This document shows, in pieces, positions 1-64,000 of a stretch of DNA of 64,000 nt (its first letter is position 1; each line of letters begins with the position of its first letter). The position numbers were made by a program, and so were the translations under genes. The stretch covers positions 3,410,001-3,474,000 of the forward strand of contig NZ_LT607410.1 of assembly GCF_900091515.1 (NCBI RefSeq). Direction: 5' to 3'. The notes beneath the pieces were generated by a model, which ran no database searches, was not told where the DNA came from, and was given only the letters and a program-made list of their open reading frames with translations. This DNA is from Micromonospora purpureochromogenes. Its GTDB lineage: Bacteria > Actinomycetota > Actinomycetes > Mycobacteriales > Micromonosporaceae.

Positions 1-1
1 C

Positions 2-64
2 TTCGGCACCGGCGACGACCGGGTACGCGTGTTCCGGGTCAGCGAGCACTGGGAGCTGTCGTGA
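2..64 (+). CDS. 3' end of an upstream gene (partial)
   Basis: An open frame enters from the left edge and ends at TGA 62-64, giving a C-terminal tail that finishes in SEHWELS. Too little is present to name it. Its stop overlaps the GTG start of the next gene by the GTGA arrangement used throughout this genome, so the two are probably co-transcribed and translationally coupled. Confidence 0.6.
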   Translation, partial: FGTGDDRVRVFRVSEHWELS

Positions 65-1098
65 CCCGCCGCCGTCGGCTCACCCCGACCCTCGTCCTGG
101 CGCTGGTCGCCGTCCTGGCCGCGGCCTGCGCCCACCGGCCCGACACCACGCTGCGCCCCGACCCGCCCACGCTGACGTACGCGCTGCCCAAGCAGCCGTT
201 CCGGGGCGCCACCCTGTACGTCGACCGGAACACCGCGGCGGCCCGTTGGCAGGCCGCCCACGGGGCGGACTGGCTCACCCCGATCACCGACCGGCCACAG
301 GCCCGCTGGGTCAACGACCCCCGCGACGTGGCGCCGGTCGCGGCGCTGGCCGCCCGGGCCCGGCAACGTGACGAGCTGCCGGTGGTGGTGGCGTACTGGA
401 TCCCCAACCGGGGGTGCGCCAACTTCCGCGAGGGGGCCCCGGACGCGAAGGCGTACCAGGACTACATCGGCAAGCTGATCGCGGCGCTGGGGCGTACCCG
501 GTCGGTGGTGGTGATGGAGCCCGACGGGATCGCCGCGGACTGCTTCGACGCCACCCGCGGCGCGCTGCTCACCGAGGCCACCAGGCGGCTGGCCGCCGCC
601 GGACACGCCGTCTACCTCGACGCGGGGCACTCGAAGTGGCGCTCCACGGGTGAGACCGCGGAGCGGCTGCTCGCCGCCGGGATCACCTACGCCGAGGGCT
701 TCGCGGTGAACGTGTCGAACCGGCAGAGCACGGCGGACAGCTACCGCTGGGGGCGGGAGCTGTCCGACCTGGTCGGCGGTCGGGAGTTCGTCATCGACAC
801 CTCCCGCAACGGCGCCGGCCCGCCACCGGACGAGCCCGGTCGCGACGACGAGTGGTGCAACCCGCGACGGCAGGCCCTCGGCGAGGCGCCCGGACCGGTG
901 ACGGGCCGGCCGGGGCTGGCCGCGTTGCTGTGGATCAAGGCGCCGGGCGAGTCCGACGGGGTGTGCGGCGGCGAGCGGACGTACCTGTTCACGCCCACCC
1001 AGGCCCGTACCCTGATCGCCGGGGCGACCTGGTTGCCGGCGGCCGACCGGGCGGCCGCGCGGGCCGCCCGGCCGGCGCCGGTCGTGGACCAGCGCTGA
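61..1098 (+). CDS. Secreted GH6-family glycoside hydrolase (cellulase/endoglucanase-like lipoprotein)
   Basis: A 345-residue protein with a basic N-terminus, a hydrophobic segment and a lipobox-like AAACAH, so probably an exported lipoprotein. The core has the GH6 hallmarks in order: VAYWIPNRGCA near residue 118, VVMEPDGIA near 158 (the EPD aspartate is the usual catalytic acid region), YLDAGHSKW, FVIDTSRNGAG, EWCNPRRQALG and LLWIKAPGESDG. GH6 enzymes hydrolyse beta-1,4-glucan with inversion. No carbohydrate-binding module is attached, and the length fits a bare catalytic domain. The GTG start overlaps the upstream stop. The family is secure; the actual substrate is not. Confidence 0.9.
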   Translation: MTRRRRLTPTLVLALVAVLAAACAHRPDTTLRPDPPTLTYALPKQPFRGATLYVDRNTAAARWQAAHGADWLTPITDRPQARWVNDPRDVAPVAALAARARQRDELPVVVAYWIPNRGCANFREGAPDAKAYQDYIGKLIAALGRTRSVVVMEPDGIAADCFDATRGALLTEATRRLAAAGHAVYLDAGHSKWRSTGETAERLLAAGITYAEGFAVNVSNRQSTADSYRWGRELSDLVGGREFVIDTSRNGAGPPPDEPGRDDEWCNPRRQALGEAPGPVTGRPGLAALLWIKAPGESDGVCGGERTYLFTPTQARTLIAGATWLPAADRAAARAARPAPVVDQR

Positions 1099-1102
1099 CC
1101 GG

Positions 1103-3376
<2,274 letters not shown>

Positions 3377-3480
3377 GGGTTCGATCGTCTCATTGATGTT
3401 CCTATGTAAGCTTCGGCGCGAATCCGCCGAGCAGCACCGCGCGATGTGGGACGGAAAGTCTCAAACGACGTGGCAGGCGA

Positions 3481-3492
3481 TAGGGTGACCCG
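3481..3492 (+). promoter_or_regulatory. -10 box of a leaderless start for the MerR gene
   Basis: TAGGGT at 3481-3486 lies six bases before the GTG at 3493, so transcription should begin at or next to the start codon. The 16-base string TAGGGTGACCCGGTGA is repeated exactly at the start of the molybdate regulator (minus strand, 57724-57739). Confidence 0.55.
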
Positions 3493-4227
3493 GTGAAGGA
3501 CGGGCGGTTGCGGGTGGTCGATGTCGCGGCCACCGCCGGGATCTCCACCCAGCAGGTGCGCAACTATCTCGACGAGGGGGTCCTGCCGCCGGCCGAGCGC
3601 ACCCCGAGCGGCTACCGGGTGCTCACCGTCGGGCACGTGCGCGCGCTCGCCGTGCTGCGCCGGATGGCCGAGGGGCACGGCTGGGCACGTACCCGGGAGG
3701 TGATGGTCGCGGTCCACCGGGGCGACCTGGCGGCGGCGCTGACGGCGCTGGACGCCGGCCACGCCGAACTGGACCGCGAGCGGACCGAGATCCGCCGGGT
3801 CCTCGGTGCCTTCGAGACGGTGGTGGTCAGCCCGCCGGTCGTGGTGCCCGCGCCCCGGCGCGGCGCCCGGATCGGCGAGGTCGCGGACCTGGTCGGCGTC
3901 CGCACCTCCCTGCTTCGGCTGTGGGAGGAGCGGGGGTTGCTGCGGCCGGCGCGCGAACCGGGCACGAGCTACCGGCTGTACGACGCGGCGGAGCTGCGCG
4001 CCGCGCAGGTCGTCGCGCTGCTGCGCCGGGGCGGCTATCCCTTCGAGATCGTGACGGCGGTCCTCGACGAGATGCGCACCAGCGGCCGGCCCCAACGGGT
4101 GCACGCCGAGCTGGCCCGGCGCGAGCAGGACCTGCACCGGCGCAGCCTGCGGCGGCTGCGCGCCTCGGCCACCCTGTACGACTACCTCGCCGAGGTCGGG
4201 CTCGCCGGCTCCGGGCCGCCGGGGTGA
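3493..4227 (+). CDS. Tandem two-domain MerR-family transcriptional regulator
   Basis: A 244-residue protein with two MerR-type winged-helix regions. The first, about residues 6-70, reads VVDVAATAGISTQQVRNYLDEGVLPP. The second, about 118-190, reads IGEVADLVGVRTSLLRLWEERGLLRP. Ordinary MerR proteins have one such domain plus a dimerisation helix, so this is a fusion or internal duplication that could bind DNA as a monomer. No cysteine cluster for metal sensing is seen. It lies head to head with the UvrA-like ATPase and is the obvious candidate regulator of it. GTG start, leaderless. Confidence 0.85.
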   Translation: MKDGRLRVVDVAATAGISTQQVRNYLDEGVLPPAERTPSGYRVLTVGHVRALAVLRRMAEGHGWARTREVMVAVHRGDLAAALTALDAGHAELDRERTEIRRVLGAFETVVVSPPVVVPAPRRGARIGEVADLVGVRTSLLRLWEERGLLRPAREPGTSYRLYDAAELRAAQVVALLRRGGYPFEIVTAVLDEMRTSGRPQRVHAELARREQDLHRRSLRRLRASATLYDYLAEVGLAGSGPPG

Positions 4228-4270
4228 GGCGCGCGGGGTCGTCCGGCCGGCCTCGGTATGGTGCCTGACC

Positions 4271-5518
4271 ATGAGAGCCCGGGTCCTGGCCGCCGCCACC
4301 GTCGCCGTACTCCTCAGCACCGGGACCGTCGTCCCGGCGGACGCCGCGCCGCCGACGGCGCTGGCTCCCGGCGTGACCGCGCCCTGCCCGAAGCTGCCGA
4401 CGCCGGCGGTGACCCGCCCGCCCCGCCCGACCCCACCGGAACCGGTGCCCGCGCAACGCGCGGTGGGCGGGGAGGCGCTGGCCACCCCCGGCCTGGTCGT
4501 GCCGCCCGGCACGCCCGCGCCGCCGCCGGTCACCGCGACCTCCTGGCTGGTCGCGGACCTGGACAGCGGCGAGGTGCTCGGCGGCTGCGGCCCGCACGAG
4601 TACGCCACCCCGGCGAGCGTGCAGAAGCTGCTGCTGGCCGCCACCATGCTGCCGAAGCTGGACCCGAAGCAGGTGGCCACGGTGACCCGCGAGGACCTGG
4701 ACATCGAGCCCGGCAGCTCCGCCGTCGGCCTGCTGGTGGGCGGCCGGTACCCGGTGGAGACGGTCTGGCTCGGGCTGCTGCTCCAGTCCGGCAACGAGGC
4801 GGCGAACCTGCTGGCCCGGCTCGGCGCCGGCAGCGCGGAGGCCGGGGTGCGGGAGATGAACGCCGAGGCGCGCCGGCTCGGCGCGTTGCAGACCCACGCG
4901 GTGACCCCCTCCGGCCTGGACGGGCCCGGCCAGTTCACCAGCGCCTACGACCTCGCGCTGATCGCCCGGGTCTGCTTCGCCAACCCCACCTTCCGGCGGT
5001 ACGCGCTGACCGAGCGCGCCCAGATCCCCGCCCAGCCCGCCCTGCGCAAGCGCGGCTTCCAGATCCAGAACGAGAACCCGCTGATCTACGACTACCCGGG
5101 TGCGCTCGGCGGCAAGACCGGCTTCACCGACCTGGCCCGGCACACCTATGTCGGCGCGGCCGAGCGGAACGGCCGGCGGCTGGTGGTCACCCTGCTCAAC
5201 GCCGAACGACGGCCGGTACGGGCCTGGGAGCAGGGCGCCCGGCTGCTGGACTGGGGCTTCTCGCTGCCACCGGACTCCTCGGTGGGCCGGCTGGTGCAGC
5301 CGGGGGAGGTCACCGGGGACGGCGCCGGGCCGAACCCGGCGGCGGCCCCGGACGCCGGGGCGGCGGTGGCCGCCGGCCGGTCGTCCGGTGGCGCCCCGGA
5401 GTGGCTCGGCGGGGCGGTGGTCGGCGGCTCGGCCGGGCTGGTCGGGCTGCTCGCCGCCCTGCTGGCGGTCGGGCGACGCCGTCGCCGGCCCCGGCGGCGC
5501 GCGGTCCAATGGGATTGA
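4271..5518 (+). CDS. D-alanyl-D-alanine carboxypeptidase (peptidase S11), paralogue 1
   Basis: A 415-residue exported penicillin-binding protein of the DacA/DacC type that trims the terminal D-Ala from peptidoglycan stem peptides. It has a signal peptide (residues 1-26), a Pro-rich linker, then the serine acyl-enzyme motifs S116-x-x-K119 (SVQK), S173-G-N175 and K282-T-G284. A hydrophobic stretch followed by RRRRRPRRR at the C-terminus should anchor it in the membrane. It is closely related to the gene at 6487 with a cyclophilin between them, indicating duplication. A TATGGT sequence about eight bases before the ATG suggests a leaderless transcript. Confidence 0.93.
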   Translation: MRARVLAAATVAVLLSTGTVVPADAAPPTALAPGVTAPCPKLPTPAVTRPPRPTPPEPVPAQRAVGGEALATPGLVVPPGTPAPPPVTATSWLVADLDSGEVLGGCGPHEYATPASVQKLLLAATMLPKLDPKQVATVTREDLDIEPGSSAVGLLVGGRYPVETVWLGLLLQSGNEAANLLARLGAGSAEAGVREMNAEARRLGALQTHAVTPSGLDGPGQFTSAYDLALIARVCFANPTFRRYALTERAQIPAQPALRKRGFQIQNENPLIYDYPGALGGKTGFTDLARHTYVGAAERNGRRLVVTLLNAERRPVRAWEQGARLLDWGFSLPPDSSVGRLVQPGEVTGDGAGPNPAAAPDAGAAVAAGRSSGGAPEWLGGAVVGGSAGLVGLLAALLAVGRRRRRPRRRAVQWD

Positions 5519-5592
5519 CCGGCGTCGACAACCGGCCGGCACCTCCATAGACTCCGGTCTTTCTGGTACCACGAGTCCAGGGAGGACCCCAC

Positions 5593-6381
5593 GTGTCGAG
5601 CGAACCCCGACCGCCCGCCACCCCGCCGCGGCTGTCCGTGGCCCCGACGCTGCGCCGCCTCGCCGGCGTGACGCTGGTCTCGGCCACGCTGGTCGTCGCC
5701 GGCGGCACCGCCGCGGTCGCCGCGCCGGGCACCGCCGCGTCCGCGCCGCCGCGGACGACCAACGGGCCGTGCGCGTACACCGAGACGCCCGACGAGCCCG
5801 CGGCCCGGCCGGTGCCGTTGCCCCCGGACCCCCGGCGCACGCCGGACCGGGGCACCGTGCGGGTCACCCTGCGCACCAACCAGGGCCCGATCGGGCTGAC
5901 CCTGGACCCGGAGCAGGCCCCGTGCACCGTGCAGAGCTTCCTGCACCTGGCCCGGCACGGGTTCTACGACCGCACGCCCTGCCACCGGCTGACCGCGTAC
6001 CCGACGCTCAAGGTGCTCCAGTGCGGTGACCCGTCCGGCACCGGCGAGGGCGGTCCCGGCTACCGGTACGCCGACGAACTGCCCACCGACCTGCCGCCGG
6101 CGCCGACCGACCCGACCGGCGTCCGCCGGCTCTACGCGCGCGGCACCCTCGCCATGGCCAACGCCGGGCCGGACACCAACGGCAGCCAGTTCTTCCTGGT
6201 GCAGGCCGACTCGGCGCTGCGCCCCAACTACACGGTCTTCGGTTCGGTCGACGCGGCCGGTCTCGCCACGCTCGACCGGATCGCCGCCGGCGGGATCGCG
6301 CCCACCGAGGAGGACCCGGCGCCGGTCGACGGCGCGCCCGCCCAACCGGTGGAGATCTGCAAGGTCGCCCGGCGGCACTGA
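5593..6381 (+). CDS. Secreted cyclophilin-type peptidyl-prolyl cis-trans isomerase
   Basis: A 262-residue protein with a signal peptide (about residues 1-45, ending near VAAPGTA). The cyclophilin fold is recognised from FLHLARHGFYDRTPCHRL, GDPSGTGEGGPGYRYADE, GTLAMANAGPDTNGSQFFL and NYTVFG. Such enzymes speed proline isomerisation, here outside the cell, probably for folding exported proteins. The GTG start is set by GGAGGA eight bases upstream. It sits between two paralogous D-Ala-D-Ala carboxypeptidases and may help their folding, which is inference. A strong hairpin follows it. Confidence 0.93.
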   Translation: MSSEPRPPATPPRLSVAPTLRRLAGVTLVSATLVVAGGTAAVAAPGTAASAPPRTTNGPCAYTETPDEPAARPVPLPPDPRRTPDRGTVRVTLRTNQGPIGLTLDPEQAPCTVQSFLHLARHGFYDRTPCHRLTAYPTLKVLQCGDPSGTGEGGPGYRYADELPTDLPPAPTDPTGVRRLYARGTLAMANAGPDTNGSQFFLVQADSALRPNYTVFGSVDAAGLATLDRIAAGGIAPTEEDPAPVDGAPAQPVEICKVARRH

Positions 6382-6391
6382 CCCGGACGCG

Positions 6392-6423
6392 GCGGGGCCG
6401 GGATCCTAGCGGCCCGGCCCCGC
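6392..6423. terminator. Hairpin after the cyclophilin gene
   Basis: Perfect 11-bp arms GCGGGGCCGGG and CCCGGCCCCGC around a 10-base loop. There is no T-tract, as is common for GC-rich actinomycete terminators. Confidence 0.6.
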
Positions 6424-6486
6424 CCGCCGGCGGTGATTGCGCGGAAGGGGGGAGCGGACCGCCGCGCCGCACTACGGTGCGACAGA

Positions 6487-7746
6487 GTGAGAGTCACCAG
6501 TCGGATCGTCGCCGCCGTCGCCGCCGTCCTGCTGTCGCCGGCCGGCACCCCGGCCGTCGCCGCCCCCGCCCGCACCGCTCCCGCCACCACCGGGAGCGGG
6601 GCCGTCACGACCGGCCCGTGCCCGCCCGTACCGTCGGTGTCCCGGCCGCCCCGGCCGGCGCCACCCCGGGCGGACCCGGCGCGGCGGGCCGTCGGCGGGG
6701 CCGCCCTGGCCACCCCGGGTCTGGCGACGCCCGCCGGGTCGCCCGCACCGCCGGCCGTGCCGGCGACCTCCTGGCTGGTCGCGGACCTGGACAGCGGCGC
6801 CGTGCTCGGCGGCTGCGGCCCCCACGAGTACGCCACCCCGGCGAGCGTGCAGAAGCTGCTGCTCGCCGCCACCATGCTGCCCCGACTCGACCCCCGGCAG
6901 GTCGTCACCGTCACCGCCGGGGACCTCGACGTCGAACCGGGCAGCTCCGCGGTGGGGCTGGTCGAGGGCGGTCGCTACCGGATCGAGACGATCTGGCTGG
7001 GGCTGCTGCTGAAGTCGGGCAACGAGGCCGCCAACGCGCTCGCCCGGCTCGGCGGCGGCCCCGACGGACAGGCCGGCGGCATCCGGGCGATGAACGCGGA
7101 GGCCCACCGCCTGGGCGCGTTGCAGACCCACGCGGTGACCCCGTCCGGGCTGGACGGGCCGGGCCAGCTCACCAGCGCCTACGACCTGGCCCTGATCGCC
7201 CGGGCCTGCTTCGCCGACGCCAACTTCCGCCGCTACGACGCCACCCGCGAGGCGGTCGTGCCCGCGCAGCCGGCGCTGCGGGAGAAGGCGTTCCAGATTC
7301 AGAACGACAACCAGCTGCTCTACCGCTATCCGGGCGCGCTCGGCGGCAAGACCGGCTACACCGACCTGGCCCGGCACACCTATGTCGGCGCCGCGGAGCG
7401 CAACGGGCGGCGGCTGGTGGTGACCCTGCTCGGCGCGGAGGTGACCGACCGGCGCGGCTGGGAGCAGGGCGCCGCGCTGCTGGACTGGGGCTTCTCGCTG
7501 CCCCGCGCCGCCGCCGTCGGCCGGCTGGTACGCCCCGGTGAGCTGGCCCCGCCGCCGCCCAGCGCCACCGGCACCCGGCCGCCGCTCGCCGCGGCGGGCG
7601 GACCGGCGCGGGTGGACCCGCTCGGACACCGGTGGGCGCGGCCCGGGCCGCTCGCGGGGGCGGCGCTGCTGCTGCTCGGGGCGACGGTCGCCGGCGCGCT
7701 GGCCGGGCGGCGTCGCCGGCGGGCGGCCGCGGGGCGTCGGGCGTGA
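6487..7746 (+). CDS. D-alanyl-D-alanine carboxypeptidase (peptidase S11), paralogue 2
   Basis: A 419-residue paralogue of the protein at 4271, near-identical through the catalytic core. Motifs are SVQK (Ser120, Lys123), S177-G-N179 and K288-T-G. It has a signal peptide and a C-terminal membrane anchor with RRRRR. The GTG at 6487 is preferred over an earlier GTG at 6433 because it places the signal sequence at the N-terminus as in paralogue 1, and TACGGT lies just upstream. The stop overlaps the start of the VanX-like lipoprotein gene, so the two are coupled. Confidence 0.92.
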   Translation: MRVTSRIVAAVAAVLLSPAGTPAVAAPARTAPATTGSGAVTTGPCPPVPSVSRPPRPAPPRADPARRAVGGAALATPGLATPAGSPAPPAVPATSWLVADLDSGAVLGGCGPHEYATPASVQKLLLAATMLPRLDPRQVVTVTAGDLDVEPGSSAVGLVEGGRYRIETIWLGLLLKSGNEAANALARLGGGPDGQAGGIRAMNAEAHRLGALQTHAVTPSGLDGPGQLTSAYDLALIARACFADANFRRYDATREAVVPAQPALREKAFQIQNDNQLLYRYPGALGGKTGYTDLARHTYVGAAERNGRRLVVTLLGAEVTDRRGWEQGAALLDWGFSLPRAAAVGRLVRPGELAPPPPSATGTRPPLAAAGGPARVDPLGHRWARPGPLAGAALLLLGATVAGALAGRRRRRAAAGRRA

Positions 7747-8645
7747 CCCCCGCCCGGGCCCGCACCCGCGCGGTGACACCCGCGTGCCGGGAGCGGCCCG
7801 GCGCGGTGCCGCCGTCCGGCGCGCGGCGGGTCGCCCGGGCGCTGGCCCTGCTGCTGGCGGTGGCGGCGGTCGCCGGCTGCCAGCGGCCTCCCGGCCCGGC
7901 ACCGCGGCCCAGCGCGGTCACGCCGTCACCGAGCGGCTCGCCCGCCCCGGCCGACTTCGTGGTGCTCTCCGAGGTCGACCCGAGCATCACGGTGGACATC
8001 CGGTACGCCACCGCGCACAACTTCGTGGGCCGGCCGGTCGACGGCTACCCGGAACCGCTCTGCCTGCTCACCCGCAAAGCGGCCGAGGCGCTGCGCCGGG
8101 TGCAGGCCGCCGCCCGCGCCCAGGGCCGCAGCCTGCGGGTGTACGACTGCTACCGACCCCAGCGGGCGGCCGACGACTTCGTCCGCTGGGCGAAGGACCC
8201 CGCCGATGACAAGACGAAGGCCGAGTTCTATCCCCACGTCGCCAAGTCGAAGCTCTTCGACGACGGCTACATCGGCGCGCCCACCTCGCACAGCAGCGGC
8301 AGCACCCTCGACCTGACCCTGGAGCCGGTGCCGGCGTCGCCCGGGGCCACGTACCACCCTGGGCAGCCGCTGGTCGCCTGCACCGCGCCGGCCGGCCAAC
8401 GCTTCGCCGACGGCGGCGTCGACATGGGCACCGGCTTCGACTGCTTCGACCCCCGGGCCCACACCGACGACCCGCGGATCACCGGCACGCCGCGGCAGAA
8501 CCGGCAGCTGCTGCGCCGGCTGATGGAGCGGGCCGGGTTCGTCAACTACGACCGGGAGTGGTGGCACTACCGGTACGCCGACGAGCCGTACCCGGACAGG
8601 TACTTCGACTTCCCGGTGGCGGTGTCGTCGCTGCGGCCGCGCTGA
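7743..8645 (+). CDS. D-alanyl-D-alanine dipeptidase (VanX/DdpX family) lipoprotein
   Basis: A 300-residue exported lipoprotein: a long basic N-terminus, hydrophobic stretch and lipobox VAGC, then a peptidase M15D domain. Zinc ligands are recognised in TSHSSGSTLDLT (His and Asp) and EWWHYRY (catalytic Glu, ligand His). Family members cleave D-Ala-D-Ala. In vancomycin-resistance gene sets VanX lowers the D-Ala-D-Ala pool, but no vanA or vanH homologue is nearby and this copy is exported, so turnover of wall-derived dipeptide is more likely. The GTG start overlaps the upstream stop (GTGA); a later GTG at 7773 is possible. Confidence 0.87.
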   Translation: MTPARARTRAVTPACRERPGAVPPSGARRVARALALLLAVAAVAGCQRPPGPAPRPSAVTPSPSGSPAPADFVVLSEVDPSITVDIRYATAHNFVGRPVDGYPEPLCLLTRKAAEALRRVQAAARAQGRSLRVYDCYRPQRAADDFVRWAKDPADDKTKAEFYPHVAKSKLFDDGYIGAPTSHSSGSTLDLTLEPVPASPGATYHPGQPLVACTAPAGQRFADGGVDMGTGFDCFDPRAHTDDPRITGTPRQNRQLLRRLMERAGFVNYDREWWHYRYADEPYPDRYFDFPVAVSSLRPR

Positions 8646-8650
8646 GCCCG

Positions 8651-8681
8651 GGCCGGGGCACCCTCGACGGGCGCCCCGGCC
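8651..8681. terminator. Convergent terminator hairpin
   Basis: GGCCGGGGC and GCCCCGGCC form 9-bp arms between the convergent dipeptidase and metallopeptidase genes, and could serve both. Confidence 0.6.
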
Positions 8682-8688
8682 GGTCGGC

Positions 8689-9726
8689 TCAGAGGATGCC
8701 GCGGGCCTCGAAGGCCGCGCGGGTCGCCGCGGCGGCGGAGGCGCCGTACAGGCGCCCGGCGGCGGCGACGGTGGCCAGCGCCGCGTCCCGGAACGTGGTG
8801 TCGACGGCGAAGTCGAACTGCGCCTCCACGATGGCGGTGGTGGCGCGGCGGTCCCCGAGGGCGGCGCGGGTGTCCCACAGCGCCGCGGACCAGATCTCGC
8901 CGTCGGCGTGCACCTCGCCCTGCACGTCGCCCGGGTAGACCTTCGCCTCGTCGAGCCGGCGCAGGCAGTGCGGCGCGGTACGGGTGTAGGAGACCGCGTC
9001 CCAGTCGGCCACGCAGGCCTCCGGGGTGCGGGTCGGGGTGCCGGTGGCCCAGCTGGTCACCACCACGGCCAGGTAGTCGGAGAAGCCCTCGCCGATCGAG
9101 CCGGACTCCAGCGTAGTGCCGAAGCCCGGCACCTGCCCGTCCTGGACCGAGTGGCCGTACTCGTGGACGATCACCTCGGCGTCCTCGGCGTCGTCGACCC
9201 CGCCCTTGCCCAGCGTGATGTTCGCCTTGTCCTCGCGGAAGAACGAGTTGTCGCCGCCGAACTGGTCGATGCGCAGCTCGATCTGCCGCTGGTTGACCGG
9301 GCGCAGCGTGCTGCCGAAGCCCAGCGACTGCAGGTACGCCTGGGCGGTGTTCACCCAGTGGTAGCCCATCACCTGCTCGAACTGGTCGGCGTCGCGGTGC
9401 CAGGCCGGGTAGCCGCCGGCCACCGCTCGGGCGGGCGTGCCGGTCTTGCTCTTGACCGTCACGTACCGGCCGGTGAGGGTGCCGGAGGAGTCCAGGTTGG
9501 TCAGCGTCACCGACCGGTACGCCCCGGCCAGCGCGGCGTAGTCGGCGTCCTTCTGGTCGGTCAGCGACTGGTCGCCGAGCTGCTGCACGGGGTTGGGTGC
9601 GAAGACCGTCGCGGTGGCGGTGTGGTCGTAGGGGTCGCCGGCGGCCGAGGCGGTCGTGCCGCCGGCGACCAGCGCCGCGGTGACCGCCGAGGCGACCAGC
9701 GCGGATCGGGTGAGGTGGGGAGGCAT
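8689..9726 (-). CDS. Secreted zinc metallopeptidase (M36/M4-like gluzincin)
   Basis: A 345-residue protein with a Sec signal peptide (cut near ASAAG, residue 29). The zinc site is VIVHEYGHSVQ (HExxH) followed by GEGFSDYLA, whose glutamate is the probable third ligand. This spacing is typical of fungalysin-like (M36) and related secreted peptidases. It is short for M36 proteins with propeptides and has no visible C-terminal binding domain. Substrate is unknown; extracellular protein degradation is the reasonable role. Confidence 0.82.
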   Translation of the reverse strand: MPPHLTRSALVASAVTAALVAGGTTASAAGDPYDHTATATVFAPNPVQQLGDQSLTDQKDADYAALAGAYRSVTLTNLDSSGTLTGRYVTVKSKTGTPARAVAGGYPAWHRDADQFEQVMGYHWVNTAQAYLQSLGFGSTLRPVNQRQIELRIDQFGGDNSFFREDKANITLGKGGVDDAEDAEVIVHEYGHSVQDGQVPGFGTTLESGSIGEGFSDYLAVVVTSWATGTPTRTPEACVADWDAVSYTRTAPHCLRRLDEAKVYPGDVQGEVHADGEIWSAALWDTRAALGDRRATTAIVEAQFDFAVDTTFRDAALATVAAAGRLYGASAAAATRAAFEARGIL

Positions 9727-9841
9727 CTCATGATCCCTTCGAGGGCGGATCGATCAGCCGAGACTAGGCTTCCCGCCGACCCCTGCCAACCCTCGACGGG
9801 CCGGTCAACGCCGTCGGGTCGACCGAGTTTGAGGAGCCGTT

Positions 9842-10348
9842 GTGGAGATGGAACGGATCGGCCCGCCGCTGCGCGCCGGGGAGCGGGAGACGCTGCGCGC
9901 GTTCCTCGACTTCCACCGGGCGACCCTGGTGATGAAGTGTCAGGGGCTGTCCGACGAGGAACTGCGGCGTCGGTCCATGCCGCCCTCGACGTTGACCCTG
10001 CTCGGCCTGCTGCGGCACATGGCCGAAGTGGAGCGGACCTGGTTCCGGCGGGTGATCGACGCCGAGGACGTGCCGCTGATCTGGTCGGAGACCGGCGACT
10101 TCCAGGAGGCGTACGACCCGACCGGCTCGACCGGCGCGGACGCGTTCGAGGTGTGGCAGCGGGAGGTGGAGCACGCCCGCCGCATCGAGCGCGCGGCCGA
10201 GTCCCTCGACGTCACCGGCCACCAGGCACGGTGGGGTGAGGACGTCTCGCTGCGGCTGGTGATGCTGCACATGATCCACGAGTACGCCCGGCACAACGGC
10301 CACGCCGATTTCCTCCGGGAGGGCATCGACGGCTCCGTCGGGGCGTGA
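9842..10348 (+). CDS. DinB-like (DUF664) family protein
   Basis: A 168-residue four-helix-bundle protein. Candidate metal-binding histidines occur in LLRHMAEVERTWF and HMIHEYARHNGHADFLRE, the pattern of the DinB/mycothiol-dependent transferase superfamily. Many actinobacterial members use mycothiol in detoxification, but this one's substrate cannot be read. The start at GTG 9842 is supported by GAGGAG at 9831-9836; an ATG at 9848 is the alternative. Confidence 0.85.
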   Translation: MEMERIGPPLRAGERETLRAFLDFHRATLVMKCQGLSDEELRRRSMPPSTLTLLGLLRHMAEVERTWFRRVIDAEDVPLIWSETGDFQEAYDPTGSTGADAFEVWQREVEHARRIERAAESLDVTGHQARWGEDVSLRLVMLHMIHEYARHNGHADFLREGIDGSVGA

Positions 10349-10388
10349 CCGCCTGCCGCCCCGCCGTCGCCGGTGCGGCGTCCCCGGC

Positions 10389-11210
10389 TCAGTGCCGGGC
10401 GCTGCCCGCCGGCGGGGCCTCGGCACCGCTCGGTCCCGCGCCGGGCAGCGGCAGCCAGGCGAGCACGTCGCGGATCTTGTCGTCCCAGTACGCCCAGTCG
10501 TGGTCGCCGGGGGAGAACTCCACGGTGACCGGGACGTCCCGGGCCCGTGCCGCCTCGACGAAGCGCACGTTGTCCTCGTGGAGGAAGTCCTCGGTGCCGC
10601 AGGCGACGTAGAGCGCCGGCAGGTCGGCGCCGGCCCGGCCGAGCAGCGCCACCGTGTCGTCGTCGTCGCCCGGCACGTCCCGGTCACCCCAGACGGTGTG
10701 CCACACGGCCGGATCGACCGGCCGGGTCGGGTGGTCCCGCCGGTGGGCCACGTTCAGCGCCCCGGAGAGGCTGGCGGCGGCGGCGATCCGGTCCGGTCGG
10801 CGTAGCGCCCACTTCACCGCGCCGTACCCGCCCATCGACAGGCCGGCGACGAAGGTGTCCTCCCGGCGATCCGAGAGCCGGAAGAACGACCGGCACACCT
10901 GCGGCAGTTCCTCGGTGAGGAACGTCCAGTAGCGGTTGCCGTGTGCCTCGTCGGCGTAGAAGCTCCGCCCGGCCTGGGGCATGACCACGGCCAGGCCCAG
11001 CGGCGCGACGTACCGCTCGATCGCGGTGCGCCGGGTCCAGACGGTGTCGTCGTCGGTCAGGCCGTGCAGGAGGTAGAGCACCGGCGGATCGCCGGCCGGG
11101 GCGGCGCCGGCCATGCCGATCTGCGTCGAGGTGCGCTCCGGCAGGAGCACCGTCATCGACGTCCCCATGCCCAGCGCCTCGGAGAAGAAGTCACAGCGGA
11201 TCCGCGCCAT
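10389..11210 (-). CDS. Alpha/beta-hydrolase esterase (esterase D / tributyrin-esterase family)
   Basis: A 273-residue cytoplasmic hydrolase. LLHGLTDDDTVW supplies the oxyanion region, GLSMGGYGAVKWAL the nucleophile Ser (G-x-S-x-G), CGTEDFLHEDN the acid and GDHDWAYWD the catalytic His. The order and length match S-formylglutathione-hydrolase-like and EstA-type carboxylesterases. No signal peptide is present. It follows a TetR regulator gene in the same direction but about 100 bp apart, so an operon is possible rather than certain. Confidence 0.88.
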   Translation of the reverse strand: MARIRCDFFSEALGMGTSMTVLLPERTSTQIGMAGAAPAGDPPVLYLLHGLTDDDTVWTRRTAIERYVAPLGLAVVMPQAGRSFYADEAHGNRYWTFLTEELPQVCRSFFRLSDRREDTFVAGLSMGGYGAVKWALRRPDRIAAAASLSGALNVAHRRDHPTRPVDPAVWHTVWGDRDVPGDDDDTVALLGRAGADLPALYVACGTEDFLHEDNVRFVEAARARDVPVTVEFSPGDHDWAYWDDKIRDVLAWLPLPGAGPSGAEAPPAGSARH

Positions 11211-11310
11211 GGGCGTGGATGCTACGCGCCGCCGCCGTCATTCCACCGCCGCCGCCCGGCGTGCCGGGGCCGTCGGCTGGGTGGCGGTCGGCGACGCGCG
11301 GTCGGCCGGC

Positions 11311-11922
11311 TCAGCCGGCCCGACGCGGCGGGCAGGCGGCCGCGACGACGGCCTCGGCGGCGGCCCGGGCCGCCGCCGGCGCGGCGGGGTCGGCGTCGAG
11401 GATCCCGGCGGCCAGCCCGCCGTCGAGCAGCAGGGTCAGCTGCCGGGCCAGTCGGTCGGGGTGGGCGGCGCCGGCCCGGCGGGCCAGGTCGGTGACCCAG
11501 GCCCGGACCACGGCCTTGTGCTCCACCGTGCGGGCGTGCACGTCGCTGCCGGGCTGGCTCTCCGCGGCGGTGTTGATGAACGCGCAGCCGTGGTATCCCT
11601 CCCGCCGGTACGCCGAGCTCAGCGCGTCGAACATCCCGACGAGCTGGTCGCGGGGATCGTCGCCGGCTTCCCGGGCGGCGGCGCGCAACGCGCCGAACCA
11701 GGCCTGGTCCACCTTGTCGAGGTACGCCAGGACGAGGTCGTCCTTGCGGGGGAAGTGCTTGTAGAGGGTCGCCTTGGCCACCCCGGACTCGGCGATCACC
11801 GTGTCCACCCCGACGCCGCGCGGGCCGTGGGCGTAGAAGAGCCGGAAGGCGGTGTCCAGGATGCGGTCGCGCGCGCCCTGCCGCGCCCCCGCCGTCGGGC
11901 CGATCGCCGCCATCGTCACCAC
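11311..11922 (-). CDS. TetR-family transcriptional regulator
   Basis: A 203-residue protein. The N-terminal helix-turn-helix reads RILDTAFRLFYAHGPRGVGVDTVIAESGVAKATLYKHFPRKDDLV in three adjacent stretches (residues 20-65), and the rest is the helical ligand-binding domain. It is divergent from the NAD(P)-binding oxidoreductase gene at 12087, and the gap carries a palindromic operator candidate. Likely role: repressing that gene and itself until an unknown ligand binds. Confidence 0.9.
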   Translation of the reverse strand: MVTMAAIGPTAGARQGARDRILDTAFRLFYAHGPRGVGVDTVIAESGVAKATLYKHFPRKDDLVLAYLDKVDQAWFGALRAAAREAGDDPRDQLVGMFDALSSAYRREGYHGCAFINTAAESQPGSDVHARTVEHKAVVRAWVTDLARRAGAAHPDRLARQLTLLLDGGLAAGILDADPAAPAAARAAAEAVVAAACPPRRAG

Positions 11923-12016
11923 CTCCGTCGCTGCTGGTCAACAGCATACCGACTGGTCTGTCCACCGGGTCGGCGCGGTGGCGGTGCTGCCCCTTCTCCG
12001 GAGGCCTCTTGCGGGT

Positions 12017-12030
12017 AGACAGACCTGTCT
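12017..12030. promoter_or_regulatory. Palindromic operator for the TetR regulator
   Basis: AGACAG-AC-CTGTCT is a perfect 6-2-6 palindrome inside TAGACAGACCTGTCTGTTAG. A related sequence, GACTGGTCTGTCC, lies at about 11950. Both are in the gap between the divergent regulator and oxidoreductase genes, the normal place for a TetR operator. Confidence 0.6.
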
Positions 12031-12086
12031 GTTAGCTTCCTCATCGGCCGGGCGGCCCGGCTTTACGACGACGACAGGAGCGCACG

Positions 12087-12767
12087 ATGAAGATCGCGGT
12101 ACTGGGCACCGGCATGGTGGGGCAGGCCCTGGCGGGACGGCTGGCGCAGCTCGGCCACGAGGTGAAGGTCGGCACCCGGGACGTCGCTGCCACCCTCGCC
12201 CGCACCGACCCGGACGGCATGGGCAACCCGCCCTACTCCCGGTGGGCGCAGGCCCACCCGCAGGTCGGCCTGACCACCTTCGCCGAGGCGGTCGCCGACG
12301 CCGAGCTGCTCGTCAATGCCACCTCCGGCGCGGTGTCGCTGGACGCGCTCGCCGCCGCCGGCGCGGAACAGCTGGCCGGCAAGGTGCTGCTCGACATCGC
12401 CAACCCGCTCGACTTCTCCCGGGGCTTCCCGCCCAGCCTGTTCGTCTCCGACACCGACTCCCTCGGCGAGCGGATCCAGGCCGCGTACCCGGAGCTGAAG
12501 GTGGTCAAGGCGCTCAACACCCTCACCGCCGAGCTGATGGTCGACGCGAAGGCGCTCGCCGGCGGTGAGCACAGCGTCTTCGTCGCCGGCAACGACGCGG
12601 ACGCCAAGCGGACCGTGACCGAGCTGCTGGAGAGCTTCGGGCACGCCGACATCATCGATCTCGGCGACATCACCGGCGCCCGGGGCGTCGAGATGCTGCT
12701 GCCGGTCTGGCTGCGGCTGATGGGCACCCTCAACACGCCGAGGTTCCAGTTCAAGATCGTCCGCTGA
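12087..12767 (+). CDS. NAD(P)-binding oxidoreductase, F420-dependent NADP reductase-like
   Basis: A 226-residue Rossmann protein. MKIAVLGTGMVGQALAGRLAQLGHEVKVGTR is the dinucleotide-binding start, followed by VNATSGAVSLDALAAAG and the conserved KALNTLTAELM segment. It belongs to the family of F420H2:NADP oxidoreductases and related dehydrogenases; the true cofactor pair cannot be read. AGGAG ten bases before the ATG fixes the start. It is divergent from a TetR gene and probably repressed by it. Confidence 0.87.
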   Translation: MKIAVLGTGMVGQALAGRLAQLGHEVKVGTRDVAATLARTDPDGMGNPPYSRWAQAHPQVGLTTFAEAVADAELLVNATSGAVSLDALAAAGAEQLAGKVLLDIANPLDFSRGFPPSLFVSDTDSLGERIQAAYPELKVVKALNTLTAELMVDAKALAGGEHSVFVAGNDADAKRTVTELLESFGHADIIDLGDITGARGVEMLLPVWLRLMGTLNTPRFQFKIVR

Positions 12768-12792
12768 GCCGGCTGCCGTCGCTCGGGAGCCG

Positions 12793-13977
12793 TCAGGTCC
12801 AGTAGAGGATCCGGCAGGACGGCACCCGGGCGGCCAGCTCGGCGGTGAACCAGGAGCGCAGCTCGGTCATCGTGTCGCGCGGGTAGACGAACTTCACCGC
12901 CCCGAACTTCCCGTGCTTGCGGCTGCGCCGCGCCTCGTCCATCTCCAGCCGGGTGCGCGGGTACCAGCCGAGCAGCACCTCCCGGCTGGCCGGGGTGAAC
13001 CGGTGCGTGATCAGTTCCGCGGTCAGGTCCAGCCCCGGCACCCGGTCCACCGCGGCGGCGACCATGCCCAGCAGCTCGCCGTAGTGGGTCCGCCAGTCCG
13101 GCAGCGCGATGATCGGCGCGATGGTCAGCCCCACCGGGTAGCCGTCGAGCGCGAGCCGACGCAGCGCGGCCAGCCGGGCCGGCACCGGGCTCGTACCGCC
13201 CTCGAAGCGGGTGCTCACCGGCAGGCAGTTCACGCTGAACCGCACCCGCGTACGCCCCGCGTGCGCCAGCCCGACGAAGGTCGCCACGTCGTCGTACTTG
13301 GTGGTCCAGCGCAGCTGCACCGGGGCGTCCCAGCCGGCGAAGTGCTCCACCGCCCGCCGCCAGCTCCCGGTCAGGTGCTCCAGGGCCAGCGGATCGGTGT
13401 AGCAGGACGCCTCGAAGGTGGTGCCCTCCTCGGCGCGCCGGGTGTCCCGGCTGGTCACCGTGCCCCGCCCGGCGTACTCGGCGAGGCCGTCGAGGATCTG
13501 GTCGAGGTCGGCGTACACCCGGGTCACCGGCGGGCCGGAGAGCGACCCGGCCAGGTAGCAGTACTGGCAGTGTGCCGGGCAGCCCTCCGCCAGGTCGACC
13601 CGCCAGTCCGCGCTGGGCGCGATCGGTTGCAGCCGGCGGCGCGACGGCGGGCTCACCACGATCGCCATGGTCGACTTCGCCCGGGCGTACGTCTCCCGCT
13701 CGGTCTCCCCGCGCACGCCGGTCAGCCGATTCGCCCGCAACCGCTCGACCTCGATGCCCAGCGCCTCGACCCGCCCGACGATCCGCCGCCCGTGCGGATG
13801 GTCCACCGCCGCGGGGGTGGCCACCACCCGCCGGGGCGTCCACCGCCGCGCCGGTCGGGGTGGCGGGGCCAGCCCGGCCAGGTCGCGGGTCGGCACCTGC
13901 TCGCCGCTCGCGTCGTGCGGAGCCGGGGGTACGTCCACCGCCAGCGGCTCGTCGACGTCCACGCTGTCCGGCTGCAT
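12793..13977 (-). CDS. Radical SAM protein, spore photoproduct lyase-like (SPL family)
   Basis: A 394-residue protein with the radical SAM cluster motif CPAHCQYC (C-x3-C-x2-C) near residue 140, preceded by the SPL-like DLAEGCP. Downstream blocks (LRWTTKYDDV, RVRFSVNCLPVSTRFEGG, IAPIIALPDWRTHYGEL, HGKFGAVKFVYP) match the spore photoproduct lyase family. Endospore SPL repairs the thymine spore photoproduct. This lineage makes no endospores, so repair of UV photoproducts in exospores or an unrelated radical reaction are both possible. The N-terminal 60 residues are Pro-rich and probably disordered. Confidence 0.85.
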   Translation of the reverse strand: MQPDSVDVDEPLAVDVPPAPHDASGEQVPTRDLAGLAPPPRPARRWTPRRVVATPAAVDHPHGRRIVGRVEALGIEVERLRANRLTGVRGETERETYARAKSTMAIVVSPPSRRRLQPIAPSADWRVDLAEGCPAHCQYCYLAGSLSGPPVTRVYADLDQILDGLAEYAGRGTVTSRDTRRAEEGTTFEASCYTDPLALEHLTGSWRRAVEHFAGWDAPVQLRWTTKYDDVATFVGLAHAGRTRVRFSVNCLPVSTRFEGGTSPVPARLAALRRLALDGYPVGLTIAPIIALPDWRTHYGELLGMVAAAVDRVPGLDLTAELITHRFTPASREVLLGWYPRTRLEMDEARRSRKHGKFGAVKFVYPRDTMTELRSWFTAELAARVPSCRILYWT

Positions 13978-14053
13978 CCGGGCCGGTTACCCGTTCCGGG
14001 GCGGAACCAACGGCGGGTGCCTGGCGAGGAACCGATCGAGGAGAGGAACTCCC

Positions 14054-14467
14054 ATGTTGCGAGGCATCGCCACCGTCAACTTCTGGGCCGACGACCTGCC
14101 GGCCGCGAAGACCTGGTACGCCGACCTGCTCGGCGTCGAGCCGTACTTCGAGCGGGCCGGCGCCGACGGGCGGCCCGCGTACTACGAGTTCCGCCTCGGC
14201 GACCACCAGCACGAACTCGGCCTGATCGACAGCCGGTACGCCCCGCCCGGCGCGACGACCGGCCCGGGCGGGGCGGTCGTCTACTGGCACGTCGACGACC
14301 TGCCGGCCACCGTGGCCCGGTTGCTGGCGGCCGGCGCCCGCGAGCACGACCCGATCCGGGAGCGCGGTGCCGGGTTCGTCACGGCGTCCGTGGTGGACCC
14401 GTTCGGCAACGTGCTGGGCGTGATGACCAACCCGCACTACCTTGAGATGCTCGCGAAGCGATCATGA
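14054..14467 (+). CDS. VOC-family (glyoxalase/bleomycin-resistance fold) protein
   Basis: A 137-residue protein of two beta-alpha-beta-beta-beta modules. It starts MLRGIATVNFWADDLPAAKTWYADLLGV, contains HQHELGLID and ends FGNVLGVMTNPHYLEML, the standard VOC layout. Candidate metal residues are His in DHQHELG and Glu/His in the second module. The ATG is set by GAGGAGAGGAA upstream. Substrate is unknown. It is convergent with the TetR gene, with only six bases between stops. Confidence 0.88.
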   Translation: MLRGIATVNFWADDLPAAKTWYADLLGVEPYFERAGADGRPAYYEFRLGDHQHELGLIDSRYAPPGATTGPGGAVVYWHVDDLPATVARLLAAGAREHDPIRERGAGFVTASVVDPFGNVLGVMTNPHYLEMLAKRS

Positions 14468-14473
14468 CCGTGC

Positions 14474-15124
14474 TCACCCCACCGGCAGGGAACGGGAGTC
14501 CCGGCTGAGCGGGTGCCCCGTCCCGCCGTGCACGGGCGGCCGGAGACGGCCGGGCCGGTGCCGGGGCGCCAGCGCCGCGCGCAGTGCCGGACCGAGGATC
14601 CGCCGGACGTCGGCGGCGGACAGGCCGGACGCGGCCGGGAGCGGATTGAGGTACCGCGTGTAGATCAGCCCGCCGATCACGGTGACCGCCGCGGTGGCGC
14701 GCTCGGTCGCGTCGGGACCGCCGAGGAATTCAGCGAGCCGGACCAGCACCTCCCGGTCCAGGTACTCGCGCACCAGGCCGAGCAGCTGGTCGTCGGGCGC
14801 CGGCTCGCCCGTGGCGGGGGCGTCGTCCCACAGGGTCACCACCGCCTGCAGCAGCCGGTCGGCCAGCCCGGCCGGATCGCCCGGCAGCGCCTCGGCCAGC
14901 GCCCGGGACTGCGCGCAGTGCACCCGCATCACCTCGCCGAAGAGGCCCTGCTTGGAACCGAAGTGGTAACTGACGAGGGCCTGGTCGACGCCGGCCGCGG
15001 CGGCCACCGCCCGCAGCGTGGTGCCCTGGTAGCCCCGTTGCAGGAACAGCGTCCGCGCCGCCTCCGCGACGCGCGCACGGGTCGGCGGATTGCCGCGGGG
15101 ACGTCCTCGGGATTTATTCATCAC
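14474..15124 (-). CDS. TetR-family transcriptional regulator
   Basis: A 216-residue protein. VAEAARTLFLQRGYQGTTLRAVAAAAGVDQALVSYHFGSKQGLF is the TetR helix-turn-helix (about residues 18-62), in the subgroup with ALVSYHFGSK. It opens MMNKSRGRPRG, so the first or second ATG may be used. It is divergent from the NAD(P)H-binding protein gene at 15209, its probable target. Confidence 0.9.
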   Translation of the reverse strand: MMNKSRGRPRGNPPTRARVAEAARTLFLQRGYQGTTLRAVAAAAGVDQALVSYHFGSKQGLFGEVMRVHCAQSRALAEALPGDPAGLADRLLQAVVTLWDDAPATGEPAPDDQLLGLVREYLDREVLVRLAEFLGGPDATERATAAVTVIGGLIYTRYLNPLPAASGLSAADVRRILGPALRAALAPRHRPGRLRPPVHGGTGHPLSRDSRSLPVG

Positions 15125-15126
15125 CG

Positions 15127-15171
15127 TTGAACATGCCGCTCGGGACCCGCAGTGTCAACGCGTACCGAGCG
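15127..15171. promoter_or_regulatory. Nested inverted repeats between TetR and oxidoreductase genes
   Basis: CGTTGAACA near 15125 and TGTCAACG near 15153 form an imperfect pair, and CGCTCGG (15137-15143) with CCGAGCG (15165-15171) a perfect 7-bp pair. They lie in the short divergent gap, so one or both may be the TetR operator. Confidence 0.4.
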
Positions 15172-15208
15172 ACCCGGACCGACCGGGTCGCGGAGGAGGA
15201 GTGGACAC

Positions 15209-15904
15209 ATGCGCATCGTCGTCATCGGCGCCAGCGGACCCACCGGTCGGCAGCTCACCGGCCGGGCCCTCGCCGCCGGCCATCACGTCACGGCGGTGAG
15301 CCGCCGCCCCCGGGGACTGCCCCGGCACGACCACCTCACCGTGGTGGCCGCCGACGCCACCGACCCCGCCGCGATCGAACCGGCGGTCGCCGGCGCCGAC
15401 GCCGTGCTCTCCGCGCTAGGCGTCACGCCCAGCCGGAAACCGGTCACCACCTACTCGGCGGCGGCCACCGCCGTCGTCACCGCGATGCGACGCCACGGCG
15501 TACCGCGGCTGATGGTGGTCAGCTCCAGCGTGCTCGACCCCGGCTGGCGACCCAGCAACGCGTTCTTCTTCAACCACGTCCTCGACCCGTACGTCAACCG
15601 GGTGCTGGTCCGGCAGGTGCACCAGGACATGCGGCGGATGGAGGAGGTGGTCCGGGCCAGCGACCTGGACTGGACCGTCGTCCGCCCGTCCGGCCTCTTC
15701 GAACATCCCACCGTCACCGACCATCTCGTCGCCGACGGCAGCGCCGACGGCGTCTTCACCGCCCGGGCCGACCTCGCCGCCGCCATGCTGCGCGAGTTGG
15801 ACGAGCGGCGCTTCCCGCGCCGGGCGATGGGGGTGGCCACCACCGCCGTGAAGCCCGGCCTGGTCCAGCTCGTCCGCGACGAGGTCCTGCGATCACCCCG
15901 CTGA
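15209..15904 (+). CDS. NAD(P)H-binding protein, atypical SDR (NmrA/BVR-B-like)
   Basis: A 231-residue Rossmann protein beginning MRIVVIGASGPTGRQLTGRAL (GASGPTG nucleotide loop). DADAVLSALG-type and LMVVSSS segments and DLDWTVVRPSGLF match the flavin-reductase / NmrA-like atypical short-chain dehydrogenases. The classical YxxxK catalytic pair is absent, as is usual in that subgroup. The ATG follows GAGGAGGAG. It is divergent from, and probably controlled by, the TetR gene at 14474. Confidence 0.87.
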   Translation: MRIVVIGASGPTGRQLTGRALAAGHHVTAVSRRPRGLPRHDHLTVVAADATDPAAIEPAVAGADAVLSALGVTPSRKPVTTYSAAATAVVTAMRRHGVPRLMVVSSSVLDPGWRPSNAFFFNHVLDPYVNRVLVRQVHQDMRRMEEVVRASDLDWTVVRPSGLFEHPTVTDHLVADGSADGVFTARADLAAAMLRELDERRFPRRAMGVATTAVKPGLVQLVRDEVLRSPR

Positions 15905-16522
15905 GCCGGCCGGGCCGGGTGCGCGCCCGCCGGCCGCAGGCCGGGGAAAGCGCGCCCGCACCGCGTCGACGTAGCTGTCCCGGGAGGTCGGGCCGCCGAA
16001 GCGCAGCCGGTCGTAGCCGGTGAAGGCCGGCTCCAGCCCGTCCAACTCGTCCACCAGCGCGTGCAACCGTCGCGCCCACCCCGCGCCGGGCTCCGGCCGG
16101 TCCACCGCCGCGCGGATCGCCACGGTCAGCTCGTCCTTGCGCCGGATCGTCTCCGGCGTCACCGACCGCAGGCACACGTACCGGCCGCTGAGGTAGACGT
16201 CCCACTCCGCCGCGCCCTCCGCCGGGTCAGCCCAGTGCGCGGTGAACCAGGCCCGCAAGGCCGCCGGCCCGCCCGCCCGGTCGGCCAGCCAGAACAGGTC
16301 CGCCGGCACCAGCTGCGCGCCGTCCGAGCGCAGGTAGCCCGGCAGCGGCAACCGCCGGTCCAGCATCAGCCGGCGTACGGCGTCGACGTCGCGCCCGTGC
16401 GCCGCGCAGAGCTCCTCGAGGACCACGAACTGCGCGTCGACGTACGCGTCGTCGGCCGCCGTCATCGGATGGTCCCCGTTTACCTCCCGAAAACGTTGCG
16501 CCACCTGCTCCGCCAGCCCCAT
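15893..16522 (-). CDS. Conserved hypothetical protein (DUF6058-like)
   Basis: A 209-residue soluble protein. Recognisable stretches are YVDAQFVVLEELCAAHGRDVDAVRRLMLDRRLPLPGYLRSDG and WDVYLSGRYVCLRSVTPETI, which I associate from memory with the DUF6058 family, some of whose members lie in natural-product loci. No catalytic motif is evident. The start at ATG 16522 is preferred to longer forms because GGAAGGAGA lies just upstream. Its 3' end overlaps the convergent gene by 12 bases. Confidence 0.6.
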   Translation of the reverse strand: MGLAEQVAQRFREVNGDHPMTAADDAYVDAQFVVLEELCAAHGRDVDAVRRLMLDRRLPLPGYLRSDGAQLVPADLFWLADRAGGPAALRAWFTAHWADPAEGAAEWDVYLSGRYVCLRSVTPETIRRKDELTVAIRAAVDRPEPGAGWARRLHALVDELDGLEPAFTGYDRLRFGGPTSRDSYVDAVRARFPRPAAGGRAPGPAGSAG

Positions 16523-16603
16523 CGCCGTCTCCTTCCCCGCATCGCGCTGCGACGGTAGCGACGCAATCCTTCGGCGGCTGCCCAACAATTCTCGGAATAT
16601 CCG

Positions 16604-16633
16604 TTGCGGGCCCCGGGAGGCCTCGCCTACCGT
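16604..16633 (+). promoter_or_regulatory. Promoter of the tRNA/rtcB array
   Basis: TTGCGG (16604-16609) and TACCGT (16628-16633), 18 bases apart, fit a housekeeping-type -35/-10 pair. Transcription would begin near 16640, giving a leader of about 240 nt before the first tRNA. It is divergent from the gene at 15893-16522. Confidence 0.45.
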
Positions 16634-16674
16634 CAATGCCGCAACGTCACACCGATCACTCCGGGGAGCCCGCC

Positions 16675-16806
16675 GTGCAGCAGCAGACCAGCACCGAGAC
16701 CACGCGGTCCATGCCGCGCGGCGGTGCCATGCTGCCCGCGGGCGAACCAGCCCGGGGCCTGCTCCAGGGCCGGTGTGGCTGGCGACGAGGGTGGCGGCGC
16801 GGATAG
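16675..16806 (+). CDS. Candidate 43-residue leader peptide of an attenuator
   Basis: GTG at 16675, six bases after GGGGAG, opens a 43-codon frame ending at TAG 16804. The first part is unremarkable. The last ten codons encode Cys-Gly-Trp-Arg-Arg-Gly-Trp-Arg-Arg-Gly and include two TGG and two CGA codons. The run TGT-GGC-TGG-CGA-CGA is exactly what the Cys(GCA), Gly(GCC), Trp(CCA) and Arg(ICG) tRNAs of the adjoining array would decode. The frame sits between a promoter and a rho-independent terminator directly upstream of those tRNAs, the layout of a ribosome-stalling leader. Coding potential is inferred from context; no homologue is recognised. Confidence 0.5.
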   Translation: MQQQTSTETTRSMPRGGAMLPAGEPARGLLQGRCGWRRGWRRG

Positions 16807-16858
16807 CGCCAGCGCGACAGCGCAGCCGCCCACCCCACCGGGGAACGGGCGGCTTTTT
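16790..16858 (+). terminator. Rho-independent terminator with a competing antiterminator
   Basis: GCCGCCC (16825-16831) pairs with GGGCGGC (16847-16853), followed by TTTTT. Just upstream, GGGTGGCGGC (16790-16799), which is the leader codons Gly-Trp-Arg, can instead pair with GCCGCC(C)ACCC (16825-16835), 10 bp with one bulge, which would block the terminator. A third hairpin, GGCGC/GCGCC, spans the leader stop codon at 16796-16810. This mutually exclusive set is typical of attenuators. The first tRNA starts 20 bases later. Confidence 0.6.
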
Positions 16859-16878
16859 CGTCACCCGGCACCGGTCCG

Positions 16879-16952
16879 AGGGGTGTAGCTCAACCCGGAA
16901 GAGCACCGGATTCCAAACCCGACGGTTGCAGGTTCGAATCCTGTCACCCCTG
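16879..16952 (+). tRNA. Atypical tRNA-Trp (CCA)
   Basis: 74 nt. Acceptor AGGGGTG/CACCCCT, D stem GCTC/GAGC, T arm GCAGG-TTCGAAT-CCTGT, discriminator G73 as expected for Trp. The anticodon loop is TTCCAAA. The anticodon stem CCGGA/CCCGA has A-C mismatches at both ends, leaving three pairs, which is odd for a housekeeping tRNA. No CCA is encoded. Confidence 0.85.
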
Positions 16953-16995
16953 CCTCATGTCCCGGCACCGCCGGCGACGTCGCTTCTTCTCAACT

Positions 16996-17011
16996 CCACA
17001 GTGGATGGCAT
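16996..17011 (+). repeat. 16-nt element shared, inverted, with the second tRNA cluster
   Basis: CCACAGTGGATGGCAT here is the exact reverse complement of 28256-28271, just upstream of tRNA-Met. Its first nine bases form a small palindrome (CCAC-A-GTGG). Confidence 0.6.
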
Positions 17012-17020
17012 GAGTACGAA

Positions 17021-17051
17021 CCCGGCCGGCGCCGCGAGCGCGTCGGCCGGG
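17021..17051. other. Strong hairpin between tRNA-Trp and tRNA-Glu
   Basis: CCCGGCCG and CGGCCGGG pair over 8 bp with further GCGC pairing inside the loop. There is no T-tract, so a processing or spacing structure is as likely as a terminator. Confidence 0.45.
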
Positions 17052-17084
17052 GGTACGACACGGGGTGCGACCAGCAACCCGCAC

Positions 17085-17158
17085 GGGCCGTTGGAGCAAG
17101 CTGGCAGCTCACCCGGTTCTCGGCCGGGCGGTTACGGGTTCGAGCCCCGTACGGCCTA
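17085..17158 (+). tRNA. Atypical tRNA-Glu (CTC)
   Basis: 74 nt. Acceptor GGGCCGT/ACGGCCT with a G1-U72 wobble, D stem GAGC/GCTC, anticodon stem CCCGG/CCGGG with loop TTCTCGG, T arm ACGGG-TTCGAGC-CCCGT, discriminator A. All stems close. The body differs from the usual actinobacterial tRNA-Glu that I recall, and positions 37-38 are GG instead of purine-A. Confidence 0.8.
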
Positions 17159-17172
17159 CGTAGTGACGACAC

Positions 17173-17244
17173 GCGGTTGTAGCGCAGTGGTAGCGCGTCG
17201 CCTCGCCATGGCGAAGATCGCCGGTTCGAATCCGGCCAGCCGCT
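17173..17244 (+). tRNA. Atypical tRNA-Gly (GCC)
   Basis: 72 nt. Acceptor GCGGTTG/CAGCCGC, D stem GCGC/GCGC, anticodon stem TCGCC/GGCGA, loop TCGCCAT, T arm GCCGG-TTCGAAT-CCGGC, discriminator U as in bacterial tRNA-Gly. The base before the anticodon is C33 instead of the near-universal U33, unusual for an active elongator. Confidence 0.85.
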
Positions 17245-17263
17245 CGGAACACTCCCATCCCAC

Positions 17264-17332
17264 GGGCTGCGCGCTGGGGCGCAGAGAGGCCTTGCAAGCC
17301 ACTCCCGCCGGGTTCGATTCCCGGGCGGTCCA
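17264..17332 (+). tRNA. Atypical 69-nt tRNA-Ala (TGC) with minimal D arm
   Basis: Acceptor GGGCTGC/GCGGTCC, in which G3-U70, the alanine identity pair, is present with discriminator A73. The D arm GCGC-TGGG-GCGC follows the acceptor with no 8-9 linker and only a four-base loop; then AGA, anticodon stem GAGGC/GCCAC (one A-A mismatch), loop CTTGCAA, and T arm CCGGG-TTCGATT-CCCGG. tRNA-Met at 28277 has the same 69-nt plan. Confidence 0.7.
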
Positions 17333-17343
17333 CGAGCCTTTCC

Positions 17344-17363
17344 GCCGCCCCACCCGGGGCGGC
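17344..17363. other. Hairpin upstream of rtcB
   Basis: GCCGCCCC and GGGGCGGC form an 8-bp stem with loop ACCC between tRNA-Ala and the rtcB ribosome-binding site. It could guide processing of the array transcript or attenuate rtcB. Confidence 0.4.
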
Positions 17364-17386
17364 ACCCACGACACCAGGAGAAGACG

Positions 17387-18586
17387 ATGGCATTCACCCC
17401 GCTGCCGGGCACCCGGGCGCCGGTACGGGTCTGGACCGACCCGTACGGCATCGAGCCGCAGGCCGCGCAGCAGCTGCGCAACATCGGCGCGCTGCCCTGG
17501 GTGCAGGGCGTCGCGGTCATGCCCGACGTGCACTTCGGCAAGGGCGCCACCGTCGGCTCCGTCATCGCCATGCGGCAGGCCGTCTCGCCCGCGGCCGTCG
17601 GCGTGGACATCGGCTGCGGGATGTCCGCGGTGCGTACCTCGCTCACCGCGGCCGACCTGCCGGACAACCTGGCGCCGCTGCGCGCGGCGATCGAGGCGGC
17701 CGTCCCGGTCGGCTTCGCCAAGCGGACCGACCCGGTCGACCCGCGCCGGATCCGGGGCCTGGAGCAGGCCGGCTGGGACGCCTTCTGGAAGCGGTTCGGC
17801 GAGCTGGACCGCCGGGTGGCGCAGCTGGAGAGCCGGGCCCAGCACCAGATGGGCACCCTTGGTGGGGGTAACCACTTCATCGAGGTCTGCGTCGAGCAGG
17901 GCGGGCCGGACGCCGGCCAGGTCTGGCTGATGCTGCACTCCGGGTCCCGCAACATCGGCAAGGAACTCGCCGAGCGGCACATCGGGGTGGCGCGGAAGCT
18001 GCCGCACAACACCGACCTGCCCGACCGCGACCTGGCGGTGCTCCTCGCCGGCACGCCGGAGATGGACGCCTACCGCCGGGACCTCTGGTGGGCACAGGAG
18101 TACGCGCGGCGCAACCGCGCGGTCATGCTGGCGCTGCTCTGCGGCGTGGTCCGGGAGCAGTTCCCGCAGGTCGCCTACGGCGAGCCGATCAGCTGCCACC
18201 ACAACTACGTGGCGGAGGAGAGCTACGACGGGGTGGACGTGCTGGTCACCCGCAAGGGCGCGATCCGGGCCGGTCGGGGGGACCTGGGCATCATCCCGGG
18301 GTCGATGGGCACCGGCTCGTACATCGTGCGCGGCAAGGGGAACCCGGACGCGTACTGCTCGGCGTCGCACGGCGCCGGGCGGCGGATGTCGCGGGGGCAG
18401 GCGAAGCGGACGTACAGCACCGCCGACCTGGTCCGGCAGACCGCCGGGGTGGAGTGCCGCAAGGACGCCGGGGTGGTCGACGAGATCCCCGGCGCGTACA
18501 AGGACATCACCAAGGTGATGGCGCAGCAGGACGACCTGGTCGAGGTGGTGGCGCACCTCAAGCAGGTGGTCTGCGTGAAGGGTTAG
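17387..18586 (+). CDS. rtcB: RtcB-family RNA ligase
   Basis: A 399-residue protein with the RtcB signature throughout: MPDVHFGKGATVGSVIA, VGVDIGCGM (metal-binding Asp and Cys), LGGGNHFIEV, LHSGSRNIG, ISCHHNYVAEE, and SASHGAGRRMSR containing the histidine that becomes guanylylated. RtcB joins RNA 2',3'-cyclic phosphate or 3'-phosphate ends to 5'-OH ends with GTP and Mn2+, reversing cleavage by ribotoxins and anticodon nucleases. ATG follows AGGAG. It is embedded in a tRNA array: 54 bases after tRNA-Ala, 37 before tRNA-Arg. No rtcA, rtcR, archease or Rsr gene is seen. Context implies that its substrates are broken tRNAs. Confidence 0.97.
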   Translation: MAFTPLPGTRAPVRVWTDPYGIEPQAAQQLRNIGALPWVQGVAVMPDVHFGKGATVGSVIAMRQAVSPAAVGVDIGCGMSAVRTSLTAADLPDNLAPLRAAIEAAVPVGFAKRTDPVDPRRIRGLEQAGWDAFWKRFGELDRRVAQLESRAQHQMGTLGGGNHFIEVCVEQGGPDAGQVWLMLHSGSRNIGKELAERHIGVARKLPHNTDLPDRDLAVLLAGTPEMDAYRRDLWWAQEYARRNRAVMLALLCGVVREQFPQVAYGEPISCHHNYVAEESYDGVDVLVTRKGAIRAGRGDLGIIPGSMGTGSYIVRGKGNPDAYCSASHGAGRRMSRGQAKRTYSTADLVRQTAGVECRKDAGVVDEIPGAYKDITKVMAQQDDLVEVVAHLKQVVCVKG

Positions 18587-18623
18587 GCCGGCCGGCGCCC
18601 CTGGGGGGAGGCGCCGGTCGTAC

Positions 18624-18696
18624 GCCCCGGTGGCGCAGCGGAGAGCGCGCCGGTCTACGACACCGGAGAGCCCAGGTTCGAATCCTGGTCGGGGCA
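18624..18696 (+). tRNA. Atypical tRNA-Arg (ACG)
   Basis: 73 nt. Acceptor GCCCCGG/TCGGGGC (G7-U66 wobble), D stem GCGC/GCGC, anticodon stem CCGGT/ACCGG, loop CTACGAC, T arm CCAGG-TTCGAAT-CCTGG, discriminator A. If A34 is deaminated to inosine it reads CGT, CGC and CGA. All stems are intact; this is the most normal member of the array. Confidence 0.88.
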
Positions 18697-18730
18697 CGGT
18701 CCGTATCCGCCGGCGGTGGAGCGGAACCCT

Positions 18731-18803
18731 TGCGAGCTGGTGCAATCGGCAGCACAGCCGACTCTGGATCGGTCGTTCTCTGGGGGTTCCGGCCAGTCCG
18801 AGG
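18731..18803 (+). tRNA. Degenerate tRNA-Gln-like element (CTG)
   Basis: The 5' half is clearly tRNA-Gln-like: GTGC-AATCGGCA-GCAC D arm, anticodon stem GCCGA/TCGGT and loop CTCTGGA. The 3' half has only CTGG/CCAG around a nine-base loop GGGTTCCGG in place of a TTCGA T arm, and no 3' strand complementary to the 5' acceptor is found. It is a decayed gene, a chimera at an insertion boundary, or a tRNA-like RNA of another kind. Confidence 0.45.
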
Positions 18804-18961
18804 TGGACTTTCCACCGAAGTTCCGGCAGCTCAGTGGCTATTTTCTTGAACTCTAGCGATCACAACAGGTGTTGCGCAAGCGAGCTCGCTCCGTGGCGCC
18901 CAACCGGGTGAGCGGATGTTGATGTCGCCTCGGATCCTTGCCGCCGGGCCGACTGCTGTGC

Positions 18962-19057
18962 GCCGTTTGCGACGGATACGTCCTGCGCCTGCCGCCCTCC
19001 GCCGTCGACCTGCACAAGTTTCGACACGAGGTGACGGCTGCGTTGGCGGCCCAACGG
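18962..19057 (+). pseudogene. Fragment of a SARP/AfsR-type regulator (BTAD region)
   Basis: Translation gives CDGYVLRLPPSAVDLHKFR followed by HEVTAALAAQR. GY-L-L-PP-AVDLH-F is the junction between the DNA-binding and BTAD domains of SARP regulators. No start, helix-turn-helix or remaining BTAD is present, so only about 30 codons survive. It marks rearrangement at the left edge of the accessory island. The rest of 18804-19194 holds no confident gene. Confidence 0.5.
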
Positions 19058-19194
19058 TGTGGTCAGCGTGACCGCGCCGCCCTTGGTGGAACACAACTCT
19101 GTCGGTCCCGCGTGCCATCATCGAGTCACCCGAGCGCAACGGGGCCTCTCCTCCGGACCCGACTTGCCTGATTGGGACCAGTTTGAGGACGCGC

Positions 19195-22100
19195 ATGAAC
19201 CTGAGAGCGACGCACTACGGCTATGCATACCAGGACCTCATCACTGGCATCGCCCTCGTCGACCTCATGCTAGGCACCGCCGAAAGCATCACGGTCGACA
19301 CCAAGGGGTTCACGGGCGACCGGTTCGACGACCTGACTATCGGCTACAGGACCGGTCGGCGAGTCCGTTTCCAGATCAAGCACACGACTCTGGACCGCGA
19401 GCTCTCGAAGGACAGCTTCTCCGGAGACGGGAGGAGTCTCCGGCTCGACTTGCTGTACGGCGCTCTCCTGTCCGACCTGGACCAGCATCCCGGCACTACG
19501 TACCGGGTCATCGTCCGCGACGGCAACCCGGATCAGGACCTCGCCGCCGTGCTAAAACCCGTTGACGCGGCAGACGACCCTGGTGACCCGCTGCCGGGCG
19601 TCGCCACCCGCAGGTTCAAGTTCGACCCGACGGCCCTCCAGAAAACTGAACCCTGGAAAACGCGTCTTACCGGGCTCACTGAAGTGCAGATCCGCACGGC
19701 GTGCGAGTACCTCACGATCGACACCAGCGCCCCGGCTTCGACGCTCGACTTCTCCGCGCCCGGTCCCGCTGAGCGCGCGCTCCTACGTCGCGTTATCGAG
19801 GAGCTCGGCGCTGGCCGCACGCCCAACACCAACATTCTACCCGAATACGCGGCGCTCGCCTTGGCACACGCAGCCACTGGCGCCCGCGCACTCGACGGGA
19901 ACGTCGCGCGGGAACGCGTTCTGCCCCAAGTCGGGCTCACCACCGACTTCGGTGCCGTCACCGAAGGACACCCCATCGAAACGGCCGTCGTCGTGCCCCG
20001 GGCCGGCGCTACCGCCGACGTGCGCAAGCATGTCGACGCCGTCGCCCCCGCCGGCGGCCGCGTCGTCGTTACCGGCGAACCCGGTGTCGGCAAATCCTGG
20101 CTGTGCGAACAACTCGCAGACACCTACCGCGACGAAGGTTGGATTGTTGCCCGACACCACTGCTGGCTCGGTGCCACCGATATCAACCGGGAGGAGCGCG
20201 TCCTCACCGACGTTGTCATCGGAAGCCTTCTGCGGCAGCTCGAACAGATCGTGCCTGAAGCCACCACAGACCTGCGGCCCAGGTTCGCCGCTACCCCGGA
20301 AGCGCTCACCGTCGCAGTCCAGGCATGCCGCGAGACGCTCCCCCGGCAGAGCGTACTTCTCATCGTCGATGGTCTCGACCACGTCGACCGGGTCCTGGGC
20401 CGGCGTACCAGCCAGCAGACGGACCCCTCACGCCTATTGGTTGACCAGCTTGCCGCCATCGACCTGCCGCCCGGCGTATGCATGCTCATCGCCAGCCAAC
20501 CCGGTTCCCACCTCGCCAATGCAGCACCCGGTGCCGGCGACCCCGTCCCGATGCCCCGCATGTCGTGGGAGGAGATCCGCACTCTCGCGACCAAGCACGG
20601 GCTGCTCACCGAACCCGGGGGGACCGAGCCGCTCGATGACGACGACGAACACACCATCGTCGACCTGGTCCACGACCGCTCCGGCGGCAACGCGCTATAC
20701 GCCACCTACCTGTGTCGGTACGCGACCCACACCTCGCCGCTCGACGACGACGTAGCACCGGGCACGGTCAGCGACATCATTCACCGGCTGACGCGTGTCC
20801 CCGACACGGCCACTGACGTCGGTGCATACTACGAGTACCTGCTTGGCGCGATGACCGCCGACCAGTTGTTCGCCATCGGTACCCTCGCGCTGTGCGACTT
20901 CGCGCTGTCCGCGAACGAGCTCGGCGAACTGCTTCCCCCGGTGATGAAGCCGTTTTTAGCGCCCGCTCTCAAGACGCTTGCACCCGTGCTGAACTCGCAA
21001 CCCGGCCTCGGTGGCCTGCGCATCCATCACGAAAGCTTTAGCCGGCACATCCTGCGCGGCAAGGACGACGAGTGGGTCGCCTCCATCCGTGAAAGCGCGG
21101 CCGCGTGGCTCGCGGCTCGCGGTTTCTTCACCGACGCGCGGGCGTTCCGGCACCTTCCCGAACTCCTCGCGCACCTGGACCGGTACGACGAACTGAAGGA
21201 GCTCATCCAGCCGGGCTTCGTCGCCGAAGGCATCCGCGCGTTCCAACCGCCGGAGGCGCTTCAGCGGGTCGTCGGGATCGTTGCCCGTGAAAGCGAAGCA
21301 CGACTCGACTGGCCAACGCTGATCACCTGCGTCGAGACCCGCAAGTCAATTGACACCTACGAGACCGAGTCGCTGACCGACTCGATCGTCGAGTACTCGG
21401 ACGTCGTGGTGGCCATCGTCGGTGCCGACTTCGTAGCCGAGCGACTCATGTACGAAGGACGGCCCACATTCCCGTCACGGTGGGGGCTCCGCCTCTGTGA
21501 GTCCGTGGACCGAGCCGGGGCTGCGGCCCCCTGGAAGGCGTACATCGACGTCCGAGAGTCCGAGTCGAAACGCGAACGCTCCACCTACAGCTCCGACCGC
21601 GACGGCACCCTCCACCTCGCCATCCAGCTCGGTGCGCTGCGCCTCCGCAATCAGCGTGGTGACATCCCGCCGAACCTGGCCGAACAGGTTGCCGAGAACC
21701 TCGAACTCGACCACGACGCGTCCCTCGAAGAGCTCGTCGACGTGTTCACCGCCGGTCTCCCGGCAGGGTCCATGCCGGACGTTGCCGCCGCGATGACCGA
21801 CCCCAACAAGGCGGCCCGGGTATACCTGAGACTCGCCGACCTCGCCGCAGCCGAGACACCCGGCCTACCCGATCAGGCCGACTTCGCCCGGCAGGCGTGG
21901 ACGCTTGCGCCGGTACTCGACATCGTCGGGTACCTGAACCACGGCATCCCCGCCGGTGACGTTCTCGAAGGGCTGGGAACCAACGACCTTGAAGCGGACA
22001 TCCAGGCCGCCACCGACGCCGTCCTCGACGGTCGTTCCGCCAACTACGGCGACATTCAACGGTGGCTTTCGCTCCTCACGCTCGCCCACGCCCTCGACCG

Positions 22101-24402
22101 GTCCATCCCGCTCAAGTACGCCAGCCAGCTCGCGGGCGTCGGCTTCTATCGCGCCTGGCTGCGGTACGCGGTGGCTACCATCGGCGTCGCAGACGACGTC
22201 GCCGCCGATGTCACCAGGGCCGAAGCAGCCTCCACGGCCGTCCTAGTCGCGCTCGCTGACCTCGCGGCTGAAGCACACCCGTTCACCGGGGACCCGAGGG
22301 CGTGCGACCTGTATTCCATTCACTCACTCGTTCACAAGGTCGTCGAGAACTCCCTCATCGTCGTCCAACCCAGCGACCTCGGCCCGGTGCTCACCCACCT
22401 CATCGCCATCGGCGACGGCACCACCACCACGACCAACTTCGGACTACCCGAGAGCGGGCCCCTTACAACCAATGACCTCCTCAAGATCCTGTCTCGCGTC
22501 TCCGACCACATCGGCGTCGACGCCATCCACGCCCTGATCAAGGTCATCCGGGACCGACGCCGTGACACCAACACCCAGTACAGCGTCACCGCCAACTTCG
22601 AACTCGCAACCGCCCGCATCTGCGTCATCGCCGGCGCGAAGGATGAAGCCGACGAATGTTGGCGCCGCGCCTGCCTGCTCCTTGCAAGCTACGGCGGACA
22701 CAAAGACCCCACCATCTTGGAAATCATCGACAGCATCCACGACATCGCCGACGTCGACATCGACGCCGCACGCGCATGCCTGGAGAAGCTCGTCGATCTC
22801 GTCTACCTGGTGCGGCAGCACACCAATGGCCGCGGCACCTCAGGCTTCGTGACCCGGTGGTGGGAGGAGGCCGCAACCATTGATCCGATCGCTGCGGGCA
22901 TCGACGGCGCGGACACCCTCCTCGCCATGCTTGGGTTCGAGGACGTGCGCGCGTACACCGCACACACGCACCTACTCGAAACCCAGGTCATGACCGCGGA
23001 TCCCATCGTCCTGGCGGCCCTGCGACTCGCCGTCGGGACGGGCTGGCGTCGCCCGACCACGGACCTTGAGCTCCTCACCCGGCTCGCGAATGAGCTCGGC
23101 AGGAGCCCGCAGACGGACGTGATGCTCGCCATCGTCGCGAACAACGTCGCGGCGACCTACGACGACCAGCCGATGCTTTACTCCAGCGACCAGCCCAAGT
23201 CCGCGGTGACACCGGAGCTTGTCGACGCAGTCGTCCGATTGGGTGGCGCAGCTTTCCCGGCCCGGACGCCGCGCCCGGAGCAGAAGCGGAACAGCGCATG
23301 GGACTCCAACCCGAAGCCTGACCGGCTGGAGTTGCAGAAGCGGCTCGTGAGCGACCAGCGTCCCATCGTCCTCGAAGGCCGGGCGGGTGCGATACTCGCG
23401 GCACGAGAGTTCGACAACCAGCGGTATCGGGACGACGCGGCTCCCAGGTGGGACCTTGACGCGGTCACGAACGCCATCGGATGGCGCATCATCGAAGCGA
23501 CCCTGACCTATGGTGCAGAGGCGGGTATCGGGCTAGTTGAAGACGTCGCCCGTGAGGTGTCCCGATTTTCCGATAACGAGGTGTTCGCTGGTCTTGGCGA
23601 GGGCCTCGCCGCCCGCTGCGACGGCACCAGCGACGCGTTGAGGACGGTCGCCAGCCACTGTCTCACGCTCGCTTACATCCGTATCCGCGGCGGGGGCGGG
23701 TGGCGCGCGTTCGCCGGACGGGAACGTGTAAACCTGTGGACCACAGCACAAGAGCTGGATTCGGTTACCGCGGAGCGGACGCTGGCGTCGGCGGTCACCG
23801 AGACGGTTGATTCAGATGCGCAGCGCACGTACGGGGTAACGCAGGCTGTGGTTGCAGCGTTCGCTTCGACGCCGACCGGCGCGCCGGGTGGTACGGCGGT
23901 CGAGTGTTGGGAGGCTGCATTCCCGGTCATCCAACATCGGCTCCCGGGGATCGCGGAACGGGCCGGTCACACGTACCGGCCGACCGTGGCTCCTGACTCG
24001 CAGGATGCATTGGATGTCGCGTTGGCGACGCTTGCGTTGGCGACGATCTCTCAGCCGGTGCGCGCGGACCTGCGGCAGACGCTCCTCGCCACCGCACTCG
24101 TGGTGACGTGCCGCCCGAGGATCGGGCAGGCAGCACTCGTCCATGTACTGCGAGCTGGCTTGGACGCAGGCCGAACCACATGGCTGTTGGACGTCGTACG
24201 CACCTGCCTGCCGATTGGCGATCTGACTGATGAGATGGCGTCAGAGTTGACGCAGCTGGCTGGAACGGATTGGTTGTCAGTGCGCGTGCTCGCGGGCCGG
24301 ATCCTGGACGCACACGGCCGTCCGGTTCCGTACCCGACGGCGACCGAACCCGCCCCGAAGGTACGAGCTGCCTTCCACGACCTCATGAGGAAGCGCGAAT
24401 GA
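19195..24402 (+). CDS. Avs-like protein: Cap4-type nuclease motif, P-loop NTPase, long helical C-terminus
   Basis: A 1735-residue protein. Residues 8-63 carry a PD-(D/E)XK pattern: YGYAYQ (Gln13), FDDLTI (Asp45/46) and FQIKH (Gln60-x-Lys62), as in Cap4/DUF4297 nuclease effectors. A STAND-like NTPase follows, with Walker A GEPGVGKS at 294-301 and Walker B LLIVDGLDH at about 388-396. The remaining ~1100 residues are mostly predicted helix, like the sensor arms of antiviral STAND (Avs) ATPases that recognise phage proteins and then cleave DNA. ATG at 19195 is set by GAGGA 5 bases upstream. The stop overlaps the next start (ATGA). Base composition is visibly less GC-rich than the flanks, suggesting acquisition. 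The Avs assignment rests on architecture only. Confidence 0.75.
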   Translation: MNLRATHYGYAYQDLITGIALVDLMLGTAESITVDTKGFTGDRFDDLTIGYRTGRRVRFQIKHTTLDRELSKDSFSGDGRSLRLDLLYGALLSDLDQHPGTTYRVIVRDGNPDQDLAAVLKPVDAADDPGDPLPGVATRRFKFDPTALQKTEPWKTRLTGLTEVQIRTACEYLTIDTSAPASTLDFSAPGPAERALLRRVIEELGAGRTPNTNILPEYAALALAHAATGARALDGNVARERVLPQVGLTTDFGAVTEGHPIETAVVVPRAGATADVRKHVDAVAPAGGRVVVTGEPGVGKSWLCEQLADTYRDEGWIVARHHCWLGATDINREERVLTDVVIGSLLRQLEQIVPEATTDLRPRFAATPEALTVAVQACRETLPRQSVLLIVDGLDHVDRVLGRRTSQQTDPSRLLVDQLAAIDLPPGVCMLIASQPGSHLANAAPGAGDPVPMPRMSWEEIRTLATKHGLLTEPGGTEPLDDDDEHTIVDLVHDRSGGNALYATYLCRYATHTSPLDDDVAPGTVSDIIHRLTRVPDTATDVGAYYEYLLGAMTADQLFAIGTLALCDFALSANELGELLPPVMKPFLAPALKTLAPVLNSQPGLGGLRIHHESFSRHILRGKDDEWVASIRESAAAWLAARGFFTDARAFRHLPELLAHLDRYDELKELIQPGFVAEGIRAFQPPEALQRVVGIVARESEARLDWPTLITCVETRKSIDTYETESLTDSIVEYSDVVVAIVGADFVAERLMYEGRPTFPSRWGLRLCESVDRAGAAAPWKAYIDVRESESKRERSTYSSDRDGTLHLAIQLGALRLRNQRGDIPPNLAEQVAENLELDHDASLEELVDVFTAGLPAGSMPDVAAAMTDPNKAARVYLRLADLAAAETPGLPDQADFARQAWTLAPVLDIVGYLNHGIPAGDVLEGLGTNDLEADIQAATDAVLDGRSANYGDIQRWLSLLTLAHALDRSIPLKYASQLAGVGFYRAWLRYAVATIGVADDVAADVTRAEAASTAVLVALADLAAEAHPFTGDPRACDLYSIHSLVHKVVENSLIVVQPSDLGPVLTHLIAIGDGTTTTTNFGLPESGPLTTNDLLKILSRVSDHIGVDAIHALIKVIRDRRRDTNTQYSVTANFELATARICVIAGAKDEADECWRRACLLLASYGGHKDPTILEIIDSIHDIADVDIDAARACLEKLVDLVYLVRQHTNGRGTSGFVTRWWEEAATIDPIAAGIDGADTLLAMLGFEDVRAYTAHTHLLETQVMTADPIVLAALRLAVGTGWRRPTTDLELLTRLANELGRSPQTDVMLAIVANNVAATYDDQPMLYSSDQPKSAVTPELVDAVVRLGGAAFPARTPRPEQKRNSAWDSNPKPDRLELQKRLVSDQRPIVLEGRAGAILAAREFDNQRYRDDAAPRWDLDAVTNAIGWRIIEATLTYGAEAGIGLVEDVAREVSRFSDNEVFAGLGEGLAARCDGTSDALRTVASHCLTLAYIRIRGGGGWRAFAGRERVNLWTTAQELDSVTAERTLASAVTETVDSDAQRTYGVTQAVVAAFASTPTGAPGGTAVECWEAAFPVIQHRLPGIAERAGHTYRPTVAPDSQDALDVALATLALATISQPVRADLRQTLLATALVVTCRPRIGQAALVHVLRAGLDAGRTTWLLDVVRTCLPIGDLTDEMASELTQLAGTDWLSVRVLAGRILDAHGRPVPYPTATEPAPKVRAAFHDLMRKRE

Positions 24403-25565
24403 CGTCGGCGACACCGGAGGAACGGGCTGAAGGGTTCGTGACTCTGTTTCTCGATGACCGCCTTGAGGATGCGAACGAGCCCCCGGGATTGCGTGAAGCA
24501 ATCGTCGACCGGCTTGTCGGGCAGGTTGACGACATCGGGAAACGCTTCGGCGAACAGATCGACCATCTGCGATCATCGTGGGCCAGACGGATGCCGGACG
24601 CGTATCTCGCGGACGAAGAAGTCGTTGAGAACGAGCTGCAGATGGGTGCTGCCGGCATCCGGACCGCACGAGCGCTAGAAGGAGTTCTATCAGACCCCCG
24701 ACGATTCGAACAGACTCTCGCGCAACGCTTGGCACCGAACGCGCGATGGGCGCTGCGCAGCGAGGCATCAAGGGTTCCACGGCCCCCAACTCGAGCCAGT
24801 GTGCTCGACTGGTCGCTGACACCCATCCCGTGGGTCGATGACGACGCTGAGTGGCCTCCCGCCGGCGCGGTCGCCCTCGCGGATGTCCGGCAACTCACTT
24901 GTGCAGACGGCGGGCCGGCGCGCGTAAGCGAGGAGCCGTACAAAGGATGGGTCCAGCTCGGGATGTTCGAGCGGCAAGCAACACTGGCCAACCGCCACCC
25001 CGACATCGCAGCCCGGCAAATACTCGTCGCAACCGGACTCGAGGCGTGCGACGGTCCACCACCCGTCAACAGCATGCCACTCTCCCGCGCCGCACCGGAC
25101 CCGTGGGCCATCTGCTGCGACGACCTCGCACCAGGCCTCGACGCCGAACGTGCCCGCATCGCCCTCAGCTCCACCCGGGGACCCCTCGCCGCACTCGTCG
25201 ACTACGAGGGCCAACCGGGCGCCCCAGCGCATGACCGTGGAGTTGGACTCCAACGTTTCACGCTCGTCCCCCGGATCGAAGTTGTCGCCCTTCTCGGGCT
25301 CCGCCCCGAAACCCCAGCATTACGTCACGTCCTTGTCGACGACAGCGGCGCAGCAATTGTCGGGCGGCAATGGCGCGGTTTCCTCATCCACGATGGCAGA
25401 TACAGTCCACTCGAACCAGCCGTCCACGGAGCCGATCTAATCCTCCGCCCCGACCTTTACGAAATCCTCGTAAACACCGTCGGTAAGGATCGACTTTCCC
25501 TCGGCGTGACCGTCAGGCATTCCGAGAACGCGCCATCACCCGCCGCACCGAAAGGCAACGATTGA
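24399..25565 (+). CDS. Unknown protein coupled to the Avs-like gene
   Basis: A 388-residue soluble protein that I cannot assign. The start ATG overlaps the preceding stop in ATGA, with GAGGA upstream inside the large gene, so the two are translationally coupled. The N-terminal 130 residues look helical and charged (EERAEGFVTLFLDDRLEDANE); the remainder is mixed with several Trp and Pro (DWSLTPIPWVDDDAEWPP). No P-loop, signal peptide or membrane segment is seen. Coupling suggests a partner such as an inhibitor, second effector or adaptor of the defence-like NTPase. Confidence 0.8.
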   Translation: MTSATPEERAEGFVTLFLDDRLEDANEPPGLREAIVDRLVGQVDDIGKRFGEQIDHLRSSWARRMPDAYLADEEVVENELQMGAAGIRTARALEGVLSDPRRFEQTLAQRLAPNARWALRSEASRVPRPPTRASVLDWSLTPIPWVDDDAEWPPAGAVALADVRQLTCADGGPARVSEEPYKGWVQLGMFERQATLANRHPDIAARQILVATGLEACDGPPPVNSMPLSRAAPDPWAICCDDLAPGLDAERARIALSSTRGPLAALVDYEGQPGAPAHDRGVGLQRFTLVPRIEVVALLGLRPETPALRHVLVDDSGAAIVGRQWRGFLIHDGRYSPLEPAVHGADLILRPDLYEILVNTVGKDRLSLGVTVRHSENAPSPAAPKGND

Positions 25566-25653
25566 CGCGCCTCGTCCCTCCATGTTGAGACTCCTCTTCG
25601 CCGCACACCGAGGGAACTCACTCAACCCGTTCGACTAGCGAAGGTGACAGGCG

Positions 25654-26292
25654 TTGACCGATGTACTGATCGCGGCGGCGCTGACGCTGCTCGGGTGCGC
25701 GGGCTTGTGGAAAGCCTGGCGGTTCCGTCATGGCCGCGCACCCGAACTCGGCGACAGCAGGTTCGGCTACCTCATGCTGCCCGCCGGAGCCGCTTTCCTC
25801 ACCGCCGCGGTCGGGCTCCTCGCCGAAGCCTTCGTCGACACGACGTCCGACCCCGCGGCTGTCCTCGGCGTCCTCACCGCCATCCTGCTGATCACGGCGA
25901 TGATCTTCGCCGTGATCAAGCCGGGATTCCTCGCCCCCAGACCGGACGGGCACCCAGGCTCATGGCCGGCGGCGGACCGGACCACGCCGGCCGCGGCCGA
26001 CCCCGCCCCGCGACTGCAAGATCCGATCAAGAGCTCCGAACTCGTCCCCGCCTGGCAGAACAGGGTCTGGTACCGGGCGGTGACCGGCGCGTTCATCACC
26101 ACCATGGTCATCTCCCTCGGACTGTCCGCCTTCTGGTTCGACGACTTCGACGAAGGCACCGACGCGACCGACGTACGCCGCATGGCCGTCATGTTCGCCG
26201 TGCTCCTGCCGCTGTTCTGGATCGTCCTGGCGCGGCGCCGGCGCCGGCGGGCCGGCCGGCTCCACGACGACGGCACCAGACGCCGAGGCTGA
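25654..26292 (+). CDS. Membrane protein of unknown function
   Basis: A 212-residue protein with about five membrane segments (near 3-20, 38-60, 68-90, 142-161 and 175-196), a Pro/Ala-rich cytoplasmic linker at 90-135 and a basic C-terminus RRRRRRAGR. The TTG start at 25654 is supported by AAGGTGA upstream. No family is recognised. It follows the unknown coupled gene by 88 bp and may be a membrane component of the same locus or an unrelated passenger. Confidence 0.7.
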   Translation: MTDVLIAAALTLLGCAGLWKAWRFRHGRAPELGDSRFGYLMLPAGAAFLTAAVGLLAEAFVDTTSDPAAVLGVLTAILLITAMIFAVIKPGFLAPRPDGHPGSWPAADRTTPAAADPAPRLQDPIKSSELVPAWQNRVWYRAVTGAFITTMVISLGLSAFWFDDFDEGTDATDVRRMAVMFAVLLPLFWIVLARRRRRRAGRLHDDGTRRRG

Positions 26293-26302
26293 GGCGGGTC
26301 AC

Positions 26303-26644
26303 TTGCGTATTCTCATCACGGGGGCGCCCGGATTCCTCGGCCGTGCGGTCGCACGGGCGCTCAGCGAGGCCGGCCACGAGCTGACTCTGGTGACACATCA
26401 GCGCAAGATGCCGCGTCGTTCTCTTCGCATGACGCGGCCGAGGGGGACGTACGGGACACGAGATTTCGCCGTGTTGTCCTGGAATCCGGCAAACACGACC
26501 GGGTCCGTCATCTGGCCGCGCTTGTGCCCGGACGTGCTGGCCCGGCTGCTAGACACCGTCAGTGAGACCCGACTCCGCACCGCCACCTTCGCGAGCCACC
26601 AAATTAGCGGCGAGGACGTCGACGAGGAGCAGTCAGCGTGTTAG
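26303..26644 (+). pseudogene. Truncated NAD(P)-dependent epimerase-like gene
   Basis: The first ~35 codons (MRILITGAPGFLGRAVARAL, then SEAGHELTLV) are the nucleotide-binding start of an atypical SDR/epimerase. After about residue 36 the frame continues as low-complexity sequence with no family resemblance and stops after 113 codons. The family is normally about 300 residues. I read this as a 5' fragment joined to unrelated DNA, consistent with a mosaic island. Confidence 0.55.
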
Positions 26645-26679
26645 TACACACGTACCAAAGCCCGTTGTATGGTGCGTGA
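26644..26679 (+). promoter_or_regulatory. Promoter and operator candidate for the accessory lexA
   Basis: TATGGT at 26668-26673 lies six bases before the ATG, implying a leaderless mRNA. GTAC-ACAC-GTAC at 26644-26655 overlaps the expected -35 region. It does not resemble the usual actinobacterial SOS box (GAAC-N4-GTTC), so this LexA may recognise a different operator. Confidence 0.4.
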
Positions 26680-27330
26680 ATGACAACCTCCAATGGTGCC
26701 GAGGTCGAGCCGCCCCACATCAGCGCCAAGCAGCAGCGCATCCTGACTGTTATCCGCGATTGGATCCAGCCGCACGGCTACCCACCCACCGTTCGCGAGA
26801 TCGGTGCAGCGGTCGGGCTTGGCTCCCCCTCGTCCGTGGCGCACCACCTGAACATGCTGGAACGGCGCGGCCTCCTGCGTCGAGAGGCGAACGCATCCAG
26901 GGCGGTCGACATCCGTAGGGCGCAGGTTGGCCCGGCATCGAACGGAGCGGACGAGCCAGGCGTCAAAGTTCCCGTGCTTGGCACTATCGCTGCCGGCGCC
27001 CCTATCCTCGCAGAGGAACACGTGGAGGACGAGCTGAGGCTGCCTCGCAACCTAGTCGGGCACGGCACACTGTTCGCTCTGCTAGTTAAGGGCGAATCCA
27101 TGATCGAGGCGGCGATCTGCGACGGAGACGTTGTCGTCGTGCGCCGGCAGGCGGTCGCCGAGAACGGCGACATCGTCGCCGCGATGATCGAGGGCGAGGC
27201 GACGGTCAAGGCCTACCGGACCCGCGACGGTCGCGTCGAGCTCGTCCCGCGAAATCCGCTCTACGAGGTGATCTCCGCCGAACACGCGGTCATCCTGGGC
27301 AAGGTCGTCTGTGTGCTTCGGCGCGTCTAG
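26680..27330 (+). CDS. lexA: LexA-family repressor (accessory copy)
   Basis: A 216-residue LexA. The N-terminal winged helix includes KQQRILTVIRDWIQPHGYPP and VREIGAAVGLGSPSSV; the Ala-Gly cleavage site is in TIAAGAP; the catalytic dyad is Ser in VKGESMI and Lys in ATVKAYR. All parts for RecA-stimulated self-cleavage are present, so DNA damage could derepress its targets. The chromosome should have a housekeeping lexA elsewhere, making this a mobile or island copy. Its location within an island holding a nuclease-NTPase suggests damage-linked control of the island, which is inference. Confidence 0.93.
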   Translation: MTTSNGAEVEPPHISAKQQRILTVIRDWIQPHGYPPTVREIGAAVGLGSPSSVAHHLNMLERRGLLRREANASRAVDIRRAQVGPASNGADEPGVKVPVLGTIAAGAPILAEEHVEDELRLPRNLVGHGTLFALLVKGESMIEAAICDGDVVVVRRQAVAENGDIVAAMIEGEATVKAYRTRDGRVELVPRNPLYEVISAEHAVILGKVVCVLRRV

Positions 27331-27644
27331 CGTCAGGCCGACGTTTGAGCCGTGCTGCTGCCGTGTGCGGAGCAGATCCAGCTCAAGCGCCCGCAAATGG
27401 CGAGCGTGCAGAAGGCCGACAGCACGTCAATCCGACGTCTACCCCAGTTCCCACGCGGTCCACCTGACCACCCATGGCCGTTCGGGTCGCGTGGCCGGAA
27501 GCGGCTGATCCCCAAACAGTACTGCTCCTACCGCCTCGGCCGCTGCCCGCATCTCCGCCTCCGGGTCCCGCAGCGGATCACACACCACCATCAGGAGATC
27601 GCCGTGCACGAGTGTCTGGGCGGGGTGGCCCGTCTGCTGCCTGA
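27331..27644. other. Gap without a confident gene
   Basis: About 310 bases between lexA and the nuclease-like ORF. A minus-strand frame at 27439-27696 (ending VVRWTAWELG) is open but has no convincing start or homology. I see no repeats or tRNAs here. Confidence 0.5.
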
Positions 27645-28034
27645 TCCGGCGGTGCCGCGGAAGCCGACGTTGCAGACGTAGACGAAGGTAAGGCAATCGC
27701 TTGGTTCTCGGAGCGGGGCTACGTCGTTTCGCTGCCGGTAGAGCCTGCGATCTACGACCTCATCGTCGACTCGCCGAACGGCCTCGATCGGATCCAGGTG
27801 AAGTCGTCGACGACAACGAGCCGTACCGTGAAGTTCACCCGGACTGTCTACGACAACCAGCAGCCGGGACGGACATCCACCGGTTACTTCCGGTCGGCAC
27901 CATACGAACCCGACGAGATCGACTACTTCTTCGTCGTCCTTGGCGACGGCTCGATGTATGTGCTGCCGTATGAAGTGATTGGACGGCGCAGCACGGCCAA
28001 CATGGGCGAGAGGTACGAGGAGTTTCGGGTGTAG
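27645..28034 (+). pseudogene. PD-(D/E)XK endonuclease-like ORF lacking a canonical start
   Basis: The frame is open from 27645 to TAG 28032. It encodes DEGKAIAWFSERGYVVSLPV, then YDLIVDSPNG and RIQVKSSTT, and ends MGERYEEFRV. YDLI...D plus Q-V-K is the pattern of the group-I-intron-associated PD-(D/E)XK family. No ATG, GTG or TTG precedes the nuclease core in this frame: the first is GTG 27798, which would remove the catalytic half. Either the 5' end is lost or frameshifted, or a non-standard codon is used. It directly precedes the second tRNA cluster. Confidence 0.55.
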
Positions 28035-28050
28035 CCAGTAGTTGCGTCTT

Positions 28051-28116
28051 GCCGGCGTAGCCCAGCGGCCAGAGCACCGCCCTTGTGGGCCGGCACCTGC
28101 CAGTTCTGCGAGCAGG
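28051..28116 (+). tRNA. Degenerate tRNA-Thr-like element (TGT)
   Basis: It starts GCCGGCG-TA, D arm GCCC-AGCGGCCA-GAGC (one mismatch), anticodon stem CCGCC/GCCGG (one C-C mismatch), loop CTTGTGG. Beyond that it degenerates: CCTGC and GCAGG enclose an 11-base loop in which TTC and GA are split by an insertion, and the following bases do not pair with the acceptor. Like the Gln-like element, its 3' half is abnormal and it faces the island. Confidence 0.4.
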
Positions 28117-28127
28117 GTAAGGACACC

Positions 28128-28150
28128 CGCCGTCCGGAGGCCAGACGGCG
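28128..28150. other. Hairpin between tRNA-like genes
   Basis: CGCCGTC and GACGGCG form a perfect 7-bp stem with a nine-base loop. No T-tract follows. Confidence 0.4.
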
Positions 28151-28179
28151 ATGTTGCGCGCTCGGTCGGTGCTGCGGCA

Positions 28180-28253
28180 GACCGGGTGCCCGAGTGGACA
28201 TGGGGCGATCCGCAAATACGTACACGTGGGTTTGATTCCCGCCTCAGTCTCCA
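28180..28253 (+). tRNA. Atypical tRNA-Cys (GCA) with encoded CCA
   Basis: Acceptor GACCGGG/CTCAGTC (one C-A mismatch), D stem CCC/GGG or GCCC/GGGC, loop CCGCAAA, T arm GTGGG-TTTGATT-CCCGC, discriminator U73, the main cysteine identity base, followed by CCA at 28251-28253. The anticodon stem is weak (about three of five pairs) and U33 is replaced by C. It is the only array member with an encoded CCA. Confidence 0.6.
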
Positions 28254-28255
28254 CG

Positions 28256-28271
28256 GATGCCATCCACTGTG
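28256..28271 (-). repeat. 16-nt element, inverted copy of 16996-17011
   Basis: ATGCCATCCACTGTGG is the exact reverse complement of the sequence upstream of tRNA-Glu in the first cluster. Here it lies six bases before tRNA-Met. Confidence 0.6.
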
Positions 28272-28276
28272 GTCCT

Positions 28277-28345
28277 CGCCGGAGGGCGTGGGCCCAGCCG
28301 CTGCTCATAACGGTGGCCCGCCCGGTTCGACCCCGGGTCCGGCGA
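28277..28345 (+). tRNA. Atypical 69-nt tRNA-Met (CAT) with minimal D arm
   Basis: Acceptor CGCCGGA/TCCGGCG is fully paired. The D arm GGGC-GTGG-GCCC follows directly with a four-base loop; then AGC, anticodon stem CGCTG/CGGTG (two G-U), loop CTCATAA, T arm CCCGG-TTCGACC-CCGGG, discriminator A. C1-G72 and the lack of three G-C pairs in the anticodon stem argue against an initiator. Ile(CAU) cannot be excluded. It has the same 69-nt layout as tRNA-Ala at 17264. Confidence 0.72.
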
Positions 28346-28366
28346 CTCATCCGCAGTGCCGGTCAG

Positions 28367-29281
28367 TCAGGCGGTGGCGGCCAGCAGGACCGGCACGGCC
28401 ACCACGTGGGTCCGGGAGCCGTCGCGGGGCGACACCTCGTACACCTCGACGGTGCCGGGGCCGGCGGACGCCAACCGGTAGGCGACCCCGCCGCGGTAGT
28501 CGCCGCGGCAGCCGCTGCCGCAGGTGGCGGTGGTGAAGCCGGTGCCGACCACCCGGCCGCTGCCGTCGAGGATCCGGATCGAGACGGTCGCCTCGTACAC
28601 GTCGGCGGTGCCGGCGACGGTGACCGGCCCGGTGACCCGCTGGCCGATGGCCGGCTCGGTGACCACGATCGGCGCCAGCAGGTCGGCGAGGTCGGTGCGG
28701 GCCAGCACGACGCCGCTACCGGCGAAGGCCACCCGGCGCACGGTGGGAAACTGGGTGAGCGTCCAGACCACCTGCGCCCGCCGCAGTCGCAGCGTCGGGG
28801 CGTCGGTGTCGGCGAAGGACGGGGGCGGGGCGACGGTGGCGGTGCCCTCGGCTATCCGGACCATCTCGACGCCGGCGGGGACCAGGGTGGCCAGGCCGGT
28901 GGCGGCCTCGGCGGACGTGGGCCCGGCGGCCAGTTCCGCCAGCGCCAGCCGCGAGGTGGCGACGGTGGTGGGTCGGGTACGCCGGGTCGGCACCACCACC
29001 CCGGCGCGGGCGAACCAGAGCTGCACGGTCACGCTGCCCGTGCCGGCCGGCGACGGCGTCCCGGTCCGGGGCGGTGTCACCGGCGCGGTCGACCGGGTGG
29101 CGGTGGGGCCGGGGGTGCCGGCGGTGGGGGTGCCCGGCGGGGCGGTGGGGGCGGTCACCGGGGCGCCGGCGGTGCTGGGCGCGGCGGCGCGGGGGGCCGG
29201 TCCGAGGGTGCCCGAGCGGGCGTCGGCGCAGCCGGCGAGCAGCAGCGCGAGCGCGGTGAGCAGGGCGGGCAGCCGGTTCAC
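28367..29281 (-). CDS. GerMN/Gmad2-domain lipoprotein
   Basis: A 304-residue lipoprotein (lipobox LLAGC near residue 18) with a long Pro/Thr-rich linker. A GerMN domain starts near residue 88 (VTVQLWFARAG, then VVWTLTQFPTVRRVAFAGSG). A Gmad2 immunoglobulin-like domain lies near 205-300 (IVVTEPAIGQRVTGPVTVAG and VAYRLASAGPGTVEVYEVSP). In spore formers these domains occur in germination and assembly proteins; in actinomycetes they occur beside two-component systems. Its start overlaps the kinase stop (ATGA-type), so it is the last gene of the regulator-kinase-lipoprotein operon and a likely envelope accessory. Confidence 0.9.
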   Translation of the reverse strand: MNRLPALLTALALLLAGCADARSGTLGPAPRAAAPSTAGAPVTAPTAPPGTPTAGTPGPTATRSTAPVTPPRTGTPSPAGTGSVTVQLWFARAGVVVPTRRTRPTTVATSRLALAELAAGPTSAEAATGLATLVPAGVEMVRIAEGTATVAPPPSFADTDAPTLRLRRAQVVWTLTQFPTVRRVAFAGSGVVLARTDLADLLAPIVVTEPAIGQRVTGPVTVAGTADVYEATVSIRILDGSGRVVGTGFTTATCGSGCRGDYRGGVAYRLASAGPGTVEVYEVSPRDGSRTHVVAVPVLLAATA

Positions 29282-30681
29282 GGTTCTCCTCCCGGGTCGG
29301 TGTCGGGCGGGGTCAGCGGCAGCGCCAGCTGGAACGTGGTGCCGACGCCGGGGGTGCTGCGTACGGTGAGCCGGCCGCCGAGCAGCCGGGCGTTCTCCCG
29401 GGCGATGGCCAGGCCGAGCCCGCTGCCCCGACCGGAGCGCGCCGGGTCGGCCTTGTAGAAGCGGTCGAACACGTGCGGCAGGTGCTCGGCGGCGATCCCC
29501 GGCCCCTGGTCGCTCACCTCGTACACGAGCAGCGGGCCGGCGCGGGTGACGCTCGCACGGACCTCGCCCTGGCCGTGCGTGACGGCGTTGCCGACCAGGT
29601 TGACCAGCACCCGTTCCAGCCGGCGTGGGTCGGTGCGCAGGACGGCCTCGTCGCCGGCGACGACGACCCGGCCGGCCCAGCCGTGCGCCGCGACCAGGCC
29701 GCGCAGCGGGGCGAGGGCGGGCACCGACGCCAGGCTGACCGCCTCCCGGCCGGCGTCCAGCCGGGAGATCTCCATCAGCTCCTCGACCAGCGTGCGCAGC
29801 CGTACCACGTCGGCTACCAGCAGCTCGGCGGCGCGGCGGGAGTCGTCGGGCAGCGTGTCGAGCCGGTCGGCCAGCAGCGAGGCCGCCGCCACCAGGGCGG
29901 TGACCGGGGTACGCAGTTCGTGCGCGACGTCGGCGGTGAACCGCCGCTCCCGGGCCTCGGCCCGGGACAGGTCGTCGATCTTCGTCTGGAGCGCCTGCGC
30001 CATGTCGTTGAACGCGGCGGCCCAGTCGCTGAACTCGTCCCGGCCGCGCACCGGCAGCCGGGTCGCCAGCAGCCCTTCCGCCACGGCCCGGGCGGCCCGG
30101 CTGGCCCGGCCAACCGGTTCGAGGGTGCGCCGGGCCAGGGAGTGCCCGACGCCCGCGGCGAGCGCCACCACCGCCAGCCAGCCGACCGCCAGCGCGGTGC
30201 GCAGCTGGTCCAGCCCGCCGACCAGGTCGCTCTCGTCGGTGACGGCGTACAGCTCGGCGGTCGAGCCCGGGATCCGTCCGCCGACCACCAGCAGGTGCCG
30301 TCCGCCGGCGCCGTCCAGCCGCTCGTAGCCGAGTTGCCCGTCGGTGACGGCGGCCCGCAGCCGCGGGCCGGGGGTGGGGGCGTACGAGGGGTGGGAGGCG
30401 CGGGTGTCATCGGCGACCAGCAGCACGTGCCGGCCGCTGCCCTCGAAGCTGGTCAGCAGCTCAGCGCGCCGGGTGTCGGTCAGCGGCACGAACTGCCCGG
30501 CCAGGACGAGCTGGTAGCGGGCGTCGGCCGCCGCCCGCTGCACCGAGCCGTCCAGCCGGGCCTGGCGCAGCATCAGGTACGACCCGCCGGCGAGCACCCC
30601 GGCGGAGACCCCGGCGACCAGTACGAACGCCACCGTCAACCGGCGGCGGAGCCGACCCGGCGGTACGGCGCCCGTGGCCAT
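29278..30681 (-). CDS. Two-component sensor histidine kinase
   Basis: A 467-residue membrane kinase. It has TM1 (about 15-35), an extracytoplasmic sensor loop of about 125 residues, TM2 (about 165-185), HAMP, then the H-box FTADVAHELRTP, an N-box VNLVGNAVTHG, DQGPGI and GSGLGLAIA. It should sense an envelope signal and phosphorylate the response regulator encoded 15 bp upstream. The arrangement with a GerMN lipoprotein resembles the CseB/CseC type of envelope-stress pair, though no sigma factor gene is adjacent. Confidence 0.94.
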   Translation of the reverse strand: MATGAVPPGRLRRRLTVAFVLVAGVSAGVLAGGSYLMLRQARLDGSVQRAAADARYQLVLAGQFVPLTDTRRAELLTSFEGSGRHVLLVADDTRASHPSYAPTPGPRLRAAVTDGQLGYERLDGAGGRHLLVVGGRIPGSTAELYAVTDESDLVGGLDQLRTALAVGWLAVVALAAGVGHSLARRTLEPVGRASRAARAVAEGLLATRLPVRGRDEFSDWAAAFNDMAQALQTKIDDLSRAEARERRFTADVAHELRTPVTALVAAASLLADRLDTLPDDSRRAAELLVADVVRLRTLVEELMEISRLDAGREAVSLASVPALAPLRGLVAAHGWAGRVVVAGDEAVLRTDPRRLERVLVNLVGNAVTHGQGEVRASVTRAGPLLVYEVSDQGPGIAAEHLPHVFDRFYKADPARSGRGSGLGLAIARENARLLGGRLTVRSTPGVGTTFQLALPLTPPDTDPGGEP

Positions 30682-30696
30682 CGCGCCATCCTCCCG

Positions 30697-31377
30697 TCAT
30701 GCCGTGGCGAGCTTGTAGCCGACCCCGCGCACCGTGCGGACCAGCCGGGGCTCGGCGGGATCGTCCTCCACCTTGGCGCGCAGCCGCTGCACCGCCACGT
30801 CGACCAGTCGGGAGTCGCCGAGGTGGGAGTGGTTCCACACCCGGTCCAGCAGCAGCTCGCGGGTGAACACCTGGCCGGGCCGGCGGGCCAGCTCCAGCAG
30901 CAGTCGGAACTCGGTGGCGGTCAGGGTCAGCTCCCGGCCGGCCTTGCGGACGACGAACCGGTTCGGGTCGATCTCCAGCCCGCCGACCGTCAGGACGCTC
31001 TCCTCGACGACGGCGCTGGCCCGGCGTAGCCCGGCGCGTACCCGCGCGACGAGCTCCGGCAGGTCGAACGGCTTGCGCAGGTAGTCGTCCGCGCCGCACT
31101 CCAGCCCGACGACCACGTCGATGGTGTCGGTGCGGGCGGTGAGCATCAGGATCGGCACCGAACTGGTGCGCCGGATCTCCCGGCACACCTCCAGCCCGTC
31201 GAGGCCGGGCAGCATCACGTCCAGGACCACCAGGTCGACCGGCTGGGCCCGCCAGGCGGCCAGCGCGGCGCGGCCGTCGACCGCCGTGCTGACCCGGAAG
31301 CCGGCCCGCCGCAGACCGAGGGCGGTGACCTCCCTGATGGAGGCATCGTCCTCGACAAGCAGCACGCGGCCGTCCAT
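30697..31377 (-). CDS. OmpR/PhoB-family response regulator
   Basis: A 226-residue protein: receiver domain with VEDDASIREV (acidic pocket), phospho-acceptor Asp in LVVLDVMLPG, Thr in MLTART and Lys in LRKPFD; then a C-terminal winged helix (LTATEFRLLLELARRPGQVF and RTVRGVGYKLA). The ATG at 31377 is preferred over upstream starts because TGAGGA lies just before it and the receiver begins at residue 3. It is the first gene of the operon with the kinase and the GerMN lipoprotein. Confidence 0.94.
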   Translation of the reverse strand: MDGRVLLVEDDASIREVTALGLRRAGFRVSTAVDGRAALAAWRAQPVDLVVLDVMLPGLDGLEVCREIRRTSSVPILMLTARTDTIDVVVGLECGADDYLRKPFDLPELVARVRAGLRRASAVVEESVLTVGGLEIDPNRFVVRKAGRELTLTATEFRLLLELARRPGQVFTRELLLDRVWNHSHLGDSRLVDVAVQRLRAKVEDDPAEPRLVRTVRGVGYKLATA

Positions 31378-31476
31378 GACGTCCTCAGGGTAGCCCCGGG
31401 AGGTCATCGGACGGTCCTGCCGCAACGGCCGGTGACGGGGGGCCGGTCGACGCCGGACCCCCGCCCCGACGGCTGG

Positions 31477-32085
31477 TCATTCCTGCCACTGGTGCGCGAC
31501 GTCGAGCACGATCCGGCTGTGCGTGCCGGGGCCGGCGAGCACGAACACGCGGAACGGCAGCCGGGCCCGCACCCCGACGGCGAAGGTGGTGTAGCCCTCG
31601 AAGCTGCCGCCGAAGACGACGTCCCGCAGCGTCGAGTAGCGCAGCACGTTCGCGGCGTGCTCGCCGACCCGGTACGGCACGGTGGCGACGTGCTGGTCGT
31701 CGTACGCCGGTGCCCGCAAAGACACCCGCAGCAGCGCGTCCCCGGCGGTGTACGGCGACAGTGCCAGCCCCTCGCCCTCGGTCCAGGTCTCGCCGTAGGC
31801 GACCGAGTAGCCGCTCACCGGGCCGGCGAACTCGAACACCACCCGGTCGTAGCAGTCGTGCCGACCGGTACGCACCTGGGTGAGCGGGGCGCCGCTGAGC
31901 GGGCCGGTCGTCCTCTCCGCGCTGCCCCAGGTGATCCCGCAGTACGGCGCGCCGGTGAGCGCCCGGGGCGCGACCTGCGCGCCGGTGGTCGTGGGCCGCG
32001 CCCCCGCGGTGGCCGCCGTGGCGGCGGTGAGCACGACGGCGAGCATGACCGCCGCCACCGCCCCCAGTGTCCTCGTGGATCGCAT
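31477..32085 (-). CDS. Secreted AMIN-like domain protein
   Basis: A 202-residue exported protein with a signal peptide (cut near ATAGA, residue 29). The mature part CGITWGSAERT, DCYDRVVFEF, YSVAYGETW and SRIVLDVAHQWQE is the beta-rich AMIN-like domain common in actinobacterial secreted proteins. Related AMIN domains target proteins to the cell wall. GGGAGGA precedes the ATG. It lies upstream of the response-regulator operon in the same direction but 100 bp away, so it is probably a separate unit. Confidence 0.8.
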   Translation of the reverse strand: MRSTRTLGAVAAVMLAVVLTAATAATAGARPTTTGAQVAPRALTGAPYCGITWGSAERTTGPLSGAPLTQVRTGRHDCYDRVVFEFAGPVSGYSVAYGETWTEGEGLALSPYTAGDALLRVSLRAPAYDDQHVATVPYRVGEHAANVLRYSTLRDVVFGGSFEGYTTFAVGVRARLPFRVFVLAGPGTHSRIVLDVAHQWQE

Positions 32086-32227
32086 GGTGTCCTCCCTGCC
32101 GTTACGTCCGGCCCGATCGGCCGGTGAGTACGACGGTCGGCGCGATCCGCCACAGCCGTCCCACCGTGGCGTAACAGCGCAGTAACAGTCCTCAACGGCC
32201 GGCCCGGGCGGGGCGCCCGATCCCCAT

Positions 32228-32288
32228 GATCCAGTCGCATTTCCCGAGACGACACGCCGTCCTGAGACTCGGAATCTGCGACCTGATC
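32228..32288. repeat. Imperfect 61-bp inverted repeat
   Basis: The arms are GATCCAGTCGCATTTCCCGAG and CTCGGAATCTGCGACCTGATC minus a base at their ends, with about four mismatches around a 19-base centre. It could be a bidirectional terminator, a REP-like intergenic element or a MITE remnant. It lies upstream of the secreted AMIN-like gene. Confidence 0.5.
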
Positions 32289-32342
32289 TTGAGGGCCCCG
32301 CCGCTACCCCCGCCGGAACACCCGGTCGCGCCGGTCGGGCCG

Positions 32343-33227
32343 TCAGGCCACCCGGGCCACCGCGCCGGCGGGCGGGGCGGGCACCGCGTCCGGGTGCAGG
32401 ACGGCGGCGATCGCCTCGACGCCGTCGACCAGACGCGGGCCGGGGCGGACGACCAGTCCGTCGGCGTCGACCGCCCAGACCGGCGTGCCCGGGAAGTGCT
32501 CCGCCACCGCCTCGGCCTGGCCGACAGCGCCGTCGAGGCGGAAACCGCAGGGCGTGACCAGCACGACCTGCGGTGCCGCGGCACGCAGCTCGGCCCAGGG
32601 CACCTGCACCGAGCGGGCGCCGGGGCGGGTGGCCACCGGCTCCCCGCCGGCGGCGCGTACCAGGTCGGGGATCCAGTGCCCGGCGGTGAACGGCGGGTCG
32701 GTCCACTCCACCACCGCCACCCGGGGCCGGGGCCGGTCGCCGACCGCCGCCGCGACCGCCGCGAGCCGGTCGCGCAGACCGTCCACCAGCGCCCGCGCCC
32801 GCTCCGGTACGCCGGCGGCGTCGCCCACCGCGAGGATGCTCGCCAGCACCTCGTCCAGGGTGTACGGGTCGAGCGAGAGCACGTCGGCGCGGCAGCCGAG
32901 GTGGTCCAGGGCGTCGGCGACGTGCCCGGAGGGCAGGGCGCAGACCCGGCACAGGTCCTGGGTGAGGATCAGCTCGGGGTCCAGCCCGGCGAGCGCGTCG
33001 GCGTGCAGGGTGTAGAGGTCGGCGCCGGCGGCGAGTTGGGCCCGGACGTGCGCGTCGATCTCGCCCGGGGTCATGCCCCGGGTGTCGGTGCCGCCGACGA
33101 CCACGGTCTTGCCGGCCCGGTCGGCGGCCGGCACCTCGCATTCGAAGGTCACCCCGACCAGGTCCCCGCCGAGGCCGAGGGCATAGACGATCTCGGTCGC
33201 GGAGGGCAGCAGGGAGACCAGGCGCAT
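32343..33227 (-). CDS. Cobalamin/Fe-siderophore-binding-like protein (BtuF fold, no signal peptide)
   Basis: A 294-residue protein beginning MRLVSLLPSATEIVYALGLG, the standard start of class III periplasmic-binding domains of the BtuF type, with LTQDLCRVCALPSG, VVEWTDPPFTAGHWIPDL and VVLVTPCGFRLDG. It has no export signal and no adjacent ABC permease, so it is probably one of the cytoplasmic cobalamin-binding-like proteins seen in many actinobacteria. Ligand unknown. Confidence 0.85.
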   Translation of the reverse strand: MRLVSLLPSATEIVYALGLGGDLVGVTFECEVPAADRAGKTVVVGGTDTRGMTPGEIDAHVRAQLAAGADLYTLHADALAGLDPELILTQDLCRVCALPSGHVADALDHLGCRADVLSLDPYTLDEVLASILAVGDAAGVPERARALVDGLRDRLAAVAAAVGDRPRPRVAVVEWTDPPFTAGHWIPDLVRAAGGEPVATRPGARSVQVPWAELRAAAPQVVLVTPCGFRLDGAVGQAEAVAEHFPGTPVWAVDADGLVVRPGPRLVDGVEAIAAVLHPDAVPAPPAGAVARVA

Positions 33228-33283
33228 GGCCCCATCCTGCCCGGGGCCGCCCGCGCGACGTGGTGCGGCCCCGGGGGAGGCGG

Positions 33284-35560
33284 TCACTCGGTACGCAGCC
33301 CGTCCGGCCGGGTCAGCCGGAACAGCATGGGCAGGCTCAGCCCGGCGACCAGCAGCACGGTCAGCGCGCCGAGCGCGACGGAGAGCCCGACGACGGGCCA
33401 CGCCACCGTCACCGGGGCCTGCACCATGCGCAGCAGCACGGCGCCGAGGCCGAGCCCGAAGACCACCGCGAGCGCCAGCCCGACCAGCACGGGCACCGCG
33501 GTCTGCCAGAGCACCGACCAGCCCAGGGTGGTACGGCGGGTGCCGACGGCGACCAGCATGGCCAGCAGCCGGCGGCGTTCCCGTAGCTGTTCCAGGGTGC
33601 CGACGAGCATGCTCGCGGCGATCAGCAGCAGGGTGACCACCACGCCGATGTAGAGGCCGCGCCGGACGTCGGCGAACCGGTCGTTCTCCCTGACCTCGGT
33701 GAGCGTGGTGACCCCGAGGGTGGGGTCGATCGTCGCGGCGGCGTTGCGGACGTGCTCCACCGCGTCCGGCGCGTCCGGGTCGAGCCGCAGGAACACCTCG
33801 CCGCGCAGCTCGCCCAGCGTCGCCCCGCCCAGCGCGGCCGGGGTGATCAGCACATCCCGCTGCTCCCATCCGGCCGGATCGGGTCGGGACGGGACGCGGC
33901 GGGCGTCGGCCGGCACGCGCCACCGCGCCAACCCGTCGACGGTCAGCGTCGCGCCGGGCGCGACGGCGGCCGCCTCCGGCGCCTGGACCAGGAAGACGTC
34001 GCCGTCGGCGCAGCGGTCGAGCCGGGCGAACTCGGCCAGCGCGATGCAGTCGCCGACCCGCAAGTGCAGCACGTCGCCGGCGTTGGCAATCGTGGTCAGG
34101 GTGCTGGTCGCGCCGGTGACCCCGGCGGCGGTGACGAGCTGGTGGACCGCCGCGGCGGTGTTCGGGCCGGCCGGCAGCTGCACCTGCACCTGCGCCCGGG
34201 AGGTGTCCTGTCCGGTCGCGGTGGTGAACTCCCGCGCCACCCCGGCGAAGAGCATCTGCAGCCCGATGGTGCCGGCCACCGCCACGGCGATGCCGTTGAC
34301 CAGCCGGGCGGAGGTGGCGCTGTCCAGCTGCATCCGCCGCACCGCGAGCTGCCAGCCGACCGGCCCGCCCCGCAGCCGGCGGACCAGCAGCTCCGTCGCC
34401 CAGGGCAGTAGGGTGACCGTGCCGACGAGCAGCAGCACGGCGCCGGCCGCCACCTGGTAGCGGGTGGCGGCGGAGCCGTCGTCCCGGATGCCGGTGAGCG
34501 GGTACAGCAGGGCGAGTCCGACGACGGGCAGCAGCAGCCGCCACCAGAGCCGACGGCGCGCCGGCACACCGCGCCGGGTCACCCCGAGCGGCTCCACCAC
34601 GACCGCGTGCAGCGCCACCATGGACACCAGCACGGCCAGCGCCGGCACGGTGACGGCGACGACCGCCACCAGCGGCAGGGGCGGGCGGACGTCCGCGGCG
34701 TACACGCTGAGGTCGAAGAGGGTGACCAGCGGAACGAGCTGGCGGCCGAGGGCGAACAGCGCGCCCCCGACGGCGACCCCGAGCAGCGCGCCGGCGGCGG
34801 CCTCGCCGGCGGCGATCCGCCGGATCATCACCGCGTCGGCGCCGACCAGGCGCAGCGCGGCCAGGCGGCGGTCGCGGCGCTCGCCGCCGAAGCGCACCGC
34901 GGCGCCGAGGAAGACCGCGATGGGCAGCAGGAGCACCACGAAGATGACGGCGACGAGCAGCATCAGCACCGGCCCGAAGCCCTCCCCGGGCAGCCCGCCG
35001 CCGAAGCGGTCCAGCCGGGTGGCGCCCCGCTCGGTGCTCAGCTCGTCGTCGCCGGCGTAGAAGGCGAACTCGCCGGGGCCGGCCAGACCGTCGTCGGCGA
35101 TGGTGCCGGTGATCCGGGCCCCGCCCAGGCGGGGCGCGAAGAGCGCACCGTCGGGGGAGTCGAGCACGTCCCGCAGGGCGGGGGAGACCACCGCCTCACC
35201 GGGCGCGGGCAGCCGGGTCAACCCCGGCGGGACGGGGGCGTCGGGTCCCTCCGGACGCACCAGCCGGCCGCGCACCGGCCGGCCGCGGAACTCGGTCTCC
35301 ACCATGGACACCAGCAGCGTGTTCGCCGCCGGCGCCAGCTCCTGGCCCATCCGCAGGTCGTCGCGGGCGTCGCCGCGCGCCTGGCGGGCGTCCAGCGCGC
35401 CGGGCACCGACGCGGCGAGCAGCAGCAGCGCCACGCCGATGCCGACGCCGAGCGCGGTGAGCACCGCCCGGGTCCACCCGTCGCGGCCGCCGCCGACCGC
35501 CATCCGGGCGCCCATCGCCAGGTCGGCCGCCGCGCCCCGGAAGCGTCGCGCCGTGCTCAC
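33284..35560 (-). CDS. FtsX-like ABC transporter permease
   Basis: A 758-residue protein with two FtsX/MacB-like units: N-terminal TM near 25-50, a large extracytoplasmic region, TM groups near 195-340 and 360-430, a second extracytoplasmic domain, and three C-terminal TMs. It should work with the ATPase encoded upstream, whose stop overlaps its GTG start (GTGA). Such exporters handle lipids, peptides or antibiotics; the substrate is not readable. PadR-ATPase-permease form one operon. Confidence 0.88.
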   Translation of the reverse strand: MSTARRFRGAAADLAMGARMAVGGGRDGWTRAVLTALGVGIGVALLLLAASVPGALDARQARGDARDDLRMGQELAPAANTLLVSMVETEFRGRPVRGRLVRPEGPDAPVPPGLTRLPAPGEAVVSPALRDVLDSPDGALFAPRLGGARITGTIADDGLAGPGEFAFYAGDDELSTERGATRLDRFGGGLPGEGFGPVLMLLVAVIFVVLLLPIAVFLGAAVRFGGERRDRRLAALRLVGADAVMIRRIAAGEAAAGALLGVAVGGALFALGRQLVPLVTLFDLSVYAADVRPPLPLVAVVAVTVPALAVLVSMVALHAVVVEPLGVTRRGVPARRRLWWRLLLPVVGLALLYPLTGIRDDGSAATRYQVAAGAVLLLVGTVTLLPWATELLVRRLRGGPVGWQLAVRRMQLDSATSARLVNGIAVAVAGTIGLQMLFAGVAREFTTATGQDTSRAQVQVQLPAGPNTAAAVHQLVTAAGVTGATSTLTTIANAGDVLHLRVGDCIALAEFARLDRCADGDVFLVQAPEAAAVAPGATLTVDGLARWRVPADARRVPSRPDPAGWEQRDVLITPAALGGATLGELRGEVFLRLDPDAPDAVEHVRNAAATIDPTLGVTTLTEVRENDRFADVRRGLYIGVVVTLLLIAASMLVGTLEQLRERRRLLAMLVAVGTRRTTLGWSVLWQTAVPVLVGLALAVVFGLGLGAVLLRMVQAPVTVAWPVVGLSVALGALTVLLVAGLSLPMLFRLTRPDGLRTE

Positions 35561-36240
35561 GCGACCGCCTCGAGATCGCGGGTGCGGCCGTCGCGCACCA
35601 CGATTTCCCGATCGGAGTACGCGGCCACCCGCGCCTCGTGGGTCACCAGCACCACGGCCGCGCCGGTCTCCCGGGCGGCCTCGGTGAGCAGCCGCATCAC
35701 CCGTTCGCCGTTGAGCGAGTCCAGCGCGCCGGTCGGCTCGTCGGCGAAGACCACCCGGGGCCGGCCGACCAGCGCCCGGGCCACCGCGACCCGCTGCCCC
35801 TGGCCACCGGAGACCTCGGCGGGCCGCTTGCCCGCCACCTCGGCCACCTCGACCCGGGTGAGCCAGTCCAGCGCCCGGCGCTCGGCCTCCCGGCGGCCGA
35901 CCCGGGCCAGCCGCAGCGGCAGCGCCACGTTCTCCAGGCAGGTCAGCTCGGGCACCAGCTGGCCGAACTGGAACACGAACCCGAAGCTCTCCCGGCGCAG
36001 GGCGCTGCGCTCGGCGTCGGACAGCTCGGCCAGGTCCCGCCCGTCGTAGCGGACCCGACCCGCGTCCGGGCGGACGATGCCGGCGAGGCAGTGCAGCAGG
36101 GTCGACTTGCCGGAGCCGGAGGAGCCCATCACGGCCACCACCTCGCCGGGGTCGACGCGCAGCGACGCACCGGCCAGCGCCACGGTGGCGCCGAAGCGAC
36201 GGTGCAGGTCCTCGGCAGCCAGCAGCGGGGTGGGGTTCAC
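35557..36240 (-). CDS. ABC transporter ATP-binding protein (LolD/MacB type)
   Basis: A 227-residue ATPase: Walker A GSSGSGKST, Q-loop FVFQFGQL, signature VSGGQGQRVAVARAL, Walker B VVFADEPTGALD, H-loop VTHEARV. The Q-loop/signature style is that of MacB/LolD partners of FtsX-like permeases. GTG at 36240 overlaps the PadR stop and its own stop overlaps the permease start, giving a tightly coupled three-gene operon. Confidence 0.93.
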   Translation of the reverse strand: MNPTPLLAAEDLHRRFGATVALAGASLRVDPGEVVAVMGSSGSGKSTLLHCLAGIVRPDAGRVRYDGRDLAELSDAERSALRRESFGFVFQFGQLVPELTCLENVALPLRLARVGRREAERRALDWLTRVEVAEVAGKRPAEVSGGQGQRVAVARALVGRPRVVFADEPTGALDSLNGERVMRLLTEAARETGAAVVLVTHEARVAAYSDREIVVRDGRTRDLEAVA

Positions 36241-36761
36241 TTGCGCACCTCCGCGGCCAGCTCGTCGAGGCGGGCGGCGGTGAGCTCCAGCCAGCGCAGG
36301 TCCGCCTCCAGGTGGAACAGGGCGTGGTCGCAGATCAGCTGCTCGGCGAGGTCGCCGTCGCGCTTGCGGCGGGTGAGCTCCCGCATCAGCCGCAGGTGCT
36401 CGGCGCGCTGCACGTCGAGCAGGTCGGCGGCGCCGCGGTCGGTCAGCAGCGCCAGCACCACCTTGGTGTAGAGGGTGCTCTGCAGGTAGGGCTCGGGCTT
36501 CTCCGGCGTGGCCAGCCAACGCTGGACGTCGGTGACACCGGCCTCGGTGATCGCGTACCGCTTGCGATCGGGACCCTCGCCGGGCTCGACCGCCTCCACC
36601 TGGACCAGGCCGCTGCGCAGCAGCCGGGACAGGGTCGCGTAGACCTGGCCGTAGGCCAGCGGGCGGGCGTGGCCGAAGCGCTCGTCGTAGCGGCGTTTGA
36701 TGTCGTAGCCGTGCCGGGGAGTCTGCTCCAGCAGGCCGAGGAAGGTCTGACCGATGGACAT
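36237..36761 (-). CDS. PadR-family transcriptional regulator
   Basis: A 174-residue protein. MSIGQTFLGLLEQTPRHGYDIKRRYDERFGHARPLAYGQVYATLSRLLRSGLV is the PadR winged helix (read in consecutive short blocks), and the C-terminal half is the helical dimerisation domain. ATG 36761 is chosen as the conserved family start; an upstream in-frame start at 36779 lies inside the operator. It is the first gene of the ABC exporter operon and probably represses it. Confidence 0.92.
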   Translation of the reverse strand: MSIGQTFLGLLEQTPRHGYDIKRRYDERFGHARPLAYGQVYATLSRLLRSGLVQVEAVEPGEGPDRKRYAITEAGVTDVQRWLATPEKPEPYLQSTLYTKVVLALLTDRGAADLLDVQRAEHLRLMRELTRRKRDGDLAEQLICDHALFHLEADLRWLELTAARLDELAAEVRK

Positions 36762-36772
36762 GCCGGCGACTA

Positions 36773-36800
36773 TACACACCGAGTATACGCGCGGTGTGTA
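36773..36800. promoter_or_regulatory. Probable PadR operator
   Basis: TACACACCG (36773-36781) and CGGTGTGTA (36792-36800) are perfect 9-bp inverted arms, with GTATAC in the centre. The element lies 12 bases upstream of the padR start, where it would overlap the promoter. Confidence 0.65.
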
Positions 36801-37058
36801 CGCGGGGTCGCCACTCCGTCGGCGGTGGCGTCACCGCAGGTGGCCGCGCCTTTCCTGGCGCGGAGACGGGCGGGCCCGGTCGACGGGCCGGGATTGTGAC
36901 ACCGTTCGGCCGGTTGACCGGGAGATTGATACATGTCAGTGTTTCATTCCCCGGCGTGACCGCCGCGACCTCACCCCCGGGCCGCGAGATCCCGTCCACC
37001 CCGACCTGACCCCCGCCAGGGATCCGGCCACGCCCGTCGACCCCCACGAGGAGTTCGC

Positions 37059-38792
37059 ATGAGACGTGCCACGCCGACGAAGGGCCTCGCCCTCGCCGTG
37101 TTCGCCGCCGTGACGATGACGCTGGCCGCGCAACCGGCCACCGCGACCCCGCCGGCCGCCGCCCCGCTCGCCGCCCTCGCGGCGCCGGACATCTCGGTGA
37201 CCAACATCCAGGCCCACCTGACCCAGCTCAACAGCATCGCCACCAGCAACGGCGGCACCCGGCGGGCCGGCTCGGCCGGCTACACCGCGTCGGTCAACTA
37301 CCTCAAGACCCGGCTCCAGGCCGCCGGCTACACGGTCAGCGAGCAGTACTGCTCCTCCTGCACGTACCCGTCGAACAACCTGATCGCCGAGTGGCCGCAG
37401 GGCCCCATCGACCAGGTCGTCATGTTCGGCGCGCACCTGGACAGCGTCTCCGCCGGCCCGGGCATCAACGACAACGGCTCCGGCTCGGCCACTCTGCTGG
37501 AGAACGCGCTGGTGCTGGCCCAGCAGAACCCGTCGATGACCAAGCGGGTCCGCTTCGCCTGGTGGACCGACGAGGAGCAGGGCCTCAACGGCTCGGAGTT
37601 CTACGTCAACTCGCTCAACGCCACCCAGCGCGGCTACATCAAGGGCTACTACAACTTCGACATGGTCGGCTCGCCCAACGGCGGCTACTTCATCAACCGG
37701 CTCACCTCCACCACCGCCGCGCCGCTCAAGGCGTACTGGGACTCGCTGGGCCTGCAGCCGGAGGAGAACGTCGAGGGACAGGGCCGCTCCGACGACTACT
37801 CGTTCCAGCAGGGCGGCATCCCCACCTCCGGGTACGCCGCCGGCGCCAGCGCCCGCAAGACCAGCGCCCAGGCGACCAAGTGGGGCGGCACCGCCAACGC
37901 CGCGTACGACCCCTGCTACCACCGCTCCTGCGACACCGCCAGCAACATCAGCGCGACCGTGCTCAACCGCAGCGCCGACGGCGTCGCGTACGCCATCTGG
38001 CAGCTCGCGGTCGGCACCGGCACCCCGACGAACAACTTCTCGGTGTCGGTGAGCCCGACCTCCGGCAGCGTGGCCCGGGGCGCGTCCACCACCGCCACCG
38101 TCAGCACCGTCACCACCAGCGGCAGCCCGCAGCCGGTGGCGCTCTCCGCCACCGGCGCGCCCAGCGGCGTGACCGTGTCGTTCAGCCCCTCGTCGGTCAC
38201 CTCCGGCGGCTCCGCCACGATGACCGTCAGCGCCTCGTCGACCGCCACCACCGGCACCTTCACCATCACGGTCACCGGCACCGGGTCGGTCACCCGCACC
38301 GCCACCTACAGCCTCACCGTGACCGGCACCGGCGGCTGCACCGGTGGCCAGGTGATCGGCAACGGTGGCTTCGAGTCCGGCACCACCCCGTGGACCGCCA
38401 CCTCGGGCGTGATCACCAACTCGGCCAGCCAGCCGGCCCGCACCGGGTCGTACAAGGCGTGGCTCGACGGCTACGGCAGCACCCACACCGACACGCTGTC
38501 GCAGTCGGTGACCGTGCCGGCCGGGTGCTCGACGTACACCCTCGCCTTCTACCTGCATATCGACACCGCCGAAACCACCACCGGCACCGCGTACGACAGG
38601 CTGACCGTGCAGGTGGGCACCGCCACCCTGGCGACGTACTCCAACCTCAACGCCGCCAGCGGCTACGTGCTGCGCTCGTTCAACGTGGACGCGTACGCCG
38701 GCCAGACCGTCACCCTCAAGTTCACCGGAACCGAGGACTCGTCGCTGCAGACCAGCTTCGTCATCGACGACGTGACCCTGCAGGCGAGCTGA
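37059..38792 (+). CDS. Secreted M28 aminopeptidase (Streptomyces griseus aminopeptidase-like) with C-terminal accessory domain
   Basis: A 577-residue exported protein: signal peptide (1-30), M28 domain at about 45-325 with di-zinc ligands recognised in [23 protein letters not shown] (catalytic Glu), NFDMVG and CYHRSCDT; a Ser/Thr-rich Ig-like linker (about 327-425); and a C-terminal beta-sandwich (about 430-577, [13 protein letters not shown]). That last domain is repeated at the C-terminus of the M4 protease at 57911, including TLSQSV and [10 protein letters not shown]. It releases N-terminal residues from extracellular peptides. Confidence 0.93.
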
Positions 38793-38798
38793 CCGACC

Positions 38799-38832
38799 GG
38801 GGGCGGGGCGGGCCGCCGCCCGCCCCGCCCCC
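38799..38832. terminator. Terminator hairpin after the M28 gene
   Basis: Arms GGGGGCGGGGCGGGC and GCCCGCCCCGCCCCC give a perfect 15-bp stem with a four-base loop, seven bases past the stop codon. Confidence 0.7.
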
Positions 38833-38905
38833 CACGGCACGTGCCCGAACGACCGGCCGGAGCGTCACGACGATAAATGTCGTACCCCCGGCTGAGCATG
38901 ACGGC

Positions 38906-39319
38906 ATGGCTGCCCCCGCGCTGACCCACCACAGTGGTCGACCCCGTTCCCTGCCGCTGCGCGAGCTGCGCACCCGGCTGACCCAGCTGATCGCCATGGC
39001 CGAGCTGACCGACACCGTCACCCTGGTCACCCGCGACGGCGACCCCCGCCCGGTCGCCGCGATCGTGCCCGCCGCCGCGGCCCGCACCGCCGCCCAGGCC
39101 CGGGCCGACGGTGAGCGCCTCGCCGCCGTCACCGCCGGCTGGGCCCGCCGCCTGGAGGAGGCGCACCGCCAGGGCGCCCGCCGGCACGCCGCCGAGCTGC
39201 GCGCGGTCACCGCCGCCCTCGCCGAGCTCTGGGCCGAGCTGGACCAGCGCGTCCCACCAGGCACCGACCGCGCCCTCGACCGGCTGCGCGCCGTCCACGC
39301 CGACCTGCTCCGCGACTGA
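38906..39319 (+). CDS. Small helical protein with Phd/YefM-like N-terminus
   Basis: A 137-residue protein. Residues 15-55 (LPLRELRTRLTQLIAMAE, then TVTLVTRDGDPRPVAAIVP) resemble the Phd/YefM antitoxin fold: a DNA-binding start followed by a strand pair ending in VAAIVP. The rest is a long charged Ala/Arg/Glu helix, probably coiled coil. No toxin ORF is adjacent, so it may be an orphan antitoxin-like regulator. ATG 38906 is the plausible start; the promoter is unclear. Confidence 0.6.
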   Translation: MAAPALTHHSGRPRSLPLRELRTRLTQLIAMAELTDTVTLVTRDGDPRPVAAIVPAAAARTAAQARADGERLAAVTAGWARRLEEAHRQGARRHAAELRAVTAALAELWAELDQRVPPGTDRALDRLRAVHADLLRD

Positions 39320-39338
39320 CCGGCCCCCGCCGGGCCGG
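39320..39338. terminator. Convergent hairpin
   Basis: CCGGCCC and GGGCCGG form a 7-bp stem directly after the stop codon of the Phd-like gene, before the convergent sensor gene. Confidence 0.5.
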
Positions 39339-39347
39339 CCGCCGCCG

Positions 39348-40304
39348 TCAGGGCGTGACGTGCGGGTTGCCGGCGGTCAGGCGCAGCGTGAAGGCGTCCG
39401 CGCCGCGGTGCATCACGACGTAATTGCACGACTGATGGGTGATCCACAGCCCGAGCCCGCCCGGCGCCGCGCCCCCCGCGGGCAGCAGACCGGCGTACGG
39501 GTCGCTCGGCCCGGCACCGCGGTCGTCGACGCTCACCACGATCCGGTCCTCGCCCACCCAGAGCCGGAACCGCACCGGTGGCCGCCCGTGTCGCAGCGCG
39601 TTGGTCACCACCTCGCTCACCGCCACGGCCAGGTCGTCGACGTCGTCGACCTTCAGCCGGCCGCGACCGGCCTCGTGCACCGCCTCGCGGGCCCGCGCCG
39701 GTGTCGGGTCGTGCAGCTCGACGGCCGGAGCGCCCGCCTGCAACGGGTCGGGCACGATCGGCCGGTTCTCCCGCAGGTACGCCTCCGGCGGGGTGTAGCC
39801 CTCGTTCGGCACGTGCCGCCCGTCGGGCATGGCCGTGCGCGGGTGGGTGCGGACCACGTCCGCCAGCATCGCGGGCGGGGTGGTGCGGGTGTCGTACACG
39901 CACATGCCCCACAGCGGGAAGTCGTCGTACGCGTGGTTGATCGCCGACTCGTAGCGGGCCCACCAGTCCCAGGTCGGGCCGAACGCGGGCAGCTCGCCGA
40001 TGATGCGGATCTGCCCCGCTCCCGCGGCGACGTGGTCGGCCAGCAGTTGGCGGTACGACCTGATCGCCGCGGTCGGTCGCCCGTACACGTCGCCGCCATC
40101 GAGGTACGACACCCCGGAGTCCGGGCCGAGCGCCGCGCGTACCAGCGCGGTGGTGCGCTCACCGAGGGCGACCAGTGTCGGCTCACCGGCGGCGACCCCG
40201 CCGGTGAGGAAGGGCACCACGACGGCGAGCAGATCCTCGTCCGAGCCGTAGCAGAGAGCCTCGTGGAAGTAGCCGCGGTGCCGGGCGGCCGCGCCGGTCC
40301 TCAT
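39348..40304 (-). CDS. MEDS-domain sensor fused to an anti-sigma-type HATPase kinase
   Basis: A 318-residue soluble protein. The N-terminal MEDS domain (about 10-165: FHEALCYGSDEDLLAVVVPF, YDDFPLWGMCVYD) is thought to bind small hydrocarbon-type ligands. The C-terminal domain (about 190-310) is a serine-kinase-type HATPase: VSEVVTNALRHG (N-box), VDDRGAGPSD and GGLGLWI. It should phosphorylate a STAS-domain anti-anti-sigma factor. Its start overlaps the stop of the MEDS-STAS gene, the obvious partner. Confidence 0.9.
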   Translation of the reverse strand: MRTGAAARHRGYFHEALCYGSDEDLLAVVVPFLTGGVAAGEPTLVALGERTTALVRAALGPDSGVSYLDGGDVYGRPTAAIRSYRQLLADHVAAGAGQIRIIGELPAFGPTWDWWARYESAINHAYDDFPLWGMCVYDTRTTPPAMLADVVRTHPRTAMPDGRHVPNEGYTPPEAYLRENRPIVPDPLQAGAPAVELHDPTPARAREAVHEAGRGRLKVDDVDDLAVAVSEVVTNALRHGRPPVRFRLWVGEDRIVVSVDDRGAGPSDPYAGLLPAGGAAPGGLGLWITHQSCNYVVMHRGADAFTLRLTAGNPHVTP

Positions 40305-41128
40305 CGCGCCGCCACCGCGACCCGGACGCGGGACAGCCCCAGCAGCTCGACCAGCCGGGCGGCGGAGGTCAGCGGGGTGTGCAGGACCACGGTGCCGCCG
40401 CGGCGGGCGGCGTGCCGGTGCAGGTGGATCAGGTTCCGGTGGTCGATGAAGCGCAGCTCGTCGGCGCGGACCACCAGCTCGCCGGTGGGGTCGTCGACGT
40501 GCGCCCGGGCGAGCGCGCTGTCGAAGACCTCGTGGTTGGAGGGGTCCAGCTCACCGGCGAGGACCAGCTCGTCGTGCCCGGCGTACAGGTGGAACAGGGT
40601 GGTCCCCGGGTCGGCCGCCGGGTGCAGGCAGGCCAGCTCCTCGATCGCCCGGCCGTCCAGCACCCGCCGATCGTATCCGCAGGCGGCGGACATCGGCCGG
40701 ACCCGCATGAAGCGGTCGACCAGGTGTTCGTAGCGGGTGAAGGCGGCGCGCTGCTCCGCGGTGACCACGAGCGTCGTCGCGTCGGCGGCCACCCGCAGGC
40801 CGGCATGACCGTCGGCCAGGGCCGCGTCGGTCAACGCGGCGTAGGTGGCGACCTGGGCGGCCGGGTCGACGACATGCCGCTCGCCGTAGGTGTCGCGCAC
40901 CGACACCACCTCCGCCGCCCCACCGCGCAGCGCCTCGCGCAGGCGCGGGACGCCCTGCCACCGGGCCACGGCGACGTCCCCCGGCTCGGCGGTGACGTAG
41001 CGGACCCGTTCGCCGGCGTCGAGGCCGGCGAGGAGGAACCGCTGCGCCCGGGCGTCGAAGACCGTCGTGTCGTCGAAGGTCCAGCAGACGTGTCCGGGCG
41101 GCACGGAACGCACTGATTCGCTGGTCAA
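40301..41128 (-). CDS. MEDS-domain sensor fused to a STAS (anti-anti-sigma-like) domain
   Basis: About 275 residues. The MEDS domain (GHVCWTFDD, RVRYVTAEPGDVAVARW, FTRYEHLVDRFM, ACGYDRR) is followed by a STAS domain (LAGELDPSNHEVFDSAL, LRFIDHRNLIHLHRHA). The usual phosphorylated Ser in the STAS loop is replaced in FIDHRNL, so switching may not use phosphorylation there. The start is uncertain: TTG 41128 follows GGCGGAGAG; an ATG at 41179 would add 17 residues. It is coupled to the MEDS-kinase gene. Confidence 0.82.
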   Translation of the reverse strand: MTSESVRSVPPGHVCWTFDDTTVFDARAQRFLLAGLDAGERVRYVTAEPGDVAVARWQGVPRLREALRGGAAEVVSVRDTYGERHVVDPAAQVATYAALTDAALADGHAGLRVAADATTLVVTAEQRAAFTRYEHLVDRFMRVRPMSAACGYDRRVLDGRAIEELACLHPAADPGTTLFHLYAGHDELVLAGELDPSNHEVFDSALARAHVDDPTGELVVRADELRFIDHRNLIHLHRHAARRGGTVVLHTPLTSAARLVELLGLSRVRVAVAAR

Positions 41129-41234
41129 GCTCTCCGCCTCATGTCCGGAGTCTAAGCCGCAGCGGCGGGCCGGGCGCATCGCGGCCGCCGCGCGTGGGTC
41201 CCCACGCCCGGGCGACGCCGTCTACCGTGACCCG

Positions 41235-42134
41235 ATGCCGATCACCCGACGCCGCGCGCTCACCTGGCTCGGCGCCGCATTCGGCGCCGCCGCGACCTGC
41301 GCCGGCGGAGCGGTCCTGGTCGACGCGGCGGTGCTGCCCGGCAGGTCCGTGCTGAACCAGGTCCTCGGCCGGTGCGCGGCCGACGACCCGGCGCAGGAGC
41401 TGCGGGCCACGCCGGGGCCGTCCGTGAGCGGCACCTTCCGCTCGCCGGCGCGCCGCCGGGAGGTCGCCTTCGCGTTGTCCTACCCGCCGGGGTACGCGCC
41501 GGGCGCGCGGTTGCCGGTCTGCCTCGCCCTGCACGGGTACGCCAGCGACGCCGCGGCCGCGGTGCGCAACGGCGACTATCCCGCGTTCATCGCCGGGGCG
41601 GTCCGGGCCGGCGCCGCCCCGTTCGTGCTGGCCGCCGTGGACGGCGGTGACGGGTACTGGCACCCACACCCGGACGACGACCCGTTGACGATGCTGACCG
41701 GGGAGTTTCTGCCCCTGCTGGCGACCCGTGGGCTGCACACCGACCGGGTGGCGGTGGCTGGCTGGTCGATGGGCGGCTACGGCGCGCTGCTCTGCGCGCT
41801 GACCCGCCCCGAGCTGTTCCGGGCCGTCGTCGCCACCTCCCCGGCGATCTTCCACTCCTACGCCGACGCCCGGACGGTCAACCCCGGGGCGTACGACTCG
41901 GCGGGGGAGTGGGACCGTTACGACGTCCTGGCCCGGGCGCGGGAGTTCGCCGGGCTGCCGCTGCGGGTGGCGATCGGCGCGGCCGACCCGTTCACCCCGG
42001 CGGTGCGCGCCTGGCGGGACCGGCTGCCCGACCCGGAGCTGGTACGGATCTCCACGGGCTGTCACGACGGCCGGTTCTGGACGTCCGTCGCGCCGGAGCA
42101 GGTCCGCGCGATCAGCGCCGCGCTGGCCGACTGA
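41235..42134 (+). CDS. Tat-exported alpha/beta-hydrolase esterase (antigen 85-like fold)
   Basis: A 299-residue protein. MPITRRRALTWLGAAFG is a twin-arginine-type signal. The domain has LALHGYASDA, nucleophile GWSMGGYGALL, acid region IGAADPFTP and catalytic His in STGCHDGRFW. Fold and order match esterase-family (antigen 85 / esterase D-like) hydrolases. Substrate unknown. TACCGT six bases before the ATG suggests a leaderless start. It is divergent from the MEDS pair. Confidence 0.87.
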   Translation: MPITRRRALTWLGAAFGAAATCAGGAVLVDAAVLPGRSVLNQVLGRCAADDPAQELRATPGPSVSGTFRSPARRREVAFALSYPPGYAPGARLPVCLALHGYASDAAAAVRNGDYPAFIAGAVRAGAAPFVLAAVDGGDGYWHPHPDDDPLTMLTGEFLPLLATRGLHTDRVAVAGWSMGGYGALLCALTRPELFRAVVATSPAIFHSYADARTVNPGAYDSAGEWDRYDVLARAREFAGLPLRVAIGAADPFTPAVRAWRDRLPDPELVRISTGCHDGRFWTSVAPEQVRAISAALAD

Positions 42135-42192
42135 CCGCGCCCGTGCGGGCCCCCTGACCGCGTCCACGGCCCCCGCTGGCACGCCGGGGAGC

Positions 42193-43464
42193 TCAGCCGG
42201 GCGTGCCGGCCAGGTCGGCGGGCCGCTCGGCCACGGTCGCCGGCCGGCCCATCCGGCGCCACGGGCCGCCCAGCAGCGGGGTGAGCACGACCAGGACGTA
42301 GGCGGTGCCGATCGTGACCAGGGTGGCGGTGGGGCCGAACCGGTCGGTGGCCAGTCCGGCGCCGAGAGCGCCGAGCGGCATGGCGGCCCAGCAGCCGGCC
42401 CCCACCACCCCGTAGACCCGGGCCCGCATGTGCGTGGGTATCCGCTCCAGCTCGACCGCGCCGATCAGCGGGTTGATCGCACCCGCGGCGAGACCGGAGA
42501 CCGCGAAGATCGCGACCAGCACCGGCAGCGGCGGCGCGGCGGCCAGGGCCCAGAAGGTTGGCCCGCCGGCGACCGCGAAGGTGGTGACGAAGGTGGCGCG
42601 GCGGGGCAGCCGGTGGCCGACGGCGCTGAACAGCAGCGAGCCGACCAGCGCGCCGCCGCCCATCGCGCCGACCAGCACGCCGAACGCGGTGGCCCCGCCG
42701 AGCTCGCGGTCCGCCACCACCGGCAGCAGGACACTGCTCTTCGTCGCGTCGAAGCAGTTGGTGATCAGCACCAGCAGCACCATCGCGCGCAGCAGCGGCT
42801 CCCGGACCAGGAACCGCACCCCGGCGGCGAAGTTCCGCCAGTACCCGCCGGGCTCCTCCGGCGCCGGCTCGGCCGGGCGCATGGCGCGGGGCACCAGCAG
42901 CGCCACCACCAGCGCGGAGACGGCGAAGGTGGCGGCGTCCACGGCCAGCACCGGCAGCGCGCCGATGGCCGCGACCAGCAGCCCGGCCACGGGCGCGCCG
43001 AGCAGTCGGGCGCCGCGTTCGGTGGCCTCGAACCAGCCGATCGCCCGTTCGATCGGCACCCGGGCGGCGGTCGCCGCCTCGGGCAGCAGCGCGGACCGGG
43101 CGGTCTGCCCCGGCGTGTCGAGCAGCCCACTGGCGAAGACCAGCGCGAGCAGCGCCCAGAACGGCAGGCCGACGGTCGCGTCGAGCAGCGGGATGGCGGC
43201 GACCGTCGCGCAGGACACCAGGTCGGCCACGACGCTGGCCCGGCGGTAGCCGATCCGGTCGACCACCACGCCGCCGAGGGCGCCGCCGAGCACCACCGGC
43301 GCGGCGGCGAACGCCCCGGTCAGGCCGGTCGCCGCCGGTGAGCCGGTCTCGGCCAGCACGTAGAGCGGCAGGGCGATGTAGGTGAGCATGTTGCCGGTGA
43401 GCGAGACCGTGTGGCCGACGAGCAGGCCGAGCAGCGGGCCCCAGCGGCGGGGCTCGGCGGTCAC
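42193..43464 (-). CDS. MFS transporter (drug-efflux-like)
   Basis: A 423-residue protein with about 12 membrane segments. GGVVVDRIGYRRASVVADL is the MFS loop 2-3 motif, and the second half begins near MGGGALVGSLLFSAVGHRLPRR. It resembles the MFS_3 / enterobactin-exporter-like subgroup. GTG 43464 overlaps the stop of the ArsR-type regulator (GTGA), so regulator and pump form an operon. Confidence 0.9.
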   Translation of the reverse strand: MTAEPRRWGPLLGLLVGHTVSLTGNMLTYIALPLYVLAETGSPAATGLTGAFAAAPVVLGGALGGVVVDRIGYRRASVVADLVSCATVAAIPLLDATVGLPFWALLALVFASGLLDTPGQTARSALLPEAATAARVPIERAIGWFEATERGARLLGAPVAGLLVAAIGALPVLAVDAATFAVSALVVALLVPRAMRPAEPAPEEPGGYWRNFAAGVRFLVREPLLRAMVLLVLITNCFDATKSSVLLPVVADRELGGATAFGVLVGAMGGGALVGSLLFSAVGHRLPRRATFVTTFAVAGGPTFWALAAAPPLPVLVAIFAVSGLAAGAINPLIGAVELERIPTHMRARVYGVVGAGCWAAMPLGALGAGLATDRFGPTATLVTIGTAYVLVVLTPLLGGPWRRMGRPATVAERPADLAGTPG

Positions 43465-44036
43465 TGCGGCCCCCGGTAGGCCTGCCAGATCAGCGTGACG
43501 GTGCGGGCGCCGGGCCGGTCGGGGTCGCTGCGGGCGCGCCAGCGGGCGCCCAGTTCCGCCAGCTCGGCGCGCAACTCCAGCAGCTCGTCCGGGGTCAGGT
43601 GCATGATCTGGTCGCTGCTGGTGGTGCCCCGGACCCAGGCCGGGTCGAGGGTGGCCTCGCTGTCGAGGTAGGCCTGGAACCGCTCCACGTAGCGCTGGAA
43701 GGACGCCCGGCGCAGCAGGTCCGAGGCGAGCTTGCGCTCCGGGTCGTGCAGCACCTCGACCGGTTCCCAGTTGGTGCGGTCGTGCGCCGCCCGCCACCAC
43801 CGCTCCCGGCGGTTGCGGGCGTGCTCGGGGGCCTCCCGGATGAAGCCGTGCTCGGCGAGCCTGCCGAGGTGGTAGCTGACCGACCCGACGGCCTCGTCGA
43901 CGAGCTCGCTGAGCATGCCGACGCTCTGCGGGCCGCGTACCCGCAGCTCGCCGAGGAGCCGCAGGCGGGTGGGGTGGGCCAACGCGCGCATGGCGCGCGG
44001 GTCGGTCAGGTGCAGGATCGACTCGTCCTCGGACAT
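43461..44036 (-). CDS. ArsR-type winged-helix transcriptional regulator
   Basis: A 191-residue protein. The N-terminal HTH includes LTDPRAMRALAHPTRLRLLG and ELVDEAVGSVSYHLGRLAEHGFI; the C-terminal part carries the effector/dimer region found in longer ArsR-like regulators paired with MFS pumps. No metal-binding cysteines are present, so it is not a metal sensor. Operator-like repeats lie just upstream. Confidence 0.88.
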   Translation of the reverse strand: MSEDESILHLTDPRAMRALAHPTRLRLLGELRVRGPQSVGMLSELVDEAVGSVSYHLGRLAEHGFIREAPEHARNRRERWWRAAHDRTNWEPVEVLHDPERKLASDLLRRASFQRYVERFQAYLDSEATLDPAWVRGTTSSDQIMHLTPDELLELRAELAELGARWRARSDPDRPGARTVTLIWQAYRGPQ

Positions 44037-44051
44037 TCCGACAGGCTAGAC

Positions 44052-44081
44052 GTACAAGATGCGATGTACAAGAAGTCTTGT
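44052..44081. promoter_or_regulatory. Operator repeats upstream of the ArsR-MFS operon
   Basis: GTACAAGA occurs twice (44052-44059 and 44066-44073), and ACAAGA-AG-TCTTGT (44068-44081) is a perfect palindrome. They lie 16-45 bases before the regulator start, consistent with autoregulation. Confidence 0.6.
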
Positions 44082-44113
44082 GGAACGTCGCCGGGGTGGA
44101 ACCTGCGGGTGGC

Positions 44114-44596
44114 TCAGGCGGGGCGGCGGCCCTTGAGGCGGCGGCCCAGCTCGCGGGCGATCTCCCGGTTGGCGTCGCGTTCGGCGAGCGCCTGCCGCTT
44201 GTCGTACGACTTGCGGCCGCGGGCCAGGCCCAGCTCGACCTTGGCCCAGCCGTTGCTGAAGTACATCGACAGCGGCACCAGCGTCACGCCCCCGTCGCGG
44301 AGCTTCTCCAGGATCCGGGCGATCTCCACCCGGTGCAGCAGCAGCTTCCGGGTCCGGCGGGGCTGGTGGTTGGTCCAGGTGCCGTAGCCGTACTCGGCGA
44401 TGTGCAGGCCGTAGAGCATGATCTCGCCGTCGCGTTCCTGGGCGAAGGCGTCGACCAGGGACACCCGCCCCTCCCGCAGCGACTTCACCTCGGTGCCGGC
44501 CAGCACGATCCCCGCCTCGTACGTCTTCAGGACGGTGTAGTCGTGCCGGGCCTTCTTGTTGGAGGCGATGAGCTTGCGCTCCGTGTCCCTGGACAC
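44114..44596 (-). CDS. smpB: SsrA-binding protein SmpB
   Basis: A 160-residue protein that binds tmRNA and delivers it to stalled ribosomes for trans-translation. Diagnostic blocks: [64 protein letters not shown]. The basic C-terminal tail that mimics an mRNA is present ([13 protein letters not shown]). GTG 44596 is chosen because AGGAGG lies five bases upstream. ssrA itself is not in the window. Confidence 0.96.
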
Positions 44597-44734
44597 GACG
44601 ACCTCCTGCGGGTGGGCTGCGGACCGGTGCAGAATACCCGCCGGCACCGCCCGGGTCGGCGCGGCGCGGGCGGGTACGGGCGGGCAATCCAGCCGTACCC
44701 TGCCTCCACCCGCCCGCCGGTAGGGTCGGCGGTC

Positions 44735-45406
44735 GTGACCGAACCGGACTTCCTCACCGCCACCCGCACCTCGTACGACACCATGGTCGCCGACTACACC
44801 GAGTTCATCCGCAACGAGCTGGCCGCCCGGCCGCTCGACCGGGCCATGCTGGCGGCCTTCGCCGAGCTGGTGCTGGCCGACGGGGGCGGGCCGGTCCTGG
44901 AGGTCGGCTGCGGACCCGGCCGGATCACCCGGCACCTGCACGACCTCGGTCTGGACGCCGCCGGCCTGGACCTGTCGCCGGGCATGCTCGCACAGGCCCG
45001 CCGGGACCACCCCGACCTGCGCTTCACCGAGGGGTCCATGCTGGAGCTCGACCTGGCCGACGGCGCGCTCGCCGGCCTGGTCGCCTGGTACTCGGTCATC
45101 CACCTGCCCGACGACCGGCTGCCGGACGCCTTCGCCGAGTTCCACCGGGTCCTCGCCCCCGGCGGGCACCTGCTGCTGGCCTTCCAGGTCGGCGACGAGC
45201 CGGTGCACCGCACGGACGCGTGGGGACGCCCGGTCTCGCTCACCTTCCACCGCCGCCGGCCCGAGCAGGTGGCGCGGCTGCTGCACGCCGCCGGGCTGGA
45301 CGTGCAGGCCCGGCTGTGCCGGGAGCCGCAGGAGTGGGACGGGCGGAGGGAATCCACTCCGCAGGCGTGCCTGCTGGCCCGCCGCCCGGCTGACGACCGG
45401 CGGTGA
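44735..45406 (+). CDS. SAM-dependent class I methyltransferase
   Basis: A 223-residue protein. Motif I is [15 protein letters not shown], then [48 protein letters not shown]. This is the Methyltransf_25/11 type; the acceptor cannot be inferred. TAGGGT eight bases before the GTG suggests a leaderless transcript. It is divergent from smpB. Confidence 0.9.
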
Positions 45407-45485
45407 CCGGGCGACCACGGCGGCTCGTATCCTTCTCCCGCGGATCCTGTCCCGGGGACCGAAACGAGCCGATGAGGAGGTTGGT

Positions 45486-47372
45486 GTGAGCAGCCGGACC
45501 GAGACGTTGGAGTTCCAGGCCGAGACGCGTCAACTGCTGCAGTTGATGGTGCACTCGATCTACTCGCACAAGGATGTCTTCCTGCGGGAGCTGGTCTCCA
45601 ACGCGTCCGACGCGCTGGACAAGCTGCGGCTGGAGTCGCTGGTCGACGCCGACCTCGACGTCGACACCTCCGACCTGCACATCGAGATCGAGACCGACCC
45701 GGCGGCCCGCACCCTCACCGTGCGCGACAACGGCATCGGCATGTCGCGCGAGGACGTCGTCTCCCTGATCGGCACCATCGCCCGCTCCGGCACGGCGGAG
45801 CTGCTGCGCAAGCTGAGGGAGTCCCGGGAGGCGGCCGCGCAGGACCTGATCGGCCAGTTCGGCGTCGGTTTCTACTCGACGTTCATGGTGGCCGACACCG
45901 TCACCCTGCTGACCCGCCGGGCCGGCCAGGCCGAGGGCACCCGCTGGGAGTCCACCGGCGAGGGCACCTACGTCGTGGAGACGGTCGACGACGCCCCGCA
46001 GGGCACCTCGGTCACCGTGCAGCTGAAGCCGGCCGACAGCGAGGACAACCTCGCCGACTACACCGACCACGGCAAGATCCGCGAGATCGTCAAGCGGTAC
46101 TCCGACTTCATCGCCTGGCCGATCCGGCTCGTCACGCCCGACGCCGAGCCGGTCACCATCAACTCGATGAAGGCGCTCTGGGCCCGGCCGCGCGACGAGG
46201 TCGCCGAGGAGGAGTACCGCGACTTCTACCGGCACGTCAGCCACGACTGGGCCGACCCGCTGGAGACCATCCACATGCGGGGTGAGGGCGTCTTCGAGTA
46301 CGAGGCGCTGCTCTTCATCCCCACGCACGCCCCGTTCGACCTGTTCATGGCCGACGGCCGGCGCGGGGTGCAGCTGTACGTCAAGCGGGTGTTCGTGATG
46401 GACGACTGCGCCGCGCTCATGCCCAACTACCTGCGCTTCGTCAAGGGCGTGGTGGACGCGCACGACCTGTCGCTGAACATCTCCCGGGAGATCCTCCAGC
46501 AGGACCGGCAGATCCAGATCGTGCGCCGCCGGCTGGTCCGCAAGGTGCTCGCCACCGTCAAGGAGATGCGCACCGAGCACGCCGACCGGTACCGGACCTT
46601 CTGGTCCGAGTTCGGCCGGGTGGTCAAGGAGGGGCTGCTGGAGGACCCGGACAACCAGCAGGCGATCCTCGACATCGTCTCGGTGGCCTCCACCCACGAC
46701 GCCACCGAGCCCACCACCCTGCGCGAGTACGTCGAGCGGATGAAGGACGGCCAGGAGGAGATCTACTACGCCACCGGCGAGACCCGGGCCATGCTGGAGA
46801 ACTCGCCGCACATGGAGGCCTTCCGCGCCAAGGGCTACGAGGTGCTGCTGCTCACCGACCCGGTCGACGAGGTGTGGGTGGAGCGGGTCGCGCAGTTCGA
46901 CGGCCGGCCGCTGCGCTCGATCGCCAAGGGCCAGGTGGACCTGGACACCGAGCAGGAGCGCGAGGAGGCCGGGACGGAACGGGAGCGGCAGATCAAGGAG
47001 TACGCGGCCCTGCTCGCCTTCCTCGGCGGCGCGCTGGCCGACAGCGTCAAGGAGGTGCGCCTCTCCTCCCGCCTGACCACCTCGCCGGCCTGCATCGTCG
47101 GCGACGCGCACGACATCACGCCCACGCTGGAGAAGATGTACCGCGCGATGGGGCAGGAGGTGCCGACGGTCAAGCGCATCCTCGAACTCAACCCGACCCA
47201 CCCGCTGGTCACCGGCCTGCGCGCGGCGCACGAGCGCGGCGGCGACTCCGGCGCCCTCACCGAGACCGCCGAGCTGCTGTACGGCATGGCGCTGCTCGCC
47301 GAGGGCGGCGACCTGGCCGACCCGGCCCGGTTCGCCCGGGTCCTCGCCGACCGGCTGGCCCGCACCCTCTGA
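45486..47372 (+). CDS. htpG: Chaperone HtpG (Hsp90)
   Basis: A 628-residue Hsp90. N-terminal ATPase motifs: [33 protein letters not shown]. Middle and C-terminal domains follow ([50 protein letters not shown]). Length and order are standard. GTG start after GAGGAGG. It folds client proteins with ATP; single gene, terminated by a bidirectional hairpin. Confidence 0.97.
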
Positions 47373-47381
47373 CGCGACGAC

Positions 47382-47417
47382 GGCCCCGGCCCGGTGGGGG
47401 AGCACCGGGCCGGGGCC
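47382..47417. terminator. Bidirectional terminator between htpG and the endolysin-like gene
   Basis: GGCCCCGGCCCGGT and ACCGGGCCGGGGCC form a perfect 14-bp stem with an eight-base loop, between convergent genes. Confidence 0.75.
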
Positions 47418-47423
47418 GCCCGC

Positions 47424-48308
47424 TCAGGAACCGACCCGCACGCCCATCGCCGCCCAGGTGGCCGCGCCGACCACCCCGTCCACGGTCAGCCCCCGCATGC
47501 CCTGGTACCAGCGCACCCCGGCCTCGGTCTTCGCGTCGAAGGCGCCGCTCGCCGGGCCGCACCGCTTCGCGCCGACGAACCGCTGGACGAAGGCCACGTC
47601 GCCGCCCGTGCTGCCGCGCCGCAGCGTCCGCGAGCCCGGTCTGCCCCCGGACACCGGCGTCGCCGGCCGGCCGCTGGGCACCGACGGGGCCGGCTTGACG
47701 GCCGCGCGCAGGGCGGCCACGGTACGCGGGCCGACCACCCCGTCGGCGGTGAGCTTCCGGGTGGTCTGGAACGACCGTACCCAGGCGGTCACGGCCTGCC
47801 CGAACACCCCGTCGGCCGTCAGCCGGGCCCCGAGGCGGTTGGCGACGGCCTGCAACTCCCGGACGTCGCCGCCCCGGCAGCCGGCGCGCAGCACCCGGTC
47901 GCCCAGCCGCGCCGTCGTGGCGGTGGCGATGCCCCACGGGTGGCGGCTGTCCTCCAGGCTCCGCTGGTGGCTGACGCTGACGTGCAGGTGCTTGTCGTGC
48001 GGATTCGGCCCCGTGTACCGGGCCGGCCGGAAGCTGCGGGTACGGCTCCAGATCTTCCGGTCGTAGATGACGTACTGGGTGGACGGATGGCTGACGGCCT
48101 GCCGGACGACCAGCAGCGGGTCGATCCCGTCGACGTCCACGTCCACCGCGTTGACCGATTGATCGTCGTTGTCCGGATTGTGGTCCGAGCGGCGCGTCTG
48201 GTGACTGGCGTCGCCCAACCAGCCTTCGGACTTGCGGTCCCGCTGCGGCCAGCGGGTGTCTATCTCCTCGCGCAGCACCCGCAGCGCGGGCGCCAGGTGC
48301 ACGCCCAT
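47424..48308 (-). CDS. Endolysin-like protein: M15-type peptidase region plus two peptidoglycan-binding repeats
   Basis: A 294-residue protein without a signal peptide. Residues 30-130 carry SDHNPDNDDQSVNAVDVDVDG and PHDKHLHVSVS, a His/Asp...His-x-His zinc pattern like phage-type D,D/L,D-peptidase domains. Two PG_binding_1 repeats follow (VRELQAVANRLGARLTADGV; VAFVQRFVGAKRCGPASGAF). ATG 48308 follows GAGGAGGAG, which is itself the end of the tiny upstream ORF. It resembles actinomycete proteins derived from phage lysins; the missing export signal implies release by another route or a cytoplasmic store. Confidence 0.8.
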   Translation of the reverse strand: MGVHLAPALRVLREEIDTRWPQRDRKSEGWLGDASHQTRRSDHNPDNDDQSVNAVDVDVDGIDPLLVVRQAVSHPSTQYVIYDRKIWSRTRSFRPARYTGPNPHDKHLHVSVSHQRSLEDSRHPWGIATATTARLGDRVLRAGCRGGDVRELQAVANRLGARLTADGVFGQAVTAWVRSFQTTRKLTADGVVGPRTVAALRAAVKPAPSVPSGRPATPVSGGRPGSRTLRRGSTGGDVAFVQRFVGAKRCGPASGAFDAKTEAGVRWYQGMRGLTVDGVVGAATWAAMGVRVGS

Positions 48309-48309
48309 C

Positions 48310-48435
48310 TCACTCCTCCTCTTCCAGCGCGGCGGCCAGGTCGAAGTCGACCTCGTCGCCGGCCAGGCTCTCCGGGTCGTCGTCCTCGTCCAGAGTGGCG
48401 ACGAGGTAGTCGGTGTCGATGCTGACGGTGTCCAT
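48310..48435 (-). CDS. Tiny acidic protein upstream of the endolysin-like gene
   Basis: A 41-codon ORF with AAGGA five bases before its ATG. The product MDTVSIDTDYLVATLDEDDD... ending ALEEEE is strongly acidic (about 17 Asp/Glu, almost no basic residues). Its stop lies one base before the start of the endolysin-like gene, whose ribosome-binding site is formed by the GAG GAG GAG codons, so the two are coupled. It could be a small partner or inhibitor; no family is recognised. Confidence 0.6.
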   Translation of the reverse strand: MDTVSIDTDYLVATLDEDDDPESLAGDEVDFDLAAALEEEE

Positions 48436-48887
48436 GAAGGTCCTTCCCCTCGCGGATGGCCGGCCGCCCCGGCCCGGGGCGGACCGTGACGGCCAGGGCG
48501 CCGGCGACCCGCATCCGGCGGTCGGCGGGCCCGACGCGTCGGCGTCGCAGCCGCGCTCTGCTCCCTACCGTCCAAGTCGGCGGCCGGGCTGCCCAGATAT
48601 GCGTCGCCAATCAGCGGCAACGCTGACCGTCCGGCGGCGCGGGCCGCCGATCGAGGCCGCCTGACCAGCGAAGACGGGGAGGCGGCGGCACCTGATCCGC
48701 CGCTCGGGGCGAGGCTTTCGGCCCAGTCGTGACGGGTTCCCGACCGGCCCTTTTAGACCACCGCCACCCGACCCGCAACTCGAAGGCCGAAGCCGTCGCT
48801 CACCCGGGTGAAGAACTTCACAAGAAGTGGGCAACCGGCCCAAACAGTTCCTAACGTCGTTCGTGTTCGCGATCGCGGACACCACGG
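48436..48887. other. Gap without a confident gene
   Basis: About 450 bases between the divergent endolysin-like and rpf units. A minus-strand frame at 48565-48885 shows no coding character. Promoters for both sides must lie here but I cannot pick them securely. Confidence 0.5.
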
Positions 48888-49723
<836 letters not shown>

Positions 49724-49740
49724 CCCAGCGGGCACCGTGA

Positions 49741-49772
49741 CGACGCCCGGCCGGACGACCGGCCGGGCGTCG
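49741..49772. terminator. Terminator hairpin after rpf
   Basis: CGACGCCCGGCCGG and CCGGCCGGGCGTCG form a perfect 14-bp stem with loop ACGA. Confidence 0.75.
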
Positions 49773-49895
49773 CCGCGTCCACGGCATGGTCGGCGCGGAT
49801 TCGAGCCGCCGGCGACGGGGTACCGGGCGCACGTGGACCGGCCCGCCGGCGCGTCCGCGTCGCCGGTCGTCGGGGCCGCGGCCGGGGCGCGGGGA

Positions 49896-49968
49896 TAGGG
49901 TTGGTCCTGGTGTGCCGGGAAGTCTGGTCGGCGATGGATGACGCGACCCCTGCCGACGAGGAGTTTCC
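49896..49968 (+). promoter_or_regulatory. Promoter and nhaA-I-like (Li+/Na+) riboswitch upstream of nhaA
   Basis: TAGGGT (-10) at 49896-49901 gives a ~60-nt leader containing GCCGGGAAGTCTGGTCGGC (49914-49932). GTCGGC can pair with GCCGAC just before the ribosome-binding site GAGGAG. The same 19-nt motif occurs in the leaders at 51386 and, on the minus strand, 54533. From memory this matches the nhaA-I motif, reported as a lithium/sodium-responsive riboswitch. Confidence 0.7.
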
Positions 49969-51294
49969 GTGACCGACGCCACCCGGCGCCGTGCCAGCCT
50001 GTTCGCCCGACGCTCGTGGGGCGAGACCAGCCGCATCTCCGCCATTCTCCGCAAGGAGACCGTGGGCGGGGCACTCCTGCTCATCGGGGCGTTGCTGGCA
50101 CTCGTCTGGTCGAACTCGCCCTGGGCGGACAGCTACCAATCGGTACGGGACTTCCGAGTCGGTCCGGCGTCCCTGCACCTCGATCTCAGCCTGGCCACCT
50201 GGGCCGCCGACGGCCTGCTGGCGATCTTCTTCTTCGTCGCCGGGCTGGAACTCAAGCGGGAGTTCGTCGCCGGCGACCTGCGTGATCCGCGTCGCGCCGC
50301 GGTGCCGGTCGCGGCGGCCGTCGGTGGGGTGATCGTGCCCGCCGCCATCTACTACCTCATCGCCGCCGGCGCAGGCGAGGGCGCGGCGAAGGGCTGGGCC
50401 ATCCCGACCGCGACCGACATCGCCTTCGCGCTGGCGGTGCTCGCGGTGGTGGGCCGGCTCTTGCCCTCCGCGCTGCGCACCTTTCTGCTCACCCTGGCTG
50501 TCGTCGACGACCTGCTGGCGATCGTCATCATCGCGGTCTTCTACACCGCCGACCTGTCGGTCGGGCCGCTGCTGGGCGCCCTGGTGCCGCTCGCGGTGTT
50601 CGGGCTGCTGGTGCAGCGCCGCGTCCGGTCCTGGTGGCTGCTGCTGCCCCTCGCCGCGGTGACCTGGACGCTGATGCACGAGTCCGGCGTACACGCCACG
50701 GTGGCGGGAGTCCTCTTGGCCTTCACGGTTCCGGTGATCCGTAGCGAGGCCGCCGGTGGACCGGATGCGGGGCCTGGGCTGGCCGAGCATTTCGAGCACC
50801 GGTTCCGGCCGATCTCCGCCGGGGTGGCGGTGCCGGTCTTCGCGTTCCTCTCCGCCGGCGTCACCATCGGTGGTGTCGCCGGCCTGGCCACCGCCCTGAC
50901 CGACCGGGTGGCGCTGGGCATCGTCCTCGGCCTGGTGGTCGGCAAGCCGGTCGGCATCATGGCCGCCACCTGGCTGGTCTCCCGGTTCACCCGGGCCGAC
51001 CTCGACGAGGGCCTCAACTGGCTCGACGTGCTCGGCCTGGCGCTGCTCGGCGGGATCGGCTTCACCGTGTCCCTGCTCATCGGCGAGCTGGCCTTCGGCC
51101 TCGGCAGCGAACGGGACGGTCATGTGAAGGTCGCCGTGCTCGCCGGATCCCTGCTCGCGGCGCTGCTCGCGACGTTCATCCTCCGCGCCCGGACCCGCCT
51201 GTACCGGCGGGTGCACGAGCTGGAGACCGTCGACCGTGATCGGGACGGCATCCCGGACGTCTTCGAGTCGCAGAGCGACGCCCCTCGGCGCTGA
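49969..51294 (+). CDS. nhaA: Na+/H+ antiporter NhaA
   Basis: A 441-residue membrane protein with about 11-12 helices. NhaA hallmarks: [36 protein letters not shown] (the TDIAFA site) and [17 protein letters not shown] (the paired aspartates of the ion site), plus [16 protein letters not shown] near the end. It exports Na+ or Li+ in exchange for H+. GTG start after GAGGAG. The leader carries a riboswitch-like motif. Confidence 0.96.
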
Positions 51295-51361
51295 GCCGCC
51301 GGAACCCGCTGCGGGCGGTCACCGGCGTGGCCGCCCGCTCCATCCGCTGGTGGCAGGCGGT

Positions 51362-51439
51362 TATGATCACCGGGATCCGTGGAGCGCCGGGAAGTCTGGT
51401 CGGCACCGTACCGAACCGCGCCCTCCCGGAGGTCGACCC
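51362..51439 (+). promoter_or_regulatory. Promoter and nhaA-I-like leader of the CPA1 antiporter
   Basis: TATGAT (51362-51367) followed by a leader with the identical 19-nt motif GCCGGGAAGTCTGGTCGGC at 51386-51404, ending 36 bases before the start codon; the nhaA leader has 37. CGACC after the GGAGG site can pair with GGTCG of the motif. Confidence 0.7.
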
Positions 51440-52765
51440 GTGCTGCTGCTCTCCTTCGCCGCTGTCCTGCTGGCCGCCGTGCTCGTGTCGGCGCTGGCCC
51501 ACCGCACCATCCTCTCCACGGCGGCGCTGTTCCTCCTCGCCGGGTTCGTCCTCGGCGAGGACACCACCGGCGTGCTGCACCTGCGGGCCGACTCGCCGAT
51601 CGTCGCGCAGTTGGCGGAGCTTGCGCTGTTCGCGGTGCTGTTCACCGACGGCATGCGGGTCGGCTGGGCCGACCTGCGCGCCGCGTGGCGGCTGCCGGGT
51701 CGCGCGCTCGGCTGGGGCCTGCCGCTGACGCTGCTGGTCACCGCCGTGCTGGCGCACTTCGTGGCCGGGTTGGACTGGCCGGAGGCGCTGCTGGTCGGGG
51801 CGATCCTCGCCCCGACCGACCCGGTCTTCGCCGCCGCGCTGGTCGGCAACGACAAGGTCCCGGCCCGGCTGCGGCACCTGCTCAACGTCGAGTCCGGGGT
51901 CAACGACGGCCTGGCGCTGCCGTTCGTGGTGGTCCTGCTCGCCGTGGCCGCCGGCTCGGACGACCTGCATTTGGCGGACCTGGGCACCGAGCTGGCGATC
52001 GGACTGCTGATCGGCGTGCTGGTGCCGCTGGTGGCGATCGCGCTGGAGCGGACCCGCTGGTTCGCCGCCTCGACCGCGTACGCCCCGCTGAACGGGGTGG
52101 CCATCGGTCTGCTGGTGCTGGCGTTGGGCAAGGCCACCCACGGCAATCTGTTCCTGGCCGCGTTCGCCGCCGGGATCACCGTCGCCACGTTCGGGCCGCG
52201 GGAGCGCGCGGCGTTCGAGCACTTCGGGGAGAACGTCGCCGAGCTGCTCAAGTTGGCCGCACTGCTGGTCTTCGGGGCGCTGATCTCGGTCGAGTTCCTC
52301 GGGGAGATCTCCTGGACCGGCTGGGTGTTCGCCGTCCTGGCGATCGTGGTGGCCCGCCCGATCGCGCTGTGGATCTCGTTCCTGCGCTCCGGGCTGAGCC
52401 TGCGGGAGCAGGCTGCCGCGATGTGGTTCGGGCCGAAGGGGTTCGCCTCGGTCGTCTACGGGCTGTTGGTGCTGGAGTCCGGCATCGCCGCCGGGGACGA
52501 GGTGTTCCACCTGGTCGCGCTGACGATTGTCATCTCCATTCTCGCGCACTCCTCGACCGACGTAGTGATCGCCCGGGCCTTCGACGAGGCCCGGGAGGTC
52601 CCGGCCTGGCACGGTACGCTGCGCCGGGTGCGGCGATCGGTGACGGCTTTCGGCCGGCGCGACGACTCCGCCGCCGCGGTGCCGCACCGTGGGCCGGTGG
52701 CGGGCGACGGACCGGCCGCGGACCGGCCCGCCGACCCGACCGGAGATCAGGCGAACGCGAAGTAG
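51440..52765 (+). CDS. CPA1-type cation:proton antiporter
   Basis: A 441-residue membrane protein with about 12 helices. The antiporter core is ILAPTDPVFAAALVGND and LLNVESGVNDGLALPFVVV, with the ND pair typical of electroneutral CPA1/NhaP-like exchangers. Late conserved residues: WFGPKGFASVVYGLLVLE. The C-terminal 60 residues are hydrophilic. GTG 51440 follows CGGAGG. It shares the nhaA-I-like leader with nhaA and the CBS unit. The 3' end overlaps the convergent ArsB/NhaD-like gene by 19 bases. Confidence 0.92.
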   Translation: MLLLSFAAVLLAAVLVSALAHRTILSTAALFLLAGFVLGEDTTGVLHLRADSPIVAQLAELALFAVLFTDGMRVGWADLRAAWRLPGRALGWGLPLTLLVTAVLAHFVAGLDWPEALLVGAILAPTDPVFAAALVGNDKVPARLRHLLNVESGVNDGLALPFVVVLLAVAAGSDDLHLADLGTELAIGLLIGVLVPLVAIALERTRWFAASTAYAPLNGVAIGLLVLALGKATHGNLFLAAFAAGITVATFGPRERAAFEHFGENVAELLKLAALLVFGALISVEFLGEISWTGWVFAVLAIVVARPIALWISFLRSGLSLREQAAAMWFGPKGFASVVYGLLVLESGIAAGDEVFHLVALTIVISILAHSSTDVVIARAFDEAREVPAWHGTLRRVRRSVTAFGRRDDSAAAVPHRGPVAGDGPAADRPADPTGDQANAK

Positions 52766-54045
52766 CGCAGCCAGAGGTAGGGCACCGCGAACCCGACGGT
52801 GACCAGGGTGACCACCAGGCCGTAGCGGGTGAACTGCCAGAAGGTGATCCGCTGCCCGGCGCGCTCTGCGAGGCCGAGCACGACGACGTTGGCCGACGCG
52901 CCGACGGCGGTGGCGTTGCCGCCCAGGTCGGCGCCGAGGGCGAGGGCCCACCAGAGCACCCGGGACTGGTCGGTGTCGCCCTGGGCGTTGACCAGGTCGG
53001 CGACGACCGGGCTCATGGTGGCGACGTAGGGGATGTTGTCCACGATCGCCGACAGGACGGCCGAGCCCCAGAGCAGCACCATCGTTGCGGGCAGCAGGCG
53101 GTCGGCGGTGGCGTCGATCGCGGCGCGCGAGATCTGCTCCACCACACCGGTGTTGACCAGCCCGCCGACCATGACGAACAGGCCGCCGAAGAAGACCAGG
53201 GTGGGCCACTCGACGTCCCGGCTGACTTCCCCGGCGTTCAGGCGGGACAGCGCGAGCAGCAGCAGCCCGCCGAGCAGCGCGACCACGGCCGGTTCCAGGT
53301 GCAGGGTGGTGTGCAGGACGAACGCGGCGGTCACCGCGCCGAGCACGGCCAGCCCGAGGACGAGCAGCCGTCGGTCGCGGATCGCGTCGCTCTCGTGCAG
53401 GGCGGCGATCTGCGCGGCGCGTTGCGGGTCGTAGCGGAACGCGCGCCGGAACAGCACCCGGCACAGGCCGAGGAAGACGACCAGCAGCAGCGCGATGAAC
53501 GGGGCGAGGTGGATCAGGAAGTCGTTGTAGCTCAGGCCACCCCGGCTGGCGATGATGATGTTCGGCGGGTCGCCGACGAGGGTGGCGGTGCCGCCGATGT
53601 TGGAGGCCATCGCCTCGGCGATCAGGAACGGCGCCGCCGGCACGGCGAGGCGTTCGCAGACCAGGAAGGTCACTGGGGCGATGAGCAGGACGGTGGTGAC
53701 GTTGTCCAGCGCCGCCGAGGCCACGGCGGTGATCAGGACCAGGAGCACCATCACCCGGAACGGTCGGCCGCGGGCGCGTTTGGACGCCCACACCGCGACG
53801 TACTCGAACGCGCCGGTGCGTTTGAGCACCGCGACGATGAGCATCATTCCGACCAGCAGGAAGATGACGTTCCAGTCGATGCCGGACTCTTCCGAGAAGA
53901 ACGCGTGCTCGGTGTCGGTGGCCCCGATCAGGAACATCACCGCCGCCCCGCCGAGCGCGGCGGCGATCCGGTGGATCTTCTCGGTGGCGATCAGGACGTA
54001 CGCGACGGTGAAGACGGCCACCGCCGCCCAGGCCACCCCGGTCAC
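52747..54045 (-). CDS. ArsB/NhaD-family ion transporter
   Basis: A 432-residue membrane protein with about 11-12 helices. Family blocks: SNIGGTATLVGDPPNIIIAS, SAALDNVTTVLLIAPVTF, LSAIVDNIPYVATMSPVV and ADLGGNATAVGASANVVV. Members are Na+/H+ antiporters (NhaD) or arsenite pumps; the setting with NhaA, CPA1 and a shared Na+/Li+-type leader favours a cation antiporter. Its GTG start overlaps the stop of the CBS-domain gene, so the two are coupled. Confidence 0.9.
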   Translation of the reverse strand: MTGVAWAAVAVFTVAYVLIATEKIHRIAAALGGAAVMFLIGATDTEHAFFSEESGIDWNVIFLLVGMMLIVAVLKRTGAFEYVAVWASKRARGRPFRVMVLLVLITAVASAALDNVTTVLLIAPVTFLVCERLAVPAAPFLIAEAMASNIGGTATLVGDPPNIIIASRGGLSYNDFLIHLAPFIALLLVVFLGLCRVLFRRAFRYDPQRAAQIAALHESDAIRDRRLLVLGLAVLGAVTAAFVLHTTLHLEPAVVALLGGLLLLALSRLNAGEVSRDVEWPTLVFFGGLFVMVGGLVNTGVVEQISRAAIDATADRLLPATMVLLWGSAVLSAIVDNIPYVATMSPVVADLVNAQGDTDQSRVLWWALALGADLGGNATAVGASANVVVLGLAERAGQRITFWQFTRYGLVVTLVTVGFAVPYLWLRYFAFA

Positions 54046-54491
54046 GGCGTGCCCAGCATCCGGTCGAGCAGTGCGTCGAGGGTGATCCCGCCGATCATCT
54101 GCTCGCCGCGGGCGGCGACCGCGACGAGCGGACTGCGCTTCTGCGCCATCACCGCGGCGATCTCCAGGACGGTCGCTCGCGGATCGACCACCGGTGGCTC
54201 CGGCTGCTCGCGGGGGAGCAGGTCGGCCACCGTCCGACCCTCGACTCCCCGTAGGAACAGGTCCGCAGACGGTTCGTCGATCATCCGGGCCAGGGTCGGA
54301 TCCTCCCGGCAGTAACCCGGGATCACCAGGCGGAGCACCTGGGTGCCCGGCAGCACCGTGACGGGGCACCCGGCGCCGTCGACCACGATGAGCCCGGGCA
54401 GGTTGTGACTGGCCAGCAGGCGGGCCGCCTCCAGCGCGGGAGTGTCGACGGTGATGGTGGGGAAGGGCACCGCGAGATCTCGGGCTCGCAC
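54042..54491 (-). CDS. Tandem CBS-domain protein
   Basis: A 149-residue soluble protein of two CBS motifs (VPFPTITVDTPALEAARLLA to LPGLIVVDGAG; PPVVDPRATVLEIAAVMA to SPLVAVAARGEQMIGGITL). CBS pairs bind adenine nucleotides and gate transporters. GTG 54491 is preferred over starts at 54530/54527 because AGGAG lies six bases upstream and it leaves the riboswitch-like leader untranslated. It is coupled to the ArsB/NhaD-like transporter and probably regulates it. Confidence 0.88.
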   Translation of the reverse strand: MRARDLAVPFPTITVDTPALEAARLLASHNLPGLIVVDGAGCPVTVLPGTQVLRLVIPGYCREDPTLARMIDEPSADLFLRGVEGRTVADLLPREQPEPPVVDPRATVLEIAAVMAQKRSPLVAVAARGEQMIGGITLDALLDRMLGTP

Positions 54492-54569
54492 GGACGACTC
54501 CTGGGGGCTGGTCGGGACGTGGTCCATCACACGCCGACCAGACTTCCCGGCACACCGGTGATCACTCTA
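54492..54569 (-). promoter_or_regulatory. Promoter and nhaA-I-like leader of the CBS/NhaD operon
   Basis: On the minus strand, TAGAGT (54569-54564) is followed by the 19-nt motif GCCGGGAAGTCTGGTCGGC (54551-54533) and then the ribosome-binding site for the GTG at 54491. The order -10, motif, RBS, start matches the nhaA and CPA1 leaders. Confidence 0.68.
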
Positions 54570-54637
54570 GCTGCCCGCCGGCCCCGGCCCGGCGAACGAC
54601 CGGCCAGATGAGCCGGTTTTCCACCCCGCGCCGCGGA

Positions 54638-55708
54638 CTACGCCGGCCCGGCCGGGTACGCCCGGGTCTCGCTCGCCTTGACCGCCGCCCACACCCGCTG
54701 CCCGGGCTCCAGTCGCAGCTGGGCGGCGGCGGCCGGGGTGACGTCGGCGGCGGCCGGGACCGGGCCGGCGAGTTGCACCCGCAGGTTGTCCCCGTGCCGC
54801 TGCACGCCGGCGACGGTGGCCGGCCAGGTGTTGCGGGGGCTGCCGTCGGGCTGCCGCGGGTGCAGGGCCACGGCGGCGGGCCGGAAGACCACGAAGGCGT
54901 CGCCGTCCAGCCGGTCGGCGGTGGCCAGGGCGAAGCCGTCGCCGAGGCGTACCCGGTGCCCGTCGGCGTGGCCCCGGTAGAGGTTCAGCCCGACGAGGCG
55001 GGCGACGTAGTCGGTGCGCGGCCGGGCGGTGACGGTGGCGGCGTCCCCCTCCTGCACCACCCGACCGTCCTCGACGATGACCAACCGGTCGGCCAGGGCG
55101 AGCGCGTCCAGCGGGTCGTGGGTGACCAGCAGCGTCGCGCCGTCGTGGTCGGCCAGGTGCCGGTGCAGGTGGGCCCGGGTGTCCAGGCGGGTCCGGGCGT
55201 CCAGCGCCGCCAGCGGCTCGTCGAGCAGGAGCAACCGCGGGCGTACGGCGAGCGCGCGGGCCAGGGCGACCCGCTGGGCCTGCCCACCGGAGAGCTGCCG
55301 CGGCCGGCTCCGGGTGTGCCCGGACAGCCCGACCCGGTCCAGCCAGCCGGCCGCCTGCTCGCGGGCGGCCCGCCGGTCGAGGCCCTGCCGGCGGGGGCCG
55401 AACGCGACGTTGTCCAGCGCGCTCAGGTGCGGGAAGAGCAGGTAGTCCTGGAACACCACGCCGACCTGGCGCCGCTCCGGCGGGATCCACCGGGCCCGGT
55501 CGGGCCGGTCCAGGTCGACGCCGTCGAGCAGGACGTGGCCGGCGGTGAGCGGCTGGAGCCCGGCGAGGGCCCGCAGGGCGGTGGTCTTGCCGGCGCCGTT
55601 CGGGCCGAGCAGCGCGACCACCTCGCCGGCGCTCACGCTCAGCCGGACGTCGAGTCGGAAGGCGTCCCGGTCGACGACCAGGTGGCCGTCCAGCAGCGGG
55701 GCGCTCAC
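54638..55708 (-). CDS. modC: Molybdate ABC transporter ATP-binding protein
   Basis: A 356-residue ATPase: Walker A GPNGAGKTT, VVFQDYLLFPHLSALDNVAFG, signature LSGGQAQRVALARAL, Walker B LLLLDEPLAALD, H-loop LVTHDPLDALALAD; then a C-terminal TOBE/mop-like domain (about 290-345). Energises molybdate import with ModA and ModB. GTG overlaps the modB stop. Last gene of the mod operon. Confidence 0.94.
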   Translation of the reverse strand: MSAPLLDGHLVVDRDAFRLDVRLSVSAGEVVALLGPNGAGKTTALRALAGLQPLTAGHVLLDGVDLDRPDRARWIPPERRQVGVVFQDYLLFPHLSALDNVAFGPRRQGLDRRAAREQAAGWLDRVGLSGHTRSRPRQLSGGQAQRVALARALAVRPRLLLLDEPLAALDARTRLDTRAHLHRHLADHDGATLLVTHDPLDALALADRLVIVEDGRVVQEGDAATVTARPRTDYVARLVGLNLYRGHADGHRVRLGDGFALATADRLDGDAFVVFRPAAVALHPRQPDGSPRNTWPATVAGVQRHGDNLRVQLAGPVPAAADVTPAAAAQLRLEPGQRVWAAVKASETRAYPAGPA

Positions 55709-56532
55709 GGGCTGGTGATCCAGCGGTCACGCAGGCCGGCGAGGATCGCCACCGAGACGGTGAGCAGGATCAGGCTGAGCACGATCGCCGCGTCCAGGTC
55801 GGTCTCCAGGGCCAGGTAGACGGCGAGCGGCATGGTCTGGGTGCGGCCCGGATAGTTGCCGGCGAAGGTGATCGTCGCCCCGAACTCGCCCAGCGCCCGG
55901 GCCCAGCAGAGCACCGCGCCGGCGGCGACGCCGGGAGCGATCAGCGGCAGGGTGACGTGGGTGAAGGTGGTCCACCGGCCCGCGCCGAGGGTGGCCGCCG
56001 CCTCCTCGTAGCGGCTGTCCGCGCCGCGCAGCGCGCCCTCGACGGCGATGATCAGGAACGGCATCGCCACGAACGCCTCGGCGAGCACCACGCCGGTGGT
56101 GGTGAACGGCAGGGTGAGGCCGAAGGCAGCGTCCAGCCACCGCCCGAGCAGCCCGTTGCGGCCGAACACCAGCAGCAACGCCACGCCGCCGACGACCGGG
56201 GGCAGCACCAGCGGCACGGTGACCAGGGCCCGCACCACCCGACGGCCGGGGAACTCCAGCCGCGCCAGCAGCCAGGCCAGGGGGACGCCGCAGGCCAGGC
56301 AGAGCAGGGTGGCCAGGGTGGCGCACTGCACCGACAGCCGTAGCGCGGTGAGCACGCCCGGCGCGGTCAGCCGCTGCGGCAGCGTCGCCCACGGGGTACG
56401 CGCCAGCAGCCCGACCAGCGGCAGCACCAGGAAGAGCAGCCCCAGCCCGGCCGGTACGAGCAGCGCGACCGGCACCCGCCGGCCGGGCCGCCGGCGGGTA
56501 CGCGGCGCGGCGGCCCCCGGTGCGGCGGTCAC
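55705..56532 (-). CDS. modB: Molybdate ABC transporter permease
   Basis: A 275-residue protein with about six membrane helices and the coupling loop EEAAATLGAGRWTTFTHVTLPLIAPG (EAA motif). GTTITFAGN-type text (EFGATITFAGNYPGRTQTMPLAVY) is characteristic of ModB. Start and stop overlap modA and modC by four bases each. Confidence 0.94.
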   Translation of the reverse strand: MTAAPGAAAPRTRRRPGRRVPVALLVPAGLGLLFLVLPLVGLLARTPWATLPQRLTAPGVLTALRLSVQCATLATLLCLACGVPLAWLLARLEFPGRRVVRALVTVPLVLPPVVGGVALLLVFGRNGLLGRWLDAAFGLTLPFTTTGVVLAEAFVAMPFLIIAVEGALRGADSRYEEAAATLGAGRWTTFTHVTLPLIAPGVAAGAVLCWARALGEFGATITFAGNYPGRTQTMPLAVYLALETDLDAAIVLSLILLTVSVAILAGLRDRWITSP

Positions 56533-57314
56533 GACCCGGTGGGCGGCTGGAAGCCGGCGTCGGTGAGCACGGCGCGGCCCTGATCGGAGCGGATGTGGTC
56601 AACGAAGGCGCGGGCGGCGGTCGGGTTCGGCGCGTGCTTCAGCACCACCACCGGGTAGTCGTTGACGGCGCCGGCGGACTCGGGGAACTCCACGCCGTCG
56701 ACCTTCGCGGCGGCGGACCGGACGTCGGTGCGGTAGACCAGCGCGGCGTCGACCTCGCCGAGCGTCACCTTGGACAGCGCGCCCTTGACGTCCTGCTCCA
56801 GCGTCACCGGTGTCAGCTGCACGCCCGCCGCGCCGAGCACCTCGGCGGCGGCCGCGCCGCAGGGCACCTGCTCGGCGCAGAGCGCCACCTTGGCGCCGGG
56901 CCTGGTCAGGTCGGCCAACCCGGCGACCCCGGCGGGGTTGCCCTTCGGCACGGCGATGACGAGCCGGTTGCGGGCGAAGACGGTGGGGGAGCCGACGGTG
57001 GCGCCCGCGTCGGTGACGGTGGCCATGTTCTTAGGAGCGGCCGAGGCGAACACGTCCGCCGGGGCGCCCTGGGTGAGGTGGGTGGCCAGGGCCGAGCTGC
57101 CGGCGAAGTTGAAAATGACCCGCACACCCGGGTGCGCGTCCTCGAACTGGCGGCCCAGCGTGGTGAAGGACTCGGTCAGCGACGCGGCGGCGAAGACGGT
57201 CACGGCGCCGGTGACCCCGGTCGGGCCGCCGTCGTCGGCGTCGCCGCCGCAGCCGGCGAGGCCGAGCGAGGCCACCATCGGCAGGACGGCCAGCGCGGCG
57301 CGGACCCTCGTCAC
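56529..57314 (-). CDS. modA: Molybdate-binding lipoprotein
   Basis: A 261-residue substrate-binding protein with a lipobox (LGLAGC, residue 22). VTVFAAASLTESFTTLGRQF and FNFAGSSALATHLTQGAPADVFASA are the ModA start and oxyanion-contacting region; LVYRTDV and YPVVVLKHAPN complete the fold. Captures molybdate or tungstate outside the membrane. GTG overlaps the regulator stop. Confidence 0.95.
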   Translation of the reverse strand: MTRVRAALAVLPMVASLGLAGCGGDADDGGPTGVTGAVTVFAAASLTESFTTLGRQFEDAHPGVRVIFNFAGSSALATHLTQGAPADVFASAAPKNMATVTDAGATVGSPTVFARNRLVIAVPKGNPAGVAGLADLTRPGAKVALCAEQVPCGAAAAEVLGAAGVQLTPVTLEQDVKGALSKVTLGEVDAALVYRTDVRSAAAKVDGVEFPESAGAVNDYPVVVLKHAPNPTAARAFVDHIRSDQGRAVLTDAGFQPPTGS

Positions 57315-57727
57315 CAGCTGTTCCTCCCGCGCAGCGGCGCGGCCCGTTCGACCACGACCGTGGTGGATTTGATCACGGCGACCGCGACCGAGCCGACCGT
57401 CAGGCCCAGCTCGTCGACCGCCTCCCGGCTCATCAGCGAGACCACCCGGAACGGGCCGGCCTGGATGTCGACCTGCGCCATCACCGTGTCCCGGACGACG
57501 GCGGTGACGATCCCGCGCAGCCGGTTGCGGGCCGAGGAGAACTCGGCGCGCCCGTCCGGCTCGGCGGCCTGGGCCCGGACGAAGCCGGCCAGCTCGACGC
57601 CGTCGACCAGCCGGTGGCCGTGCTCGTCCCGGGTCGCCGGCAGGCGTCCGGCGTCCACCCAGCGCCGCACGGTGTCGGTGCTGACGCCCAACAGCTCGGC
57701 GGCCTCGCTGATCCGGAACACGGTCAC
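57311..57727 (-). CDS. Molybdate-responsive HTH-TOBE regulator
   Basis: A 138-residue protein: an excisionase/MerR-like helix-turn-helix (FRISEAAELLGVSTDTVRRW, residues 4-50) fused to a TOBE/mop molybdate-binding domain (about 65-130, RNRLRGIVTAVVRDTVMAQV). It is the first gene of the mod operon, so it probably binds molybdate and represses modABC. Leaderless: TAGGGT six bases before the GTG, within a 16-nt string identical to the tandem MerR start at 3481. Confidence 0.9.
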   Translation of the reverse strand: MTVFRISEAAELLGVSTDTVRRWVDAGRLPATRDEHGHRLVDGVELAGFVRAQAAEPDGRAEFSSARNRLRGIVTAVVRDTVMAQVDIQAGPFRVVSLMSREAVDELGLTVGSVAVAVIKSTTVVVERAAPLRGRNSW

Positions 57728-57857
57728 CGGGTCACCCTAGCGGCTCGCGTCTGCGTGGCGGAAGCGGTGACGTGCCTCGCGTACCCGAGGGTGATGGCGG
57801 GCGGACGGCCGCATCTGCGGGTGCGGCGGTGGGTCCGGCGGGCGCCGGCGCGACGAC

Positions 57858-57894
57858 GGCGGTCGGCCGCCGCGGAACGCGACGACCGACCGCC
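57858..57894. terminator. Terminator hairpin after the M4 protease gene
   Basis: GGCGGTCGG and CCGACCGCC form a perfect 9-bp stem with a 19-base loop, just downstream of the minus-strand protease gene. Confidence 0.5.
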
Positions 57895-57910
57895 GGTGGT
57901 ACGGGTCGGA

Positions 57911-59965
57911 TCAGCTCAGGGTGAGCGCGGTGTCGTCCACCACGAAGGACGTCTGCAGCGAGCTGTCCTCCACCCCGCTGAACGAGATGGTCGCGGTGGT
58001 GCCGGCGAGCGAGGAGACGTCGAAGGTCTTCTGCACGTAGCCGGCCGCGGCGTTGACGTTGGAGTACGTCGCCAGGGTGGTGCCGCCGGCCTTGACGGTC
58101 AGCCTGTCGTACGCGGTGGTGCCCGACTCGGCCGTGTCGATGTGCAGCCAGAAGCTGAGGGTGGCGCGGCACCCGGCCGGGATGCTCACCGACTGCGACA
58201 GGGTGTCGGTGTGGGTGGAGCCGTACCCGTCCATCCAGGCCTTGTAGGAACCGCCGTGCGCGGCCTGGCTGGTCGAGTTGGTGATCACGCCCGAGGACGC
58301 GGTCCAGCTGACGGCGCCGGACTCGAAGCCGGGGTTGGCCAGCTTCTGGCCGGAGCAGGTGCCCGACGGCGGGGTGGTCGTGGTGGTCGGGGTCGGCGTC
58401 GGGCTGGTGCTGCACGTCGGGTCGGCGGTCTGGGCCGGGACGCTGACGGCGTTCCAGGCGGCCTTGACCGTGTCGAACTCGGCGCAGCTGCCCGGGTAGA
58501 GGTTCTTGGCGGCCTGCAGCGTCCAGGTGCGGTACTTCAGGTACGACGAGGACGACGTCTTGAGCAGCATCGCGTTGTACATGATCTTGATGGCCTTCTG
58601 GATGCCGAGGCCGGTCACGGTGCTGCCGTTGCAGGTCGGGCTGGTCGGTTGGCCGTTAGTCGGGTTGCTGCCCATGGCCAGCAGGTAGAACCAGTGGTTG
58701 CCGGGGCCGGCCGCGGCGTGCACCTCCTGGGTGGGAATGCTGCTGGAGTAGCAGTTGGCGTCACCCACCGCAGACGGGTTGTACATGTTGCGGATCGGGC
58801 CGTTGCCGACCAGGTTGATCTTCTCGCCGACCAGGAAGTCCGGGGCGTCGTAGGTGGAGGGCTCGTTGGCGAACCACTCGGTGGCGGCGCCGAAGGTGTC
58901 GGCGACGAACTCCTGGGTGTTGCCGCCGGAGATGCCGCCCGGCGTCTTGTCGTCGATGCCGTGGCCGATCTCGTGGGCGACCACGTCGATCGAGCTGATC
59001 CACTGACCGGCGGTGTTCTTGCCGATCTGGACCTGGGTCCCGTCGTAGTAGGCGTTCTGGTCGTTGAGGCCGACCCGGATCGGCCAGGCGCCGCCGGTGC
59101 CGTTGGCGCCGTTGCGGCCCAGCCACTGGGAGAGCATCTTGTGCTGGGTCTGCGCGGCGAAGAGCGCGTCGACGCAGCCGGTTTCCTTGCTCGTTCCGCT
59201 GCCGTTGCCCCACGCGTCGTCCGAGCCGGAGAACGTGGTGTTGGTGGCCGCGTCCTGGCAGCTCTGGTTGGTGACGTTCGGGTCCTTGAGCGAGTACGTG
59301 CTCCCGGACAGGGTGGTGTTGAGCGCCAGCGGGCTCGGCCCGTTGTAGTAACCGGTGCCGGTGCCGTCCATGACCCGTTCCCGGGTCCGCAGCACCTTTC
59401 CGGTGGCGGTGTCCACGTCCACGGTCAGCCGGCTCGGGCCCTCGGCCGAGGTGCCGGCGAGGGTGGTCTGCCAGGCCAGCGTGGGCGTGTCGGCGAGGTT
59501 GTAGACGACGAGGGTGGTGCCCTCGACCCCGGCGACCGTGCGCAGCTGGGCGCGGGCCGTCTTCTCCGCCGTCGCGGCGGTGAGCTTCGGGGTCGTGGCG
59601 ATCTCGCCGAGCGGCCGTTGCTGGGCCACCGAGGCGTAGGTGACCTGGCCGGCGGAGTTCGTGGCCAGGACGAAGTCGCCGCCCTCCACCGGCAGGCCCT
59701 TGTAGGTGCGCTCGTACGGCACGTACTGGGTGCCCGCGGAGGAGATGACCGGCTTCTGGACGAACCCGTCGTTGGCGCCGGCGTGCAGGTACTGCGGCCG
59801 GCTGGCCACCAGCGAGCTGGCCGCGCTGGCGGCGAGCGCGCGGGCCTCGGCGGGTGCCGGGGCCGGGCTCGGGGGTGCGGCCTGGACGGCCGCCGCGGTT
59901 CCCGCGGCGAGCAGGCCGGCCGCTGCCGCGCCGGAGAGCGCGACGAGGCGAGGTGAGATCTTCAA
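57911..59965 (-). CDS. Secreted M4 thermolysin-like metallopeptidase with C-terminal accessory domain
   Basis: A 684-residue preproprotein: signal peptide (1-30), FTP/PepSY propeptide (about 50-200), M4 catalytic domain (about 205-520) with zinc site DVVAHEIGHGID, GGNTQEFVADTFG (third ligand Glu) and HAAAGPGNHWFYLL (catalytic His); then a Thr/Pro linker and a C-terminal beta-sandwich (about 545-684) closely similar to that of the M28 aminopeptidase at 37059. The shared domain probably binds a wall or extracellular polymer. Start ATG 59965. Confidence 0.95.
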   Translation of the reverse strand: MKISPRLVALSGAAAAGLLAAGTAAAVQAAPPSPAPAPAEARALAASAASSLVASRPQYLHAGANDGFVQKPVISSAGTQYVPYERTYKGLPVEGGDFVLATNSAGQVTYASVAQQRPLGEIATTPKLTAATAEKTARAQLRTVAGVEGTTLVVYNLADTPTLAWQTTLAGTSAEGPSRLTVDVDTATGKVLRTRERVMDGTGTGYYNGPSPLALNTTLSGSTYSLKDPNVTNQSCQDAATNTTFSGSDDAWGNGSGTSKETGCVDALFAAQTQHKMLSQWLGRNGANGTGGAWPIRVGLNDQNAYYDGTQVQIGKNTAGQWISSIDVVAHEIGHGIDDKTPGGISGGNTQEFVADTFGAATEWFANEPSTYDAPDFLVGEKINLVGNGPIRNMYNPSAVGDANCYSSSIPTQEVHAAAGPGNHWFYLLAMGSNPTNGQPTSPTCNGSTVTGLGIQKAIKIMYNAMLLKTSSSSYLKYRTWTLQAAKNLYPGSCAEFDTVKAAWNAVSVPAQTADPTCSTSPTPTPTTTTTPPSGTCSGQKLANPGFESGAVSWTASSGVITNSTSQAAHGGSYKAWMDGYGSTHTDTLSQSVSIPAGCRATLSFWLHIDTAESGTTAYDRLTVKAGGTTLATYSNVNAAAGYVQKTFDVSSLAGTTATISFSGVEDSSLQTSFVVDDTALTLS

Positions 59966-60439
59966 AGGGGCGCTCCTGTTCTGGGTCGGCGCGTCCGTTG
60001 CCCGGTGGGGTGGCGCGCCGGTCGAGCGAAAGCAGGTGCGACGGCGGTCTCCGGAGCTGCCGGCGTGCCCGGAGTGACGACCGGCCGTCGCGCGTCGCCG
60101 GGGGTTGGCGACGTGCTGGAGGCACGATCACACGCGCAACCATTGATATCAATGGGTTGACTCGGGCAACCGATGGTGGTGGCGTTCATCCGGTTGTTTC
60201 GGTCAGGTGAACGGGGGTCCACCCGTCGCGGTCTGAACAGGTGATCTCTGTCGGGGACGCGGGACGGCCGCTGCCTGACTCGCGCGTTTTGCCGCTAGGT
60301 GCATGTTGCGTGCACAGGTGCAGAGCGGCGGCAATCCGTCATGTTCGCCCTGTCCGTCATGGTGGCTGGATCACCAGAGGGCCACCTGACCTGGCCCGAC
60401 CAACGGGCAGCCGGCACCCGGCAGGGGCACAATGTGGCC
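59966..60439. other. Intergenic region upstream of the M4 protease
   Basis: About 470 bases between divergent units. No gene is credible. It contains a perfect palindrome at 60140-60155 (separate entry) and must hold the promoters of both neighbours. Confidence 0.5.
60140..60155. promoter_or_regulatory. Perfect 16-bp palindrome, operator candidate
   Basis: CCATTGATATCAATGG is perfectly self-complementary and much richer in A/T than its surroundings. It lies 175 bases upstream of the M4 protease start and about 285 upstream of the gene at 60440. Confidence 0.5.
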
Positions 60440-60799
60440 ATGCGGCAGGGGTTCGCTCACCAGGCGGTTCTCGACATGGCGCCGGACGCCGATCCGGGCG
60501 CGCCCGGGGCGGCCATCACCACGGCCCTGTGCGGCCACTGGGAACACGAGCCGCCCTGTCCGGTGGCCCCCCACCACACCCGGGCCGAGCGGTCCGGTGA
60601 CGAGGTACGCCTGCACATCCTCTTCGCGACCGAACCGCACCTGGAGGAGCGGGTGCGGCAGGACATCGACCGTGCCCTGGCGCGCGGCGAGCTGCGCGGC
60701 CCCGACGGCGGGACGACCCGGTGGCGGCTGCGGCTGAGCGGACCGAGCGAGCCGTCGCCCGGGGAGGCGGAGCACCTCGAGCGGCTGACCCGCGGCTAG
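60440..60799 (+). CDS. Hypothetical protein
   Basis: A 119-residue soluble protein. The N-terminal part contains ALCGHWEHEPPCPVAPHHT, a cluster of Cys and His that could bind a metal; the rest (EVRLHILFATEPHLEERVRQ, GTTRWRLRLSGPS) looks like an alpha/beta fold. No family is recognised. ATG 60440 or an in-frame GTG six bases earlier. Confidence 0.6.
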   Translation: MRQGFAHQAVLDMAPDADPGAPGAAITTALCGHWEHEPPCPVAPHHTRAERSGDEVRLHILFATEPHLEERVRQDIDRALARGELRGPDGGTTRWRLRLSGPSEPSPGEAEHLERLTRG

Positions 60800-60933
60800 A
60801 GCGTGTCTTTCGGATGTGTGATTGAGGGTCCGCCATCACCTCGTCCTGAGTGGATGGTGGCGTGAGCACCGGTAGGTCAACTGGTCCGGCTGCTCGACGA
60901 CGTGGCCGTCGCTGCGCTTCTATCCTGGCGGCT

Positions 60934-61374
60934 GTGGCCGCCCAATGGACGACCGCCGACGCCTGGGTCTTCTCCTCCATCCAGGGGACCGGCCCTGACG
61001 ACGGCTGCACACTGACCCAGATCATCACGAAGGCCGACGCGACAAACCACGCCATCCTGACCGAGGCCGAGTTCACCCGAGCCGTGCCCCGCCTGGTCGC
61101 CGCCGGTCTGATCGGCGCCGACGCCGAAGCCGATCTCTACTGGCCCACCGAGGCCGGACGGTCACTGTATCGACAACGGATGACACGACGTGGTCTGTCT
61201 GGCTGGCTGGACGTGATACCACCGGCGTTGCGCCGGCTCGGCGAGCCTCAGGACCGCCCTTGGTCCTTGCCGACCGGCGCCTTCGACCGCGCCACCCGCG
61301 AACATCTGAAGCGCGCCAGCGAGACTCTCAAGAGCCTGGGCGTACCCCGACAAGATCCAGGAGCCACACCCTGA
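60934..61374 (+). CDS. Hypothetical protein with winged-helix-like N-terminus
   Basis: A 146-residue protein. TTADAWVFSSIQGTGPDDGC, LTQIITKADATNHAILTEAEF and AVPRLVAAGLIGADAEADLYWPTEAG look like a winged-helix fold (two helices, then a wing ending in a basic residue set), as in small PadR/MarR-like proteins, but similarity is weak. GTG 60934 is preceded at seven bases by TATCCT, so the start is probably leaderless. Confidence 0.6.
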   Translation: MAAQWTTADAWVFSSIQGTGPDDGCTLTQIITKADATNHAILTEAEFTRAVPRLVAAGLIGADAEADLYWPTEAGRSLYRQRMTRRGLSGWLDVIPPALRRLGEPQDRPWSLPTGAFDRATREHLKRASETLKSLGVPRQDPGATP

Positions 61375-61628
61375 AGCGCCTGGCCAGAAGTCTTGTCCGT
61401 AACCCTCGGGTAGCCAGGGTGAGGTCCAGGGTGCGGTGGTGATGAGGTTCTGGTCGAGGGTGCGGTGGCGTACCCGTGCGCGGGGCGCATACTGATCGTG
61501 GCCTCGTCGTGGTCTGGTCCTGTGTGGTAGCCGAATCCAAACCCCGACGGGGCCTTGACGTCGGCAGCAACATCAACTCGGGCGAGTTACGGACATTACT
61601 TCCGGCAGCCCCGCTGAGGACTGGGCAT
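61375..61628. other. Gap with a short direct repeat
   Basis: AGGGTGCGGTGG occurs twice about 33 bases apart in the first third. No gene is credible. The first bases after the previous stop look like degenerate coding sequence. Confidence 0.4.
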
Positions 61629-62066
61629 ATGGGACTGCAATACGCATACTTTACGGCCGAGGATGACGAGGCCGCCGCGGCGGCCTTCGCGCTGGGGGCA
61701 TGGCCACCGCCCACCTTCCCCACCGAGGAAATCGGGCTGACCGAGGACGTCCGGCTGGACGACCTTGCTGATCTGGAAAGTCTGCTCACCGGCCGGAGCG
61801 CCCAAGTGATCACGGCGGATCCCCGGTGCTACGCCAAGATTGTCACCGAGTTCGACGAGGATGCGGGTGTCGACCTGTGCGGCATCATGGCGGTGACCGA
61901 CACGTTCATCCAGGCGCTGGCCGCCGCAGACCTGTCCACGCTGCGAAAAATGTCTCACGGCTACTACGGTTACGACTACTACGTGGGCGCCTTGCGGGCG
62001 CTGGCGGCCGTTGCACAGCACGCGGTGGCGCGTGGGCATCGCATGTACTGCTTCTGGGTGGTGTGA
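61629..62066 (+). CDS. Hypothetical protein
   Basis: A 145-residue acidic soluble protein starting MGLQYAYFTAEDDEAAAAAF and ending HRMYCFWVV. A Tyr-rich segment (HGYYGYDYYVGALRALAAV) lies near residue 120. GAGGA at 61616-61620 supports ATG 61629. It resembles small proteins of unknown function that occur singly in actinobacteria; no role is suggested. Confidence 0.65.
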   Translation: MGLQYAYFTAEDDEAAAAAFALGAWPPPTFPTEEIGLTEDVRLDDLADLESLLTGRSAQVITADPRCYAKIVTEFDEDAGVDLCGIMAVTDTFIQALAAADLSTLRKMSHGYYGYDYYVGALRALAAVAQHAVARGHRMYCFWVV

Positions 62067-62183
62067 CTCCTGGAACCCACCCCGGCCGCCAATGGTTACG
62101 TGCAGAACTTCAGGACAACTGCTTAGACCCGTCCGCCGCCCGGTGTCCCGGGGCCGTGGGCGCGGCTGACCTACCATGCGGGC

Positions 62184-63086
62184 GTGGCGAACTTCGATGC
62201 GTCGTCGGCGGTCACGATGGTCTGGCAGCGGCAGAGCGTCTGGTCGCATGCCGCGGCGGCCGAGAAACGGCGCGTCGTGCGCGCACGGCGTACGGTCGCC
62301 GGCCTCACCATCGGCGCCGCCGTCGCCGGCTCCCTCGCCACCCAGCTCGGCGAGTCGCACCGGACGGCCAGCCGCGCGCTGGCCATCCTCGCCGCCGCCG
62401 CGCTGCTGCTGGTGCCGGTGGCGGCGAGGTGGACCTCGCGGGACACGGTCCACGCGTGGACCCGGCTGCGGTCGGTCTCCGAGGCGTTGAAGGCCGACGT
62501 CCACCGCTACCTGGCCGGGGTGGCGCCGTTCGCCGGCGCCGACCGCGACCGGGTGCTGCTGCGGCGCGCCGACACCCTGCTGGACGACTCGGGTGACCTG
62601 GTCGGGCGGACCGTCGGCCGCGCGCCGGTCGCCCGGCCGCTGCCCGACATCCACGACGTGCCGAGCTATCTCACCGCCCGGGTGCGGGGGCAGGTGACGG
62701 GCTACTACACGCCGATGGCGCGGCGGATGGCCCGGCTGGCCGCGCGCGTCCGGTGGGCCGCGACGGCGGTGACCGTGGCCAGCGCCCTGCTCGCCGCGAC
62801 CGTCGGGGTGCTCGGCGACGGGCTGGGCCTGACCGCGTGGCTCGGGGTCGCGGCGACCGTGACGACCGCCCTGGTCGGCTACGGGGCCGCGGAGCAGTAC
62901 GAGGCCCAGCAGATCGAGTTCGCCCGGACGGCCGACCAGCTGACCCGGCTCTGCGTGACCCGCGAGACCGGGCACGGCTGGACCGACGACGACGCGTTCG
63001 TCGCCGAGGCCGAGCGGATCATCTCGCTCTCCAACGAGGGCTGGATGGCGAAGATGATTGAAGAAGATGGCGCAGCGCAGCAGTGA
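62184..63086 (+). CDS. SLATT/DUF4231-like membrane protein
   Basis: A 300-residue protein with two hairpins of membrane helices (about 38-58 and 66-84; about 190-212 and 216-236) separated by a soluble region, and a C-terminal helix (YEAQQIEFARTADQLTRLC). This layout fits the SLATT / DUF4231 group, whose members are predicted pore-forming effectors in nucleotide-signalled conflict systems. No nucleotide synthetase is next to it in the window. GTG start, with TACCAT seven bases upstream. It directly precedes fxsA. Confidence 0.7.
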   Translation: MANFDASSAVTMVWQRQSVWSHAAAAEKRRVVRARRTVAGLTIGAAVAGSLATQLGESHRTASRALAILAAAALLLVPVAARWTSRDTVHAWTRLRSVSEALKADVHRYLAGVAPFAGADRDRVLLRRADTLLDDSGDLVGRTVGRAPVARPLPDIHDVPSYLTARVRGQVTGYYTPMARRMARLAARVRWAATAVTVASALLAATVGVLGDGLGLTAWLGVAATVTTALVGYGAAEQYEAQQIEFARTADQLTRLCVTRETGHGWTDDDAFVAEAERIISLSNEGWMAKMIEEDGAAQQ

Positions 63087-63173
63087 CATCACAGCGAGTG
63101 CAATATATTATCTTCGATGGTGTCGTCGACCGTGGATGTCGACCGACCATCAACCGCATATGGGGGAACCGAC

Positions 63174-63359
63174 GTGGATCGCATCGCAGTCCGTCCCGAC
63201 CCGACCCCGACCCCGAGCCCGCCGCCACTGGACGACCTGCGGCACACACCGCTCGGCCAGATCTCCCTCTCCCGGGCGAGCGCCGTCGCCCGTGTCCACG
63301 ACCGCAGGGTCGACCGCCCGACCGGCGTCGATGTCGCAGGCTTCGGCTCTTCGATCTGA
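63174..63359 (+). CDS. fxsA: FxsA: FxSxx-COOH precursor peptide
   Basis: A 61-residue peptide ending in FGSSI, which satisfies the C-terminal FxSxx motif that defines FxsA precursors. The middle (PLDDLRHTPLGQISLSRAS, then VARVHDRRVDRPTGVDVAGF) is typical. GTG 63174 follows a G-rich site (GGGGGAA); an in-frame GTG at 63117 is less likely. The precursor is modified by the radical SAM enzyme encoded immediately downstream, whose start overlaps its 3' end by 29 bases. Confidence 0.85.
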   Translation: MDRIAVRPDPTPTPSPPPLDDLRHTPLGQISLSRASAVARVHDRRVDRPTGVDVAGFGSSI

Positions 63360-64000
63360 CGCTGGCGGGCCGGGCAAGAAGCCGCCCGGGCGGGTCAGCC
63401 CGCTGAGTCAGTACGTGCTCAAGCTGACCAGCCGCTGCGACCTCGCCTGCGACCACTGCTACGTCTACCAGCATCCCGACCAGTCCTGGCGCCACCAGCC
63501 GCATGTGATGGCGGCGTCCACACTGGAGCGGGCGGCGCGCCGGATCGCCGAACACGCCGCGGCGCACGGGCTCGACACCGTCCGCGTCGTGCTGCACGGC
63601 GGTGAGCCGCTGCTGGCCGGCGCGGGCGGCCTGGCCGCCGCCGCCGCCGAGCTGCGCCGCCGGATCGACCCGGTGGCGCGGCTCGACCTGCGGATGCAGT
63701 CCAACGGCGTGCTGCTCACGCCGCGCATCTGCGACGTGCTGGTCGCGTACGACGTGAAGGTCGGCATCTCGCTCGACGGCGATCTGGCGGCCAACGACCT
63801 GCACCGCCGCTACGCCAGCGGCCAGAGCAGCCACGCCGCCGTGCTGCGCGGGCTGGCGCTGCTGCGCCGCCCCGAATACCGGTCCAGCTACGCGGGCATC
63901 CTGTGCACCATCGACCTGGCCAACGACCCGGTCGCGGTCTACGAGGCGCTGCTGGCCCAGGAGCCGCCGCAGATCGACTTCCTGCTTCCGCACGCCAACT
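63331..64000 (+). CDS. fxsB: FxsB-type radical SAM/SPASM maturase (partial, runs off the window)
   Basis: The frame opens at ATG 63331 inside fxsA and is open to the window end (223 codons seen). SQYVLKLTSRCDLACDHCYVYQHPDQSW contains the C-x3-C-x2-C cluster motif (residues 40-47), followed by VVLHGGEPLLAG and LRMQSNGVLLT. FxsB enzymes cross-link residues of FxsA, and FxsA/B loci often include TIR-like and TPR conflict proteins, which would lie beyond the right edge. Confidence 0.9.
   Translation, partial: MSQASALRSDAGGPGKKPPGRVSPLSQYVLKLTSRCDLACDHCYVYQHPDQSWRHQPHVMAASTLERAARRIAEHAAAHGLDTVRVVLHGGEPLLAGAGGLAAAAAELRRRIDPVARLDLRMQSNGVLLTPRICDVLVAYDVKVGISLDGDLAANDLHRRYASGQSSHAAVLRGLALLRRPEYRSSYAGILCTIDLANDPVAVYEALLAQEPPQIDFLLPHAN

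Follow-up and report, generated by a model that had tools for sequence, protein, structure and literature searches.

What is a group of tRNA genes built around an RNA ligase gene for, and when would it be switched on? The same question of function and timing attaches to bacterial and phage tRNA arrays (the role of an array unit in M. avium is stated as unknown in the available part of PMC12803027), and it is raised here by a locus in a window of 64,000 nucleotides from the soil bacterium Micromonospora purpureochromogenes (contig NZ_LT607410.1, positions 3,410,001 to 3,474,000). Judged from sequence, this locus is probably a tRNA reserve-and-repair operon under ribosome-mediated transcription attenuation.

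An earlier note on this DNA described seven foldable and two degenerate tRNA genes in two groups. A covariance model built from 20 array tRNAs (R1) was run unfiltered over window positions 16000-29500, where these nine elements were the top nine matches, all on the plus strand, and the next match scored 11.5 bits. Arg (83.0 bits), Glu (76.7), Trp (76.6) and Gly (75.0) have inflated scores because these four of the nine were among the model's own 20 sequences; the Gln remnant scored 30.5, followed by Ala (22.5), Cys (21.4), Met (21.0) and a Thr-like element (17.3). Across the whole window and 40 other loci, the best stray match inside the window (minus strand, 15360) had 17.2 bits, and those at the other loci went up to about 21 bits. 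The Thr-like element therefore does no better than chance, and the Cys, Met and Ala calls rest also on position and relatives. The independent Rfam tRNA model found Trp, Glu, Gly and Arg at 49.7-67.6 bits and Cys at 24.9, under the cut-off of 29, and ARAGORN called six of the nine elements (Trp, Glu, Gly, Ala, Arg and Met). Eight of nine stand out in this relaxed search, and the earlier division needs amending in that Cys is also decayed and the Thr-like element is at chance. The identity bases that had been listed (G3-U70 in tRNA-Ala, U73 in tRNA-Gly and tRNA-Cys, G73 in tRNA-Trp) are present. Elsewhere in the genome are 50 tRNA genes covering the same isoacceptors, so that the array copies are supernumerary, in keeping with the proposal of a backup set.

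The arrangement in two groups is real, and it is due to a 9.4-kb insertion (edges about 18775 and 28180) that splits one array, cuts tRNA-Gln and is absent from a close relative, G627; this insertion, the leader peptide and the decay of several genes were missed in the earlier reading. G627 has an intact Gln at 73.5 bits and a Cys called by ARAGORN. The array of this genome is reduced and partly decayed: it holds nine elements at most, chromosomal, redundant and clustered, and its relatives hold 20-36.

Table 1. Features of the rtcB-tRNA locus in window coordinates.
Feature	Position	Strand	Evidence
Promoter-like TTGCGG - 18 nt - TACCGT, conserved in the genus	16604..16633	+	alignment of 37 leaders
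Shine-Dalgarno GGGGAG	16663..16668	+	leader alignment
Leader ORF, GTG start, 43 codons + TAG: VQQQTSTETTRSMPRGGAMLPAGEPARGLLQGRCGWRRGWRRG	16675..16806	+	frame open in Micromonospora leaders
Proposed antiterminator 5' half (leader-ORF end)	16790..16801	+	pairing prediction; exact limits by eye
Hairpin GGCGC-GGATA-GCGCC across stop codon	16796..16810	+	many Micromonospora leaders, read by eye
Intrinsic terminator, GC stem then T run	16824..16859	+	leader alignment, pairing analysis
tRNA-Trp(CCA), two anticodon-stem mismatches	16879..16952	+	ARAGORN, Rfam tRNA, R1
tRNA-Glu(CUC)	17085..17158	+	ARAGORN, Rfam tRNA, R1
tRNA-Gly(GCC) with C33	17173..17244	+	ARAGORN, Rfam tRNA, R1
tRNA-Ala(UGC), reduced D arm; 96% identity to G627	17264..17332	+	ARAGORN, R1
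rtcB, RNA ligase, 399 aa	17387..18586	+	PF01139 E 2.8e-125; solved RtcB relatives
tRNA-Arg(ACG)	18624..18696	+	ARAGORN, Rfam tRNA, R1
tRNA-Gln remnant, without 3' half (insertion)	18733..18801	+	30.5 bits; G627 copy intact
Inserted lower-GC segment (NACHT protein, LexA-like, others)	18776..28179	+	G627 contiguous across; GC dip
Thr-like element within mapped insert, chance level	28051..28135	+	17.3 bits; E 0.3 in wider search
Decayed tRNA-Cys	28180..28250	+	21.4 bits; G627 counterpart called by ARAGORN
tRNA-Met-like element, D loop very short, kept in G627	28277..28345	+	ARAGORN, R1

The rtcB gene is intact and, as had been noted, embedded co-directionally in the first tRNA group, here and at orthologous loci; it starts 54 nt past the end of tRNA-Ala, and tRNA-Arg begins 38 nt past its own end. 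The gene is conserved across the genus, and the expectation that rtcB flanked by tRNA genes would recur was borne out: among 36 related rtcB loci in Micromonospora, 18 have the linkage. The other 18 show no linked tRNA, and in such cases the leader can adjoin rtcB directly (e.g., L038/L130). The design does not depend on rtcB: of ten records with arrays that were reached through loci (some perhaps fragmentary), one contained the gene, and in G026 it was not found within the 13.6 kb examined around an 18-tRNA array. The RtcR activator and RtcA cyclase families (PF06956, PF01137) had no match in this genome, with control matches in 1 and 5 of 14 genomes, and an RtcR-controlled Rtc RNA repair operon was rejected for that reason.

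Alternatively, the locus could be what is left of a mobile or phage-type tRNA array in decay, with rtcB and the leader no longer in use. The broken Gln and Cys genes, the insertion, the relatives without linked tRNA, a truncated rtcB in G548 and the presence of large arrays on plasmids and in IMG/VR contigs agree with such a reading, which we nevertheless consider unlikely: the window tRNAs are 93-96% identical to those of G627 whereas the spacers are 63-87% identical, both rtcB and the leader ORF persist throughout the genus, and leader content tracks array content across clusters, as described below.

Just 5' of tRNA-Trp lies the putative switch, made up of a promoter-like site, a Shine-Dalgarno sequence, a 43-codon ORF and an intrinsic terminator (window 16604-16859). 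Generic scans of the window region gave no sigma-70 promoter at the leader and, with loops limited to 8 nt, did not list its terminator. Among 37 Micromonospora leaders (the window plus 36 of 51 matched loci, 8 duplicates and 7 short matches having been dropped), 36 keep an open frame of 36-44 codons, with Shine-Dalgarno and terminator. The leader of L032 is out of frame. The same succession of elements recurs ahead of tRNA arrays throughout the family, whether or not rtcB is present; other genera, a Nonomuraea plasmid and IMG/VR contigs have it too, although the terminator arm and tRNA-Trp are partly selected features, since most arrays outside Micromonospora were found by a pattern requiring both. 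Outside the genus the short ORF is kept, with a Shine-Dalgarno that is weak or absent in some leaders (L537, L478). Strict rules place a terminator between the leader and the first gene in all of the 16 clusters except one (L540), and the distance from stop codon to terminator is 19-26 nt in 15 of 16. In G522 no tRNAs were found, and the leader is down to 12 codons (by eye). Micromonospora leaders resemble one another in their N-terminal half, which might suggest a small protein with its own function; this we regard as very improbable, since between clusters fewer than half of the leader residues are common, while length, position, stop-to-terminator distance and array link are kept.

The end of the ORF is complementary to the 5′ arm of the terminator, and the two are predicted to pair as an antiterminator. 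In the window the predicted pairing is 0.99, compared with 0.61 in shuffles (p = 0.040); 14 of the 15 clusters lie above their shuffle mean, with a combined p of 1.5e-6 and single-cluster values of 0.003 to 0.565. Modeling a ribosome on the stop codon gave mixed results overall, the terminator arm not being freed in several leaders, that of the window included (0.89 paired). A T-box riboswitch was also considered and rejected, as the T-box covariance model had no match up to E 10 and the motif count in the window was near chance (10 found, 8.0 expected).

The amino acids of the leader follow the tRNAs of the array. A permutation test over 43 loci in 16 clusters gave p = 0.0005, the floor of 2000 permutations, in 20 of 20 random-representative draws; a repeat that added L235, L242 and L248, left out of the first test (46 loci, 19 clusters), gave p = 0.0002, the floor of 5000, again in 20 of 20, and a presence-only version gave 0.0002-0.0016. 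An amino acid is present in the leader in 94% of cases if the array has its tRNA and in 65% if it does not. Regressing out the GC content of the leader leaves the match in place (0.0003, 16 clusters), so GC is no explanation, and it holds without F, I, K, N, Y and M and in reduced arrays alone, of which 34 of 37 have every array amino acid in the leader. Absences are shared as well: L536 lacks Leu and Phe, and L537 lacks C, D, H, I, K, N, T, V and Y, from both array and leader. In eleven large-array leaders 15 to 20 different amino acids occur, and at least 18 in nine of the eleven; this is more than in codon-position shuffles (1e-4) or in stretches of window proteins (4e-10). At the codon level the match is weak (530/698 versus 507.5, z 2.2); in 36 Micromonospora rtcB-locus leaders the number of kinds is uncorrelated with the number of amino acids in the array (rho 0.02, p 0.92), and Trp codons persist in 27 of these 36 although no tRNA-Trp was detected. 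Trp and Arg at the leader ends may serve RNA pairing rather than sensing. The window leader holds all nine array amino acids, which is not significant alone (P 0.077), and L235 has 19 kinds in its leader whereas only six array amino acids were seen. Array tRNAs missing from the leader are D and F in L409, V in L481, Y in L478, H and K in L233, and five in L375.

A leader followed by a terminator is a layout common to antibiotic-induced attenuators, such as the erm and whiB7 leaders, and the leader might accordingly be a general sensor of ribosome-targeting antibiotics rather than of particular missing tRNAs. According to the available part of PMC10272220, the promoters of the trn operon and of rtcB in Anabaena are induced by chloramphenicol, Sp and Sm but not by kasugamycin or penicillin G, in line with this. 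Such a sensor, which we hold to be quite doubtful, would need no amino-acid match between leader and array, yet the match is strong, and nearly every amino acid is used by large-array leaders.

Under the attenuation mechanism that we infer instead, a ribosome would translate the leader ORF close behind RNA polymerase. With all needed charged tRNAs available it would reach the stop codon and cover the ORF end, so that the terminator 19-26 nt downstream would form and the operon would stay off. If a sensed tRNA were missing (cut, damaged or depleted), the ribosome would stall earlier, the ORF end would pair with the terminator 5′ arm, and polymerase would continue into the tRNA genes and rtcB. 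The induced, co-transcribed products would replace the missing tRNAs, once charged, and RtcB would reseal broken RNAs. The conserved attenuator ahead of the array argues for the stress release that the earlier note had proposed. With somewhat less assurance, we favor the idea of a new sensor class, in which the leader peptide would be a test strip for the tRNA pool, composed of the amino acids of the operon-encoded tRNAs, up to all twenty in 40 codons; a failure to decode even one of these would release the whole replacement set, often with RtcB in Micromonosporaceae, and matching amino acids would be lost as arrays shrink. If true, the ribosome would check its decoding set and call for spare tRNAs and RNA repair, an added kind of regulation, and such leaders would help to mark arrays that are live responses to tRNA-cutting toxins.

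The earlier reading in full held that the tRNAs are shaped against anticodon nucleases and backed by RtcB, broken anticodon stems and C33 having been noted in several of them. The C33 part is real: it occurs in 12 of 69 rtcB-linked tRNAs, all with GCC anticodons, and in 14 of 148 tRNAs from large arrays, while 0 of 37 canonical 7-nt loops have it. Phage tRNAs with altered anticodon loops have likewise been proposed to evade nucleases (available part of PMC10264068). Stem mismatches, however, are not enriched (p 0.64 and 0.42), the first value comparing 18 of 69 distinct rtcB-linked tRNAs with 8 of 39 distinct canonical ones among tRNAs passing E 1e-5, which takes in 44 of the 50 canonical genes and leaves out five of the window's nine elements. 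Among the linked tRNAs, C33 is a feature of the GCC (Gly) type alone, and only this conserved feature of tRNA-Gly fits resistance, which is weakly suggested for array tRNAs; the full reading seems to us rather improbable.

In the attenuators of trp, his and ilv operons, a leader ORF, a terminator and an alternative pairing are combined with control codons that correspond to what the operon provides. The present locus resembles these systems (PMC1183508, in part) in its leader ORF, terminator, predicted alternative pairing and matched codons. It differs from them in supplying tRNAs and a ligase rather than biosynthetic enzymes, and in that large-array leaders hold nearly all amino acids rather than runs of one. 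In Anabaena, spare tRNAs and rtcB (TrcR regulon) are both induced by translational stress, but according to the available part of PMC10272220 the tRNAs lie on a megaplasmid and rtcB is chromosomal under an RHH repressor, whereas a single transcript behind an attenuator is predicted here. Salmonella rsr-yrlBA-rtcBA, as far as PMC7790460 was available, likewise joins RtcB to a tRNA-like RNA and responds to broken tRNA, but it uses RtcR and RtcA, and neither family was found in this genome. Mycobacterial plasmid and phage array units share the dense, redundant tRNA genes (PMC12803027, PMC5966550); in that of M. avium the D, anticodon and variable arms are altered and an HNH gene lies within the array (PMC12803027), and RtcB is mentioned in the available part of neither paper. 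Three mycobacterial plasmid arrays have another first tRNA, and a Shine-Dalgarno ORF search ahead of them found no leader. As in this window, Microbacterium phage Cece and the IMG/VR contig L299 have a tRNA array with RtcB nearby or inside, and in L299 a candidate ORF lies ahead of the first tRNA.

Upstream of tRNA-Trp, Micromonospora genomes share a conserved stretch of ~270 nt, the leader, whose parts are listed in the table below. In 36 of 37 genomes (the window plus 36 of 51 matching loci, after 8 duplicates and 7 short matches were dropped), the leader ORF runs uninterrupted for 36-44 codons; the exception is locus L032, which has lost the frame, and at L217 the ORF terminates at a different stop. 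At loci without tRNAs, the leader may sit immediately before rtcB. The stretch is predicted to fold more stably than shuffled versions (z -3.0), and an Rfam search of it returned no family at cut-off. A sequence in the leader, AGGGTGGCGGCGCGG, had raised the suspicion of a T-box riboswitch; this was dismissed, as Rfam gave no T-box and the motif occurs at chance level in the window.

Arrays of other genera, of a Nonomuraea plasmid (35 tRNAs) and of several IMG/VR contigs are preceded by the identical order of parts, and leaders outside Micromonospora mostly stand before tRNA-Trp; judged from sequence, the leader is a family-wide device. The leader of IMG/VR contig L404 is the same as that at a chromosomal 30-tRNA array of genome G456, so these contigs need not all be viral. 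A search pattern made of the terminator arm and the start of tRNA-Trp, with leader content unused, matched in 43 of 200 family genomes. Among 30 loci inspected from this search, two (L507, L508) were chance matches, and a script detected a leader ORF at 26 of the remaining 28, two of them (L510, L511) merely 15 codons long; L509 has a leader ORF under laxer rules, as does L537, and L522 is cut by a contig end. A stricter pattern matched in 15 of 394 class genomes, nine of the 15 loci being chance matches at tRNA-Ala, and a leader-end pattern run over viral contigs gave 83 stretches, four of them at recognised arrays (L404, L409, L478, L481). Mycobacterial plasmid arrays were discarded as carriers of the leader, since a search before three of them found no Shine-Dalgarno leader. 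Three such arrays (L371-L373) have TTTGAGAACT before the first tRNA, a stretch that resembles the rRNA boxA signal; a similar one, TTCTCAACTCCACAGTGG, follows tRNA-Trp in the window. Several actinobacterial plasmids (L376-L378, others) carry an HNH gene similar to the one within the L272 tRNA array, in some cases with no dense tRNA array nearby.

The new and testable result is a match between the leader peptide and the tRNA array. Among leaders of large arrays, that of L404/L552 fits all 20 kinds of amino acid into 40 codons and that of L395 fits them into 46; the others encode 19 (five leaders), 18, 18, 17 and 15. The 11 large-array leaders (L233 included; L235, with six tRNAs seen, left out) have a mean of 18.5 kinds, vs. 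14.1 in 36 Micromonospora rtcB-locus leaders (p 8e-7). Combined, they hold more kinds than codon-position shuffles (P 1e-4) and than protein stretches of the window (P 4e-10), values that overstate the effect because several of these leaders resemble one another. Leaders were also clustered by single linkage at 50% identity, and arrays were permuted among them with random cluster representatives. For 43 loci in 16 clusters, all 20 draws gave the lowest p attainable, 0.0005, whether the last six leader residues were counted or not; a presence-only version gave p 0.0005-0.0030. With L235, L242 and L248 added (46 loci, 19 clusters), p again stood at its lowest attainable value, here 0.0002, in every one of 20 draws. 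A separate version with hand-picked representatives gave p = 5e-6. Overlapping ORFs at L530, L478, L537 and a few other loci were chosen by start and position before the match was computed. Loci whose arrays were cut or possibly cut where the contig or the examined stretch ends (L395, L400, L410, L404) were replaced by L552, L550, L557 and L408; also excluded were L538 and L539, where the leader is unclear, and Micromonospora loci lacking the search pattern. GC content does not explain the match. All array amino acids are present in the leader at 34 of 37 reduced arrays, the exceptions being L531 (D missing), L535 (T) and L233 (H, K). At the single-codon level the match is weak; it was not seen at Micromonospora rtcB loci, leader diversity does not correlate with array size within that genus, and the match is not significant for the window alone.

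From this arrangement the leader is predicted to work as an attenuation switch, in which a missing tRNA would stall the ribosome in the leader ORF, an antiterminator would form, and the tRNAs and rtcB would be read. The terminator 5′ arm starts 19-26 nt past the stop codon in 15 of 16 clusters, a spacing consistent with a stop-codon ribosome that does not block the terminator. For nascent RNA that carries no ribosome, pairing of the arm with the ORF end is predicted (combined p 1.5e-6 over 15 clusters; single values 0.003 to 0.565). When a ribosome was modelled on the stop codon, some leaders freed the arm; others, that of the window among them, did not, since RNA lying farther upstream was still able to pair; given this mixed outcome, the switch is a prediction only. 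Amino-acid starvation could likewise trip the leader; spare tRNAs would be no cure for starvation, but would be one for tRNA loss. The open-access literature, with most subscription journals and bioRxiv outside the search, yielded no tRNA array with a leader peptide and nothing on Micromonospora tRNA genes together with RtcB. The nearest published systems are the Anabaena trn operon with rtcB under TrcR (PMC10272220), the Salmonella repair operon (PMC7790460) and the tRNA array units of mycobacteria, which are described as having no known role (PMC12803027).

Linkage of rtcB to tRNA genes recurs in relatives of the window. Adjacent tRNAs (E 1e-5) occur at 18 of 36 related Micromonospora rtcB loci, including one (L055) where the tRNA was detected by covariance model alone; usually Glu and Gly lie immediately upstream of rtcB and Arg-ACG and Gln immediately downstream. 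In 19 of the 36, the stretch examined also includes, downstream, the Germane-domain gene that borders the locus in the window. In other genera of the family, where 36 rtcB loci were examined out of 62 places listed, five have adjacent co-directional tRNAs; two of the five lie near many tRNAs, L233 near 23 (of which one is not part of the array) and L256, whose rtcB is truncated, near 20. The earlier note proposed a search for such linkage in other actinobacteria. Among 107 rtcB loci from a class-level search and a named genome collection, nine have any ARAGORN tRNA and four have adjacent co-directional tRNAs, all four in Micromonosporaceae, and other actinobacteria were set aside as carriers. 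rtcB is not regarded as the system's core, since the same leader precedes arrays without it. A second RtcB, ~40% identical and adjoining an archease gene, is encoded elsewhere in the genome, in which neither RtcA nor RtcR was found. Genome G026 (C4) has a second, separate 18-tRNA array (L492), which has a leader of its own; the stretch examined there holds no rtcB. In the viral-contig array L299, which has 29 tRNAs with rtcB inside, the first tRNA is preceded by a candidate ORF and a hairpin that resembles a terminator. Outside Micromonosporaceae, a tRNA-Met gene was seen immediately upstream of rtcB at L068.

The genome carrying the window is one contig of 6.67 Mb. ARAGORN, together with a covariance model built on array tRNAs, confirmed eight of the nine tRNA-like elements reported, all on the + strand; the Thr-like element scored no better than a stray match under that model. 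ARAGORN places 50 tRNA genes outside the array, with each array isoacceptor among them, and the array is thus supernumerary. The intact tRNAs of the window appear constrained, since their identity to those of the close relative G627 (93-96%) is above that of the spacers (63-87%). Anticodon-stem damage was rejected as a special trait of the array, mismatches being equally common in ordinary tRNAs (those passing E 1e-5). The C33 of tRNA-Gly recurs among rtcB-linked tRNAs (12 of 69), and in large arrays 14 of 148 tRNAs, of several types, have a C33; it is the sole trait that fits nuclease evasion. The idea of nuclease-resistant reserve tRNAs co-expressed with their repair ligase keeps its underlying observation and gains a predicted switch, while most of its nuclease-resistance argument is lost. 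At L031, the array tRNA at the Trp position, called Gly by ARAGORN, looks from its sequence like a Trp tRNA with an altered anticodon.

Coordinates of features in the window and at two compared loci
Feature	Location	Positions	Remarks
Leader: TTGCGG-N18-TACCGT promoter-like site, Shine-Dalgarno, GTG ORF, terminator (in order)	window	16604-16859	before tRNA-Trp
First block with counterpart in G627	window	16595-18775	
Second block with counterpart in G627	window	28180 onward	
NACHT/AAA-domain protein, 1739 aa	window	19183-24402	in insertion
LexA-like repressor	window	26680-27330	in insertion; TIGR00498, E 4e-65
c-di-AMP riboswitch	window	48885-49059	Rfam RF00379, 65.4 bits
Array tRNA, anticodon CCC	L031 (genome G012)	10222-10294	Trp position
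tRNA-Met	L068 (genome G040, another family)	10237-10308	

The division of the tRNAs into two groups is real, and it originated from an insertion of ~9.4 kb that is absent from G627, where the counterparts of the two flanking blocks adjoin with ~53 bp between them. GC is about 0.66 inside the insertion, against about 0.72 or more outside it. By comparison with G627, the insertion cut tRNA-Gln, tRNA-Cys has decayed and the Met-like element is retained. The NACHT protein of the insertion resembles the product of a STAND-type defence gene, with a single, weak PADLOC match (E 0.003), and the LexA-like repressor may control the inserted element.
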